Source: a virus. Taken from it: 42,716 bases of DNA. The DNA is taken from IMG/VR virus record IMGVR_UViG_3300030333_005352, positions 1-42,716 of that record; one strand, 5' to 3'. This document shows, piece by piece, positions 1-42,716 of this stretch (its first letter is position 1; the number at the start of each line of letters is the position of its first letter). A program made the translations under genes and the position numbers. The notes under the pieces are model-generated. The model was not told the DNA's origin. It was given only the letters and a program-made list of their open reading frames with translations, and did not search any database.

Positions 1-99
1 TAAATTTCCAGTAGCTCCAACGATGGAATTAACCGAAGCTCCTGCGGCTGTTTCTTTCCAGGCTGATCCGTCCCATACGTAAACCCTATGTCCATCTGT
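1..99. repeat. Left copy of the terminal direct repeat
   Basis: Bases 1-98 are identical to 42618-42715. Base 99 is T here and C at 42716. Because the fibre gene stays in frame across the join, this is best read as an assembly overlap of a circular or circularly permuted genome. A true short physical terminal repeat would look the same. Confidence 0.9.
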
Positions 100-453
100 G
101 TGATCAGTATCAATAGCGAGCTGGCCTCTGTAATCTCCCGATGTTGGGAGAGAAGTTGCTACAACAGCAGACGAATCATCGGCAAGCTTTGCCGCAGTGA
201 TATTTGAGTCAACTATTGATGTTGCGTCAACTGAGTTTGCAGCCATCGAGGCTTCAACTATTGAGCCTGCCGCAAAGTTGATTTTTGCAGAAGGAATAGC
301 CGTTGCATCTACATCAGCGAGTGCTTCTGCACTTAGTAACTCCCTATATTTTATTTTTCTTGTCGTTCCACCATTTACGATAACCAGTACATCATCCGCG
401 CCTAAATTTGACCCATCCAATTCTGGCAGGTCGGTAATCTTTGCATTAGCCAT
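1..453 (-). CDS. Tail fibre protein, N-terminal part (gene continues from the right end of the window)
   Basis: This is the first 151 codons of a long fibre gene read leftward from an ATG at 453-451. The frame is open through base 1. If the 98-base terminal overlap is collapsed, it continues without a shift at 42617 and ends at 40098, giving a protein of 990 residues. The start of the protein (MANAKITDLPELDG) and the motif VYVWDGSAWKE resemble the virion-attachment ends of marine phage fibres, with low-complexity Ala/Ser/Asp-rich segments after them. It follows the 499-1572 gene after a 45-base gap. Role inferred: adsorption fibre fixed to the tail tip. The exact receptor cannot be read from the sequence. 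Confidence 0.8.
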   Translation of the reverse strand, partial: MANAKITDLPELDGSNLGADDVLVIVNGGTTRKIKYRELLSAEALADVDATAIPSAKINFAAGSIVEASMAANSVDATSIVDSNITAAKLADDSSAVVATSLPTSGDYRGQLAIDTDHTDGHRVYVWDGSAWKETAAGASVNSIVGATGNL

Positions 454-498
454 TTCGACTCATCTAATCGATGAACCCAGATTAGCGTGGCTAGAGCC

Positions 499-1572
499 TT
501 AAGCAGTATCCTTACTAGAAATAATCTTATCGTCGTCTGTTGCAAGAATATCGAATCCATCTTCTTGCAAGAGGATGTATTCAGTTTCAGTGGCTGATTG
601 AATAAAGAATGGTCCAGTTGTTACGAACTGCGCTGTCATCTTTATGACATCAGCAAGGTCAAAACTAACTGCGACATTCGTCATGATCCCTTTCACCTTG
701 TACCAAACAAGATCATCCTGCGTTCCACTGGTCCCTGTCGCTGTTTTCAGGAAGAATTTCGCCATAAAGGCACTCCCTATATTGGCGCGCAATAAAAGCT
801 CCTGTATATATCTAGGATTGTCTTGGTAATTAGCATCAACATCACTTGTTCTTCCATAATGAGAAGCTCTGCCCAGAGAAAGGTAATCCCACATACAAGT
901 GAATCTTCCAGAACCAGTCATTAATGCACTGTATTGCTGCCTAAATTGATCACTTAAGCTAGTAATATCAATGGTCTCACGATTTGTATTTACTTCATAA
1001 GAAGTGACCTGTCCTATTGGCCTATATATACCGCTTTCTATTGTTATTTTTATTTTGAATTTTGTAGATCCTGTTATTTCAACCAACTCAAGTGCTTCAC
1101 TTCTTTTCCCGTCTAAAGATTTCTTGAACCCCAGTTGTGAAGTTTGGGCATCATATAAACGAATACTTCCCATCTCGTCAACATAGACATAACAGCTAAA
1201 TGATTTGTCATCCCATGCCGCATAAGTAGGGTTGGCTGATGTGCCTGTATTCTTCCCTTTGACAAAACTAAGATTTGTATTGTCTGTTGACTTCATTGTT
1301 ATTAAGTCGCCCGTACTTAGCTGAGCGACACTCATGTATTCTTCCCATTCCCCTGGGGTTTCTTCTTCTGTTTTGGGTCGACCCATTATGCTTACTTTAT
1401 CATTCTGATCTACTAATGGGGCTGACCAAATTGAGATCAAACGGGTCTTATCTGAAGCAGATCCAGCAGCTTTGTCATCTATAGAAGCCTTATCTAATTC
1501 ACATTCAAAAGAGGCTCCATCACTGGTGCGTCTTAAGTCTATTAAGCCTGATGATCCTAAATATACTGACAT
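499..1572 (-). CDS. Tail protein with a C-terminal tail-tube-like domain
   Basis: A 357-residue protein. Residues 1 to about 180 form a separate N-terminal region with no family I can name. Residues 190-231 carry a pattern shared with the 1572-2057 and 16428-16856 products: an aromatic beta strand, then ETIDITSL, then QQYSALMTGSGRF. In all three this is a hydrophobic strand, D-(I/C)-(T/S), a spacer ending in QY or RY, and a T/S-G-S strand. This matches the beta-barrel of tail-tube proteins. Its ATG overlaps the stop of the upstream gene (TAATG), so the two are probably translationally coupled. Position after the tail-tip gene and before the fibre suggests a tail-tip, collar or fibre-attachment ring rather than the main tube. 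Function is inferred. Confidence 0.65.
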   Translation of the reverse strand: MSVYLGSSGLIDLRRTSDGASFECELDKASIDDKAAGSASDKTRLISIWSAPLVDQNDKVSIMGRPKTEEETPGEWEEYMSVAQLSTGDLITMKSTDNTNLSFVKGKNTGTSANPTYAAWDDKSFSCYVYVDEMGSIRLYDAQTSQLGFKKSLDGKRSEALELVEITGSTKFKIKITIESGIYRPIGQVTSYEVNTNRETIDITSLSDQFRQQYSALMTGSGRFTCMWDYLSLGRASHYGRTSDVDANYQDNPRYIQELLLRANIGSAFMAKFFLKTATGTSGTQDDLVWYKVKGIMTNVAVSFDLADVIKMTAQFVTTGPFFIQSATETEYILLQEDGFDILATDDDKIISSKDTA

Positions 1573-2057
1573 TAGATTACAGTCCCTGAAGTTTGAGTTC
1601 CGTCTAAACCACCTGTTACCGTAAAGGAAATATCTGCACTAACAACTTCTCCAACACTCGCTCCTATTGAGGCGCTAGTGATAAAACATTTGAATTTAAT
1701 TCTCCTCTCAGGGCTGACAGTTCCATCGGCGGCAAAGGCTAAAGATAATGTGACTGTTTTATCGTCAGTAGAGGTTGGTTGAACTCCATCGGTGCCCCCT
1801 TTTATTAAGTTCTTTATAAGAGTAGAAGCATCATTTACAGGACTTGTCGTCCCGCTCTTTTGGTAATACAGAATAGTGGCACTTCCTGTGAAATCCTGTA
1901 CACCTGGGGCATATTGTTTAACCTTATCTCCGAGAGTAGATATGTCTAAAAGGCCTAAACTTGCTTGAAATTGCCAGCTTCTTACTTTTGCTGCAGCCGC
2001 GGTACTTGTCCCTATATACATAAGGCCGTCTTTCCCTGAGTAAATCCTAGTAGCCAT
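1572..2057 (-). CDS. Tail-tube-fold protein, second copy
   Basis: A 161-residue protein. From residue 27 it has SWQFQASLGLLDISTLGDK and then KQYAPGVQDFTGSATILYY. This lines up almost position for position with residues 28-66 of the 16428-16856 protein (GWTIS, ETVDCTA, RRYTPG, TGSIDFLYT). The end alternates Thr, Ser and Val, as in beta-barrel tube subunits. It sits downstream of the tail-tip gene, where a main tube gene is not expected, and is coupled to the following 499-1572 gene. It may form a specialised ring at the tail tip. Alternatively it is the main tube and the 16428 gene is the specialised one; sequence alone does not decide. Confidence 0.65.
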   Translation of the reverse strand: MATRIYSGKDGLMYIGTSTAAAAKVRSWQFQASLGLLDISTLGDKVKQYAPGVQDFTGSATILYYQKSGTTSPVNDASTLIKNLIKGGTDGVQPTSTDDKTVTLSLAFAADGTVSPERRIKFKCFITSASIGASVGEVVSADISFTVTGGLDGTQTSGTVI

Positions 2058-2081
2058 CAGATACCTCCCTTAGGCCCTATC

Positions 2082-2498
2082 TTATAGGACCGCAACTAGT
2101 TTGACCTGCACTGTGCTACGTCCAACAGCAGTTTGAGTGAATTGAGGCGGTCCCGCATATCTCCACGCATTCCCATAATCTGAGGACTTAAAGAGTTTGA
2201 CCGACGCGGTTCCTCCAGCAGCCTGAGCCGCGGTGTATCTGCCTCCGTAACCCGCACTGGTCTCATCTTTTAGAGCAAAAGTCGTGTATGTACCTTTCAT
2301 ATCGTCATAGTGTTTCAAAAAATCATCGGCCTTATCGTCCAGAATATTTTGATACGTTAGATTCAATGTCATCCCCGTTTTCTTTGTTCCATAAAGAATC
2401 CGTGTCTCCTCTCCGCTTTGAGCCCTTATTTTTTGCTGCGGCCAATCACCTAAGTCAACAGTACGTGAACTAGGCTTCAAAGTTGGAAAGTCTGCCAC
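2082..2498 (-). CDS. Small minor tail protein
   Basis: A 138-residue protein starting MADFPTLKPSSRTV. It contains ETRILYGTKKTGMTLNL, a segment on filling a gap with a DDKADDFLKHYDDMKGTY helix, and AWRYAGPPQF near the end. This arrangement is familiar from minor tail proteins of marine siphoviruses, which are comparable in size to lambda gpM-type proteins. It lies 19 bases downstream of the giant tail-tip gene and 24 bases upstream of the tail-tube-fold gene, in one late operon. The role at the distal tail is inferred from these features and from position. Confidence 0.6.
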   Translation of the reverse strand: MADFPTLKPSSRTVDLGDWPQQKIRAQSGEETRILYGTKKTGMTLNLTYQNILDDKADDFLKHYDDMKGTYTTFALKDETSAGYGGRYTAAQAAGGTASVKLFKSSDYGNAWRYAGPPQFTQTAVGRSTVQVKLVAVL

Positions 2499-2517
2499 TG
2501 GAAGAAGGTCATCACGT

Positions 2518-5500
2518 CTAATTTAAAAGAGTATAGTTGTTATCTGTCTTAATGAACTTAACGAGAGTGCTCTTATTAGAAGTGTCGCAAGGGAATTCAG
2601 TAGCAGTAATAGCTACAGTCATATCTTCTTCTAAAGTAATCTGCTGAACTTTATACATATTAGTGCTTGCATTTGACTCGATAACTGAGAACAGAACGTT
2701 ATGGAATTTGCTGTCAGAAACTTTATTCCCTGATCCCACCGTCATAGGAGCTTCGACAACATCTGATTCAGAAGAAGGATCCCAATAATAAACATTATAA
2801 GGTGTAGTGCTTGCAGCTAACATTGATCCTTCTGTCATAGTTATCACACCTGCAGCGCTTATACTGCCTGTTCTTGTTGCTTGGAAAGGACTTGTCTCTG
2901 TTGTCACCTTAATAAGGTCACCTGGTGCAATCAAAAGTCCATAAGGAGTCGTCTTAAAAGAAATAGAATGTGTAATCAATTTACGTACAGCTAAGAAGTA
3001 CTTAGCCACTAAACGAGCATGAAGCTTGCTAGTGCAAAAACCTGTTAGATCAAAGTCTTCATTTGCCTTCAGGTTTATATTCCCTTCTTTTAATGCAACC
3101 TCTTCTGTTTCTTCAACAGGAAGCTGATTTTTCCGTTCTTTTCTATACCTAACACTGGCAACAAAATCTTTTCTTTCCTCTGCTCCAAGATAGGTGACTT
3201 GAAAACTGTCTTTTAAAATATTGCCGGACGTAAAGTACTGCTTAGGTGTTAAAGCTCCATCATCCAATGTGCCATTGGCCTTTGCCGGAAGAGCTGGAGT
3301 AATTGAGAATTTCCCTGAAACAATTGTGAAATCGCAAAGGAAACTAGGGGCGACTTCTGCAATGAACTGACGGAAATTAGTAGGATCTCCTATCACTCCA
3401 TCAAAATTAAGCTTATTGGCAACTAAGAATTTAGAAGTCTCCGCTAACTTCGTCTTGTCTACAAAATTCTCAGCGGCAGTTTTTAAATCAGTAGCAAGTG
3501 TCTGACTAGGCGTTCCACCCATAGAAGCAGCTATGCCACAGACAGGATCTGTTACTAAATGATAGAGCAAGTCCGTTAATAAACTGCTTGGTCCATACTT
3601 TGTAGTTGTGCTGTAGTTTTCACCATAAGCCGTGTTAAATGTAGGTGATGTTCCGCTTGCTGTTGGATGAAGTCTTTCAACAGCCATCCCACCTTTTAAC
3701 CAAACACGTAATTGATCTAAAACCGTAAAGTCTTGTCTAGTTTCTAAGATCAGTCCTGCTGTTGTTAAATTATCGTACTCAGGTTTTCCATTCTCCACTC
3801 TAGAATTTTTCAAAGATTCGTTTACATAGACGACCTGATGCTCTGGATTCCCACTATTCGATTTGTCAACATATCCCTCATAGAAACTAAGATCAGTAAA
3901 CTGACTTTGGCCTTCAAATATTCTCGCCGCTTCCATTACTGTCGTCGCTAATGATCCTTTCTGGTATTTGGTTACTTTTGTCTTAAAACCTATTTTAGTA
4001 GAGCCAGGTTTTCTGAAGGGATTGTTCGCACCTGGGTTATTCTCGTCCCGAAATTCATGTTCTTCCCCTACAAACCAAGTGTTGTCTGCCGTTTGAGTTG
4101 TATTTGATTGCACTGTTATAGAATCATAGTCCCAGGCGTATGTTTCACCGCTCCAATGGATTTTTCGTTCTGCGCTGTCTGAAGCGGGCTTTTTGCTGAT
4201 TGTTACAGCCTTCCCCTTTACTTTTATATATAAGGTCTTAGTGCCATTTGACCAACTCTGAACACTAGATTCTTTAACTTCTGTGGCGCTAGTTGGAGTC
4301 CCTAAGAGTTCGTATAACATTCCTTTAGGTATCCCAGCAGTGTTCGGCTCCCATCTTTTATTCTTTACTTTTAGGATTATCCCAACTTGTTCTAAATTAG
4401 AGTTTGTCCCACTAATGTTATCCTTGTTTCCTGTCCTAAATGGATTGTTAGACTGATCTACATTTGTAGAATAACGCAACCATTGGCCATCATTTATATT
4501 CCTCCACTGTCCTTGATAACCAACAGGAATGTAATCAATAATTTTATAGACATAAGTTCGCCCAGTCCAATGAGGAAAAATAGGGAACTTCACTCTCTTT
4601 CCTACAAATATAACTTTTCCTATTCCACTAGGCGAGACAACTGTTTTAGGCTCTGAGTAAACAATTTCAGAACTACTAGAAGTTGGGTTCTTATTACTAT
4701 CTCCGAATATCTCCCAACTTAGAGCGCCTGCTGTTCCAGTAGCGCTTTTAGTTCTTTTTGATTGTCCTATTCTTTTCCACCACCATTGTTGGAACTCAAG
4801 CCCACCTTTTTCATTTACTCTTTTCCCTCTTCCTTCTGTGCCAGGTGTATCAGCTATTCTGGTTAAAGTCATTTCGAACCCCTGATCTGCACCTACTGTT
4901 GATTCCTTCCCTCCGTTTGTGAATTCGATGTTAGAAGTTATTCTGCTCTTTGTTATCGACTTACCAGCAGCAAGAATTGTGAAATTATCCAGTGTTCCTA
5001 AATGAGTCCTTTCTGGTGCAGTTAACTTATCTTCATTGACTGCCGACAGTAGAAATAACTTCTTCGTATTTGAGAATTTTCTTATCTGCGCCCCACTTAA
5101 AGGCATAAGCTTAAATTCATACGTTACCTCCTCCCTCTGTGCAGTATTTGGAGGATGTTTTATACGAATAAAATTATAAGCAGCCTGAGTTGATTGCCCT
5201 CTCACAACAAAAACAATATCAAATACTTTCCAAGTTTTCGTTGAATCTCCCGCTTCTCTCCACCATATCTGAAAACAAGAAGCCCTCTTTATGATCGAAT
5301 TAGTCGTACCAGAAATAATAGTTAAGCCTGCCCTTCCCCTTTTATGGTCTGCTTTTTCTGAGGCGGCTGCATCAACTGGGGTAAATAAAGTCTGGAAATT
5401 ACATAAGCCATTCAAAGATTGATATACCGTTGATTTTATTCCTAGTTCCGTACAATCACAGGGCCTAGAGTTTCTCACAATCCCTTGGCTTACTTTCATT

Positions 5501-7335
5501 AATGGGTACCACCCTGGCCCTGGAAGTTGTCCAAAATCAGGAGAATCACCTATATACCCTTCTCCATCTACAGGCCCCCATCCCAAATCTATATTCTTAT
5601 TGTAATAATTTCCAGCGACTGTCCTCCGTGGGACATACTTATTACCGCTTTTCCTTCTTGTGTTTTTTACAGTATCTATCGTGGGGTAAATCATACTTAC
5701 ATTCACGAGACCTATTCTATTTTCCTCAGTTTTAGGAGATATCTCGGTACACTCCAAAACAATATCCTGTCCAAGTGTATTTCCATTAGTCTTTGAGGGA
5801 TCGTTCCACATAGATTGCGATCTAGATTTCACTTTCCATATTGTTTGGCCAATTGAGAAAATAGCTCCTATTTGCATAGCTTCATCAGCTTCTTCTCTCA
5901 AAGAATCGACCATGCTATTTATATCGTGAATTCTTACTTTTCCTTTCGCATAAAGATCGTCTAGCAACTTTTCCGTCGCAGGCCGAATCTGAAACATGCA
6001 CAAATCACCTTTTTTAACTCCACTAATTTCTCTTACAGGAATTTGAACTGTTGTCCCGCCACTAGAAACAATTACATTACTGCTATTTACCTGAGCAGTA
6101 GATCTTAATTTCGTGGTTGTACCTGTTGCTTGATACCAAATAATCCCCATTCTGCAGGGATAATTTCTTCCTAATCCTGGCATTCCTTGATCTTCTGATT
6201 TCTCACCGCTCCTGTGGTTTTGTCTATAGCCCACAGGGTCTTCCTTATCCCCTTTATCTCCAGCAATCCTAAATCGTTCCTCCCCTTTCACATAAGGACT
6301 AGGATTGTCATCTGTATTTGGGACCGGAGTCTGAGGGATGGGGATATGTTTCCAATTTAATCTGATGGCACTACCGTTCCTGATTGGAGCATAAAAACCG
6401 AACTGCTGATTATTACTTGGGCTAAATGATGAACAAAAACCCGTGTCATTATCCTTAGTTCTAGTAACACACTCATACAAATCTCTATCAGTTCTCGCGT
6501 CAGGAGGTGCTCCCACCAATAAGGATCCTTGTGTGCCATAAAATCTATTACTAAGACGAATCCTTGTCTTATCAGATTTAACTGTATTTCTTTTCCAATA
6601 AAACGCATAAGTGCTCTCAAATAGAACATCTAATGGATTATTTCCTAGAAAAATTCCTTCTCTGTCTGGCTCAATTATCCCCGTCCCAGATTCATGCCCT
6701 TGTTCCCCAACAACAAACATTAGTTTTGCTGCCTGGTGCGTTCCGAGACTGAACAATTGAGACCAAACTAATGATGGTGTATAGAGAATTCCTCCTCCAT
6801 TTTCATCGCCACTCCCTCTGTATCTACCGAAAATTACAGGTATCGGGGATGAATATGTTGCTAAACCAACAGCGCTCTCGAAACCATGAGTTGGACTAAA
6901 ACGGCCTGCCTTGTTTAAGTCACCTAACCTCTTTTGCTCACTTGCCTTGCGCTCTGTTGGCTTCTCGCGTAATAAATAAGCCACGCCTGCCGCTGCTATA
7001 GCAATCCCAACTTGAACAAGGAACATCTTCCCTGTCGCAGTCAAAGTAATACCTGTGGCAGTTGCTTCAGCAATACCAGCGGCAATCAATGCCTGAGGGT
7101 TTCCTTGAATGTCAGGGATGTGTTCATACCCCGCAGGGCGCATCGCTCCTTTCTTTCTTACTTCTGATGAAAAATATCTATATTCTTTTTCTGTACAACC
7201 AAGAATTTCTATGAGGTGCTTTTCAAACGGAAGAAGTGGAGGTTCGCAAAGCACGGCGGGGTTGACCACATAACTGCGTCTGAGTAATGACTGATATAAA
7301 GGATTCCCTGATTCCATACCACTCCGAATGCCCAT
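2518..7335 (-). CDS. Giant tail-tip / central tail hub protein (lambda gpJ-like in position)
   Basis: A 1605-residue protein and the largest gene here. The N-terminal region contains PPLLPFEKHLIEILGC and RPAGYEHIPDIQG, found at the start of hub proteins of some marine siphoviruses. A hydrophobic alanine-rich stretch follows at about residues 95-115 (IAIAAAGVAYLL), then a very long set of Ser/Thr/Gly-rich beta repeats. Late sections such as DPVCGIAASMGG, FNFDGVIGD-like text (LNFDGVIGDPTNFRQF) and LIAPGDLIKVTTE are typical of gpJ-like hubs. It follows tape measure, minor tail and NlpC/P60-like genes, the usual lambda-type order. Its start overlaps the preceding gene by 127 bases, so a later start (for example GTG near residue 22) is possible. 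Expected role: tail tip, host contact and DNA exit. Confidence 0.8.
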   Translation of the reverse strand: MGIRSGMESGNPLYQSLLRRSYVVNPAVLCEPPLLPFEKHLIEILGCTEKEYRYFSSEVRKKGAMRPAGYEHIPDIQGNPQALIAAGIAEATATGITLTATGKMFLVQVGIAIAAAGVAYLLREKPTERKASEQKRLGDLNKAGRFSPTHGFESAVGLATYSSPIPVIFGRYRGSGDENGGGILYTPSLVWSQLFSLGTHQAAKLMFVVGEQGHESGTGIIEPDREGIFLGNNPLDVLFESTYAFYWKRNTVKSDKTRIRLSNRFYGTQGSLLVGAPPDARTDRDLYECVTRTKDNDTGFCSSFSPSNNQQFGFYAPIRNGSAIRLNWKHIPIPQTPVPNTDDNPSPYVKGEERFRIAGDKGDKEDPVGYRQNHRSGEKSEDQGMPGLGRNYPCRMGIIWYQATGTTTKLRSTAQVNSSNVIVSSGGTTVQIPVREISGVKKGDLCMFQIRPATEKLLDDLYAKGKVRIHDINSMVDSLREEADEAMQIGAIFSIGQTIWKVKSRSQSMWNDPSKTNGNTLGQDIVLECTEISPKTEENRIGLVNVSMIYPTIDTVKNTRRKSGNKYVPRRTVAGNYYNKNIDLGWGPVDGEGYIGDSPDFGQLPGPGWYPLMKVSQGIVRNSRPCDCTELGIKSTVYQSLNGLCNFQTLFTPVDAAASEKADHKRGRAGLTIISGTTNSIIKRASCFQIWWREAGDSTKTWKVFDIVFVVRGQSTQAAYNFIRIKHPPNTAQREEVTYEFKLMPLSGAQIRKFSNTKKLFLLSAVNEDKLTAPERTHLGTLDNFTILAAGKSITKSRITSNIEFTNGGKESTVGADQGFEMTLTRIADTPGTEGRGKRVNEKGGLEFQQWWWKRIGQSKRTKSATGTAGALSWEIFGDSNKNPTSSSSEIVYSEPKTVVSPSGIGKVIFVGKRVKFPIFPHWTGRTYVYKIIDYIPVGYQGQWRNINDGQWLRYSTNVDQSNNPFRTGNKDNISGTNSNLEQVGIILKVKNKRWEPNTAGIPKGMLYELLGTPTSATEVKESSVQSWSNGTKTLYIKVKGKAVTISKKPASDSAERKIHWSGETYAWDYDSITVQSNTTQTADNTWFVGEEHEFRDENNPGANNPFRKPGSTKIGFKTKVTKYQKGSLATTVMEAARIFEGQSQFTDLSFYEGYVDKSNSGNPEHQVVYVNESLKNSRVENGKPEYDNLTTAGLILETRQDFTVLDQLRVWLKGGMAVERLHPTASGTSPTFNTAYGENYSTTTKYGPSSLLTDLLYHLVTDPVCGIAASMGGTPSQTLATDLKTAAENFVDKTKLAETSKFLVANKLNFDGVIGDPTNFRQFIAEVAPSFLCDFTIVSGKFSITPALPAKANGTLDDGALTPKQYFTSGNILKDSFQVTYLGAEERKDFVASVRYRKERKNQLPVEETEEVALKEGNINLKANEDFDLTGFCTSKLHARLVAKYFLAVRKLITHSISFKTTPYGLLIAPGDLIKVTTETSPFQATRTGSISAAGVITMTEGSMLAASTTPYNVYYWDPSSESDVVEAPMTVGSGNKVSDSKFHNVLFSVIESNASTNMYKVQQITLEEDMTVAITATEFPCDTSNKSTLVKFIKTDNNYTLLN

Positions 7336-7580
7336 TGTTCTTGCGGTATTAAAACTATATCTCCATCGTACCGAGGGCCTGAGACTCTGGATGTTAAACG
7401 TAGAATCTCTCTCCCTATAGAACGGGTTGTTAATTCATACCAATGCTTATCAAAAGGAGGGCCCTCTATACCAAGACGTTCCCAGACTGTATAACAAAGA
7501 TGAATGCAATCAATGTAACCGTCGCGGCCATCAGATCCCAATCTATAAGGGACGCCTATTAGATCACTGCATTGCGACAT
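7209..7580 (-). CDS. NlpC/P60-like tail protein, probably degenerate at the active site
   Basis: A 123-residue protein in the position of lambda gpK-type tail peptidases, between a gpL-like and a gpJ-like gene. It keeps the N-terminal pattern GVPYRLGSDGRDGYIDCIHL with a candidate nucleophile Cys25, and GDIVLIP at 73-79 matches the strand before the catalytic histidine. The expected H-V/A-G triplet reads A-F-G (residues 84-86), so the usual histidine is absent; His98 is the nearest alternative. It could be an inactive structural relative or use another base. It overlaps the upstream gene by 17 bases and the downstream tail-tip gene by 127 bases. Family assignment is by motif and neighbours. 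Confidence 0.7.
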   Translation of the reverse strand: MSQCSDLIGVPYRLGSDGRDGYIDCIHLCYTVWERLGIEGPPFDKHWYELTTRSIGREILRLTSRVSGPRYDGDIVLIPQEQWAFGVVWNQGILYISHYSDAVMWSTPPCFANLHFFRLKSTS

Positions 7581-8103
7581 GAGCTGAACGTGGCAAATTA
7601 CCGCATAAATCTTGAGTCAAACGTCGTCCAGGGATGTCTGCACCAACTGCATCTAAAACAGTATTTAGATTCAGTACAAGCTGTTTCTCATCCCATGACC
7701 CCGAAACGAGTTGTCCCTGATACTCACTTAGCTTTAGATAATGTGTTCCTGATGTCGCCAAACTCGTAGCATCAGCATCCAAAATCATTGTTGTTACATG
7801 AACGAACCATCTGGCTCCTAATCCTTCAACACTCCAATCTCTACTTATAGGGATAGAGGGTAAAAGTATTGAAGCGTCCAAGTTCGATCCATCTGAAGAC
7901 ACAGTTACGCCGGAGAATCCAAAAGGCAAGAAATCATATTTTTTAGAGCCATATGTCATTTGTTTGTTAATAAAGAAGTTTTGATAACGCCTATTAGCTA
8001 CATCAGCATTGCCTTTCTTCATAAAACGGATGAAATGACCAACAGCAATTGTTTTTTCTTGTCTGTCAGCCTTGTCATAAGGGTCATTACCAAAATCTGC
8101 CAT
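7564..8103 (-). CDS. Minor tail protein (gpL-like by position)
   Basis: A 179-residue protein that directly follows the tape-measure gene (the stop and start share base 8103) and precedes the NlpC/P60-like gene. It begins with a charged segment (DPYDKADRQEKTIAVGHF). A beta-rich core contains YGSKKYDFLPFGFSG, and it ends with LNTVLDAVGADIPGRRL and CGNLPRSAHV. That C-terminal phrase is recurrent in minor tail proteins of marine and other siphoviruses. Expected role: distal tail or baseplate ring connecting tube and hub. It lacks the four-cysteine iron-sulphur pattern of lambda gpL, so gpL is a positional comparison only. Confidence 0.6.
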   Translation of the reverse strand: MADFGNDPYDKADRQEKTIAVGHFIRFMKKGNADVANRRYQNFFINKQMTYGSKKYDFLPFGFSGVTVSSDGSNLDASILLPSIPISRDWSVEGLGARWFVHVTTMILDADATSLATSGTHYLKLSEYQGQLVSGSWDEKQLVLNLNTVLDAVGADIPGRRLTQDLCGNLPRSAHVAMQ

Positions 8104-10247
8104 TAGAGTCCTACTCTCCTTCTTACACTAGGGTTCATTTGTAGCCTGCGTAAAGCTGCAACTTCTCCATTTCTTGCCCCTTGCTGTGCAGCAGCCGCAA
8201 CACCAGCTTGGAACTGTTCAAAAGTCACATAATCGATTGAATTAATACGTTCAGAAGTAAATCGAACATCTATAGGCGCAGTTGCAACAGCGGTTCCACC
8301 CCCTCCTTCTTCAACAGACTGTGCTGCTCCATCTATAACAGCACTCCCTCTAGACCCTTGTGCATAACGAGCCATCGCATCGTTCATCTTTGATTCAGGA
8401 ATGACATATTCCCCCTGCCCACCTTCACCGACCATACCGACTTGAGGGCTGTCTACATATCCACCTGTGGCCCATCCCTTCGTCCCTGGTGATGGCATCC
8501 AGTTGCCATGAACTCCAGTCGTACCACCTGTTGATGGCAATCCTCCAGGTTGAGCAACAACAGGACTATAACCAGGAATAAACGCGCTAAATAACGCCTG
8601 CGTAATGGCGTGTTTCAACGCAGTTGCAGCCATCTCTGCTGCCATATCTGCAAAACTAGCTGCAATATTCCTGAAGAAACTGGCCATCGCTTCACCAGCA
8701 GTCATAGATCCTGAAATAAGCCCACTGAAAGAAGTCTTAAATGCATTACCAATCGCATCTGCTGCTGAAATTATTTGATTAATAGGATCCATTAGATCCT
8801 CTAACTGTTGCTTAAATTGACTTAACTTCTTCTCTTGATTGAGTGCATCAGTTAAAGCTTTGTCAGCCTTCGCAGCTGATTCGGCTATCTCATCCTGTAC
8901 TTTAAACTGTTCCTCCAGTTTCTTGACTCTCTCATCTATAAGATCGTTTATATCTACATTTTGATTGCCCAGTGCGGCGGAGGCAACTAATAAATACTCC
9001 CACCACTTAGCCTCCTTAGCTACGCTTAATGCCCTTTCTCTATTTTGATCCTTTAGTGTATCATTTACATCAACAATAGCTTCAAGATAACCCTTGGTAC
9101 GTAATACTTCTAGGGCTTCAGCAGCTGCCTCATTACCTATCTCCTTTCTGAGACTATTTATAAGTTCCAAAGTGCTACTGATATCTGTAGCAGCAGAAAC
9201 TTGCTCATAACTACCACCAAACATAGCCGCTATAGCTTCACGCTGTTCCCCAGAATCAAACTGAGACAAGGATTGCAATAGCCCTACCGTTTCTTCCTTA
9301 GTTCTTCCTAACTGATCAGCCAAAGAAGCCACGCTTTTTCTGGTGTGGAGAGATGTAGCACCTGTATGTTTCAATCTCTCATTTAACTTTTCAACTTCCT
9401 CGGATATTCCCTTTATTCTCCCAGCCAACTGTTGCCCTACAAGACCTCCAGCTAGTCCTCCCATTGGACCAGCAATCATTGAACCAGCAAAACCTCCTAA
9501 ACCACCGCCTAAAGATTCTGTAATTCCGCCGCCAAATAATAAGGGGAACATCGCACTTGTTAAACCCCCCGATATACCCATACCTATACGACCCTTAAAC
9601 GCAGGAGACCCAAACATTCCTGGAGTCCCCTGTATGGGACTACTTGGCCAACCTTGCTTAGAAGCTTTAAGCCACTTGGGAGATCCAACCATGCTTGGAC
9701 CCCCTTGCACGGGACTACTTGGCCAACCTTGCTTAGTAGCTTTAAGCCATTGGGGACTACCGACCGCAAGAGCACTTCCACCAATAGGTAGAGCTCCCGC
9801 TCTGGCCGTTCTCAAAGTAAGCGCGAGAGCTCGCTCCTTTTCCCTATTAGTTTGCTTCTGAAGATTTAACTTGTGAACTGCTTTTGTAACTTCGTGATCT
9901 AACTCCCCAGCTATTAACTTTGCATACTGCCAGTCTTGCTTCTTATAAGCTATTCTCTGCGCGTCCGCAAGTTGTGATAATGAATAACGTTTCTTTGTCT
10001 GTGCTTGCCTAAATCTATCTACATTAAGACCCGCTCTCTCTAATCTTCTTATCTTTTGTTCAATACGCCATCGTTGTTTTGATACTTGTAATTTCTGCGC
10101 TTCATTTCTTACAGTGGGATCAGATACTTGTCTTATTTGAGTTTTAAACTTCTTTACTTCCTTCTCTAATTTACCTAAATCCGCCTTAAATTGTTCTGCG
10201 TTAAGCGCAATATTTACCTCATATTGAGCGCCAGATACGTCTGCCAC
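8103..10247 (-). CDS. Tape measure protein
   Basis: A 714-residue protein. The first 140 residues are charged and helical with coiled-coil character. A central glycine-rich hydrophobic region follows (about 215-270, with GSMIAGPMGGLAGGLVGQQLAG). A further helical and coiled part spans about 275-500, then a second apolar segment (about 520-570). The C-terminal segment is GGY-rich, with GEYVIPESKM and RYAQG. This order, and the position after the tail-chaperone frames, is standard for tape measures. At the usual 0.15 nm per residue the tail would be about 105-110 nm. Residues about 160-210 hold two copies of a 25-residue unit with PxWLKAxKQGWPSSP. Product shape is secure; the numbering of segments is approximate. 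Confidence 0.85.
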   Translation of the reverse strand: MADVSGAQYEVNIALNAEQFKADLGKLEKEVKKFKTQIRQVSDPTVRNEAQKLQVSKQRWRIEQKIRRLERAGLNVDRFRQAQTKKRYSLSQLADAQRIAYKKQDWQYAKLIAGELDHEVTKAVHKLNLQKQTNREKERALALTLRTARAGALPIGGSALAVGSPQWLKATKQGWPSSPVQGGPSMVGSPKWLKASKQGWPSSPIQGTPGMFGSPAFKGRIGMGISGGLTSAMFPLLFGGGITESLGGGLGGFAGSMIAGPMGGLAGGLVGQQLAGRIKGISEEVEKLNERLKHTGATSLHTRKSVASLADQLGRTKEETVGLLQSLSQFDSGEQREAIAAMFGGSYEQVSAATDISSTLELINSLRKEIGNEAAAEALEVLRTKGYLEAIVDVNDTLKDQNRERALSVAKEAKWWEYLLVASAALGNQNVDINDLIDERVKKLEEQFKVQDEIAESAAKADKALTDALNQEKKLSQFKQQLEDLMDPINQIISAADAIGNAFKTSFSGLISGSMTAGEAMASFFRNIAASFADMAAEMAATALKHAITQALFSAFIPGYSPVVAQPGGLPSTGGTTGVHGNWMPSPGTKGWATGGYVDSPQVGMVGEGGQGEYVIPESKMNDAMARYAQGSRGSAVIDGAAQSVEEGGGGTAVATAPIDVRFTSERINSIDYVTFEQFQAGVAAAAQQGARNGEVAALRRLQMNPSVRRRVGL
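9636..9756. repeat. 75-base tandem repeat inside the tape measure gene
   Basis: The stretch beginning gggactacttggccaacc at 9636 returns at 9711, exactly 75 bases later. It continues with near-identity for about 45 bases. The unit is 25 codons, so copy-number change would keep the frame and alter tail length by a few nanometres. Confidence 0.8.
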
Positions 10248-10274
10248 AGTAAAATTTACACCATTGAGATAATT

Positions 10275-10469
10275 TTAGCGTAGACGACGATGCTGGGCTT
10301 GTCGCTCTGCTTGTTCCTGTGCTTTTTGCTGTCTCTCAACCTTAAGATTGAAATATCCGATCCAGGCGTAAAGCTCTTCCATGGACATGGATTCGCGTAA
10401 TTGCTTTAGGGTCATTCCTAACTGTTCACCTACGTAGAACTGTAAATACAGATGTGTATCATTCTCCAA
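10275..10469 (-). CDS. Second tail assembly chaperone frame (lambda gpT-like position)
   Basis: A short frame of 64 residues, with TTG as the earliest in-frame start (10469-10467) and a Gln/Arg-rich helical end (RQQKAQEQAERQAQHRRLR). It overlaps the end of the 10459-10836 gene by 11 bases and stands just before the tape measure, where siphoviruses place the second product of the tail chaperone pair. There is no ATG before codon 19 and no clear ribosome site. It is probably made by reinitiation in the overlap or by ribosomal frameshifting from the upstream gene. Relative to that gene the frame is +1, unlike the -1 shift of lambda. Confidence 0.55.
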   Translation of the reverse strand: MENDTHLYLQFYVGEQLGMTLKQLRESMSMEELYAWIGYFNLKVERQQKAQEQAERQAQHRRLR

Positions 10470-10836
10470 CTGGACTTTTTACGGCATCCGGCGTTGCCTC
10501 CTCCGCTATACCTTGCATTTTCGTCATCACATCTAGTAGTACACTCATCGGTAATTCCCGTCTAAGTGCTACACGATCACCACTGCTGAATAGTTTAGTC
10601 CCCGATACATCTTCAGCCTTTTGTATAACTACCTGAAGAGCAAACTCCATGTTGCCATCGTCGCCTTCCTTGTTTAACTCCCTCAAAGTCTGGTTTATAG
10701 CTTCTCTATCTGCGATAGTCAGAGGTTTCCAGTACAACTTTAAAATCGTTACTCCCTCCTTTTTTAGTGTGTAGCTACTTCGTGTCTCCGTATTAAATGC
10801 CTTCCTTAGTTTGTCTATCGCGCGTTCAGTACTCAT
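10459..10836 (-). CDS. Tail assembly chaperone (lambda gpG-like position)
   Basis: A 125-residue protein with KLYWKPLTIADREAINQTL, a pattern common in tail-chaperone and tail-tube-associated proteins. An acidic middle (KEGDDGNMEFAL) and a predicted helical C-terminal part follow. It lies between the neck/tail-completion genes and the tape measure. Such proteins bind and organise the tape measure while the tube polymerises and are not in the finished virion. The stop (TGA at 10461-10459) falls in the overlap with the second frame. The assignment rests on motif, size and order. Confidence 0.65.
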   Translation of the reverse strand: MSTERAIDKLRKAFNTETRSSYTLKKEGVTILKLYWKPLTIADREAINQTLRELNKEGDDGNMEFALQVVIQKAEDVSGTKLFSSGDRVALRRELPMSVLLDVMTKMQGIAEEATPDAVKSPVGE

Positions 10837-10866
10837 TGGTTCTGTGCTTTATCGCTGTACTATAAC

Positions 10867-11385
10867 CTATGCCCTGGTGCTCTTAACAATCTTGAAACCT
10901 GCCCGCTTAAAACCCTTATTCAAGTCATTAATCAAAAAACGAGCCCTACCGTGACTTAAATAAATAGTAAACCAATCAGGGTCTTTAGAAGGAGGAGTTA
11001 TATCACCCCCTTTCTCTCTTACTTCAGCGGCATGCTGAGCATAAGTGACAGGATCGCCGTCCTTACCAGGCATAGTCGCCGCTGGTTCATTAATGACAAA
11101 ACCTGCATATTCAACTGCGTTTCCAATGTACAAGGCTTGCTTAAGTGCCCCAAAAACCATTACATGTTTGGCCGGAGGTAACCTCCCTAAACCTCCGTCC
11201 CCTTCAATACGCTCCTCTGTAGGAGCTATAGGTTTGGTGTCTATTTTCCATCTTTCCTGAAAGCTACCCGTCCACCAAGGGCCCTCGTGTTGCAAAGAAG
11301 TATGTATTCTTACAGCTGCTTTGCTACGCGCCAGGATTGTGGCTTCCTCAATGTCGTAAACCAAATCCGATAGGTCTTTAGGCAT
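10867..11385 (-). CDS. HK97 gp10-like neck or tail-completion protein
   Basis: A 172-residue protein. An N-terminal helix (residues 1-30) is followed by PWWTGSFQERWKI, a motif of the HK97 gp10 type where a tryptophan/glycine turn precedes a long strand. NAVEYAGFVINE then matches the characteristic strand NxxxYAxxxE of that family. Two basic C-terminal helices follow. It overlaps the tail terminator gene by 8 bases. It lies in the standard head-to-tail series adaptor, closure, terminator, gp10-like. Expected role: joining the head and tail. Confidence 0.65.
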   Translation of the reverse strand: MPKDLSDLVYDIEEATILARSKAAVRIHTSLQHEGPWWTGSFQERWKIDTKPIAPTEERIEGDGGLGRLPPAKHVMVFGALKQALYIGNAVEYAGFVINEPAATMPGKDGDPVTYAQHAAEVREKGGDITPPSKDPDWFTIYLSHGRARFLINDLNKGFKRAGFKIVKSTRA

Positions 11386-11806
11386 TAGCGGTAAAGTCGC
11401 AACTGACTACACTTAAGTGATGGCTATTTGCATCATTTCTGACAGACGTTGGACCTGCAATCTCGGATACTCTCGGCGTTACTGAATAAGTATCTGAATA
11501 ATCAGATGCATTAACTGAAATAAGACCATCTATAACTGACTCCGCTATGGCGGACGCTACTGCACTTCCTTTGTTCGCAGGAGTCATGATCCCACATCTT
11601 ATGGACCCACTGTAATAATCTACAGCCGCCCCTTGAGGCTGAGATGTCGCTTGGTCAAAATCCAGGCTCACCATTACGTACTTCTTGGTTTTACCAGGAG
11701 TCGTAAATGGCATGTTGTCAAAAACAACCGTTACTGTTGCGTCAGCATTATTAACTGCTGTTTTTATTGCAGTTTCAAATGCAGCACGGGCCTTAACTAA
11801 CGTCAT
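11378..11806 (-). CDS. Tail terminator protein
   Basis: A 142-residue protein with alpha-beta-beta layout. It starts with a helix (MTLVKARAAFETAIKTAV), then strands TVTVVFDNMPF and KYVMVSLDF, and a later helix (AVASAIAESVIDGLIS). This size and layout match lambda gpU / tail terminator proteins, which form a hexamer that ends tail growth and joins the tail to the neck. Its ATG shares base 11806 with the stop of the preceding gene, indicating coupling. It precedes the gp10-like gene. Confidence comes mainly from gene order and secondary structure. Confidence 0.65.
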   Translation of the reverse strand: MTLVKARAAFETAIKTAVNNADATVTVVFDNMPFTTPGKTKKYVMVSLDFDQATSQPQGAAVDYYSGSIRCGIMTPANKGSAVASAIAESVIDGLISVNASDYSDTYSVTPRVSEIAGPTSVRNDANSHHLSVVSCDFTANA

Positions 11807-12186
11807 TAGAAAACTACAGTTATACGAAAAAGATACTCTTGACCACCTCTATATGTCCTGATGTCTTGGATCTTTGCAAAACGAGTTGATCCAGAAAAAG
11901 TTAAAGTTACTTCATCTTGCAAAAGTGGTTGGCTATTTCCTATTAAGTCTGGGGTTACATACAGGCGTGCTGTGTTCTCTTGAAAACCTGAGTCTTCCCT
12001 GGATTGAATAAATTCAACAGGTACTTTTATGTTGTATGCCGTGTCAGTTGTAGTTACAGCTCCGGTAGCAGTGTTGTAACTCGGAGAAGTCTTTCGAGTG
12101 TATGTGACACTTGTGTCTAAAGCAGATCCTAGATCCGAAACAACCTGCTTGGCTACATCCTTGAAAAGTGTGTCTAGAGCTGCCAT
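11806..12186 (-). CDS. Head-tail closure protein
   Basis: A 126-residue, mostly beta protein. It begins with a helix (LDTLFKDVAKQVVSDLG), then YNIKVPVEFIQSREDSG, ARLYVTPDLIGNSQPLLQD and DIRTYRGGQEYLFRITVVF at the end. The pattern of a bounded length change, an SREDSG turn and a final hydrophobic strand fits small head-closure proteins (HK97 gp7 / SPP1 gp16 type). It sits one base downstream of the adaptor gene and is coupled to the tail terminator. Role inferred from order. Confidence 0.6.
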   Translation of the reverse strand: MAALDTLFKDVAKQVVSDLGSALDTSVTYTRKTSPSYNTATGAVTTTDTAYNIKVPVEFIQSREDSGFQENTARLYVTPDLIGNSQPLLQDEVTLTFSGSTRFAKIQDIRTYRGGQEYLFRITVVF

Positions 12187-12717
12187 TTAACCCCTCACTA
12201 ACCGGACTTGATAAGCACCAGAACCACCGAGGCAATAGGCACCAAGATAAGACTGAAGCCAAGGATATACGTCAAAAACATTGTTGATGGTTCCAACTCC
12301 TTGACTATCAGTATTGTATTTCACCTCAATGTCTCCCAGCTTTACCTCCTCATAAGTTCCATCTGTACCCTTGTTTCCAGTTATTGCATCAGTATCGTTT
12401 GCTAAGGCTCTTGCTAATTCATATTGCGCGTATTTAATATCTTTCGGAATGGCTGTACAAACTAATTCGACATTATCAACGTGATAATTATTTCGAGGCC
12501 ATTTCAATGCTTGATCATTGTCACATCGATCTCCTAAGAAATTAAGACTATCAATCCAACGACAAGCAGAAATTAAAGCTCGATTCTTCTGGTCATCAGT
12601 TTTATCATCCCAAGTTGATTCTTCTGGAGCGGTTTCAAAATATGCGTTGGCCTCAGCCAATGTCACATAACTATTTGAAGCTTCTCCTTTCAACGTAGCG
12701 GAAATTGTTGCAGCCAC
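12187..12717 (-). CDS. Head-tail adaptor protein (DnaT-like phage family)
   Basis: A 176-residue protein with YVTLAEANAYFET near the start, then ALISACRWIDSLNFLGDR, LKWPRNN, VCTAIPKDIKYAQYELARAL, and a long tail ending GGSGAYQVRLVRG. This series is the well-known adaptor family often annotated as DnaT-like ssDNA-binding; in phages it binds the portal. It is the first gene after the terminator that follows the capsid gene. It ends directly before the closure gene. Expected role: the first ring below the portal. Confidence 0.75.
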   Translation of the reverse strand: MAATISATLKGEASNSYVTLAEANAYFETAPEESTWDDKTDDQKNRALISACRWIDSLNFLGDRCDNDQALKWPRNNYHVDNVELVCTAIPKDIKYAQYELARALANDTDAITGNKGTDGTYEEVKLGDIEVKYNTDSQGVGTINNVFDVYPWLQSYLGAYCLGGSGAYQVRLVRG

Positions 12718-12755
12718 TTTTACTTAACAAGCGTCTTTACCAGTATATCTACAAG

Positions 12756-12782
12756 AAAAAACCCCGCTTGCTCAAGGCGGGG
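12756..12782 (-). terminator. Rho-independent terminator after the major capsid gene
   Basis: Read leftward, CCCCGC and GCGGGG form the main stem with an extra TTG/CAA pairing, followed by a run of six T. It lies between capsid (ends 12817) and adaptor (starts 12717). It would leave capsid mRNA more abundant than the connector genes downstream. Confidence 0.85.
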
Positions 12783-12816
12783 TAATTGTGTATTTCGCCT
12801 ACTTCTTGATTGTCCC

Positions 12817-13896
12817 TTATAGGGTTGAGGTATCAAGAGGTGTATTAACTGTTAGCTGAACCATTGGAATGAGATCTATGTCATAGGTCGCAGTCCAGTT
12901 GTCCTTGTTGCCAAGTACAGAGTTGGTTGGGTTGTCAGCAGCGTTGCCCCACTTAGTACCCATGACGTGATACGCAGTGTGATAATCAACTGAGAGAACA
13001 TCCTGTTTAGACAAGATGTTGCGATCAGCTTCAATCCGTAGATCTTGCTGAACACCCTCAAGAATTGTGCCCTTCTTGAGTAAGTAGCAGTAGTACTCCT
13101 TGATGTGACCACTGGAACCAGGTTGAACTGTGTTCACCTGAGAATCCATGATGACATCTAGGCCAGCAAACTGACCGATGCTTCTAGCACCAACGCCAGC
13201 ACCGCCACCACCCCAGGTGACTGCGCCACCAGAAGTTAAGGAAGATGTGGAGAAGGTTAATAGTCCTACCTGATAGAGATAGAAACCAACGTTAGGGTGA
13301 ACGATGATTGTGTCTAGCTCATCGCCACGCTCTCCAAGAAGTGCGCGTGCTGTTGCAACGTTTGCACCTGTTAGATAATTGGCTTCAGCAGCACCAGAAG
13401 CAGCAGCTTTTGCTAAGTCAGACGCGTTACCTGAAAGAGCTGTGCCAAAAAGACCGTGTAGTTGATAGAAAAGTCTTTGGCTGTTTAGCTTGTTGATTGC
13501 ATCAGCAAGTTGATTGCGGATGTGAAGCATTGGATCTTCACCAGCAGCCAAAACTGCAACATCATCAACCGCATAGGCAAAACCTCTGTGGCAAATAGAT
13601 GCAATCTGAGTCGCTGTGCCGATCTTTTGTGGAGTTAGATATCCAGCAGTACTTGTACCCCAGCCTGCTGTTCCATCCATGATCTCCTCAGTTGGAGCTA
13701 CTGGATTGAATTCAGGAACTTGAATACGTGTGCCACCTTCCTTAGCATCAAGGAAAGGACTGCGAGCAACAGCTCCACTCTTAATGAAGAGACTGCGCTC
13801 TTTAATTGCCTCGCTTACATAACGAGACAAATTATTCCTTTTTACGATGTCCGCGAGAAGGACACCGCCGGAATAATTCTGAAACGGGGCTGCCAT
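12817..13896 (-). CDS. Major capsid protein
   Basis: A 359-residue protein. It has an N-terminal arm (VLLADIVKRNNLSRYVSEAI), a loop region with GGTRIQVPEFNP, a spine-type helix (PMLHIRNQLADAINKLNSQ), and a long-core section containing TIIVHPNVGFYLYQVGLL and LDVIMDSQVN. These match HK97-fold coat proteins of the type used with a separate scaffold. It follows a scaffold-like gene and precedes connector genes. No prohead protease gene is visible, so coat maturation by cleavage is not supported. A terminator 35 bases downstream suggests high specific expression. Confidence 0.85.
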   Translation of the reverse strand: MAAPFQNYSGGVLLADIVKRNNLSRYVSEAIKERSLFIKSGAVARSPFLDAKEGGTRIQVPEFNPVAPTEEIMDGTAGWGTSTAGYLTPQKIGTATQIASICHRGFAYAVDDVAVLAAGEDPMLHIRNQLADAINKLNSQRLFYQLHGLFGTALSGNASDLAKAAASGAAEANYLTGANVATARALLGERGDELDTIIVHPNVGFYLYQVGLLTFSTSSLTSGGAVTWGGGGAGVGARSIGQFAGLDVIMDSQVNTVQPGSSGHIKEYYCYLLKKGTILEGVQQDLRIEADRNILSKQDVLSVDYHTAYHVMGTKWGNAADNPTNSVLGNKDNWTATYDIDLIPMVQLTVNTPLDTSTL

Positions 13897-13964
13897 TTCA
13901 AAAAACGGGATTTAATTTACGGGGGTCCAAGTCACAGACTCGGTATTAGCTTCACAGAAACTAA

Positions 13965-14693
13965 TTAACTACTTGCCTCTCTCTTGAGCACAGCTGCAAG
14001 ATCAGGTTCTGTAGCTTCAAGGGCCATTTGCCTTGTGATATTTATACTACCTTCTTTCCAGGGATTCGCCGAGCCTGGAGCGACATTTGATGTTGGGGTT
14101 GGTTTTGCCCCCATCCCTGCTGCAGTAGTTGGTTTGAAGTGGTGTTCCCAACCAGACCCAGGGTTCTTTAAATTTGCTAAATAAGTCCCTATCTCTTGTT
14201 CTACTCCTCCATTTAATACAACAACTTTCCCTTCAGCGTTTCTTTTAAGTTTCCCCTGAAGAAGAGATAATGCTTGCTCAGCGTTTATCGCTCCAGCATT
14301 ACTTATGGCTGCTAAAGCCGAAGTACGTGTTGCTTCTTGCTCGTTAGATCTTTTTAACTCCTCTAGTTGAGCTTTAAGAGTTCCTATTTCTTCCGTTTGG
14401 GTTTGGGCTGTTTTGTTGGCTTCTTCCCAGAGGTCTTTCCATTGACCTTGGTCTTCCAGCTTTTGCTTCCTTTCGGCATCGGCTTTCTTGTATACGTCGT
14501 CCAGTTTACTTTTTATGCCCTTGAATTTCTCGTCGGCTTCGGAAGCTTGCGCTTTTAAAGTAGCAATCTGCTGCTCGTATTCGGCTTTGATTGCATCAAG
14601 ATTAGGAGCGGCTGGCTGTTGGGGAGCAGTTTCAGCCACTGGCTGTTCAGCGGGAGTCACGGACTCCGACTGAATGACTCTTTCTTCAACCAT
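13965..14693 (-). CDS. Scaffolding protein
   Basis: A 242-residue, strongly charged protein with a coiled coil from about residue 33 to 125 (KAQASEADEKFKGIKSKLDD and neighbours). The N-terminal end is proline/alanine-rich, and a short C-terminal tail ends in basic and acidic residues. Composition and position immediately upstream of the coat gene are standard for phage scaffolds that guide capsid assembly and leave before maturation. Its start is 2 bases from the stop of the 14696-14932 gene. No protease motif is seen, so it is probably released rather than digested. Confidence 0.75.
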   Translation of the reverse strand: MVEERVIQSESVTPAEQPVAETAPQQPAAPNLDAIKAEYEQQIATLKAQASEADEKFKGIKSKLDDVYKKADAERKQKLEDQGQWKDLWEEANKTAQTQTEEIGTLKAQLEELKRSNEQEATRTSALAAISNAGAINAEQALSLLQGKLKRNAEGKVVVLNGGVEQEIGTYLANLKNPGSGWEHHFKPTTAAGMGAKPTPTSNVAPGSANPWKEGSINITRQMALEATEPDLAAVLKREASS

Positions 14694-14695
14694 AG

Positions 14696-14932
14696 TTATT
14701 CAGCGATGTCGTTATCGAATGTGGATGGAGGTGCTGTTACCTCTTTCTTTTGCTTAGAAGTTAAACCCCCTAAAGAGGTCTTGCTCTTCGGAGACGCTTT
14801 CGGCTTTTGTGGGGTCTTTTTAGTGGGAGGATTCAAGTCTTCCGCTCTGGGATGAGGAACAACTTCCCATTTATATGTTCCGTCAGGTTGTAAAACCTTA
14901 TCTATAGAGCCTTCTGGTCCAGAAGTCGGCAT
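14696..14932 (-). CDS. Hypothetical 78-aa protein between portal and scaffold
   Basis: A short, Pro/Lys/Ser-rich protein (PTKKTPQKPKASPKSKTS) that starts with a compact DGTYKWEVVPHPR segment and is probably disordered after it. It sits between portal and scaffold with gaps of 30 and 2 bases. No family recognised. Position suggests a head-associated or assembly accessory protein, but the sequence gives no proof. Confidence 0.6.
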   Translation of the reverse strand: MPTSGPEGSIDKVLQPDGTYKWEVVPHPRAEDLNPPTKKTPQKPKASPKSKTSLGGLTSKQKKEVTAPPSTFDNDIAE

Positions 14933-14962
14933 CGCTTTCTGAGTGCGTGTAAATGTAGTATA

Positions 14963-16411
14963 TCAGGAACCCGCAGAGTCGTCGAATTCATTAGCGGAAG
15001 GTAAAACCTCACCTTGTACAAGAATCTGACGGAACTCATCTCTTCCTAGTACACCTTGCTCGAATAGTGAGGTCAATGCAGTTACATCCTGACCAATTAA
15101 ACGATCAATATCGAAATCTTTATTGATTCTAATTTCTGGGGGTGTCATTCCGAGGTATTGCGCAGATAAATTAAAGCATTTTTGGAGCTTTTGCTCTAGC
15201 TCTAACGCCACCATCGAAAGCATTGAATTTGTGTCTACACGGTCTAGGCGTCGTGCATCAGCTGATTCCGCAACAAATTTTTGTTGGGAAAGGGTGCTGA
15301 TGCCCAAAGATGCCATTTGTTTCTCTAATTCTTGTATTTCTGCGGCTTGAGCTTCAAAAGCTGTTGATGCTGGCTCAACGTAATAGACCTTATTCCCAGG
15401 CTGGGTCGCCATTGCATAATTGACGCTGATGGCCATGTCCTTTGTCTGATCATCCCAACCCTCAAGAATCAACATCGGCTGAGAAGCAACATGGAGGCTG
15501 TGAATTAAGTCGGCTTGACGCTGAAAATGGGACAAATTTAGGTAGGCAATGTCCAAAAGCGGCGGTTTGCTGGTCAGTGTGTCCGTTTTATTTGTGTAAA
15601 CGGTCACGAGAGGAACTTCACCCAAACTAAATTCACCAGAATCCACTAATTCATAATCTTTTGGTGTTATCGGAGCTGTAAATGCTCCTGAAAAACCTGT
15701 TTCTGTACCGTAAAGAGTCTTATCACTCTCTTTTTGTCTATAAACACGATATCTTCCAGGTTCAATTACGCGAACCTGGTTGAAAACAACTTCTCCAAAT
15801 TCTCCATCAGGTACAACGGCTTTCTCTGCAATTCGAACTTGAATCAAATCTCCATAATTAACCTCTCTATCTAATCTCCAGCCATAAATGTTTGTTGGAT
15901 CAACATCAATCCAGTAAGGACGACGATTTTCTGCCCTTTCTTCGGCTAACGACCTTGCCCCTGTCGGAGCAGGAAAATCCACCAGGGTATGGCTATGCCC
16001 GTAAGTAAGAGAACATATAAGGTTTCGGCGAGCGTATTCATCTAAATCTGATCCGCAACCATCAACATTCTTATTGAAAATATCCGTCCAATATGAATCG
16101 CCGTCAACAGTAATTGGCTTCCTCAACACTAAACCTGCTGCTGCTCTTACCAAACGCTGCGTATAGGGAGAGAATACAGCCCTATTTACTCTCGATAAGT
16201 AAGCTTCGTAATCTTCACGCGGTTCCAAAGGCAAAAAGGCTTCGGAATTATCACGCAGATATTCCGTCCCAAGCGTTACTGCTTTCATTATTTCCCATGC
16301 CTTTACCTGGTCTAGAACAGCTCTAGTTCGAGTAAAAGGACTGTCTGCACCACCCTGAAAAGTTGTACTGACTTGATGGGTTCGGATTTTACCTGGAACG
16401 GCATAAGTCAT
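14963..16411 (-). CDS. Portal protein (DUF4055-like)
   Basis: A 482-residue protein with PREDYEAYLSRVNRAVFSPYTQRLV near residues 62-86 and RLVRAAAGLVLRKPI, a pattern seen in phage portal proteins of the DUF4055 type. Later come RRNLICSLTYGHSHTLVDFP, PLLDIAYLNLSHFQRQADL and a long helix (EIQELEKQMASLGIST) of the stem/crown region. It is placed after terminase and before scaffold and coat. A dodecamer of this protein would form the DNA channel at one capsid vertex. It ends with an acidic EFDDSAGS tail. Confidence 0.85.
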   Translation of the reverse strand: MTYAVPGKIRTHQVSTTFQGGADSPFTRTRAVLDQVKAWEIMKAVTLGTEYLRDNSEAFLPLEPREDYEAYLSRVNRAVFSPYTQRLVRAAAGLVLRKPITVDGDSYWTDIFNKNVDGCGSDLDEYARRNLICSLTYGHSHTLVDFPAPTGARSLAEERAENRRPYWIDVDPTNIYGWRLDREVNYGDLIQVRIAEKAVVPDGEFGEVVFNQVRVIEPGRYRVYRQKESDKTLYGTETGFSGAFTAPITPKDYELVDSGEFSLGEVPLVTVYTNKTDTLTSKPPLLDIAYLNLSHFQRQADLIHSLHVASQPMLILEGWDDQTKDMAISVNYAMATQPGNKVYYVEPASTAFEAQAAEIQELEKQMASLGISTLSQQKFVAESADARRLDRVDTNSMLSMVALELEQKLQKCFNLSAQYLGMTPPEIRINKDFDIDRLIGQDVTALTSLFEQGVLGRDEFRQILVQGEVLPSANEFDDSAGS

Positions 16412-16427
16412 CGATTAACAAGAGCCC

Positions 16428-16856
16428 CTATTCAGTAATTTGAATACCAGTAGCGGCTGTATTGGGATCACTCATAGATGCTTGGAAAGAACAACTAACA
16501 CTTGTCATGTCCCCAATAGTTGTACCTGTATCCATACTTGTGACTATTCCGTTGAAGGTTATCTTCTTGTCAGTACCTAAATACAGCTCGAATTCAGCAT
16601 CTTCCCCATCTCCTGCAATTACCTCTTTATATAAATCTGATGTGTCCCCTGTAGCAGCTGTGTATAGAAAATCAATACTGCCTGTTGCTGTTATGAGGCC
16701 AGGAGTGTACCGACGTTGAGTTGCCCCCTGCGCTGTGCAATCTACGGTTTCACGTGTTGTAGAAATGGTCCAGCCCGTTGTACTAATAACACCTCCTGGA
16801 GTACCAGTCCCCTTCTTAAATCTTACGGACCCTTCCTCCCCTCGATAAAAAGCCAT
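16428..16856 (-). CDS. Tail-tube-fold protein, probable major tail protein
   Basis: A 142-residue beta-rich protein. Residues 28-66 include GWTISTTRETVDCTAQG, RRYTPGLITATGSID and a FLYT strand, the phage tail-tube pattern. The second half has DAEFELYLGTDKKITFNGIV and the DMTSVSCSFQASM strand common in these proteins. Unusually, the gene lies between large terminase and portal, not in the tail block, where the slot before the chaperone genes is empty. It shares the core pattern with the 1572-2057 and 499-1572 products. I take this one as the likely main tube because it is shortest and has only the barrel. That choice is an inference. Confidence 0.7.
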   Translation of the reverse strand: MAFYRGEEGSVRFKKGTGTPGGVISTTGWTISTTRETVDCTAQGATQRRYTPGLITATGSIDFLYTAATGDTSDLYKEVIAGDGEDAEFELYLGTDKKITFNGIVTSMDTGTTIGDMTSVSCSFQASMSDPNTAATGIQITE

Positions 16857-16910
16857 AACTAGCTCAGCTAAATCAATATGTTCTTAGTCTAGCCCCTCAT
16901 TAACTAAAAA

Positions 16911-18167
16911 CTAGTAAATTCTATGTGTTGTTTGACCAAGAGTTTCTGGCTTGGCCAAATTAAATTGCTGAAGACATAAGTAACCGAAAGCATCGAAAGC
17001 GTGATCTACACCTAAATTTTTATTGGGTAAACCTGTATTCGGAGCATAAGTAAGAGTGCGTAAGCTCTTAATTAACTCCTTACATCTGGGATGGATAAGT
17101 GTTCGCCTAACGCCCGAAGCATCTAAAAGCGCTGTGTTTACTGCTGTTATTTTGTCGCGGATTTTCCACGGAGCTTTGGGACTGGTCACGGTGAAACCAC
17201 TGCGGCGTAAAATTGTGTGGTCAGTTACTCCCACACCACTGGTTTTTCGGGCACCACCCGTGGGGTCGGGACATGCAATTATTCGACGGTCTACCCCATA
17301 TCTGCGGGTTACCTCTTCGGCAAAATCCCAGGTCGTTGCTCCTCCCGTAAGCATGACTTCATCGAAAACGTACAAAGTGTCGTCCTCTTTCACGGCGCAT
17401 ATCCCTGACATGGGATCAACGTTGAAATCTACCCCCAGTAAAAGAGGCATGATGGAAATATCTTTTGCAGTGCTCGAAATGTTTGCGTCGCCAAAAGATA
17501 CAGCAACTAAACCGCTTAAATTTTCAAAGCTGGCTTCGAATTCTTGACGGAAAGTTCGAGAGTCAAGTTGAGCTCTAGCTGCTTCGACTTCTTCTGCTGG
17601 GACGTTGCCCCCGTCGATTGTTGTGTAACTCCAGCGTTGCCACTCACCAGTTTCATCTTCGGGGACGTAACACCACAAGTCGTAAAACCAACTCGCAGTT
17701 CCGTCTGGTGTCGAAATGAATAAAGCCCATCCCTGTTTATCAGCCAAGGCAGGTCGGATTACCTCGAACCAGACATCAGATCCCATGAATGCGGCTTCGT
17801 CAAGAACGACTCCGGCAAGACTTCGGCCACGTAGGGCCATCGCATTTTCGGTTCCCTTTAGCTCAATCATGGAACCATTAACCAATTCAACCTTCAGGTC
17901 GGTCTCGTTTTTACTCTTTACCCAGGCAAGAGGAATTAGTTGCTTGAGTGTTTTCCAGGCAATGTCCTTTGCCATCCGATACGTTGGAGCACAGTAGAAA
18001 AAGGTCTCACCAGGTCGGTTTATTGCTCCACGTAATAATTCCACGCACGAGAGATAGCTTTTCCCGAAGCGGCGCCCTGCAACCAGGACTCTGAAACGCT
18101 TGTCATTTTTGAATACCTCCCCCTGTGCCCACCGAAGACTTAGGGGCTCTGCTGTTTTTACGGCCAT
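16911..18167 (-). CDS. terL: Terminase large subunit
   Basis: A 418-residue packaging ATPase/nuclease. Walker A is VAGRRFGKS (29-37). Walker B is VVLDEAAF with acidic pair D123-E124. The coupling motif ISTP is at 151-154. The nuclease half shows GVDFN (D247), ACPDPTG (D301) and VDHAFDAF (D389, D392), the metal-binding acids of RNase H-fold terminases. It cuts and pumps DNA into the head with the portal. The gene starts 344 bases downstream of the 18512-18763 gene, beyond a strong terminator, so it may have its own promoter. Length is at the compact end for the family. Confidence 0.95.
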   Translation of the reverse strand: MAVKTAEPLSLRWAQGEVFKNDKRFRVLVAGRRFGKSYLSCVELLRGAINRPGETFFYCAPTYRMAKDIAWKTLKQLIPLAWVKSKNETDLKVELVNGSMIELKGTENAMALRGRSLAGVVLDEAAFMGSDVWFEVIRPALADKQGWALFISTPDGTASWFYDLWCYVPEDETGEWQRWSYTTIDGGNVPAEEVEAARAQLDSRTFRQEFEASFENLSGLVAVSFGDANISSTAKDISIMPLLLGVDFNVDPMSGICAVKEDDTLYVFDEVMLTGGATTWDFAEEVTRRYGVDRRIIACPDPTGGARKTSGVGVTDHTILRRSGFTVTSPKAPWKIRDKITAVNTALLDASGVRRTLIHPRCKELIKSLRTLTYAPNTGLPNKNLGVDHAFDAFGYLCLQQFNLAKPETLGQTTHRIY

Positions 18168-18202
18168 GTGTAGCAGAATAACCTTAACTGCAACCCTCCC
18201 CC

Positions 18203-18379
18203 ATGCTTGACTTTATTGGAAGCTTCTTTGTTTACAGGTCGCCCCAGCCAATGGATGGTTACCGCAGGTTTTTGATGGACCTTCCTTCGAGGAAGTTAAA
18301 AGCTCTAGCAGGTACACAGACCCATTATTCCAAGGCCAAGCTCGTAGAGATGATTATTAACTCAACCCCTCCCCCTTAG
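18203..18379 (+). CDS. Possible small plus-strand gene upstream of terminase
   Basis: An ATG frame of 58 codons on the strand opposite to all its neighbours, too short for most gene calls. The middle (residues about 30-50, SRKLKALAGTQTHYSKAKL followed by VEMI) reads like a real helical DNA-binding or SAP-like unit and resembles small proteins of cyanobacteria and their phages. There is no clear ribosome site (ccctccccc precedes the ATG), which is the main argument against it. It would be the only coding content of the 344-base gap before terminase. Confidence 0.4.
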   Translation: MLDFIGSFFVYRSPQPMDGYRRFLMDLPSRKLKALAGTQTHYSKAKLVEMIINSTPPP

Positions 18380-18479
18380 TGTGCTAGAATAGAAAAGTTC
18401 ACAGATTTATCAGTAGGTTCAGGGAGTTAAGTGATACCTTCCCGCAATCTCCAACCCTCCCCCCAGAAAAATAGGCAAT

Positions 18480-18503
18480 AAAAAACCCCCGCTTGCGCGG
18501 GGG
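18480..18503 (-). terminator. Strong rho-independent terminator after the 83-aa gene
   Basis: Read leftward, a perfect 7-base stem (CCCCCGC / GCGGGGG) with a 4-base loop is followed by six T. It begins 9 bases after the stop of the 18512-18763 gene. It separates that gene from terminase. Confidence 0.9.
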
Positions 18504-18511
18504 CGTTTTCC

Positions 18512-18763
18512 TCAGACCCAGTGAGGCAGTTCGACGCGCTTGCATTGGGAGGCAACCCAGTTGGCAGCCTTCCCGCAGTCCTCAACGAATAGATTGAATT
18601 CAACCTGGTGCGTTTCGGTCCTGCGCTTCACGTCCTGCGCGTAGTCACGCATGGTCAATTCTGTGCGGCCCTTCTCGAGCTGCTCTTTGAGCAGGAGGTT
18701 CTCGGCTAGGAGTTCCTCATAGGCTGCCAGGATTTCGGCCTTGCGGTTCTTTGCGGTGATCAT
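18512..18763 (-). CDS. Hypothetical 83-aa helical protein
   Basis: An 83-residue, mostly helical protein. Residues 1-40 (NRKAEILAAYEELLAENLLLKEQLEKGR) have leucine spacing of a short coiled coil, and the rest ends in WVASQCKRVELPHWV. It resembles small proteins common in marine cyanophages, but I know no function. The gene is richer in G and C than its neighbours and has its own terminator. A -10-like TATACT lies upstream. It may therefore be a separate, well-expressed transcription unit in front of the origin-like region. Confidence 0.7.
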   Translation of the reverse strand: MITAKNRKAEILAAYEELLAENLLLKEQLEKGRTELTMRDYAQDVKRRTETHQVEFNLFVEDCGKAANWVASQCKRVELPHWV

Positions 18764-18821
18764 TGTCTAGGTGCGGTGCAGGCATGGGTGACCTGCGTAC
18801 CTATAGTATAGCACAGTAGAG

Positions 18822-18973
18822 TAGTACATGCGTACTATGTTACCAATATCTTAACATACTGTAACAATTGTGTCAGGAAACCAAAACATAAGTATAGGTA
18901 CAAATACCTACTTTGAGTATTAGTACTCAATACGTTTGTACTATGATACTAGTGTACTATAGTACATATGTAC
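18822..18973. promoter_or_regulatory. Cluster of inverted repeats with 4-base spacers
   Basis: Five inverted repeats occur in 152 bases, each with a 4-base centre: TAGTAC-ATGC-GTACTA (18822-18837), TAGGTA-CAAA-TACCTA (18895-18910), TTGAGTA-TTAG-TACTCAA (18913-18930), TGTAC-TATA-GTACA (18953-18966) and GTAC-ATAT-GTAC (18962-18973, overlapping the previous). All but the second and third contain GTAC arms. This looks like a set of binding sites for a dimeric protein or an origin/packaging region. Confidence 0.75.
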
Positions 18974-18983
18974 ATACCAATAG

Positions 18984-19021
18984 TTTTCCACAATTTCCAC
19001 ATTTCCACAATTTTTTCCACA
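18984..19021 (+). other. Cluster of four DnaA-like boxes, candidate replication origin
   Basis: Four copies of (T/A)TTTCCACA lie in 38 bases: TTTTCCACA at 18984 and 19013, ATTTCCACA at 18993 and 19001. TTTTCCACA is the form of the DnaA box known from cyanobacteria. A weaker TTATCCAAA follows at 19044. The 80 bases around are AT-rich and contain no gene. The whole non-coding stretch runs from 18764 to 19100. Confidence 0.65.
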
Positions 19022-19100
19022 AGAAAATTTGTTTATTCAAAACTTATCCAAAAAACAATCCAGTCAGGATATGACTTATTACGGGGCTATCACGGGATTT

Positions 19101-19550
19101 TTAAGAGTCTTTGCTCTCAATCTGTATCTGAAGATTCGGAGCACTAACAGCAATTTGTTCAGGCGCAGCCTCACCAATAACCCGTCCCAGGGAATCTAAA
19201 ACTTGAGCAGCTGTCTGTAGTTGTCCCTTCTTTAAAGCCTGATGAAAGAGTTTGGAACGCATTTGTTGCAGTCGTGAAAGCATATTTTCGCGATCGCGGG
19301 CCCAATCTTCCTCATTCCAAGCGTTAATGACTTTCCAGTCACGCCAAGCGGTACTTATAGACACACTTTCACGAGCTGCGTGTTCGTAAACTAATTGGCG
19401 TGCGGTCAATCCCTCCAACTGGTGACGATATAAGCGACGTTGTCTAGCCTCAATGACCATATCTGCCCGCTTATCACCCCGGGGTCTTGCATTAGGTTTG
19501 CTTATAGAAGGCTGACTAGTTTGACCTAGTTGAATGGCTGAATCAGTCAC
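19101..19550 (-). CDS. terS: Terminase small subunit (probable)
   Basis: A 149-residue protein. After a disordered start there is a helix-turn-helix-like part (QRRLYRHQLEGLTARQLVYE and SVSISTAWRDWKVI), then a helical oligomerisation-type segment (RDRENMLSRLQQMRSKLFHQALKKG) and a loose C-terminal tail. This is the small-terminase plan: DNA binding, ring-forming coiled coil, then a tail that touches the large subunit. It is the first gene of the late block and lies upstream of the large terminase, separated by the origin-like region and an 83-aa gene. It probably recognises the packaging start site, which may lie nearby. Alternative: a transcription regulator. Confidence 0.65.
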   Translation of the reverse strand: MTDSAIQLGQTSQPSISKPNARPRGDKRADMVIEARQRRLYRHQLEGLTARQLVYEHAARESVSISTAWRDWKVINAWNEEDWARDRENMLSRLQQMRSKLFHQALKKGQLQTAAQVLDSLGRVIGEAAPEQIAVSAPNLQIQIESKDS

Positions 19551-19592
19551 GGACTAATTGATCACGGATCTTGCATAACATAATAAAAGAAA

Positions 19593-19610
19593 AAGGGGCT
19601 TATGCCCCTT
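19593..19610 (-). terminator. Terminator whose loop contains the stop codon of the upstream gene
   Basis: Read leftward, AAGGGGC-ATAA-GCCCCTT is followed by a T-rich run. The loop TAA is the stop codon of the 19600-19839 gene, so the last codons form half of the stem. Confidence 0.85.
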
Positions 19611-19839
19611 CTTTAGATCTTCCGTGTCTTTTTATCGACTCGTAAGAATTAACAGTGATTTGAACTGAATAACAACGCTTAGCCTTTTCTCGAAGGTGAG
19701 AGGGTACAGCGTTAAATCCTAGATACCCTTCGGGATAAACAGCAAGTAATGCGCCTGTATCTGAATCTAATTCAGCCCAGAGGCGTCTCGGGTTCCCGTA
19801 AGTGTCATTTCTGGAATTGAACTTAATAAGAGTGCTCAT
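19600..19839 (-). CDS. Conserved hypothetical 79-aa protein of marine phage type
   Basis: A 79-residue protein with NSRNDTYGNPRRLWAELDS and ITVNSYESIKRHGRS. This series is familiar from many small genes in marine phages and I know no function. Its start overlaps the stop of the 19836-19979 gene (ATGA). It ends in its own terminator hairpin. The two genes form a short unit transcribed leftward from a promoter near 20,000. Confidence 0.7.
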   Translation of the reverse strand: MSTLIKFNSRNDTYGNPRRLWAELDSDTGALLAVYPEGYLGFNAVPSHLREKAKRCYSVQITVNSYESIKRHGRSKEGA

Positions 19840-19979
19840 CTGTCAAACCTCTCAGATTTTTTGAACTGATAGGTCTTGCATTCTGAAACTCTCTTAATAC
19901 GCTCGAGCTCTTCGAGAATTGCTTGAACTTGTTCAGGGGACTTGTCACGAAAGAGTGCAAAGTCAGCGAGTTTTCTCAT
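19836..19979 (-). CDS. Small 47-aa gene coupled to the 79-aa gene
   Basis: An ATG frame of 48 codons (MRKLADFALFRDKSPEQVQ...), helical and acidic/basic mixed. Its TGA overlaps the next ATG (ATGA). The leader contains AGGAGTAGTTT and CACCACCA before the ATG, matching leader elements of other early genes. Function unknown. Confidence 0.65.
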   Translation of the reverse strand: MRKLADFALFRDKSPEQVQAILEELERIKRVSECKTYQFKKSERFDR

Positions 19980-20055
19980 TGGTGGTGAGATTAAAAACTA
20001 CTCCTGTATTGTAGTACATAATAAACCTTATAAAGTACTACATTGTAATAATACT

Positions 20056-20370
20056 TTATATAGGTAGTTTAGCCCAGCCCGGAAAGGCTTTGTCTTTTAA
20101 AAACCATTTGAATTGTTTTTGGTAGATAGAGGGATGCCCAAAACAATTTAAAATCGCATTTAATCGACTTTTCGTCGTGGCTGTCTGCCAACCAGCATCT
20201 TTGATATGTAAAATTCCATGATTGGGCCAAATCTGAGCAATTAAATTTCCGTGAAGCCTTACGCAAATATCAAGGCTTTCAGAGCCAGAAACAGAAACGC
20301 TCGTGTTTCCACTCTGCCAATTTTTGTGAGCTTGAATCGCTCCAAGCATTTCTAGTTCAATTTTTCGCAT
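20056..20370 (-). CDS. Conserved hypothetical 104-aa protein of the cyanophage/pelagiphage type
   Basis: A 104-residue protein with the pattern MRKIELEMLGAI...NWQSGNTSV at the start, RLHGNLIAQIW in the middle, DAGWQTATTKSRLNAIL and a final FKWFL stretch. This arrangement is widespread in marine phages and occurs in many cyanophages, without a proven function. It follows a conserved leader containing TATAGT and AGTCCTTTA. It lies alone between short genes on the same strand, probably an early transcript. The start is fixed by the leader and the CACCC element directly before the ATG. Confidence 0.75.
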   Translation of the reverse strand: MRKIELEMLGAIQAHKNWQSGNTSVSVSGSESLDICVRLHGNLIAQIWPNHGILHIKDAGWQTATTKSRLNAILNCFGHPSIYQKQFKWFLKDKAFPGWAKLPI

Positions 20371-20410
20371 GGGTGACGAAAGTAAAGGACTTTGTTACTA
20401 TAGCACAATA

Positions 20411-20554
20411 TCAAAACTTGATCATTTTCTTTATTAGAGAATCACTCAAGCGCTCCAGCCTTTCGCCGTACTTCGTGCCTTCATGTTCTCGGCGTGTTCG
20501 ATTAAGAGCAACCAAAAGGAAAAAAGCCTCTTGCTCATTTAAAGGCAAATTCAT
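20411..20554 (-). CDS. Small 47-aa gene coupled to the 157-aa gene
   Basis: An ATG frame of 48 codons (MNLPLNEQEAFFLLVALNR...) with a helical, basic second half. Its ATG overlaps the TGA of the upstream gene (ATGA) and GGAGGG stands 6 bases before it. Translation coupling makes it likely to be real. Function unknown. Confidence 0.7.
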   Translation of the reverse strand: MNLPLNEQEAFFLLVALNRTRREHEGTKYGERLERLSDSLIKKMIKF

Positions 20555-21024
20555 TTGTTTCCCTCCTGTTCTTTGTCCCATGCTTCACGTGCTGTTTGTC
20601 TTAAAGCGATCAACTCATTCACAATATTCGAAGATGTCAATTGCTTTTCGTCCCAGTCCTTCTTTAGTTTGACAACCTCGAGGCACTTTTCAATGGCTTG
20701 GTTATGCAAATTATCTGCATTGGCCTGGTGGACAGCTCGCCAACACTCCAAATAATCACCAGTAACCTTTCTGTAATCGCTATCTGATGAGTCATCCTCA
20801 GCGCCCCAGACAGCTTCAGTTTCGTAAACCTTTTCCCTCAAAGCGTCTACGCCCACCATTAAATTTTTAATTGCATAGGTTGCGCCTTTGCATTTCCTTT
20901 TGGCATCCTCTTCAGCAGAGTCTGCTTCATCACGACGTTGCCGCAGCTCTTCAACGCCAGGCCATTGGTCGATCCAGTCATGAACATTGTCAGGTTTAGA
21001 TTCCTGTTTTTTGGGTCTTGCCAT
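20551..21024 (-). CDS. Hypothetical 157-aa helical protein
   Basis: A 157-residue, highly charged helical protein. The start is basic (MARPKKQESK), then WIDQWPGVEELRQRRDEADS, and the rest is coiled-coil-like with many Glu, Lys and Asp. No enzyme motif is seen. It is transcribed leftward from a TTGACA-type promoter (21053-21083) with the AGTCCTTTA/CACCC leader, and is coupled to the following 47-aa gene. It may be an early host-interaction or DNA-binding protein; that is a guess from position and charge. Confidence 0.65.
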   Translation of the reverse strand: MARPKKQESKPDNVHDWIDQWPGVEELRQRRDEADSAEEDAKRKCKGATYAIKNLMVGVDALREKVYETEAVWGAEDDSSDSDYRKVTGDYLECWRAVHQANADNLHNQAIEKCLEVVKLKKDWDEKQLTSSNIVNELIALRQTAREAWDKEQEGNK

Positions 21025-21052
21025 AGTTTTGGGTGAACTAAAGGACTCCTAT

Positions 21053-21083
21053 AATATAGCACACTATAAGGATAGAATGTCAA
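21053..21083 (-). promoter_or_regulatory. Candidate sigma-70 promoter of the 157-aa gene
   Basis: Read leftward, TTGACA (21083-21078) is followed 17 bases on by GCTATA or 19 bases on by TATATT. The leader AGTCCTTTA and CACCC then lead to the ATG at 21024. Confidence 0.6.
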
Positions 21084-21085
21084 CC

Positions 21086-21181
21086 CTGAGAATCCCAAAA
21101 CTCTGAGAAATTTTTTGTAATACTTTGAAAATCGTTCCAGTGCAGGGGATCTGCTTTTTGAAGACCTGAGAAAACTGAGAA
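21086..21181. repeat. Four copies of CTGAGAA in the divergent control region
   Basis: CTGAGAA occurs at 21086, 21103, 21166 and 21175 in the same direction, inside the 215-base gap between divergent genes. The rest of the gap holds the two promoters and no gene that I can support. Confidence 0.6.
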
Positions 21182-21239
21182 TTTCTCGCATACTGTATTA
21201 CATATGTTATTGTAATAGAGTAGTTTACCCACCACCAAC

Positions 21240-21527
21240 ATGGGAAAAGACGAAGCTCAAGCAGCTATTCAAGACCTAGCAAAAGATGGTCACTCTAGAA
21301 AATTCATCAAGGATTACCTGGAAACTGAAAACGTCCCAGGCTCTACTGCTTATAGATGGATTAATGAAATTATCCCCACAACAAACGATCAAAAAAGAAT
21401 AGGGGATATTGCCATAAATACCCTTACAGATTTACTAGATCGTGCAATTGCTGTTGAAGATCTTGAATCTCAAGAAAGAATTGCCATGCTGTTGGTTAAT
21501 GCAGCTACAAAACTAAAGAGGGTTTGA
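21240..21527 (+). CDS. Small helix-turn-helix protein, possible regulator
   Basis: A 95-residue protein. The segment residues 10-45 (DLAKDGHSRKFIKDYLETEN then PGSTAYRWINEI) has the helix, turn, recognition-helix form of a DNA-binding protein, with STAYRW as the likely recognition helix start. The second half is a leucine-rich oligomerisation-type helix pair. It is transcribed rightward from the divergent control region, which holds CTGAGAA repeats and near-palindromes that it might bind. It could be a phage transcription regulator or a second small-terminase-like protein. Confidence 0.6.
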   Translation: MGKDEAQAAIQDLAKDGHSRKFIKDYLETENVPGSTAYRWINEIIPTTNDQKRIGDIAINTLTDLLDRAIAVEDLESQERIAMLLVNAATKLKRV

Positions 21528-21529
21528 TT

Positions 21530-21844
21530 ATGAGTACCGCACCAGAAAACATTCAGGAAGAACCAAGAAGGTTGGCTTTTGATAAACCCCGCTTGGTGAC
21601 ACTCTGCCTCGTTGATCAAAACGTCCCAGGGTATAAAACTTTCCACTGTCAAACCATTGCCATGAGTTTGTTTGAAGCAATGGGAAATGCTCGTTCTAGA
21701 TATGGAAGAGATATCAGAATGAACTCTTGGGGTTCTCGTTCACTCCCTGGTAATGATGGTTGTCAAATATTCGGAGGTGGTGAGATCGTCCCGGGTAGAT
21801 GGGATAGACACCACAAAAAAGCTTTGTCAGCAATTAACCCCTAA
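21530..21844 (+). CDS. Hypothetical 104-aa protein downstream of the HTH gene
   Basis: A 104-residue protein (MSTAPENIQEEPRRL...) with a hydrophobic centre (LVTLCLVDQNVPGYKTFHCQT) and a Gly/Arg-rich end (SRSLPGNDGCQIFGGGE). I prefer the ATG at 21530 because GAGGG lies 7 bases before it; a TTG at 21524 is too close to that site. It directly follows the HTH gene in the same unit. Its end overlaps the convergent nuclease gene by 18 bases. No family recognised. Confidence 0.6.
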   Translation: MSTAPENIQEEPRRLAFDKPRLVTLCLVDQNVPGYKTFHCQTIAMSLFEAMGNARSRYGRDIRMNSWGSRSLPGNDGCQIFGGGEIVPGRWDRHHKKALSAINP

Positions 21845-22654
21845 AGACGTTTGCGCCATATAACAATCTAAACGTTCCAGGAATCTGACTTCAGCACCTC
21901 TTACCTCGAGCTCTGTTAGTTCCCTTACTTGGGGGGCTCCACTTCTGCGAGCAACTACAACCGCCCCACCCTTTACCTTTATACCTGTTAGTCGGGTGAG
22001 CCCCACAGAATACGCTCCAATTTGGTCGATGTACGATTGCAGCAATTCTTCTGACCTTGCGTTGGCGCTTGTTTTCCAGTCAACGATGAACGGACCCACA
22101 CCATTAACATCCAATAAAGCGTCAGCCGTTCCAGCAAATCCATCTGCGTAGATTGAGAATTCAATGGCGTGTATCGCACTTACTCGCTCCAGGATCCAAG
22201 ACCTAATCCCTCGTGCATAACCCGACGCTGACCAGCTGACACGCGGTGCACTTTGGGCTGCTTTCTCCAGGGCCCACGCTGTAACTTTTGATGGGCAGCG
22301 CTCCAGTCCATCGTTACCCGTTCTCCAAATTCCTTTTCTATTCGCCGAGTTTCTCGCCAGTTTTGCAGCCGTTTTAAGTAAATATTCAGCGTGGGAATGG
22401 GTGAGGTGCCCTCGCTGACAGGCAATATCACGCTCCAGGCCAGAACTGGGTCTAGTAAGCCATCTTTCAAGTGCATCTTTTTGCCATTCAGGTGCAGTCT
22501 CCTTAAGGATATGGGTAACTGAATGATAAATGTTGCCTACTTCATCCTTATAAATCCTATGAGGAAAAATAGTCTGGGAATCATCACGCTCCAGTTTCCA
22601 TTTTCTTAGTCCTGCCAGTGCGTTCTGGGTATTAAACGTTCCATTAGTAGGCAT
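21827..22654 (-). CDS. PD-(D/E)XK nuclease (RecB/Cas4-type exonuclease)
   Basis: A 275-residue protein. It has RGHLTHSHAEYL (81-92), as in RecB-like nucleases where a histidine helps bind metal, and Glu165 in AIEFSIY. GTADALL follows with Asp178, then VDWKTS with Asp192 and Lys194, and QSYIDQIGAY (206-215). These are the core PD-(D/E)XK motifs in the usual order. Such phage enzymes degrade or process DNA ends during recombination and replication. It is transcribed leftward beside the SSB gene, so a joint role in recombination-dependent replication is reasonable. A four-cysteine iron-sulphur cluster is not evident. Confidence 0.85.
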   Translation of the reverse strand: MPTNGTFNTQNALAGLRKWKLERDDSQTIFPHRIYKDEVGNIYHSVTHILKETAPEWQKDALERWLTRPSSGLERDIACQRGHLTHSHAEYLLKTAAKLARNSANRKGIWRTGNDGLERCPSKVTAWALEKAAQSAPRVSWSASGYARGIRSWILERVSAIHAIEFSIYADGFAGTADALLDVNGVGPFIVDWKTSANARSEELLQSYIDQIGAYSVGLTRLTGIKVKGGAVVVARRSGAPQVRELTELEVRGAEVRFLERLDCYMAQTSLGVNC

Positions 22655-22683
22655 TTAGACATAGCTTCCCACTATGAATATAC

Positions 22684-22953
22684 CTACTTGGAGAGTTTTT
22701 TCAATACATAGTCCTTATTTTTATTGATAAAGCCCTCGGTATAGATGTTTTCCAGTATGGATTTGGTTCCGTAGTAGGTCGGTGTTTCTGCGTGCCTTTT
22801 AAAGGGCTCCGCTCCAGCAGTTTGTTCCCTGTAAAGCGCAGTAAAAATCTTCCCTGCCTGCGATTTTAATTCTTCTGGAATGTCGTCCCTTTCTCTAAGG
22901 GATTGATACACGGTATCAAGTAGAGACACGGCCTCTATATGTAAGTAGTACAA
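22684..22953 (-). CDS. Hypothetical 89-aa protein
   Basis: A short helical protein with DIPEELKSQAGKIFTALYRE and a Lys-rich end. The first codons ATG TAC TAC fall in a GTACTAC promoter-like element, so the real start may lie 10-17 codons later (GTG). It sits upstream of the nuclease gene with a 30-base gap, probably in the same transcript. No family recognised. Confidence 0.5.
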   Translation of the reverse strand: MYYLHIEAVSLLDTVYQSLRERDDIPEELKSQAGKIFTALYREQTAGAEPFKRHAETPTYYGTKSILENIYTEGFINKNKDYVLKKLSK

Positions 22954-23039
22954 ATGTTAGATGGGGCTAAAGTAGTAGGGAGCATCTTGCATACCTTTGC
23001 GGCACCTTTTTAATAAAACTTCACCAAAAGTATTTACTT

Positions 23040-23135
23040 TTAACTACTTTTAAGTTGTTTCTTCCAGTACTTAATCAAGAGCTCGAGCTCTTTTATTCGT
23101 GTTTCAGCGACTTTTATCTTTTCAGTGGTCGTCAT
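23040..23135 (-). CDS. Possible 31-aa micro-gene after the SSB terminator
   Basis: An ATG frame of 32 codons with the heptad-like series KVAETRIKELELLIKYWKKQL, a short amphipathic helix. It starts 7 bases beyond a terminator and has no clear ribosome site. The 241-base gap 22954-23194 has no other coding signal. Confidence 0.3.
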   Translation of the reverse strand: MTTTEKIKVAETRIKELELLIKYWKKQLKSS

Positions 23136-23141
23136 AATAAT

Positions 23142-23168
23142 AAAAAAGCCAGGATTTAACCCCTGGCT
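23142..23168 (-). terminator. Rho-independent terminator after the SSB gene
   Basis: Read leftward, AGCCAGG and CCTGGCT pair around an 8-base loop, followed by six T. It ends the SSB transcript. Confidence 0.85.
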
Positions 23169-23194
23169 AAATTTGTGTTTATGCCCAGCTAAGT

Positions 23195-23779
23195 TTAGCC
23201 CTCTTTAAAGGGGTTTCCACCTGTAAGCAAACGGGTGATATCAAAACCACCAGATTGAACCTCTTCCCAAGCTTCTTGGATGCTCGGGTCAGAACCTTTT
23301 TTCCTGGGGACAGCTCTAAGACTGTATTCCGTATTCAAACCACTACCCTCTTTTCCTAAAACAAAATCCCACTCAAGTAAATTTGAATAGTCTTCCATTT
23401 GACTAATGGAATCCAGTTCGCGGTTAATAGACTTCTGACTAATCTGTAAAACCTGAACTGCATTCGTGTCATGGTTATAAACAGGAACAGCAGTAGCAAA
23501 TTTTGGCTTTTCTGGTGCGCTTCCATCACGGTTTAGGCGACGGCTGTAATCAGGGCCAAATTCTGCATCTATATCTTCAGGAGTAGGTTCCTCAGTAAAA
23601 CGGAAAGGTTTTACTGAACCATCTGCTGTTTCGCCCCATACTTCATGAAATTCAATGGGGTTGTCGTCAAGAAGAGCAAAGCGTACAGATGTACCCGCTT
23701 GGATCTTGGACGGATTTAAATAACCTCCACCTGATCCTGTTGCAACAGCAGATGAAGCTTTCTCTGATAAAAAAGGCAT
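23195..23779 (-). CDS. Probable single-stranded DNA-binding protein
   Basis: A 194-residue protein with GGGYLNPSKIQAGTSVRFAL at residues 18-37, beta strands through VPVYNHDTNAVQVLQISQKS, then EWDFVLGKEGSG and YSLRAVPRKK, and a Gly/acidic end. The strand plan fits OB-fold phage SSBs seen in marine siphoviruses. It has its own promoter (TTGACA, 17 bases, TACATT) and its own terminator. It faces the primase-helicase gene across a shared control region. Expected role: coating single-stranded DNA at phage replication forks. The family call is from motif and context. Confidence 0.65.
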   Translation of the reverse strand: MPFLSEKASSAVATGSGGGYLNPSKIQAGTSVRFALLDDNPIEFHEVWGETADGSVKPFRFTEEPTPEDIDAEFGPDYSRRLNRDGSAPEKPKFATAVPVYNHDTNAVQVLQISQKSINRELDSISQMEDYSNLLEWDFVLGKEGSGLNTEYSLRAVPRKKGSDPSIQEAWEEVQSGGFDITRLLTGGNPFKEG

Positions 23780-23818
23780 AGTCGGTTAAGCGATGAGCGT
23801 TTTGCTCTGTGCCTAATT

Positions 23819-23858
23819 AATGTAGCATTGTGACAGAACCCTGTCAACGGTGTACAAT
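23819..23858. promoter_or_regulatory. Overlapping divergent promoters with a shared inverted repeat
   Basis: Leftward: TTGACA (23847-23842), 17 bases, TACATT (23824-23819), for the SSB gene. Rightward: GTGACA (23830-23835), 17 bases, TACAAT (23853-23858), for the primase-helicase gene. The two -35 elements lie in a perfect inverted repeat TGACAG-AACC-CTGTCA (23831-23846), which is also a natural operator. Confidence 0.75.
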
Positions 23859-23859
23859 G

Positions 23860-23892
23860 AAAAAACCCCCAAGGCAGGAAGAGCCTTGAGGG
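23860..23892 (-). terminator. Terminator-like hairpin facing leftward, in the primase leader
   Basis: CAAGGC and GCCTTG plus CCC/GGG with one bulged base form a stem. Read leftward it is followed by six T, so it would stop antisense transcripts from the primase gene before the SSB promoter. In the rightward transcript the same hairpin stands at the very 5' end of the mRNA. Confidence 0.65.
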
Positions 23893-23929
23893 CTAAAAAG
23901 AACCCGATTACCCAAAGGAATAGTAGCAC

Positions 23930-26353
23930 ATGGATCTGCTTCAATTTGTCAAAAATCTGCCTGAAAATCTGGTATACGCGCCCATATACAAAAAGGGAGC
24001 CAGGATGCTCTCTGGAAGAGAAGCAACGGGAAAAAATCCTCTCGAAGAAGCCTTCAAAAGAAAATTCAGCCCCGCCGATGTTGCTTACGCATTAGATAAA
24101 AACTCTTCTCTCGGCGCCGTCGGTCTCTTTACAGGTATTAGAGGAAATGGAGTAGTCATTCTTGACTGCGATAGAAATCTCTCTGCTCTAAAAAAGAAAT
24201 GGGGTGACTCCTTAAACGGCGCTCCAGTCATAACCAGCACAAAACACAACGCTGCAAAGTATGTCTTTCGAATCCCTGAAGAGATGTGGGGAGAAGTTCA
24301 AGGACATGGATTATCCGAAGCCACAGGTGGTTGTTATGAACTCTTATGGGGTCGCCAAGGACTTATTTATGGCGATTATCCAGGTGGAAAGGTCTCTGAG
24401 GAAGGAACCTACGGCTTTGAAGGAGACCTAGAAAAAATACCAACCGCTCCAGACTGGCTAATCGCTGAGATGAAAGCGGCAAAGTCTGGAGATGGGCCAG
24501 GAATAATAAAAAACAGAAAAGCGCTTGATCTTTCTGATCGCACAGATGAGGAAGTTGCTCAAATAATCCAAGAGTGTTTGAGCGTCATTACGCACCAGGG
24601 AGCTGGAAGCCGCGAACATTGGATAAAGATCGGTATGGCTATTCACTCTGCTCTACCTGGAGATATAGGTCTAACGCTTTGGTCTGCTTGGTCAGGTGAG
24701 GATCCTGAGTATGCAGATGAATGGATTGATGGGAATCCCTGCGAAGAACCTTGGAAATCTTTTAGGCCAGGAAGAGTTGCTTTAGGGACACTTATATGGC
24801 TAGCAGATCAGGAGGATCCAAAGCGAGCCAGGTTTCAAGAGTCCAGCAGGGCAATTCTTGAGGGAGCGGAGGCTCGTCAGGTTCAGGAAGTACGGACATC
24901 GACTCTCCCCTTCAAACAGGTAATTAAAGAGGCTAAAGAAATACTTGAATTAGATAACCCTGCGGAAGTTAATTACAAACTCAACGCTCTTGCACTTAAA
25001 GCAGGTTATAGAGAACAGGCTTCTATTGAAAAACTCGTTGTTGACCAAATTCAATACGAGGAAGCAAAAGGTCTAATGAAGATAGAAGACCTTATGAAGA
25101 TGGAAGGTAAGAGGGATTACCTGATACCTGACGTACTTCCTACCCCATCAGTCGTTCTTGTTTACGGCGCAGGTGGAGACGGTAAGTCCATGAGTGCTTG
25201 GGCAATTGCAAAACACATAGCTGCTGGACAACCTTTTGTTGTAAGAGGAAAACTCGTACCAGTAGAAAAAGGCCCTGTTCTTCTTTTAAACGGGGACCAA
25301 CCACTAATCCAACTAAAAGAGCAACTAGAGGAAGTTGACTTTCCCATCACCGGAAACACTCATATTCAGACAGATTGGTCCTTACAGCATTACGCCCAAT
25401 TCATAAGAATAATGAATCAGATACAGCCAAAACTTGTTGTTATTGACTCTCTGATTGGGTGTAGTGGAGGGAGAGCTTTTGATGAAAATAAGTCGGATTT
25501 TTCAACTCCTCTCTATTGGCTGACACGGAATAATGGTGGTTTGTTTCCAGCCACAACAATTCTGATAATTCACCATGCGAATAAGACGGGTAGCTTCCGT
25601 GGCACCAGCTCAATCCGTGATGCGGTAGACGAAATGTGGTCTCTGAAAATGCCATCAGAACAACAGGTAGAAAAAATAGGTAAGCAATCCAGGGTCATAA
25701 CGCTCGAAAAATCCAGAAGTGGTAATCGAGGAAAATCTCTGCTTATGCGAATGGAGGATGACCTGAGTTTCAGTATTAGTGATTTCACTCCAGAAATTGA
25801 TGACACAGATACGGCACCCACAAAAGTTATTGGTCGCGTTCTTAGACGGCTAAGAGTTGCCTATCCAGGGACACTCTCCAGGGCTCAGCTAAATGCAGAT
25901 CCCACAGTTGGTGGAAGTGTAGTTGCGATTAAAAAGGCTCTTCAGCGTCTAGAGAATAAAAAAGTAATAGTGAGTACGAGTGCTGCTGAAGTTTTGGGAT
26001 TCGAACGACCAACTACTTCAACAGAAAAGATATATAAAGCAGTCCTCGCGCGTGGAGAGGTTGACAATGTTGTCCCCCCTACGGCAGTTAGTAGTGATAC
26101 CAATGGATCTACCCAGGGACAAACAGGGGGGACAAATACAACATGTCCCCCCTCAAAGCAAGCTGATCTACCTGGGGGGACAAAAGACACCGAAAAGGAA
26201 GATGTCCCCCCTACTTGTCCCCCCAAAAAACCCAGTGCTGGAGCGGTAAGTGCTGTTGAGGGGACAAATTTAAAATATTCCCCCGCGAGGGAACAGAGAA
26301 CACCTGAAGAATTACAAAAACTAAAAAATGATGCCTGGACGAAATGGGATTGA
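23930..26353 (+). CDS. Primase-helicase (AEP-type primase/polymerase fused to RepA-like ATPase)
   Basis: An 807-residue protein. Residues 1-180 form an archaeo-eukaryotic-type primase-polymerase domain: VVILDCD with Asp79 and Asp81, and STKHNAAKYVF with His106. Residues about 215-290 contain a PriCT-2-like domain (GSREHWIKIGMAIHSALPG, DEWIDGNPCEEPWKSF). Residues 400-600 hold a RecA/RepA-like helicase: GAGGDGKS (413-420), VVIDSL with Asp506, and IIHHANKTGSFRG. A winged-helix-like part follows, then a disordered tail of VPP/CPP and GGT phrases, whose DNA carries the TGTCCCCCC array. It makes primers and unwinds DNA for the polymerase encoded downstream. AAAGGA stands 10 bases before the ATG. 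Confidence 0.9.
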   Translation: MDLLQFVKNLPENLVYAPIYKKGARMLSGREATGKNPLEEAFKRKFSPADVAYALDKNSSLGAVGLFTGIRGNGVVILDCDRNLSALKKKWGDSLNGAPVITSTKHNAAKYVFRIPEEMWGEVQGHGLSEATGGCYELLWGRQGLIYGDYPGGKVSEEGTYGFEGDLEKIPTAPDWLIAEMKAAKSGDGPGIIKNRKALDLSDRTDEEVAQIIQECLSVITHQGAGSREHWIKIGMAIHSALPGDIGLTLWSAWSGEDPEYADEWIDGNPCEEPWKSFRPGRVALGTLIWLADQEDPKRARFQESSRAILEGAEARQVQEVRTSTLPFKQVIKEAKEILELDNPAEVNYKLNALALKAGYREQASIEKLVVDQIQYEEAKGLMKIEDLMKMEGKRDYLIPDVLPTPSVVLVYGAGGDGKSMSAWAIAKHIAAGQPFVVRGKLVPVEKGPVLLLNGDQPLIQLKEQLEEVDFPITGNTHIQTDWSLQHYAQFIRIMNQIQPKLVVIDSLIGCSGGRAFDENKSDFSTPLYWLTRNNGGLFPATTILIIHHANKTGSFRGTSSIRDAVDEMWSLKMPSEQQVEKIGKQSRVITLEKSRSGNRGKSLLMRMEDDLSFSISDFTPEIDDTDTAPTKVIGRVLRRLRVAYPGTLSRAQLNADPTVGGSVVAIKKALQRLENKKVIVSTSAAEVLGFERPTTSTEKIYKAVLARGEVDNVVPPTAVSSDTNGSTQGQTGGTNTTCPPSKQADLPGGTKDTEKEDVPPTCPPKKPSAGAVSAVEGTNLKYSPAREQRTPEELQKLKNDAWTKWD
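26071..26266. repeat. TGTCCCCCC iteron-like array in the 3' end of the primase gene
   Basis: TGTCCCCCC occurs rightward at 26071, 26144, 26203 and 26216. Its complement occurs at 26126-26134 and 26174-26182. A shorter form AGGGGACA is at 26259. AGGGGGGACA (26125-26134) and TGTCCCCCCT (26144-26153) form a perfect 10-base inverted repeat with a 9-base centre. Confidence 0.85.
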
Positions 26354-26391
26354 TGTACTATACTACAGTAACATTTTGATAAAAAACGCTT

Positions 26392-26754
26392 ATGCCACTC
26401 TGGAAACGACTACATCGCATTATTTTTGGTTACGAACCACCTGTATATACCCTTCCCAAGAAACCAAGTATGTCTAAACCCTCGAAGGAACCGCACAAAG
26501 TAACGCCTCAGATGGCTGTTTATGAGTGCCCTTTAAAGGAGGGCCCAGCCGCACTCGTGCGGTACACGACTTACCACGAAGATGGTAAGCCCTTGGCCGT
26601 AGAGCAAGTTAGTTACTCCATAGAGGCTGAAGGTCTTATGGAGTTGGACTTTGAGGTCTATGCGGCCCTCGAGCTAGGAGTGGACGTACTTATATTTACT
26701 CGAATAGACATAGCGCAGCTTCCTAAGCTCGGTATGTTGACAACACGCGGTTAA
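26392..26754 (+). CDS. Hypothetical 120-aa protein
   Basis: A 120-residue protein with a basic start (MPLWKRLHRIIFGY), a Pro/Ser/Lys linker, and a beta-alpha domain (VYECPLKEGPAALVRY, QVSYSIEAEGL, DVLIFTRIDIAQ). The N-terminal amphipathic stretch may touch membrane or DNA. It follows the primase gene after a 38-base gap that contains GTACTATACTAC. No family recognised. It is probably an early gene in the replication cluster. Confidence 0.6.
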   Translation: MPLWKRLHRIIFGYEPPVYTLPKKPSMSKPSKEPHKVTPQMAVYECPLKEGPAALVRYTTYHEDGKPLAVEQVSYSIEAEGLMELDFEVYAALELGVDVLIFTRIDIAQLPKLGMLTTRG

Positions 26755-26795
26755 AGTACTACACTATTAAAGTCCACAAACAAGGAGGTCCACCC

Positions 26796-27068
26796 ATGAC
26801 CAACATTGAAAAAATCGTTGCCTTCTCGTACGAAAGAGGTTCTGATCTCGTAGAAGTTCAGGCAATCGTCGAAGACTGCATCTTATTAAGTCCTCAAACT
26901 CTCTTAGATCCAGAAGAATGGGGACCAGCGCATTGCACAACAACGCTCCTTTGGGACGAGCCCATCGTTCCAGGGGTTAATGAACCCACTAAGGAAGACA
27001 TTGAAAAAATGGCTCCCTGGGCACATTGGGAAGTAACACCACCTATCGGATTTGAGGAGGATTTCTAA
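26796..27068 (+). CDS. Hypothetical 90-aa acidic protein, first of the coupled chain
   Basis: A 90-residue acidic protein (VEDCILLSPQTLLDPEEWGP, WEVTPPIGFEEDF). AAGGAGG stands 8 bases before the ATG, the clearest ribosome site of the region. Its TAA overlaps the next ATG. It opens a chain of seven genes joined by 1-4-base overlaps through the polymerase gene. Function unknown. Confidence 0.65.
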   Translation: MTNIEKIVAFSYERGSDLVEVQAIVEDCILLSPQTLLDPEEWGPAHCTTTLLWDEPIVPGVNEPTKEDIEKMAPWAHWEVTPPIGFEEDF

Positions 27069-27247
27069 TGAATGATGAAGTATTTGAGGATCTCTATGAA
27101 CAGTTTCTTGAAGAGGCAGAAGCCTTTGTGAGAAATTACCACGCAAAAGAAACTGAAATAGAGAACTTACGTGCCAAAACTGTTACGGCACAACAAAAAG
27201 CAGCCCTCGCTATGGCTGAATATCACTTTTGGGAGAAAGGATTATGA
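27068..27247 (+). CDS. Hypothetical 59-aa acidic helical protein
   Basis: An ATG frame of 60 codons (MNDEVFEDLYEQFLEEAEAF...), mostly helical and Glu-rich in the first half. It overlaps the previous stop (TAATG), the previous gene's GAGGA serves as ribosome site, and its TGA overlaps the next ATG. The tight fit on both sides supports expression. No family recognised. Confidence 0.65.
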   Translation: MNDEVFEDLYEQFLEEAEAFVRNYHAKETEIENLRAKTVTAQQKAALAMAEYHFWEKGL

Positions 27248-27462
27248 GTCGTATTGGCCAAAAATTCGCCATCGGTGACTTCGTAAAAGAAGCTGGAGCT
27301 TTTGGTATTAAGGGGGATAACTTTCCCCCTAGAAAAGGTGTCGTGAACGAAGTCTTTAAAGAAAAGAACTCTCGCGGGCATGAACACTACCACTACCTAG
27401 TCACCTGGGAAGGACATACTTCCCCAACTAAACGTGCTCAACATCGCCTGTCTGCCTTATGA
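27244..27462 (+). CDS. Hypothetical 72-aa protein, possible small SH3/KOW-like barrel
   Basis: A 72-residue protein starting MSRIGQKFAIGDFVKEAG. I chose the ATG at 27244 because it overlaps the preceding stop as ATGA; the longer frame from 27229 has no support. The series GDFVKE, RKGVVNEVFKE and HYHYLVTWEGH alternates strands and turns as in a small beta barrel that binds nucleic acid or protein. It ends in a basic RAQHRLSAL. Function is not known. Confidence 0.6.
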   Translation: MSRIGQKFAIGDFVKEAGAFGIKGDNFPPRKGVVNEVFKEKNSRGHEHYHYLVTWEGHTSPTKRAQHRLSAL

Positions 27463-27641
27463 CTACTAATGAATATGCATCGCTGTACACCGTGCTTAAA
27501 GATTTACGGTCTGTACAGAAAAGAGAGGCCCGTCGCCAGGATCAATATAAACAACTAACTGTAAGTACTTCTGAAGTTTTAGACGATGTAATTTGCCTTA
27601 TTGACACGGAATTGGAAGCCTACGAAGAGGGTTACCAATGA
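27459..27641 (+). CDS. Hypothetical 60-aa helical protein
   Basis: A 60-residue helical protein (SLYTVLKDLRSVQKREARRQ), basic in the middle and acidic at the end (IDTELEAYEEGYQ). Joined to both neighbours by ATGA overlaps. No family recognised. Confidence 0.6.
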   Translation: MTTNEYASLYTVLKDLRSVQKREARRQDQYKQLTVSTSEVLDDVICLIDTELEAYEEGYQ

Positions 27642-27826
27642 ATCAAACAGAAACATATTGGACGCTCCAAACTGCTATTCAATACGGCGGTGGTTTTATC
27701 AGGCAGATAGCAAAAGCAGCTCTAATCGCTGATGCAGACAACAAAGCTCTCATATTTAAATACTGGCCTCAACTCGAAAGTGTTTATGGACCTACAGGCG
27801 CCCTTTACATAGGTAAGGACAAATGA
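27638..27826 (+). CDS. Hypothetical 62-aa protein before the DNA polymerase
   Basis: A 62-residue protein (TYWTLQTAIQYGGGFIRQIAK, KALIFKYWPQLESVYG). Joined to the previous gene and to the polymerase by ATGA overlaps. The aromatic and Gly pattern is familiar from short marine phage genes that sit beside DNA polymerase; function unknown. Confidence 0.65.
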   Translation: MNQTETYWTLQTAIQYGGGFIRQIAKAALIADADNKALIFKYWPQLESVYGPTGALYIGKDK

Positions 27827-29658
27827 TTGAATTCCAAACTTATCGCACCTTTTTCGGTATCAAAGAACTGTACCGTTTAGGTACATCAATCTCTATAGGC
27901 TTTGATACTGAAACCCTGCAATTACAACCTGAAAAAAGTAAGTTACGTCTTATTCAATTGGGTTGCTTAGTAAATAGAACCATAGTAGTTATTGATTGTT
28001 TTGATTTAGATGATAATGGATGGCTACATTTAAACCATTTCTTCAATAATGGTGAACGTTTTTGGATAGCTCATAATGCAGTATTTGATCTTGGTTGGTT
28101 ACAAGAACATGGTATTTACCCCCGTGGAAAGATTGGCTGCACAATGCTTGCCAGCAGATTATTAACCAATGGTATTCCTAACGTCAAACATGGTTTAGAT
28201 GCTCTTACAACACGTCATTTAAGGACGGAACTACCGAAGGAACAGCAGAGATCTGACTGGAGTACACCTGAACTAAGTGAAGATCAGCTCGAATATGCAG
28301 CCAAAGATGTTGTTGCTGTGCTCGAGCTTGATTCCTTACTGGAAAGAAAGCTGGCTATTGCGCGTCTTACTTCTGCATATGCACTGGAATGTAGAGCACT
28401 ACCAGCAATGGCTCAAATGTGGAGAACGGGACTGCCTTGGAACAAGGATTCTCTCCAACAATGCAAAAAAGACTACGAGCACGACGTTAAAGAGTTAGGT
28501 AAGGACTTTCTTCGGGAACTTGACAGGGCACTTCCCTTTGAAAAGAAATTGCCTAGAGATGATGACGGTTCGTTTAATTTGCGAGCAAAAGATCAAGGCT
28601 CTATTCGTCTCGGTACTAAAAAGTACAGGGGGTTCAATCTCAATAGTCCAAAGCAACTTTTGGACAAATTTGAGACAGTGCTGGGCTTCACTCCTAGGGG
28701 AGCTGACGGAAAGCCCAGCGCCTCAAGGCAAGCATTAAGGGGATTCGCTGCTGACCATGAGGTAGTCCAAACGTACCTAACTTGGAAGAAGAAGGAAAAG
28801 AGGAGACAAATGATTACCTCTATAGAAGAAAAAATGGATTCTGACGGTTTTGTTAGGGCGTCCTATATGCAATTAGGCGCGGACACAGGTCGAATGAGTT
28901 GCATTAAGCCTAATAACCAGCAAATTCCTAGAGACGACACTTTCAGAAGATGTGTTGAAGCGCCAGATGGCTGGGTATTAGTTGATGCGGATTTCAGTCA
29001 AATGGAACTAAGGCTTGCAGCTTGTTTAGCCAATGATGAAAAGATGATAGAAGCCTTTAAAGCGGAAGAAGATCTACATACTGTTACCGCTGAAGCTATT
29101 GGATGTGAAAGGCAGATAGCAAAGTCAGCAAATTTTGGACTGCTATACGGATCCGGTGCAAAGGGACTTCGAAATTATGCAGGAGCCAGTGGAATAACAA
29201 TGACTGAAGAAAAGGCGGCTGAAATACGTCATAACTGGTTACTTACTTTTAAAGGAATAGCTAAATGGCAGCAAGACAACTCTCTAAAGGCAAGTGAAAC
29301 AGAGTCAGATGAATGGGCTGAAGTCCGCGTTCCAGGGTCTGAAATGAGACGCTTTTTAAAGGGCGATCTAAATCGTCTTACTGTGAGATGTAACACACCT
29401 ATACAAGGTGCGGGTGCTGCAATTCTTAAATGTGCCCTAGGTAGCCTGTGGAAACACGTGAAAGAAGCTGGCGAAGAAAATGCGCGGATAGCTGCTGCCG
29501 TTCATGACGAAATTCTGTTACTTGTTCGCGAGGGAACAGAAGATAAGTGGGGAAAGGTACTAAAAGATGTAATGGAAGAAGCGGAAGCCAAGTGGTTGGG
29601 TGACATACCCTCCCTAGCCGATGTATCTACTGGAAAAACCTGGAGGGAAGTTCATTGA
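27823..29658 (+). CDS. DNA polymerase, family A (3'-5' exonuclease plus polymerase)
   Basis: A 611-residue replicative polymerase. Exonuclease motifs: FDTE (Asp28, Glu30), HNAVFDL (Asp89) and YAAKD (Tyr158, Asp162). Polymerase motif A is DADFSQMEL (388-396). Motif B is RQIAKSANFGLLYG (430-443), with Lys434 and Phe438. Motif C is HDE (561-563). The 5'-3' exonuclease domain of bacterial Pol I is absent, as in T7-type phage enzymes, and the thumb insertions are short. The residue equivalent to E. coli Phe762 is Phe here. It forms the replication set with the primase-helicase and SSB. Ribosome entry is by ATGA coupling. Confidence 0.95.
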   Translation: MIEFQTYRTFFGIKELYRLGTSISIGFDTETLQLQPEKSKLRLIQLGCLVNRTIVVIDCFDLDDNGWLHLNHFFNNGERFWIAHNAVFDLGWLQEHGIYPRGKIGCTMLASRLLTNGIPNVKHGLDALTTRHLRTELPKEQQRSDWSTPELSEDQLEYAAKDVVAVLELDSLLERKLAIARLTSAYALECRALPAMAQMWRTGLPWNKDSLQQCKKDYEHDVKELGKDFLRELDRALPFEKKLPRDDDGSFNLRAKDQGSIRLGTKKYRGFNLNSPKQLLDKFETVLGFTPRGADGKPSASRQALRGFAADHEVVQTYLTWKKKEKRRQMITSIEEKMDSDGFVRASYMQLGADTGRMSCIKPNNQQIPRDDTFRRCVEAPDGWVLVDADFSQMELRLAACLANDEKMIEAFKAEEDLHTVTAEAIGCERQIAKSANFGLLYGSGAKGLRNYAGASGITMTEEKAAEIRHNWLLTFKGIAKWQQDNSLKASETESDEWAEVRVPGSEMRRFLKGDLNRLTVRCNTPIQGAGAAILKCALGSLWKHVKEAGEENARIAAAVHDEILLLVREGTEDKWGKVLKDVMEEAEAKWLGDIPSLADVSTGKTWREVH

Positions 29659-29825
29659 TCGCTGTCTACGCAACGGACCACGGCTGGACTATTCGCCAGG
29701 ACGAAACAGAGCTAGGCTATTACAGCAGTCTCCCAGACGTAATGGATGTCGCATACAACAAAGAGCGGGAGGCAAATAGTGATGGAGAGGCTAAAGGAGG
29801 AAATACAGATGGCCATGACAGGTGA
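29655..29825 (+). CDS. Hypothetical 56-aa protein after the polymerase
   Basis: A TTG-started frame (IAVYATDHGWTIRQDETELG, then YYSSLPDVMDVAY) whose TTG overlaps the polymerase stop. GGAGGG stands 8 bases upstream. The first 40 residues look like a real small beta-alpha protein. It overlaps the next gene by 44 bases in another frame. Function unknown. Confidence 0.5.
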   Translation: MIAVYATDHGWTIRQDETELGYYSSLPDVMDVAYNKEREANSDGEAKGGNTDGHDR

Positions 29826-29958
29826 CCTCCACAGAGCAGCTGACTTTCTTAAAGGCGCCAGAGAAGTAAGGGCAGGTTCTAAGAAGCAACGCAGAATATC
29901 CCGTGACGCACAACGGAATGCTTGGAAAAAAGATGCTGATCTTCCTGCCTGGTGGTAG
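29782..29958 (+). CDS. Hypothetical 58-aa basic protein
   Basis: A 58-residue protein (MERLKEEIQMAMTGDLHRAA...) ending in a basic KKQRRISRDAQRNAWKK stretch. I chose ATG 29782 because GGAGG lies 9 bases before it; an upstream ATG at 29746 has no ribosome site. Basic end suggests nucleic-acid contact. No family recognised. Confidence 0.6.
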   Translation: MERLKEEIQMAMTGDLHRAADFLKGAREVRAGSKKQRRISRDAQRNAWKKDADLPAWW

Positions 29959-29982
29959 AGTAGTACAATTGCGCTTTCTTAA

Positions 29983-30261
29983 ATGGCCTTAAGACACGGA
30001 AACAAGACTTATTTACAGATCCTCCTCGATCCTCATAGAGCAAAACTAGTTATGCAACTTGCTAATAAGGAAGGTATTCGAGCAACAGCATGGATACGTA
30101 ATGCTGTATATAAGGAACTGGAACGCTCTGTTCAGGAATCTGAGTACAGGGTAGCCGAAGCAAAAGATGAAGCGCAGTGGCGTGAATCGGTTCTACGGCG
30201 TGTTCAAGGAAGAACATCTCAACAGATTAATGAAAATGAGGCAAGCGCAGAAATGCCCTAA
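29983..30261 (+). CDS. Ribbon-helix-helix-type DNA-binding protein
   Basis: A 92-residue protein. Residues about 6-45 (NKTYLQILLDPHRAKLVMQL then ANKEGIRATAWIRNAVYKEL) follow the strand, helix, helix plan of Arc/CopG-like proteins, with the strand TYLQILL placed to enter the major groove. The rest is a charged helical tail. It probably binds as a dimer to operators in phage control regions. It has its own promoter-like element GTAGTACAAT directly upstream. The end overlaps the zinc-ribbon gene. Confidence 0.75.
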   Translation: MALRHGNKTYLQILLDPHRAKLVMQLANKEGIRATAWIRNAVYKELERSVQESEYRVAEAKDEAQWRESVLRRVQGRTSQQINENEASAEMP

Positions 30262-30445
30262 GTGCAGTGGGTTGGCAGGTAGAGTGGTTTCTACATCCAG
30301 AGCTCGAGAAAATCTAGTAATAAGAAGGAGAAACTGCGAGAACTGCGGTCATCGTTGGTACACGATCCAGTACCCAGAAATTGTTGTTGACGGAGACAAA
30401 ATAAAATGGAAAGGAGCTAAAGCCGATTACGTCCCTTACCCGTAA
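30167..30445 (+). CDS. Zinc-ribbon protein
   Basis: A 92-residue frame whose second half has CPKCSGLAGRVVSTSRA and CENCGHRWYTIQYP. The four cysteines with an Arg-rich bridge (VIRRRNC) are the zinc ribbon of NrdR-like and transcription-factor-type proteins. No ATP-cone follows, so it is not NrdR. The start is unsure: ATG 30167 is the longest, ATG 30230 or 30236 removes the overlap with the preceding gene. It is the last plus-strand gene here and overlaps the convergent gene by 29 bases. Confidence 0.7.
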   Translation: MKRSGVNRFYGVFKEEHLNRLMKMRQAQKCPKCSGLAGRVVSTSRARENLVIRRRNCENCGHRWYTIQYPEIVVDGDKIKWKGAKADYVPYP

Positions 30446-30653
30446 CATTCTCCAACTCCATTTCTAGGTAACCAATTCTGTTTACAGCACGTTCCAGAAG
30501 TTTTGCCTGGTAACGAGATTGCTTAAGTAGTGCTACACAAGTTTCAAGGACGTGTTCTGAGTTTTCATGCGTCTCTAATTCGCGTGTCTCCCTTTCGATA
30601 GCAAGGGTTTCTTCGTCGGTGAACTTGACATTAAGCCAATCTTTGAAGTTCAC
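30417..30653 (-). CDS. Hypothetical 78-aa helical protein
   Basis: A 78-residue acidic helical protein (FKDWLNVKFTDEETLAIERE, ETCVALLKQSRYQAKLLERA). I chose the GTG at 30653 because it overlaps the upstream TGA as GTGA, with GGGAGG in front; the longer ATG frame from 30686 overlaps that gene by 37 bases. No family recognised. Confidence 0.6.
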   Translation of the reverse strand: MNFKDWLNVKFTDEETLAIERETRELETHENSEHVLETCVALLKQSRYQAKLLERAVNRIGYLEMELENVTGKGRNRL

Positions 30654-30832
30654 CTCCTCCCTCCCTGGCTCCAGATGTGAAACCATTCCGCTGTGCTCGT
30701 TAATAGCTCTGTAGGCAACTCATCATGAAGTCTACTTACAGCGGCATTATGATAAGGGTCACCAGAATCGTAATACTCGAAAAAATCACGTAGATGAAGA
30801 GGGAAGGTTACTCTCCCTTTTGCTTTTTCCAT
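30650..30832 (-). CDS. Hypothetical 60-aa protein, RHH-like start
   Basis: A 60-residue protein (MEKAKGRVTFPLHLRDFFEY), with a strand then helix reminiscent of ribbon-helix-helix proteins but without clear second helix. It overlaps the upstream gene by 25 bases and the downstream GTG by 4. Function unknown. Confidence 0.6.
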   Translation of the reverse strand: MEKAKGRVTFPLHLRDFFEYYDSGDPYHNAAVSRLHDELPTELLTSTAEWFHIWSQGGRR

Positions 30833-30984
30833 TTTTCATAAATCAAAATTTCCTGGTGCAGTCCCGTATAGAGCCCATGCTTCGGATGCTCTGGACGATG
30901 ACGACCATCCTCAATATATAACTGATCCATCCTCATTACACGCTTACGATCTTCTTCTAGCCATTCTGTTTTGTAGCCAGTCAT
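30808..30984 (-). CDS. Hypothetical 58-aa protein
   Basis: An ATG frame of 59 codons (MTGYKTEWLEEDRKRVMRMD, then YIEDGRHRPEHPKHGLYTG), rich in His and charged residues. AAGGA precedes the ATG, which overlaps the stop of the upstream gene (ATGA). No family recognised. Confidence 0.65.
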   Translation of the reverse strand: MTGYKTEWLEEDRKRVMRMDQLYIEDGRHRPEHPKHGLYTGLHQEILIYEKWKKQKGE

Positions 30985-31127
30985 TTTCCTTTTTTCTTTT
31001 TAAGGTCTTCTAATGCTGCCTGAAGAAGTTGAATTACGCCATTAGATTTTAATTTTGGATTCAATGAAATAATTTCGCTAGCAGCAGCGACAAGAATCCA
31101 GAACCAAGCTTGTCCAAGGAAATCCAT
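30981..31127 (-). CDS. Small membrane protein, 48 aa
   Basis: An ATG frame of 49 codons with one membrane segment near the start (LGQAWFWILVAAASEIISL) and a Lys-rich end (LEDLKKKKGK). It resembles tiny membrane proteins common in marine cyanophages. AAGGA stands 6 bases before the ATG. Its stop overlaps the next ATG. A role in lysis, as holin or helper, is possible but unproven. Confidence 0.65.
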   Translation of the reverse strand: MDFLGQAWFWILVAAASEIISLNPKLKSNGVIQLLQAALEDLKKKKGK

Positions 31128-31136
31128 TGGATTAAG

Positions 31137-31310
31137 TCATAGTCCTCTCAGCCTACGCCCATTTTGAGTCTTAGCGAGATCCTTCTCTATTTGATTCAAC
31201 CTCCTAAAAATTTCTCTTATATCTCTCTCTCGACGATTGCTGATGTTCGCAATCGCCATCAAGAAGGCTGAAGCCGTAGCACCAATAATTGCGGCCCACA
31301 ATTCATTCAT
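31137..31310 (-). CDS. Small membrane protein, 57 aa
   Basis: An ATG frame of 58 codons. One membrane segment (LWAAIIGATASAFLMAIANI) is followed by a basic coiled-coil-like end (RRERDIREIFRRLNQIEKDL). This N-terminal anchor and charged tail is the plan of several phage spanin or holin-like proteins. It faces the plus-strand 31339 gene across 28 bases, so the two share one control region. Confidence 0.65.
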   Translation of the reverse strand: MNELWAAIIGATASAFLMAIANISNRRERDIREIFRRLNQIEKDLAKTQNGRRLRGL

Positions 31311-31338
31311 TTAATGTTGGAGCGTTTCTCATTACATC

Positions 31339-31773
31339 ATGCCTGAAGTCACTCTTCCTGTGGACCCCGAAAAGGACAACAAGAAAAAGAAAAAAGGCAT
31401 CATGGGCAAACTTCAAGACATCACTCCTGATAAAGAAGAACAGATCCAAATCATTGGTGTTGCAGTGCGGCTAGGAATTGTTATTTGGAGCGGATTCTGC
31501 CTGACGTTGGCGTACATAGATGTACCTGGATTCCCTAAACAGACCTTCGATCCAACCTTCATTGCTTCGGTGTTTACATCTACCCTCACGACCTTCGGCG
31601 TCCAGGCAGCTAAAGATAAAGGCAAAAATGGAATCACAAAAGAAGAAATGGAGCAGATGATCGCTGCCAATAACCGATCAGGTGGAGAACAAATCATCCG
31701 TGTCCAAACTCCCCTTAAGATCGAAGGTGCTGAAGTCGTTCCAGCAACTCAGCCCCCTACAGAGGAAGCATGA
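31339..31773 (+). CDS. Membrane protein, holin candidate
   Basis: A 144-residue protein with a basic start (KKKKKGIMGKLQDI), a membrane segment at about 38-60 (IIGVAVRLGIVIWSGFCL), a second apolar part at about 70-90 (FIASVFTSTLTTFGVQ), and a soluble acidic/basic end. Two segments plus charged ends fit class II holins, but many phage membrane proteins share this plan. Its stop overlaps the next ATG (ATGA), the first link of the exported-protein operon. Confidence 0.5.
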   Translation: MPEVTLPVDPEKDNKKKKKGIMGKLQDITPDKEEQIQIIGVAVRLGIVIWSGFCLTLAYIDVPGFPKQTFDPTFIASVFTSTLTTFGVQAAKDKGKNGITKEEMEQMIAANNRSGGEQIIRVQTPLKIEGAEVVPATQPPTEEA

Positions 31774-32279
31774 AACGATTACTACCTTTGCTGTTATTAA
31801 TTGCAGCTCCCGTCAATGCAGGCGGAATTTCACACAAGATTGTGGCCAGTTCTCAAGCAACTGTTGATGGTGCCTATTCAATTTCAAATCGCGTAGGCAG
31901 CTCTTACTCCATGAGTTCAACAGGTGTTACAGCTACAGCGATGGGAAGGCTGACCGCTCCAGCATCTGCAACTGCGGCTGCTACTTGGGGGACTGCCGGG
32001 ACTTACGCCCAAACAACTGCAGGAACATCAACGTCCTTCACTGAGACGATGCTTCAAGGAGATGTAGTAGCTGCAATGGGTAGCGGTTCAACTGTTGCCT
32101 CTGGTGTAGTTGCTTCGCTTCCTGCTTTTGGAAATGCCACAACATATTCAGGAGGAGTAGCTGGAGACTTAGCAGCCACGATCACTTCGGTTAGCGGCGG
32201 GACTGTGACGCTGACTCCCGGTGGGGCGGGCACTTCCATCATAGGAAGTATCTCTAGTGAATTATCAATAGGAAGGTAA
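31770..32279 (+). CDS. Exported Ala/Ser/Thr-rich protein
   Basis: A 169-residue protein with a signal peptide: MKRLLPLLLLIAAPVNAGG, cleavage after VNA. The rest is rich in Ala, Gly, Ser and Thr with no Cys, and alternates short strands (FNATTYSGGV-type, TITSVSGGTVTLTPG), as in secreted structural or fibre-like proteins. It is coupled to the 31339 gene and followed 2 bases later by the 37-aa membrane peptide. I know no family. It would be released into the periplasm or outside the cell. Confidence 0.65.
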   Translation: MKRLLPLLLLIAAPVNAGGISHKIVASSQATVDGAYSISNRVGSSYSMSSTGVTATAMGRLTAPASATAAATWGTAGTYAQTTAGTSTSFTETMLQGDVVAAMGSGSTVASGVVASLPAFGNATTYSGGVAGDLAATITSVSGGTVTLTPGGAGTSIIGSISSELSIGR

Positions 32280-32281
32280 GA

Positions 32282-32395
32282 ATGGGGACGGCTATTGCGA
32301 TCTGCTTCATGGCAGCCTTTACTTCAGTGATGATTATTCTCATCATGGGATATAGTTTCATCCATAGAAATAATCATCCAAATCATCCTAGATGA
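32282..32395 (+). CDS. 37-aa membrane peptide
   Basis: An ATG frame of 38 codons. Residues 3-29 (TAIAICFMAAFTSVMIILIM) form a membrane helix, and the end is NNHPNHPR. Its TGA overlaps the next ATG (ATGA), and it follows the previous stop by 2 bases. The tight fit supports a real gene. Confidence 0.6.
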   Translation: MGTAIAICFMAAFTSVMIILIMGYSFIHRNNHPNHPR

Positions 32396-32829
32396 AACGC
32401 TTTTTAGCGTTATTTTTAATACTTAGCGGGGCTAATTTACCAGCCCTAAGTGTTCCAGTGGTCCCAAATTTCTCTGCGGGATCAACCAGTAGTCGAACTG
32501 AATCGACCCAGAAAACAAATGAAATCATCAAAACTTATTCGTATTCAACTGGCTATACCTACACGGTAGGAGGAACAAATATTAAATCAGGTGCAGACGC
32601 AATCAGCCCTGGCGCTCAACAAGTAGGGACACAAACAATTAATGGTGTTTCTTCTTCTTGGACAGGGATAACACTTCAAAGTAAACCAGTATGGCAACAG
32701 CATACAGCTGGGGCGGCTACTAATTTCCAAGAATCTTATATGGGTCCAGGTTTAACGTCAGTAGTGGATATAAATAGAACAGTAGAAATACAGTCTGTGA
32801 CTGAGAGCACCTCAGTGTTCACTCAATGA
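32392..32829 (+). CDS. Exported protein, 145 aa
   Basis: A 145-residue protein with signal peptide MKRFLALFLILSGANLPALS. The mature part is Ser/Thr-rich (SAGSTSSRTESTQKTNEI, SYSTGYTYTVGG) with an aromatic centre (SSWTGITLQSKPVWQQ) and no Cys. Coupled by ATGA to the 37-aa gene and to the next gene. It could be a periplasmic or surface protein. No family recognised. Confidence 0.65.
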   Translation: MKRFLALFLILSGANLPALSVPVVPNFSAGSTSSRTESTQKTNEIIKTYSYSTGYTYTVGGTNIKSGADAISPGAQQVGTQTINGVSSSWTGITLQSKPVWQQHTAGAATNFQESYMGPGLTSVVDINRTVEIQSVTESTSVFTQ

Positions 32830-33518
32830 TTAGAATAAGATATCTAGCGTTTGCGCTAACACTCTCTTGCTCTAATGCTTACGCTAATAACATTAATGCT
32901 ACTTCTAATCCTGTTGCAAATTCCAGTGGGTCAGTCACGAATTTCGCGGTACAAAATCTCACGGGGCGGATGCCAACTCAACAATTCGGAGGAGGTATAG
33001 TTTGTCAAGGTGGGGTATTATCAATACAGCCTTTTTTAAGCTCTAATGTGTCATTTACTAGACCACATGAGCTGTACTATATGGAACCACAATATTCAAC
33101 TTTAGATGTAAAAGGAGCTTTTGATGATGACGGGAATGACATTGGAGATGGAGAAGTAGACGAGCCAGGTAAAGTTCTTTTCATGAAGCCAGTAAGAACT
33201 GGACAAAAAGAAAACTTCGCGATAAGTCCTGGCATCTCTCTGAGTTGGAATATCCCACTAGACAGAAGAGCAAGGCGCTTATGTCTTAGAAGTGCTGAAG
33301 CTCAAGCGAATATATGGGAAGCTTCCTTGCAAGATAAACGACTTTCTTATGAATTAGGACGTATGAAAATATGTGCAGAACAAATGAAACTCGGAGTACG
33401 TTTTAAAGCGAACAGCCGTTTCTATAACCTCTGCGAGGACGTCGAATTAGTCAACGCTCCAGGTGTTTTGCCCAACCACAGACACCCTATTTCTTTAGAG
33501 AAGTCCAAAGGCGAATAG
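32826..33518 (+). CDS. Exported cysteine-containing protein, 230 aa
   Basis: A 230-residue protein with signal peptide (IRYLAFALTLSCSNAYA). The mature part has RMPTQQFGGGIVCQGG, PFLSSNVSFTRPHELYY, ISPGISLSWNIPLD, then a helical section LCLRSAEAQANIWEASLQ and KICAEQMKLGVRF. It carries four Cys after the signal, suggesting disulphide bonds in the periplasm. The helix resembles coiled TolC-type or spanin-like helices only loosely. Its end overlaps the convergent 33487 gene by 32 bases. Similar genes occur in cyanophages without known role. Confidence 0.65.
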   Translation: MIRIRYLAFALTLSCSNAYANNINATSNPVANSSGSVTNFAVQNLTGRMPTQQFGGGIVCQGGVLSIQPFLSSNVSFTRPHELYYMEPQYSTLDVKGAFDDDGNDIGDGEVDEPGKVLFMKPVRTGQKENFAISPGISLSWNIPLDRRARRLCLRSAEAQANIWEASLQDKRLSYELGRMKICAEQMKLGVRFKANSRFYNLCEDVELVNAPGVLPNHRHPISLEKSKGE

Positions 33519-34224
33519 CTCTGTTCCTCTCTCTTTGAGCAGCTACCTTCTCTCGATAGGACAGAGGCTTCTCTTTCTTTTTTAAAACCTTCTTTGATAC
33601 CTTCTTGACTACAGGTTTGACTATCTTCATCAAGAGTTGAGATGCTGGCCGAGCAGTCAGAACTAATGTCGCCGAAAGGAATGTTGTCGCTCCAACCGTG
33701 AGCACTTGAGTCGGTGGGGGTATGTAATTATTGACGACTTCTGGAACAGGAAGATTTCTCCAGACAGCTACACATTCTCCAACTTCATTCCGTCGATAAG
33801 ATTCAACCACTTTGAATTGATATTTCCCCTTAGCTCCTATCGGAATATCATCAGGAGCAGGGCATGGAAGTTGAAGGTTTAAATTCTGCTCTAATGAAAA
33901 TTCTTCCTGTTTAGGAAGTTGTGTTTTCGTCTTCGCGGGTTCTACATAGTCCGAGATTTTTAAAGGCTGAGGAACGACTTTGATTCCTGGAGTTATATCA
34001 GGGGCTAGAAAGGCAGGAGCACCCCCGTCGCATAAGACGACATTCCCATCAGGATCTAAATCGTAATTTGCCGTTCCAGATGTTGGAGTATCTCTTGTTA
34101 ATGCACATGGCATATCGATAATCGGGAATCCCAAAGGAGGCCCAATCGCGACAGGAGGTTCAATGATGATCGGGGAAGGGATCTCCCTAACTTCGGGAAC
34201 TTTGGGTTCCTTTATCTCTGTCAA
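33487..34224 (-). CDS. Proline-rich membrane protein, 245 aa
   Basis: A 245-residue protein. The long N-terminal part is Pro/Glu-rich and extended (IKEPKVPEVREIPSPIIIEP), with Cys in the PCALTRDTP and PCPAPDD parts. A membrane segment lies at about 174-195 (VLTVGATTFLSATLVLTA), and a very basic cytoplasmic end follows (KKVSKKVLKKKEK). The only start upstream of residue 39 is a TTG overlapping the nuclease stop (TTGA). Pro-rich periplasm-spanning layout is reminiscent of TonB-type or spanin proteins. It probably belongs to the envelope module. Confidence 0.6.
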   Translation of the reverse strand: MTEIKEPKVPEVREIPSPIIIEPPVAIGPPLGFPIIDMPCALTRDTPTSGTANYDLDPDGNVVLCDGGAPAFLAPDITPGIKVVPQPLKISDYVEPAKTKTQLPKQEEFSLEQNLNLQLPCPAPDDIPIGAKGKYQFKVVESYRRNEVGECVAVWRNLPVPEVVNNYIPPPTQVLTVGATTFLSATLVLTARPASQLLMKIVKPVVKKVSKKVLKKKEKPLSYREKVAAQRERNRAIRLWTSLKK

Positions 34225-34736
34225 GGAATGAAGTCAGTTACTTTCATTAACTGCTTTTTAGGCTCATTTGGTTCTACTAATGTTCCCTTTGACCTCCGTA
34301 TCGCTTTTAATTCTTCAAAGTTTTTGTTCTTTGCCCCTCCGTCATAAGGCCATGCGTAACCCTCGGCAATCATCTGCTCATTTAAAGAGACAACATCGTC
34401 ACCCACATAGAGCCAACCTAAAAGACGACCATACTTACCAGTAGCAGAATCGCCAAGCTCAGTACGAACCATAAGCCCACGCCCTTTTGCTGCGGCATCT
34501 CGTAACTTATTGGTGAGCCAGTTGGTTGCATCGATTCCGAGAGGCTTTTCAACCTCATGGTCTGACGTTCTTTTCTCGGGGGTATCAACACCAGCAACCC
34601 TCACTCTTTGTTTAATACTTAGATCAAACCCTAAGTTAATGGTGATATCAATGGTATCCCCATCGATAATCCGATCTACTGAAGCAATTTTGTAATTCCA
34701 ACAGCTAACTCTGTTAGGTGGTGTCATGAATCCCAT
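34221..34736 (-). CDS. Staphylococcal-nuclease-type thermonuclease
   Basis: A 171-residue protein with the SNase core. VDRIIDGDTIDI provides Asp25 and Asp27, RVRVAGVDTPE provides Arg46, Asp51 and Glu54, and GKYGRLLGWLYV provides Arg104, matching the acid and arginine residues of the S. aureus enzyme. No signal peptide is seen, so it acts in the cytoplasm, probably cutting host DNA. The ATG follows the upstream gene by 2 bases. The gene is coupled by overlap to the proline-rich membrane protein. Such nucleases occur in other cyanophages. Confidence 0.9.
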   Translation of the reverse strand: MGFMTPPNRVSCWNYKIASVDRIIDGDTIDITINLGFDLSIKQRVRVAGVDTPEKRTSDHEVEKPLGIDATNWLTNKLRDAAAKGRGLMVRTELGDSATGKYGRLLGWLYVGDDVVSLNEQMIAEGYAWPYDGGAKNKNFEELKAIRRSKGTLVEPNEPKKQLMKVTDFIP

Positions 34737-34738
34737 GA

Positions 34739-34954
34739 TTATTTACCGAAAGAAGGGGTAGTTGACTTCCCAACAGCACCACCTGTCATTGATGGCATTT
34801 TGACTGATTTAGTGATGGATTTGATAATTTCAGTCTTGATCTTTTCATGGGTCTTTGGATTAGTGGCCCAACGATAAGAAAGGATCCCTCCTGCACCTAT
34901 TCCAAGAACAAGAACAAATGAAATAGCACTTAAAGCATTAAAAACTTTTTGCAT
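34739..34954 (-). CDS. Small membrane protein, 71 aa
   Basis: A 71-residue protein (start MQKVFNALSAISFVLVLGIG) with one N-terminal membrane segment (to about residue 25) and a basic Lys/Ser end. I chose ATG 34954 because it keeps the common start of this family; an ATG 15 bases upstream lies in the hairpin. The start follows directly on the T-run of the upstream terminator, so little mRNA is expected unless termination is incomplete. No function known. Confidence 0.6.
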   Translation of the reverse strand: MQKVFNALSAISFVLVLGIGAGGILSYRWATNPKTHEKIKTEIIKSITKSVKMPSMTGGAVGKSTTPSFGK

Positions 34955-34994
34955 GAAAAAACCCGCCATCCGATGACCAGAATAGCGGGCTTTT
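34955..34994 (-). terminator. Terminator after the exported barrel gene, abutting the next start codon
   Basis: Read leftward, AAAAGCCCGC pairs with GCGGGTTTTT (one G-T) around an 18-base loop, followed by T residues that end at the ATG of the 34739-34954 gene. It follows the 35042-35404 gene. Confidence 0.8.
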
Positions 34995-35041
34995 GTTTGT
35001 GTGAGGAGTGGATAGTTGTCGCTACCCACTCATAACTTTAC

Positions 35042-35404
35042 CTAGAAGTTCCAGGTTAGACCTGTCTTCAAGTTGTAAGAGTTATCACCAACCTCAGCGG
35101 TCAGGATTTCTCCCTCTGCATAAACGTTGATCTTCTCAGAAAGATCGACATCACCACCGATCTTGCCACCTAATTGAGTGGTGCCGTCCTCACCATCATC
35201 GGGATTGACGAAAGTTGGTCCTACTTGTGCATAAACACCAGCTCTGTCGCCAATGTTTGTCTTGTAACCTATGGCAGCGTTTATAGTGCTCCCAACATAA
35301 TCTGAACCGTAGAATCCACTGTTTCCTTCTACGTTAATATAGGGCCCCGCTACGGCAGCCGAACCAGAAACCAACGCAGCAGAAGCTACTAGAAGTGCTT
35401 TCAT
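35042..35404 (-). CDS. Exported barrel-like protein, 120 aa
   Basis: A 120-residue protein with signal peptide (MKALLVASAALVSGSAAVAG). The mature part alternates strands with Gly and aromatic residues (GFYGSDYVGSTINAAIGYKT, VYAQVGPTFVNP, GTTQLGGKIGGDVDLS) and ends in a strand with terminal Phe (LKTGLTWNF), the outer-membrane beta-barrel signature. Such short barrel-like proteins are frequent in cyanophages. GAGGAG stands 5 bases before the ATG. It is a separate unit with its own terminator. Expected location: outer membrane; function unknown. Confidence 0.75.
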   Translation of the reverse strand: MKALLVASAALVSGSAAVAGPYINVEGNSGFYGSDYVGSTINAAIGYKTNIGDRAGVYAQVGPTFVNPDDGEDGTTQLGGKIGGDVDLSEKINVYAEGEILTAEVGDNSYNLKTGLTWNF

Positions 35405-35448
35405 GTTCTCCTCACCAGAGAAAAATAACCGTTAAATATTAACTGTTT

Positions 35449-36054
35449 TTAGGCAGCAGGAGCAGTAGGCCAATCTGGCAAGTGGGGATTTGGATTTGTG
35501 ATCATTTTGCCAGTGGGAACCCCGTCTTTGTCTTCTTCTATTTGACTTGGAGCCTCGACTAGTTCTTTTAATTTCGTTGTAGTTGTCGCTTCGTCGATTT
35601 TTGCTTGTCTTTCATTGCACTTAACTCTTACTTGCTGTCTATACGTCAACCATTCACTAGAAATAGCTTTCCCATCAGTTTCTGATGCTCTAATTACCAT
35701 CCAATCAGAACTTGAAAGTAGCCCCTTGGCTGTCTCGTCTTGTTGAGCCTTTTTATAAGTCTTTAGCCCTTTCTCTATTAATTGATTTCCATCAGCATCT
35801 TTTATTTTCTCTCCAGTTTCCGCATCAACAGCTTCTTTGTCCTCTAATTGCTTGTCTATAAGTGTTTTCCCGTCAGAACTCCATCCCCAATAATATTGTC
35901 GATCATATGAAACCTCTGGTGCGACTTCTTCTATTCCAAGCCCCGACCATAAGCTTCTGTTGGCAACATTAGAAATCCACCCCGCAGGGTACACAACATC
36001 ATTGACAGTAAATCCTGTGTCTGGTTGGGGGTTTCCGTTCCGTGTGTAAGGCAT
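35449..36054 (-). CDS. Tail-fibre-assembly-like protein, 201 aa
   Basis: A 201-residue protein. It starts with NGNPQPDTGFTVNDVVYPAG and a Trp-rich part, then a charged middle, and then SSSDWMVIRASETDGKAISS and EWLTYRQQVRVKC. That W/YRQ/R pattern is the tail-fibre-assembly (Tfa-like) element. The end is acidic and Pro-rich (MITNPNPHLPDWPTAPA). It directly follows the 1334-aa adhesin, as Tfa genes follow fibre genes. Expected role: folding or capping of the adhesin tips. Confidence 0.65.
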   Translation of the reverse strand: MPYTRNGNPQPDTGFTVNDVVYPAGWISNVANRSLWSGLGIEEVAPEVSYDRQYYWGWSSDGKTLIDKQLEDKEAVDAETGEKIKDADGNQLIEKGLKTYKKAQQDETAKGLLSSSDWMVIRASETDGKAISSEWLTYRQQVRVKCNERQAKIDEATTTTKLKELVEAPSQIEEDKDGVPTGKMITNPNPHLPDWPTAPAA

Positions 36055-36089
36055 GACGATAAAAGAAGAGGCTTTTTAATTAGTACAGC

Positions 36090-39000
36090 TCACCTTGCAC
36101 GAGTGTACTTAAATGGGAATTCTGAAAACGCGATATATACATAATGTCCGCCATTCGCATTCACAGCGGCACCTGTATGACGCACTTTAAACCCAGTTGA
36201 GAGGATGTCTGCTGGATAACCTGCAGCAACAGCATCACTTTCTACAGCATTAGTGTTGACGACTAAATTCAAACCATAAGGGTTGTGTGGATCGCGAGCG
36301 GTGTCATATACCTCCCAATTACCAGTGGCATCAGTTCGCTTGAAGATGAGATATCTTGGCCTAAAACCTACATGAACACATGGTCCATCTGTTGATCCAT
36401 TGCCCGAATAACTTCCAAACCTACTAAGGCCTGTCTTTTCACTAAAGGCATAGGCCACATAATTTCCTGTATTCCCATTTACATTGCCAGAAGTACCTAA
36501 TGCAAATGTTGATGTATTTGCATCTGGTTTAACACTGTTCCAATGAACAGAGCCACTTGAACCGTCACCGTCATTATGTGTGTCATTAAATATTAATCTA
36601 CCTAGTCCACTGTGGGCAGTCAGCTCATGGTGCCAAACGATCCAATTACCATCACCACCACCACCGGTGCCTCTTTGTTTAATAATTAAAAGTTGACATT
36701 CTGCACCTAAACCGTGAGCAACCGTTCCAGTGCTGCCTGTTCCTGTCCAGCTAACAATAGACATACCATTTGTGGTATTAGCTCTAACCGTAGACGATAT
36801 TGTCCCGCCGCTAGGGGTTGAATTACTTCCACCCATATTCCAAGCCCAACTAACATAACTACCACTCGAAGCATTGCCCCCAGCGTTCCCTCCATAAGTA
36901 AAACCATCACTGTCAAAACTCTTTAATTCATCTGCATCTGTTCCTTCGGCGTTGCTACTAGAACTAGACAAATATTTAGTTGCTCCTCTTATTTGGTCGA
37001 AAAGATTTTGACCATTTGCACTATCACGACGTTTTACCCAAACGAGATCAGGAGCAAACCCAAAGCCACTTACAGCATGATCTGATCCTGTTCCTGTATA
37101 GAGAACAACATTAAAGTGTTCCAAAGGTTTTGCAATTGAAGGATCAGCAAGGAAAGCTGTTGAACAAGGATTGAAGCCTGAAGGAGCTGAATATGCGAAG
37201 GGTCTTTGTCCTGCATTTAAAGCGGAATTCACAGCATCAGCACCACCTGCACCAACTGTTGGGGCATATGGAGCATAATCAGCACTTACTGTCCACAAAG
37301 GATTACTGCCACTTGCAGGATCCCCTGATGCCATCCAAGTTCCATTTTTAGAGAACCATAATTTTCTACTATCTGCATCAAATGCAATACCTATAATGTC
37401 ATTAGTAGTGGCTGTTGGCAGACCAGATCCGGCCATGCTCCCATTGTGATAATACTGACCATTTGTAAGAACAATATAACTATTATGAGGAGAGTCTCCT
37501 GGAGGCGAATTCGTTATGCTTTGAGTAGAAAGACTTCCTATCCCATACTGTTGAATAGTGGAGTTAGTTAGAGTTATTTCGAAATACCATTTACCACTAG
37601 GGAAACCAAAAGTACTTGTAACTCGTTTCTGAGTGCCGCTACTCGCATCTAAATTTCCATTAGTCAAAGTACAGCCACTTGCCAACGGGTTCCACGTTGC
37701 ATAATTGCCGCTTACTTGTCCACCTGTCCCAGTATTATCCGCAGAATCACCATTAACTGGATGGTCTAAAAGTGAATCTGTATCTCGGGCAATTAGTCCA
37801 TTTTGTCCTGACATCACTGGGTTAAAATTCACGGTATATTTCGCCACTCCTTTGTATACACGGAGATCATTTAAATATATATTGGAATGTTGAATCGAAC
37901 CATTATAAGAACCAACATACCAAGATGTAGTTTGAGTCCAGTCTTTACTATCAGAATAAGAACCAGAATTCTGTATGCCATCGATATACCATCTTGTCGT
38001 CCCAAGGTTTCTAACTAACGCGCAGTGAGTCCATTTGCCTTGAGTTATCGTATTATCTGTGTCTAATAAACCAGCAACGAGTGCATGATTATAACGAAGT
38101 TTTCCACTTACAAAAAATAATTGGATTCCACCGGGATTTGCAAAAACATCTTTATTATTTGGGCTAGATTCATTAAGATATAACCAAAATTCTATTGTAA
38201 AATTACCAGTACCGAAAGCAAAATTACTACTTCCAGCAACTGTTAGATAGTCACCAGTTCCATCAAATTTAGCTGACGAACCATAAAACTTACTCTCTGC
38301 ACTAGATGCGGTTGCATCTCCATGACTAGTAACAGTTATTGCTGTGCCACCTGTATTTACATGATCATGCTCATCTGTAAGAACATCACCAGGAATTGCT
38401 AATACAAGACCACTGCCACCGGTCGTCCCCGCAAAGCTGTCTGTGCGATAGCCAGACCCTTTAGTTGCACCATATGTATCAGTTGTATTGTAAAAAGGTA
38501 AGGCACCATTTGCGGCTGAAACAGATGTAGGGCCACCTGTTACTACTTGTAGGTTTACAGGCCTAAAGTCTTTTCTGACAGCAGGAGTAAAATCACTAGT
38601 GTATTTACAGACGCCTTTATATACACGTAAATCATTCATAAACCCATTAAAGTTACCGTCTGTAGCTCCACTAGGTTCGGCAGCACCTATAGCTACTCCG
38701 GTACTGGCCGTTGTAGCTGTAACTGTACTTGTGACTTCGGCTATTTCCGAACCGTCAACAAAGGCTCTTAATTTATCATCAGAACCATTGTAAGTTACAG
38801 CTACATGATGCCATTGTTTGGCGCCCATGTTATGGGCAACATTTATATCAGGACTTGCAAAATCATCAGCATCGAATATTAGATTAGTACTACCTATAGC
38901 AAAGTCGAAACCATCATTGCTGTTCTGTGGTCCCCAACCAATAATCCACATTGCCGTTGGATAACCGTTTCCAGCGGGCATTTCATTTAGATATACCCAA

Positions 39001-40094
39001 GCTTCAATTGTAAAACTACCAGTACCCATATCAAAGTCTGTACCAGCATTAGTAGCATCCATCCATAATCTTTGATTAGCAGACCCATTAAAAGCAAGAC
39101 TTGAACCGTAGAATTTACTTTGAGTTGAGGAGACTGCAACTGATCCAACATTCGATAAAGTTTTAGCTGAACTGCCAGTATTAACGTGATCATGTTCATC
39201 AGTAAGAACATCACCAGGCAAAGCAAATATTAATCCCGTTCCATCTGTGGTTCCCGCAGAACTATCTGTGCGATAACCAGAACCCTTAGTTACACCATAA
39301 GCATCGGTAGTGTTATAAAAAGGCAGGCCTCCATTTGCCGCACTGATTGTCCCTGCCCCAGTGGAATCCTTACCTAACGTTGTTGATGTTGAACCAGAAT
39401 TATCAGCAAATTCAAGATGGAAACCATTAGTACCATAACTCCCTGTGTATCCTTTAGGAATAAGCTGCTCAGTGGTTGAATCTGTCTCAGTAAATGAACC
39501 TGGGGTTAGTTGTGAACCATCAATAAAATATACATCTGCCATATAACCATCCAAGCCATGACCATCTGGCTGGGCGCCGACATAGAAAACTGGGCAAGTA
39601 GAAGTAGCTCCGTTTACCCATGTATCGAGATTTTGTGATGGGTCTGTCTCTGTACTAAAAGATGTTTCCTCAACACCATTTATATATAACTTCAATCTAT
39701 TGCTAGCTGTTCCTTGAGTTGTATCTACTGCAACTACTAGATGCATCCAAGCAGAAGGATCTCTAAATTTTCGATTAGTTTGATATTGGAGTTGATAACC
39801 ACCTCCAGTTTGTTGCCCAATCCAAAAAGTATCGTCTGTCTGCCATCCAGCTAAAAACCAATTACCTGAAGTACTGCCAGCTGGTCCCTGTGCAAAAAGA
39901 TAATCATATTGACCTACTCCTCCCCTTTTTGCCCAACAACTAAAAGTCCATTTCTTTCTATCCCCTGTTCTCGTGATATTCCTTCTTAAGTGAGCACTAT
40001 TGCCATTGTTAAAACGTAGAGACCTTCCACCCGCTTCAGAAGTAGCAACCGCTGAATGGAGAAGAAGAGGATTAGCAGCACCAGGAATTCCCAT
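36090..40094 (-). CDS. Large lectin-type adhesin / host-recognition protein, 1334 aa
   Basis: A 1334-residue virion protein made of repeated carbohydrate-binding modules. The first LamG/ConA-like unit is at about 25-200 (RKKWTFSCWAKRGG, LKLYINGVEETSF). Further LamG units follow at about 330-500 (GSFTIEAWVYLNEMP) and 595-745 (GNFTIEFWLYLNESS). A SPRY-like unit follows at about 820-930 (FPSGKWYFEITLT, LWFSKNGTWM), then several DUF7483-like units (FAPDLVWVKRRD, FRPRYLIFKRTD) to the end. This composition is typical of host-range proteins in marine phages. AAGGA precedes the ATG; the fibre gene ends 3 bases upstream. It is expected at the tail tip binding surface glycans. Confidence 0.8.
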   Translation of the reverse strand: MGIPGAANPLLLHSAVATSEAGGRSLRFNNGNSAHLRRNITRTGDRKKWTFSCWAKRGGVGQYDYLFAQGPAGSTSGNWFLAGWQTDDTFWIGQQTGGGYQLQYQTNRKFRDPSAWMHLVVAVDTTQGTASNRLKLYINGVEETSFSTETDPSQNLDTWVNGATSTCPVFYVGAQPDGHGLDGYMADVYFIDGSQLTPGSFTETDSTTEQLIPKGYTGSYGTNGFHLEFADNSGSTSTTLGKDSTGAGTISAANGGLPFYNTTDAYGVTKGSGYRTDSSAGTTDGTGLIFALPGDVLTDEHDHVNTGSSAKTLSNVGSVAVSSTQSKFYGSSLAFNGSANQRLWMDATNAGTDFDMGTGSFTIEAWVYLNEMPAGNGYPTAMWIIGWGPQNSNDGFDFAIGSTNLIFDADDFASPDINVAHNMGAKQWHHVAVTYNGSDDKLRAFVDGSEIAEVTSTVTATTASTGVAIGAAEPSGATDGNFNGFMNDLRVYKGVCKYTSDFTPAVRKDFRPVNLQVVTGGPTSVSAANGALPFYNTTDTYGATKGSGYRTDSFAGTTGGSGLVLAIPGDVLTDEHDHVNTGGTAITVTSHGDATASSAESKFYGSSAKFDGTGDYLTVAGSSNFAFGTGNFTIEFWLYLNESSPNNKDVFANPGGIQLFFVSGKLRYNHALVAGLLDTDNTITQGKWTHCALVRNLGTTRWYIDGIQNSGSYSDSKDWTQTTSWYVGSYNGSIQHSNIYLNDLRVYKGVAKYTVNFNPVMSGQNGLIARDTDSLLDHPVNGDSADNTGTGGQVSGNYATWNPLASGCTLTNGNLDASSGTQKRVTSTFGFPSGKWYFEITLTNSTIQQYGIGSLSTQSITNSPPGDSPHNSYIVLTNGQYYHNGSMAGSGLPTATTNDIIGIAFDADSRKLWFSKNGTWMASGDPASGSNPLWTVSADYAPYAPTVGAGGADAVNSALNAGQRPFAYSAPSGFNPCSTAFLADPSIAKPLEHFNVVLYTGTGSDHAVSGFGFAPDLVWVKRRDSANGQNLFDQIRGATKYLSSSSSNAEGTDADELKSFDSDGFTYGGNAGGNASSGSYVSWAWNMGGSNSTPSGGTISSTVRANTTNGMSIVSWTGTGSTGTVAHGLGAECQLLIIKQRGTGGGGDGNWIVWHHELTAHSGLGRLIFNDTHNDGDGSSGSVHWNSVKPDANTSTFALGTSGNVNGNTGNYVAYAFSEKTGLSRFGSYSGNGSTDGPCVHVGFRPRYLIFKRTDATGNWEVYDTARDPHNPYGLNLVVNTNAVESDAVAAGYPADILSTGFKVRHTGAAVNANGGHYVYIAFSEFPFKYTRAR
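38361..38517. repeat. Linker repeat in the adhesin gene, copy 2
   Basis: This stretch and 39187-39350 encode nearly the same linker (LPFYNTTD, KGSGYRTDS, PGDVLTDEHDHVNTG). It separates successive LamG units and reads as a recent module duplication. Confidence 0.75.
39187..39350. repeat. Linker repeat in the adhesin gene, copy 1
   Basis: Partner of 38361-38517. Bases differ at many third positions, while the encoded series is almost unchanged, so the repeat is kept at protein level. Confidence 0.75.
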
Positions 40095-40097
40095 AAA

Positions 40098-42716
40098 TCA
40101 ATCCTTGACGTCTTTAATGAGTTGACAAGCAATAGAAGTTGATGTCAGTACTGTATAGACAAGAACGTCTACTGCCCCAGCAGTTGTAGACAATGCTGCA
40201 TTTGCAGAACCAGTTGGGAAGTGCCAGTAGGTTCCCCAGCCAGCGACGACTGGGCTGCTCGCGTGCTGCGTAATCTTAATCGCCCCACTAGCTCCTGGTG
40301 TAAGTGCAGACGGGTTGGCCAAAGTAAATGCTCCAGTGAGCTGACCAATAACGAAATTGTTAGTGGTATTTAAATTTAAAGAGACTGAAGAACCATAAGA
40401 AATAGATGTGATTGTTCCACTTTGAGTGGCTGTAAAGGTTTGAGCTGTTCCCAAGGATGCATCACCGACAGCAGTCTTTCCATCTAGAAGATTTAACTCT
40501 GCTGCTGTAGTTGTGACTGCCGTCCCACCGATCTTCAATTTGTCTTTGACGATGTCTATTACAGCTCCGCCTGCTGTCTTTAAAGCATCATCAGATTCAT
40601 CCCAAAGAAGATAAGCGCCTGCAGTGGCACCAAACATTTTTACGTCGTAGCCCGTGTCATCTTGACCCCACGTAACAGCGCCCGTAAAAGTTCCTCCAGC
40701 GGTCGGCATTTTGGTTGAGTCAGTTGCAGAGTCATCAGCCCAAACCAAAGTGGTTGGTGTTGACGCATCACACTTGAGAACTTTGTTTGCTGCTGGTGCG
40801 GTTGCAGGAAGCGACAACGTGTAAGACGAAGTGCTCCCCATATCGGTTGGAGCCTTTAGGCCGATATAAGCCGAACCGTTGGAATCAGCTTCATATAGGT
40901 TCAACTGTTTATCGTTATCTAAATCGATGTTTCCCGTCATTACTCCACCCGCCTTTGGCAGAGCGGCATCTGCTACGTCTTTTGTTACTTTTACTGCATT
41001 AGCTGTAGCCGCTAAAGATGTGGAAGTGGAAGAAGTTGAATCACTAAGTTGTAATGCACCCTGAGCAGATGTTGAACCTGCTGCTAACTTACTTCCCGCG
41101 ATTGCAGCAGAAGCATTTATATCTGCGTTAACTATTACACCACTAGCTATAGCAGCAACACCTGCATTTGTAATAGTAACATCACCTGAAATTGTCTGAG
41201 CCGTGGGCACATTGCTGCCGTTCCCGATCAATACTTTTCCGTCTGCTAATGCCGCTAATTTGCTGTAATCAATCGCTGCATTTGTCGCTACATCCGCATT
41301 TACAAGTGAAGCGTTTCCACTAACAATTAAATTTCCTGTTTGATCAGGAATAGTTACAGTTCTATCTGCAGAGGTGGGATCGGCTGGGGCTAAAGTTATT
41401 TCATACGCATTCGCTGTTGCACCTTCAAAAACTAACGATCCAGACGCCCCAATTAATAACTCACCTGTGATTTCACCGCCTGCTTTAGGTAACTTTTCAG
41501 TCGCTACTTCTTGCAGCGCATCTTGTACATTACTAGAACTAATATCACCGTATGGGGTAAAACCAACGTTGCTTGCGACCTGTCCGCTTACAGTCGCAGA
41601 TAAGTCAATTTCTTGCCAACTACTACCCGAAGCGTTTGTTACTCCCAGAATGTAATCAGGTGGATTAAGTGCAACTACAGGTGCTGGACTTGAGGGAGTT
41701 CCTGCTGTCGCAACGACCACATATACACCATCAACAGAAGAAGAAGCTGTTGGCAAGTTAGAACCAACAACAAGGCCAGCCGCAGATCCTGCAGAGGTTA
41801 CAGAGGCCATTTTACTTGTACTTGCGTTAAAAGTACCGCCGTTAACTAATGATCCTTTGGTCAGAGTCGTGATCGCCTGCCAAGCGTTTCCGTCCCATAA
41901 ATATGCATCTTCAGCAACAGAGTCAAAACATAATTGACCCGTAAATTGTGCAGTAGGAAAACCCGCCTGGGCTATAGATTGAATAATACAAGTAGAACTA
42001 TCTGCTAGCTTTGTTCCATCAACACCGTCAGCAGGAAGTCTTGCAGCATCTAGCGCTCCACTCGTTATTTTTGCCGTAGACAAATCGGGAATATCCGCCT
42101 CGACTAAATCTGCTCCAGCCGTGACAAGTCCGTCAGCGTTATATGTAATCTTTGCTTTTGTATCTGCAGAAACTGAGTTATTAATAGTAATAGCACCGCT
42201 ACCATCTACAGCAATACCACCCGCCGAATCTACTTTTACTCCACCGACAGCGCTACTAGTTGCTATAGGTAATTCGCCACTACTAGTGACTAATGTCTGG
42301 GTTTCTGTTACTAAGCCTTGAGCATCACATTTAACAACTGAAAAAGTTGATTGAGCTGTAACACTATTATCTATAGCTACAAGCCCATCGCCATCAACAG
42401 TTAGACCCCCTCCATCTACTTTTACTGCTCCGATATCAGAAGATGTTGCTTTTGCACTCGCTAGGTCAGCAGCAAGAATTGTTCTTGATGTAGGGACTGC
42501 CGCCGATCCTGAATTAGGCCCAGCGAGAAAAGTATTAGCGTTAAAAGCATCAATAGTTGCATCTATGGTGTACTGATTACCTGAAGGAGTTCCACCTGCT
42601 GTCGCTGTGATATTGACTAAATTTCCAGTAGCTCCAACGATGGAATTAACCGAAGCTCCTGCGGCTGTTTCTTTCCAGGCTGATCCGTCCCATACGTAAA
42701 CCCTATGTCCATCTGC
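40098..42716 (-). CDS. Tail fibre protein, C-terminal part (continues from the left end)
   Basis: The frame is open from the right edge of the window to the stop at 40100-40098. A start at TTG 42083 is not needed, because the sequence upstream remains coding (DGLVTAGADLVEADIPDL before STAKITSGALD). Counting the overlap once, the complete protein has 990 residues. It contains the marine fibre phrases LPKAGGEITGELLIG, LPKAGGVMTGNIDL and TTTAAELNLLDGKTAVG, arranged as repeated shaft units, and a C-terminal beta domain (FVIGQLTGAFTLANPS, WGTYWHFPTGSANAAL). It precedes the adhesin gene by 3 bases. Role: shaft and tip of the tail fibre. Confidence 0.8.
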   Translation of the reverse strand, partial: ADGHRVYVWDGSAWKETAAGASVNSIVGATGNLVNITATAGGTPSGNQYTIDATIDAFNANTFLAGPNSGSAAVPTSRTILAADLASAKATSSDIGAVKVDGGGLTVDGDGLVAIDNSVTAQSTFSVVKCDAQGLVTETQTLVTSSGELPIATSSAVGGVKVDSAGGIAVDGSGAITINNSVSADTKAKITYNADGLVTAGADLVEADIPDLSTAKITSGALDAARLPADGVDGTKLADSSTCIIQSIAQAGFPTAQFTGQLCFDSVAEDAYLWDGNAWQAITTLTKGSLVNGGTFNASTSKMASVTSAGSAAGLVVGSNLPTASSSVDGVYVVVATAGTPSSPAPVVALNPPDYILGVTNASGSSWQEIDLSATVSGQVASNVGFTPYGDISSSNVQDALQEVATEKLPKAGGEITGELLIGASGSLVFEGATANAYEITLAPADPTSADRTVTIPDQTGNLIVSGNASLVNADVATNAAIDYSKLAALADGKVLIGNGSNVPTAQTISGDVTITNAGVAAIASGVIVNADINASAAIAGSKLAAGSTSAQGALQLSDSTSSTSTSLAATANAVKVTKDVADAALPKAGGVMTGNIDLDNDKQLNLYEADSNGSAYIGLKAPTDMGSTSSYTLSLPATAPAANKVLKCDASTPTTLVWADDSATDSTKMPTAGGTFTGAVTWGQDDTGYDVKMFGATAGAYLLWDESDDALKTAGGAVIDIVKDKLKIGGTAVTTTAAELNLLDGKTAVGDASLGTAQTFTATQSGTITSISYGSSVSLNLNTTNNFVIGQLTGAFTLANPSALTPGASGAIKITQHASSPVVAGWGTYWHFPTGSANAALSTTAGAVDVLVYTVLTSTSIACQLIKDVKD
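42618..42716. repeat. Right copy of the terminal direct repeat
   Basis: Identical to bases 1-98, with C instead of T at the last base. That base changes one codon (Thr to Ala) in the fibre. Collapse of this copy gives a circular molecule of about 42,617 bases. Confidence 0.9.

Follow-up and report, generated by a model that had tools for sequence, protein, structure and literature searches.

How does a phage release its progeny when the envelope-directed genes it encodes include no recognizable endolysin? This question is raised by IMGVR_UViG_3300030333_005352, a 42,716-nt record from a siphovirus-type virus of marine cyanobacteria, analysed here over its whole length (the window). A 98-bp terminal repeat makes genome completeness very probable, and the genome ends join into one 992-aa open reading frame (ORF) that encodes a tail protein. 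Near-identical DNA was not found in the phage collection. A sequence-only reading had described positions 30808-35404 as an envelope module without known function or visible endolysin.

Two gene units meet head-to-head

The interval is the meeting point of two units rather than a single orphan operon. The minus-strand lysis operon (31310-30417) comprises:

31137-31310, minus: TM57, 57 aa, first operon gene; N-terminal membrane segment and charged helix
30981-31127, minus: TM48, 48 aa, phrog_22542; holin-like, one hydrophobic segment
30808-30984, minus: 58-aa soluble protein
30650-30832, minus: p60, 60 aa; stand-alone N-terminal domain of cyanophage endolysins (FFxYY...W)
30417-30686, minus: 89-aa protein, last operon gene; conserved beside the endolysin in relatives

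Head-to-head with it lies a conserved cyanophage cassette (31339-35404):

31339-31773, plus: DUF6450 (PF20048; T4-GC 218 family), 144 aa; holin-like, two hydrophobic segments and a charged C-terminal tail
31770-32279, plus: phrog_564 (T4-GC 237 family), 169 aa; exported, distant paralogue of DUF6322
32282-32395, plus: membrane peptide, 37 aa; found only in the window
32392-32829, plus: DUF6322 (PF19847; phrog_650; T4-GC 236 family), 145 aa; exported
32826-33518, plus: p848 (phrog_848; T4-GC 235 family), 230 aa; exported
33487-34224, minus: p570 (phrog_570; T4-GC 234 family), 245 aa; proline-rich
34221-34736, minus: SNase-type nuclease (PF00565, E=3e-10; phrog_452); neither membrane nor exported
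34739-34954, minus: phrog_568 (T4-GC 414 family), 71 aa; single-segment membrane protein
35042-35404, minus: Phage_OMP (PF24653, phrog_417), 120 aa; exported, outer-membrane-like small beta barrel

The ORFs of the four signal-peptide proteins, the small single-segment membrane proteins, the two-segment holin-like protein and the proline-rich membrane protein were confirmed, as were four tight plus-strand gene joins (three ATGA overlaps and one 2-base gap). The small ORFs are kept in the same order in the nearest relative, L002, at 70-79% identity and with pS well above pN, so they are genes and not chance frames. The 37-aa ORF was not found in any of the 81 relatives. Signal peptides, each a hydrophobic stretch with AxA at its end, are kept in 30-40 relatives. 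The start of phrog_568 was placed at an internal ATG, as used by homologues, and its 'plasmid stability' label comes from annotation only. The envelope-only description suits the membrane and exported genes but omitted the SNase gene and took in the 58-aa protein, which is soluble. The SNase gene lies next to the cassette only in close relatives of the window, and in most relatives the 58-aa protein is encoded beyond the OMP gene, at the module's opposite end. The cassette proteins are hypotheticals of a cluster that has long been known in cyanophages, and a lysis operon adjoins it.

The lysis operon retains an endolysin N-terminal domain

Homology, gene order and conservation identify the minus-strand genes, at the level of sequence, as a lysis operon. 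In S-CBS1, S-CBS3, S-CBS4 and KBS-S-2A, a TM57-like gene, TM48 and an endolysin gene follow one another in the order and on the strand seen in the window, where the endolysin is instead reduced to its N-terminal domain and a catalytic domain was not found. TM48 is a holin-like small membrane gene of endolysin loci: 54 of 80 IMG/VR loci with TM48 encode a same-strand endolysin, in 52 cases from -13 to +378 bp downstream, and in T7-like phages its relatives lie between tail fibre and TerS. Relatives of TM57 are 80-84-aa proteins at the same position (phrog_26178 type). The S-CBS4 counterpart weakly matches the Rz-like spanin phrog_739 (2e-4), whereas TM57 of the window itself gave no Rz-like spanin match in the profile comparison. 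Both TM57 and TM48 are putative holins.

The p60 protein can be aligned to the N-terminal domains of endolysins whose catalytic domains are of C39, GH24 plus M15, or GH19 type, with a score reached by 0 of 1,000 shuffles. It corresponds to the FFxYY domain of C39-type endolysins (S-PM2, P-SS2, phrog_10051) but lacks their papain-like catalytic domain, a state conserved within its clade. The gene is kept at 59-60 aa in L002, L110 and L111, and pS exceeds pN in the comparison with L002, indicating purifying selection; its product may bind the wall. In 54 other relatives, a C39 peptidase is encoded at the p60 locus, at a median of 476 bp from DUF6450. TM57 and p60 match lysis families weakly, and no cassette protein matches a known one.

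The earlier failure to see an endolysin was borne out for known families, with no match to PF00959, C39, amidase_2, M15_4, SLT or phrog_10051 in the complete window genome. A Pfam/PHROG scan of window proteins from elsewhere in the genome, covering tail, head and replication proteins and several unknown ORFs, revealed no hidden endolysin. What had been overlooked is the p60 trace. The canonical holin-endolysin arrangement lacks a recognizable muralytic gene here, and the 60-aa domain alone remains.

The adjoining cassette is widespread in cyanophages

A cluster of T4-GC 218, 219, 234, 235 and 237 genes plus a plasmid-stability gene was described in 15 of 16 cyanomyoviruses, S-PM2 excepted, and a shared function was suggested for these hypothetical genes, with neither a specific function nor a link to lysis given in the available part of that article (Sullivan et al. 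2010, PMC3037559). DUF6450, phrog_568, phrog_570, phrog_848, DUF6322 and phrog_564 of the window have S-SM1 homologues that carry T4-GC numbers of the cluster or adjoin genes that do, and families 218, 234, 235 and 237 and the plasmid-stability family are clustered in the window. The window version differs in its siphovirus setting and strand arrangement, with DUF6450 heading a phrog_564-DUF6322-phrog_848 operon. It also lacks T4-GC 219, whose place is occupied by the SNase gene; the SNase gave no match to the T4-GC 219 gene region of S-SM1.

The exported-protein set is present in the majority of marine cyanophages; the cassette occurs in about 420 phage records of myovirus and podovirus types, and its composition is kept across three tail types, including the siphovirus described here. 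It is located near replication genes in T4-like phages. The OMP family, present in 449 phage records, may sit apart from it (about 35 kb away in S-CAM22). In the window, as in MedDCM-OCT-S37-C6, the neighbours of the cassette include large fibre genes and a gene resembling those for tail-fibre assembly. In T7, the holin (17.5) and spanins (18.5/18.7) are encoded between tail fibre and terminase. A compact cassette in T7-like P-SSP3 and TM48 in T7-like WH11-B and S-B28 occupy this same position, a likeness to the T7 lysis genes in genome position.

Phage_OMP scored 115 bits against a Pfam gathering cut-off of 27. The p848 protein has four invariant Cys, an acidic DDDGN...GDG..D.PG loop and a long C-terminal helix; p570 has four invariant Cys, one C-terminal membrane segment and a basic tail. 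Predicted cassette folds were of low confidence, matched no solved structure and were uninformative for function. A TolC-like channel was considered for phrog_848 from a sequence pattern near the C-terminal helix and set aside: its model (pLDDT 60.7) reached TolC only at a non-significant Foldseek E=4, with no profile match and no Pfam or PDB sequence match. The DUF6322 model has a long beta-hairpin, predicted at low confidence; pore-forming proteins were among its Foldseek matches, none of them significant, and a pore-forming role was also dropped. No DUF6322 relatives came out of a single-protein scan. Host origin of phrog_848 was discarded, as 84,980 genomes contained three matches (two Bacteroidetes MAGs and one Prochlorococcus single-cell assembly), probably viral contigs within assemblies.

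Cassette and lysozyme seldom occur together

At TM48 loci, the cassette is present in 16 of 80, and a full endolysin and the cassette together in 0 of 80. Of 50,697 phage records, no more than 2 contain both S-PM2-type lysozyme and phrog_848, a comparison resting on 913 records and 915 places; most records are close relatives. The Synechococcus-named records include 366 with a T4-like gp44 and 367 with either marker. Among 28 records examined, the 13 that bear the cassette gave no C39, amidase_2, M15_4 or accepted SLT match, and a GH24 and phrog_10051 search of 12 of these 13 gave a single GH24 match, within a 925-aa ORF. S-CAM7 encodes a lysozyme and a weak phrog_848 fragment, and in WH11-B and S-B28 both phrog_848 and a recognized endolysin are missing. 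The p57 gene (phrog_2738) was rejected as lysis-specific, being frequent in both kinds of T4-like cyanophage. A strict alternative of cassette or endolysin is ruled out as a general rule by the 54 uncultured relatives with both cassette and C39 peptidase, and the cassette is therefore not simply a substitute for every lysis enzyme.

Possible roles of the cassette

A lysis operon without a wall-cutting enzyme beside a cassette of exported proteins suggests that the cassette aids virus release. A link to lysis is supported by the adjacency of TM48 and endolysin in most relatives, by the identity of p60 as an endolysin N-terminal domain and by the cassette position in P-SSP3. Our preferred reading is an exit locus whose cassette helps to breach the envelope, although we regard the odds as even; the cassette's location near replication genes in T4-like phages, the S-CAM7 gene content and the lack of either marker in WH11-B and S-B28 speak against this. 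In such a locus, exported cassette proteins would accumulate in the periplasm and outer membrane late in infection, and firing of the holin-like proteins (TM57, TM48 and DUF6450) would let them breach wall and outer membrane. The exported set could do the work of endolysin and spanin or complement a separate peptidase, and might include an unrecognized enzyme. The earlier proposal of a non-enzymatic lysis route is supported by genomic evidence as to lysis; its non-enzymatic part is conjectural, a C39 peptidase being encoded next to the cassette in relatives.

The avoidance of lysozyme could instead be historical, a few lineages having gained one or the other with no functional link. Exclusivity tracks phage lineages and could stem from a small number of ancient events; lysozyme-bearing T4-like records fall in few lineages (S-PM2, S-CREM1, DSL-LC, S-SRM01, S-CAM7/ACG-2014f and S-CRM01), and C39 peptidase accompanies the cassette at 54 loci. 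This possibility deserves attention but is on the unlikely side, as the same pattern is seen in phages of the myo-, podo- and siphovirus types and again at single TM48 loci. The cassette might also modify the envelope of the infected cell, for superinfection exclusion or surface remodelling, and be dispensable for lysis and merely adjacent to the operon. Four exported proteins, a protein resembling an outer-membrane barrel, the separable OMP family and the T4-like location near replication genes fit this role, which we nonetheless consider rather unlikely because it leaves unexplained why lysozyme is almost completely avoided, why TM48 loci show an either/or pattern and why the P-SSP3 cassette lies where it does.

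Lysis through something outside the locus, such as a tail enzyme or host autolysins, with p60 and cassette incidental, is improbable: a 123-aa tail-module protein (7209-7580) shows an NlpC/P60-like Cys motif by eye, but it has no Pfam match and only a weak minor-tail match, and purifying selection keeps p60. Least likely is a virion-associated or adsorption role in the tail or fibre. Fibre genes beside the cassette in the window and MedDCM-OCT-S37-C6, and phage tail and collar proteins among the best, non-significant matches of the DUF6322 model, would suit it. Conserved Sec signal peptides, however, argue against proteins assembled into virions in the cytoplasm, and cassette composition is constant over three tail types. 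Virions of S-SM1 and S-TIM5 have been analysed, and neither record carries a virion label for cassette proteins (annotation only); neither this nor the search for a standard endolysin contradicts the sequence-only reading.

An extension of the exit-locus reading to most marine T4-like cyanophages, some T7-like phages and this siphovirus, which would lyse by the cassette instead of a lysozyme-type endolysin, through a new wall-cutting enzyme (for which phrog_848 would be the leading candidate) or without any dedicated enzyme, is unlikely on present evidence. A notable part of the ocean's primary production is set free by cyanophage lysis, and a cassette specific to viruses and nearly exclusive of lysozyme provides a short, named list of genes for testing. 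If the cassette is a lysis system, it would explain host opening in a large group of ocean viruses; if it is not, the question of which enzyme these phages use for lysis is now sharply posed.

Gene content and genome completeness

All ORFs that the sequence-only reading placed between 30808 and 35404, an envelope module of ten small membrane or exported proteins, were found at their positions, and of its four tight plus-strand joins, three are ATGA overlaps and the fourth is a 2-base gap. The exported proteins carry signal peptides, with a hydrophobic N terminus and AxA end kept across 30-40 relatives. The small ORFs are kept in the closest relative at 70-79% amino-acid identity, with a large excess of synonymous over non-synonymous differences; the 37-aa ORF, unlike the others, was found in none of the relatives compared. 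Two genes had been overlooked: an SNase-type nuclease inside the interval (34221-34736; PF00565, E=3.1e-10) and a 60-aa ORF (p60; 30650-30832) just outside it, overlapping its left edge. Overall, the earlier observations stood, and their interpretation as a non-enzymatic lysis route, envelope modification system or superinfection barrier was supported only in part. The genes form two units:

31310-30417, minus strand: Unit 1, lysis operon
31339-35404: Unit 2, cassette

The divergent starts of TM57 (the 57-aa protein of Unit 1) and DUF6450 (Unit 2) are only 28 bp apart (31311-31338), with similar spacing in relatives; each promoter must sit within the gene facing it.

The window has a 98-bp direct terminal repeat (1-98 = 42618-42715), and joining its ends there restores a single 992-aa tail-protein frame; the genome is therefore very probably complete. 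In agreement with the earlier claim that no endolysin is present, searches of this genome for Phage_lysozyme, Peptidase_C39_2, Amidase_2, Peptidase_M15_4, SLT and one endolysin PHROG gave zero matches, and none was found among the other window proteins and gap ORFs scanned. A 123-aa tail-module protein (7209-7580) shows an NlpC/P60-like Cys motif by eye but lacks both a Pfam match and a clear catalytic His. Elsewhere, the 1334-aa product of 36090-40094, which combines three LamG-like lectin stretches with an SPRY domain and DUF7483, is probably a fibre or receptor-binding protein; the product of the following gene (35449-36054) is similar to a tail fibre assembly protein. A Kyano_Gp96 family protein (20056-20370; PF23790, E=1e-30) represents a T4-like cyanophage family, here in a siphovirus, and a 92-aa protein (30167-30445) with a zinc-ribbon-like CPKC...CENC motif overlaps the preceding gene by ~95 bases.

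A lysis operon with a reduced endolysin

Relatives of the 48-aa membrane protein TM48 lie directly upstream of the endolysin in the cyanosiphoviruses S-CBS1, S-CBS3, S-CBS4 and KBS-S-2A, and between tail fibre and small terminase in the T7-like WH11-B and S-B28. A same-strand endolysin was detected at 54/80 metagenomic TM48 loci (within -13 to +378 bp downstream at 52 of these) and the cassette in its place at 16/80. A full endolysin and the cassette co-occurred at none of the 80; the three loci scored for both hold a p60 remnant only. TM57 has weak but significant similarity to 80-84 aa proteins preceding TM48 or endolysin in relatives.

p60 aligns to the N-terminal domain of endolysins with differing catalytic parts (scores reached by 0/1000 shuffles): C39 in S-PM2 and many relatives, GH24 plus M15 in S-CBS3 and GH19 in KBS-S-2A, the GH19 and M15 assignments being made by sequence inspection. 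Its homologue continues into a C39 peptidase domain in 54/55 relatives found via phrog_848 (PF13529, E=2e-11); complete p60-C39 ORFs span 237-251 aa, and most begin with a hydrophobic stretch. In the window, its nearest relative and two others (L110, L111), the gene ends immediately past the domain. Most likely, the endolysin catalytic domain was lost in this clade, with p60 itself retained under selection.

Families and distribution of the cassette

The cassette comprises DUF6450, phrog_564, DUF6322, phrog_848, phrog_570, SNase, phrog_568 and Phage_OMP families (Pfam and PHROG), corresponding via the S-SM1 annotation to T4-GC 218, 414, 234, 235, 236 and 237. Sullivan et al. (2010, PMC3037559) reported the 218/219/234/235/237 cluster, commonly accompanied by a plasmid-stability gene, from every one of 16 cyanomyoviruses except S-PM2, and proposed a functional basis for the clustering. 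Each of four cassette proteins searched matched 400-449 phage records, almost all cyanophages; matches in cellular genomes were three contigs, probably viral. The same gene set occurs in podovirus MedDCM-OCT-S37-C6, the only one among 22 checked records that has a T7-type RNA polymerase, and T7-like P-SSP3 has a compact cassette between tail fibre and terminase. A large uncultured group keeps the constant order p89-p60/C39, DUF6450-phrog_564-DUF6322-phrog_848, phrog_570-OMP, p89 being the 89-aa protein ending Unit 1. Several cassette-bearing records also share the window's portal family.

In P-SSP3 (5914-6624), a single open frame encodes the phrog_848 homologue and, C-terminal to it, a copy of the 57-aa phrog_2738 protein; in uncultured relatives the gene for that protein lies directly upstream of the C39 endolysin. 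Residues 98-116 of phrog_848 (window 33117-33173) form an acidic loop, FDDDGNDIGDGEVDEPG, like thrombospondin type-3 calcium-binding repeats.

Cassette and lysozyme rarely co-occur

S-PM2, the sole cyanomyovirus of the 2010 set without the cassette, encodes a GH24 lysozyme and a C39 peptidase. (Its annotated 73-aa 'putative lysin', at ~11250-11718, covers no more than the final part of an open frame; GH24 homology continues for ~80 codons ahead of the start as annotated.) The initial set of 27 records, picked by these features themselves, split cleanly into 12 with phrog_848 and 13 with a recognised endolysin; neither occurs in WH11-B or S-B28. Only S-CAM7 blurs this split, having a lysozyme and a weak phrog_848 fragment (E=8.7e-7); the S-SM1 GH24 match sits within a 925-aa ORF and appears to be a tail lysozyme. 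Given that selection, more weight falls on a wider count: S-PM2 lysozyme and phrog_848 fused into one query matched 913 records at 915 places, counted without regard to kinship, so at most two hold both. Among Synechococcus-named records, likewise ignoring kinship, 366 have T4-like gp44 and 367 a lysozyme or phrog_848 marker.

The cassette is not a substitute for every lysis enzyme, because in the uncultured group it shares records with the C39 peptidase. The C39 domain is accompanied by a glycan-cleaving domain in S-PM2, S-CREM1 and P-SS2, and the C39 protein stands alone where the cassette is present; a cassette supplying the partner activity would fit this pairing.

A probable role in exit

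AlphaFold models of phrog_848 (pLDDT 60.7; beta strands and a 42-residue helix) and DUF6322 (pLDDT 71.8; a long beta-hairpin) had no significant match to solved structures. The locus most likely serves exit. Beyond the homology, gene order, conservation, export signals, catalytic-domain absence and lysozyme avoidance observed here, we infer the activities and timing of its proteins: permeabilisation of the inner membrane would fall to holin-like TM48/TM57 and DUF6450, and exported phrog_564, DUF6322 and phrog_848 may act on the wall and outer membrane, accompanied by the disulfide-capable cysteines of phrog_848 and phrog_570. Its components belong to previously described families of unknown function. 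The novelty appears to lie in the link between cassette and lysis operon, the reduction of an endolysin to a free-standing domain within a complete genome, the occurrence of the cassette in a siphovirus, and the near-exclusion of cassette and lysozyme across cyanophages.
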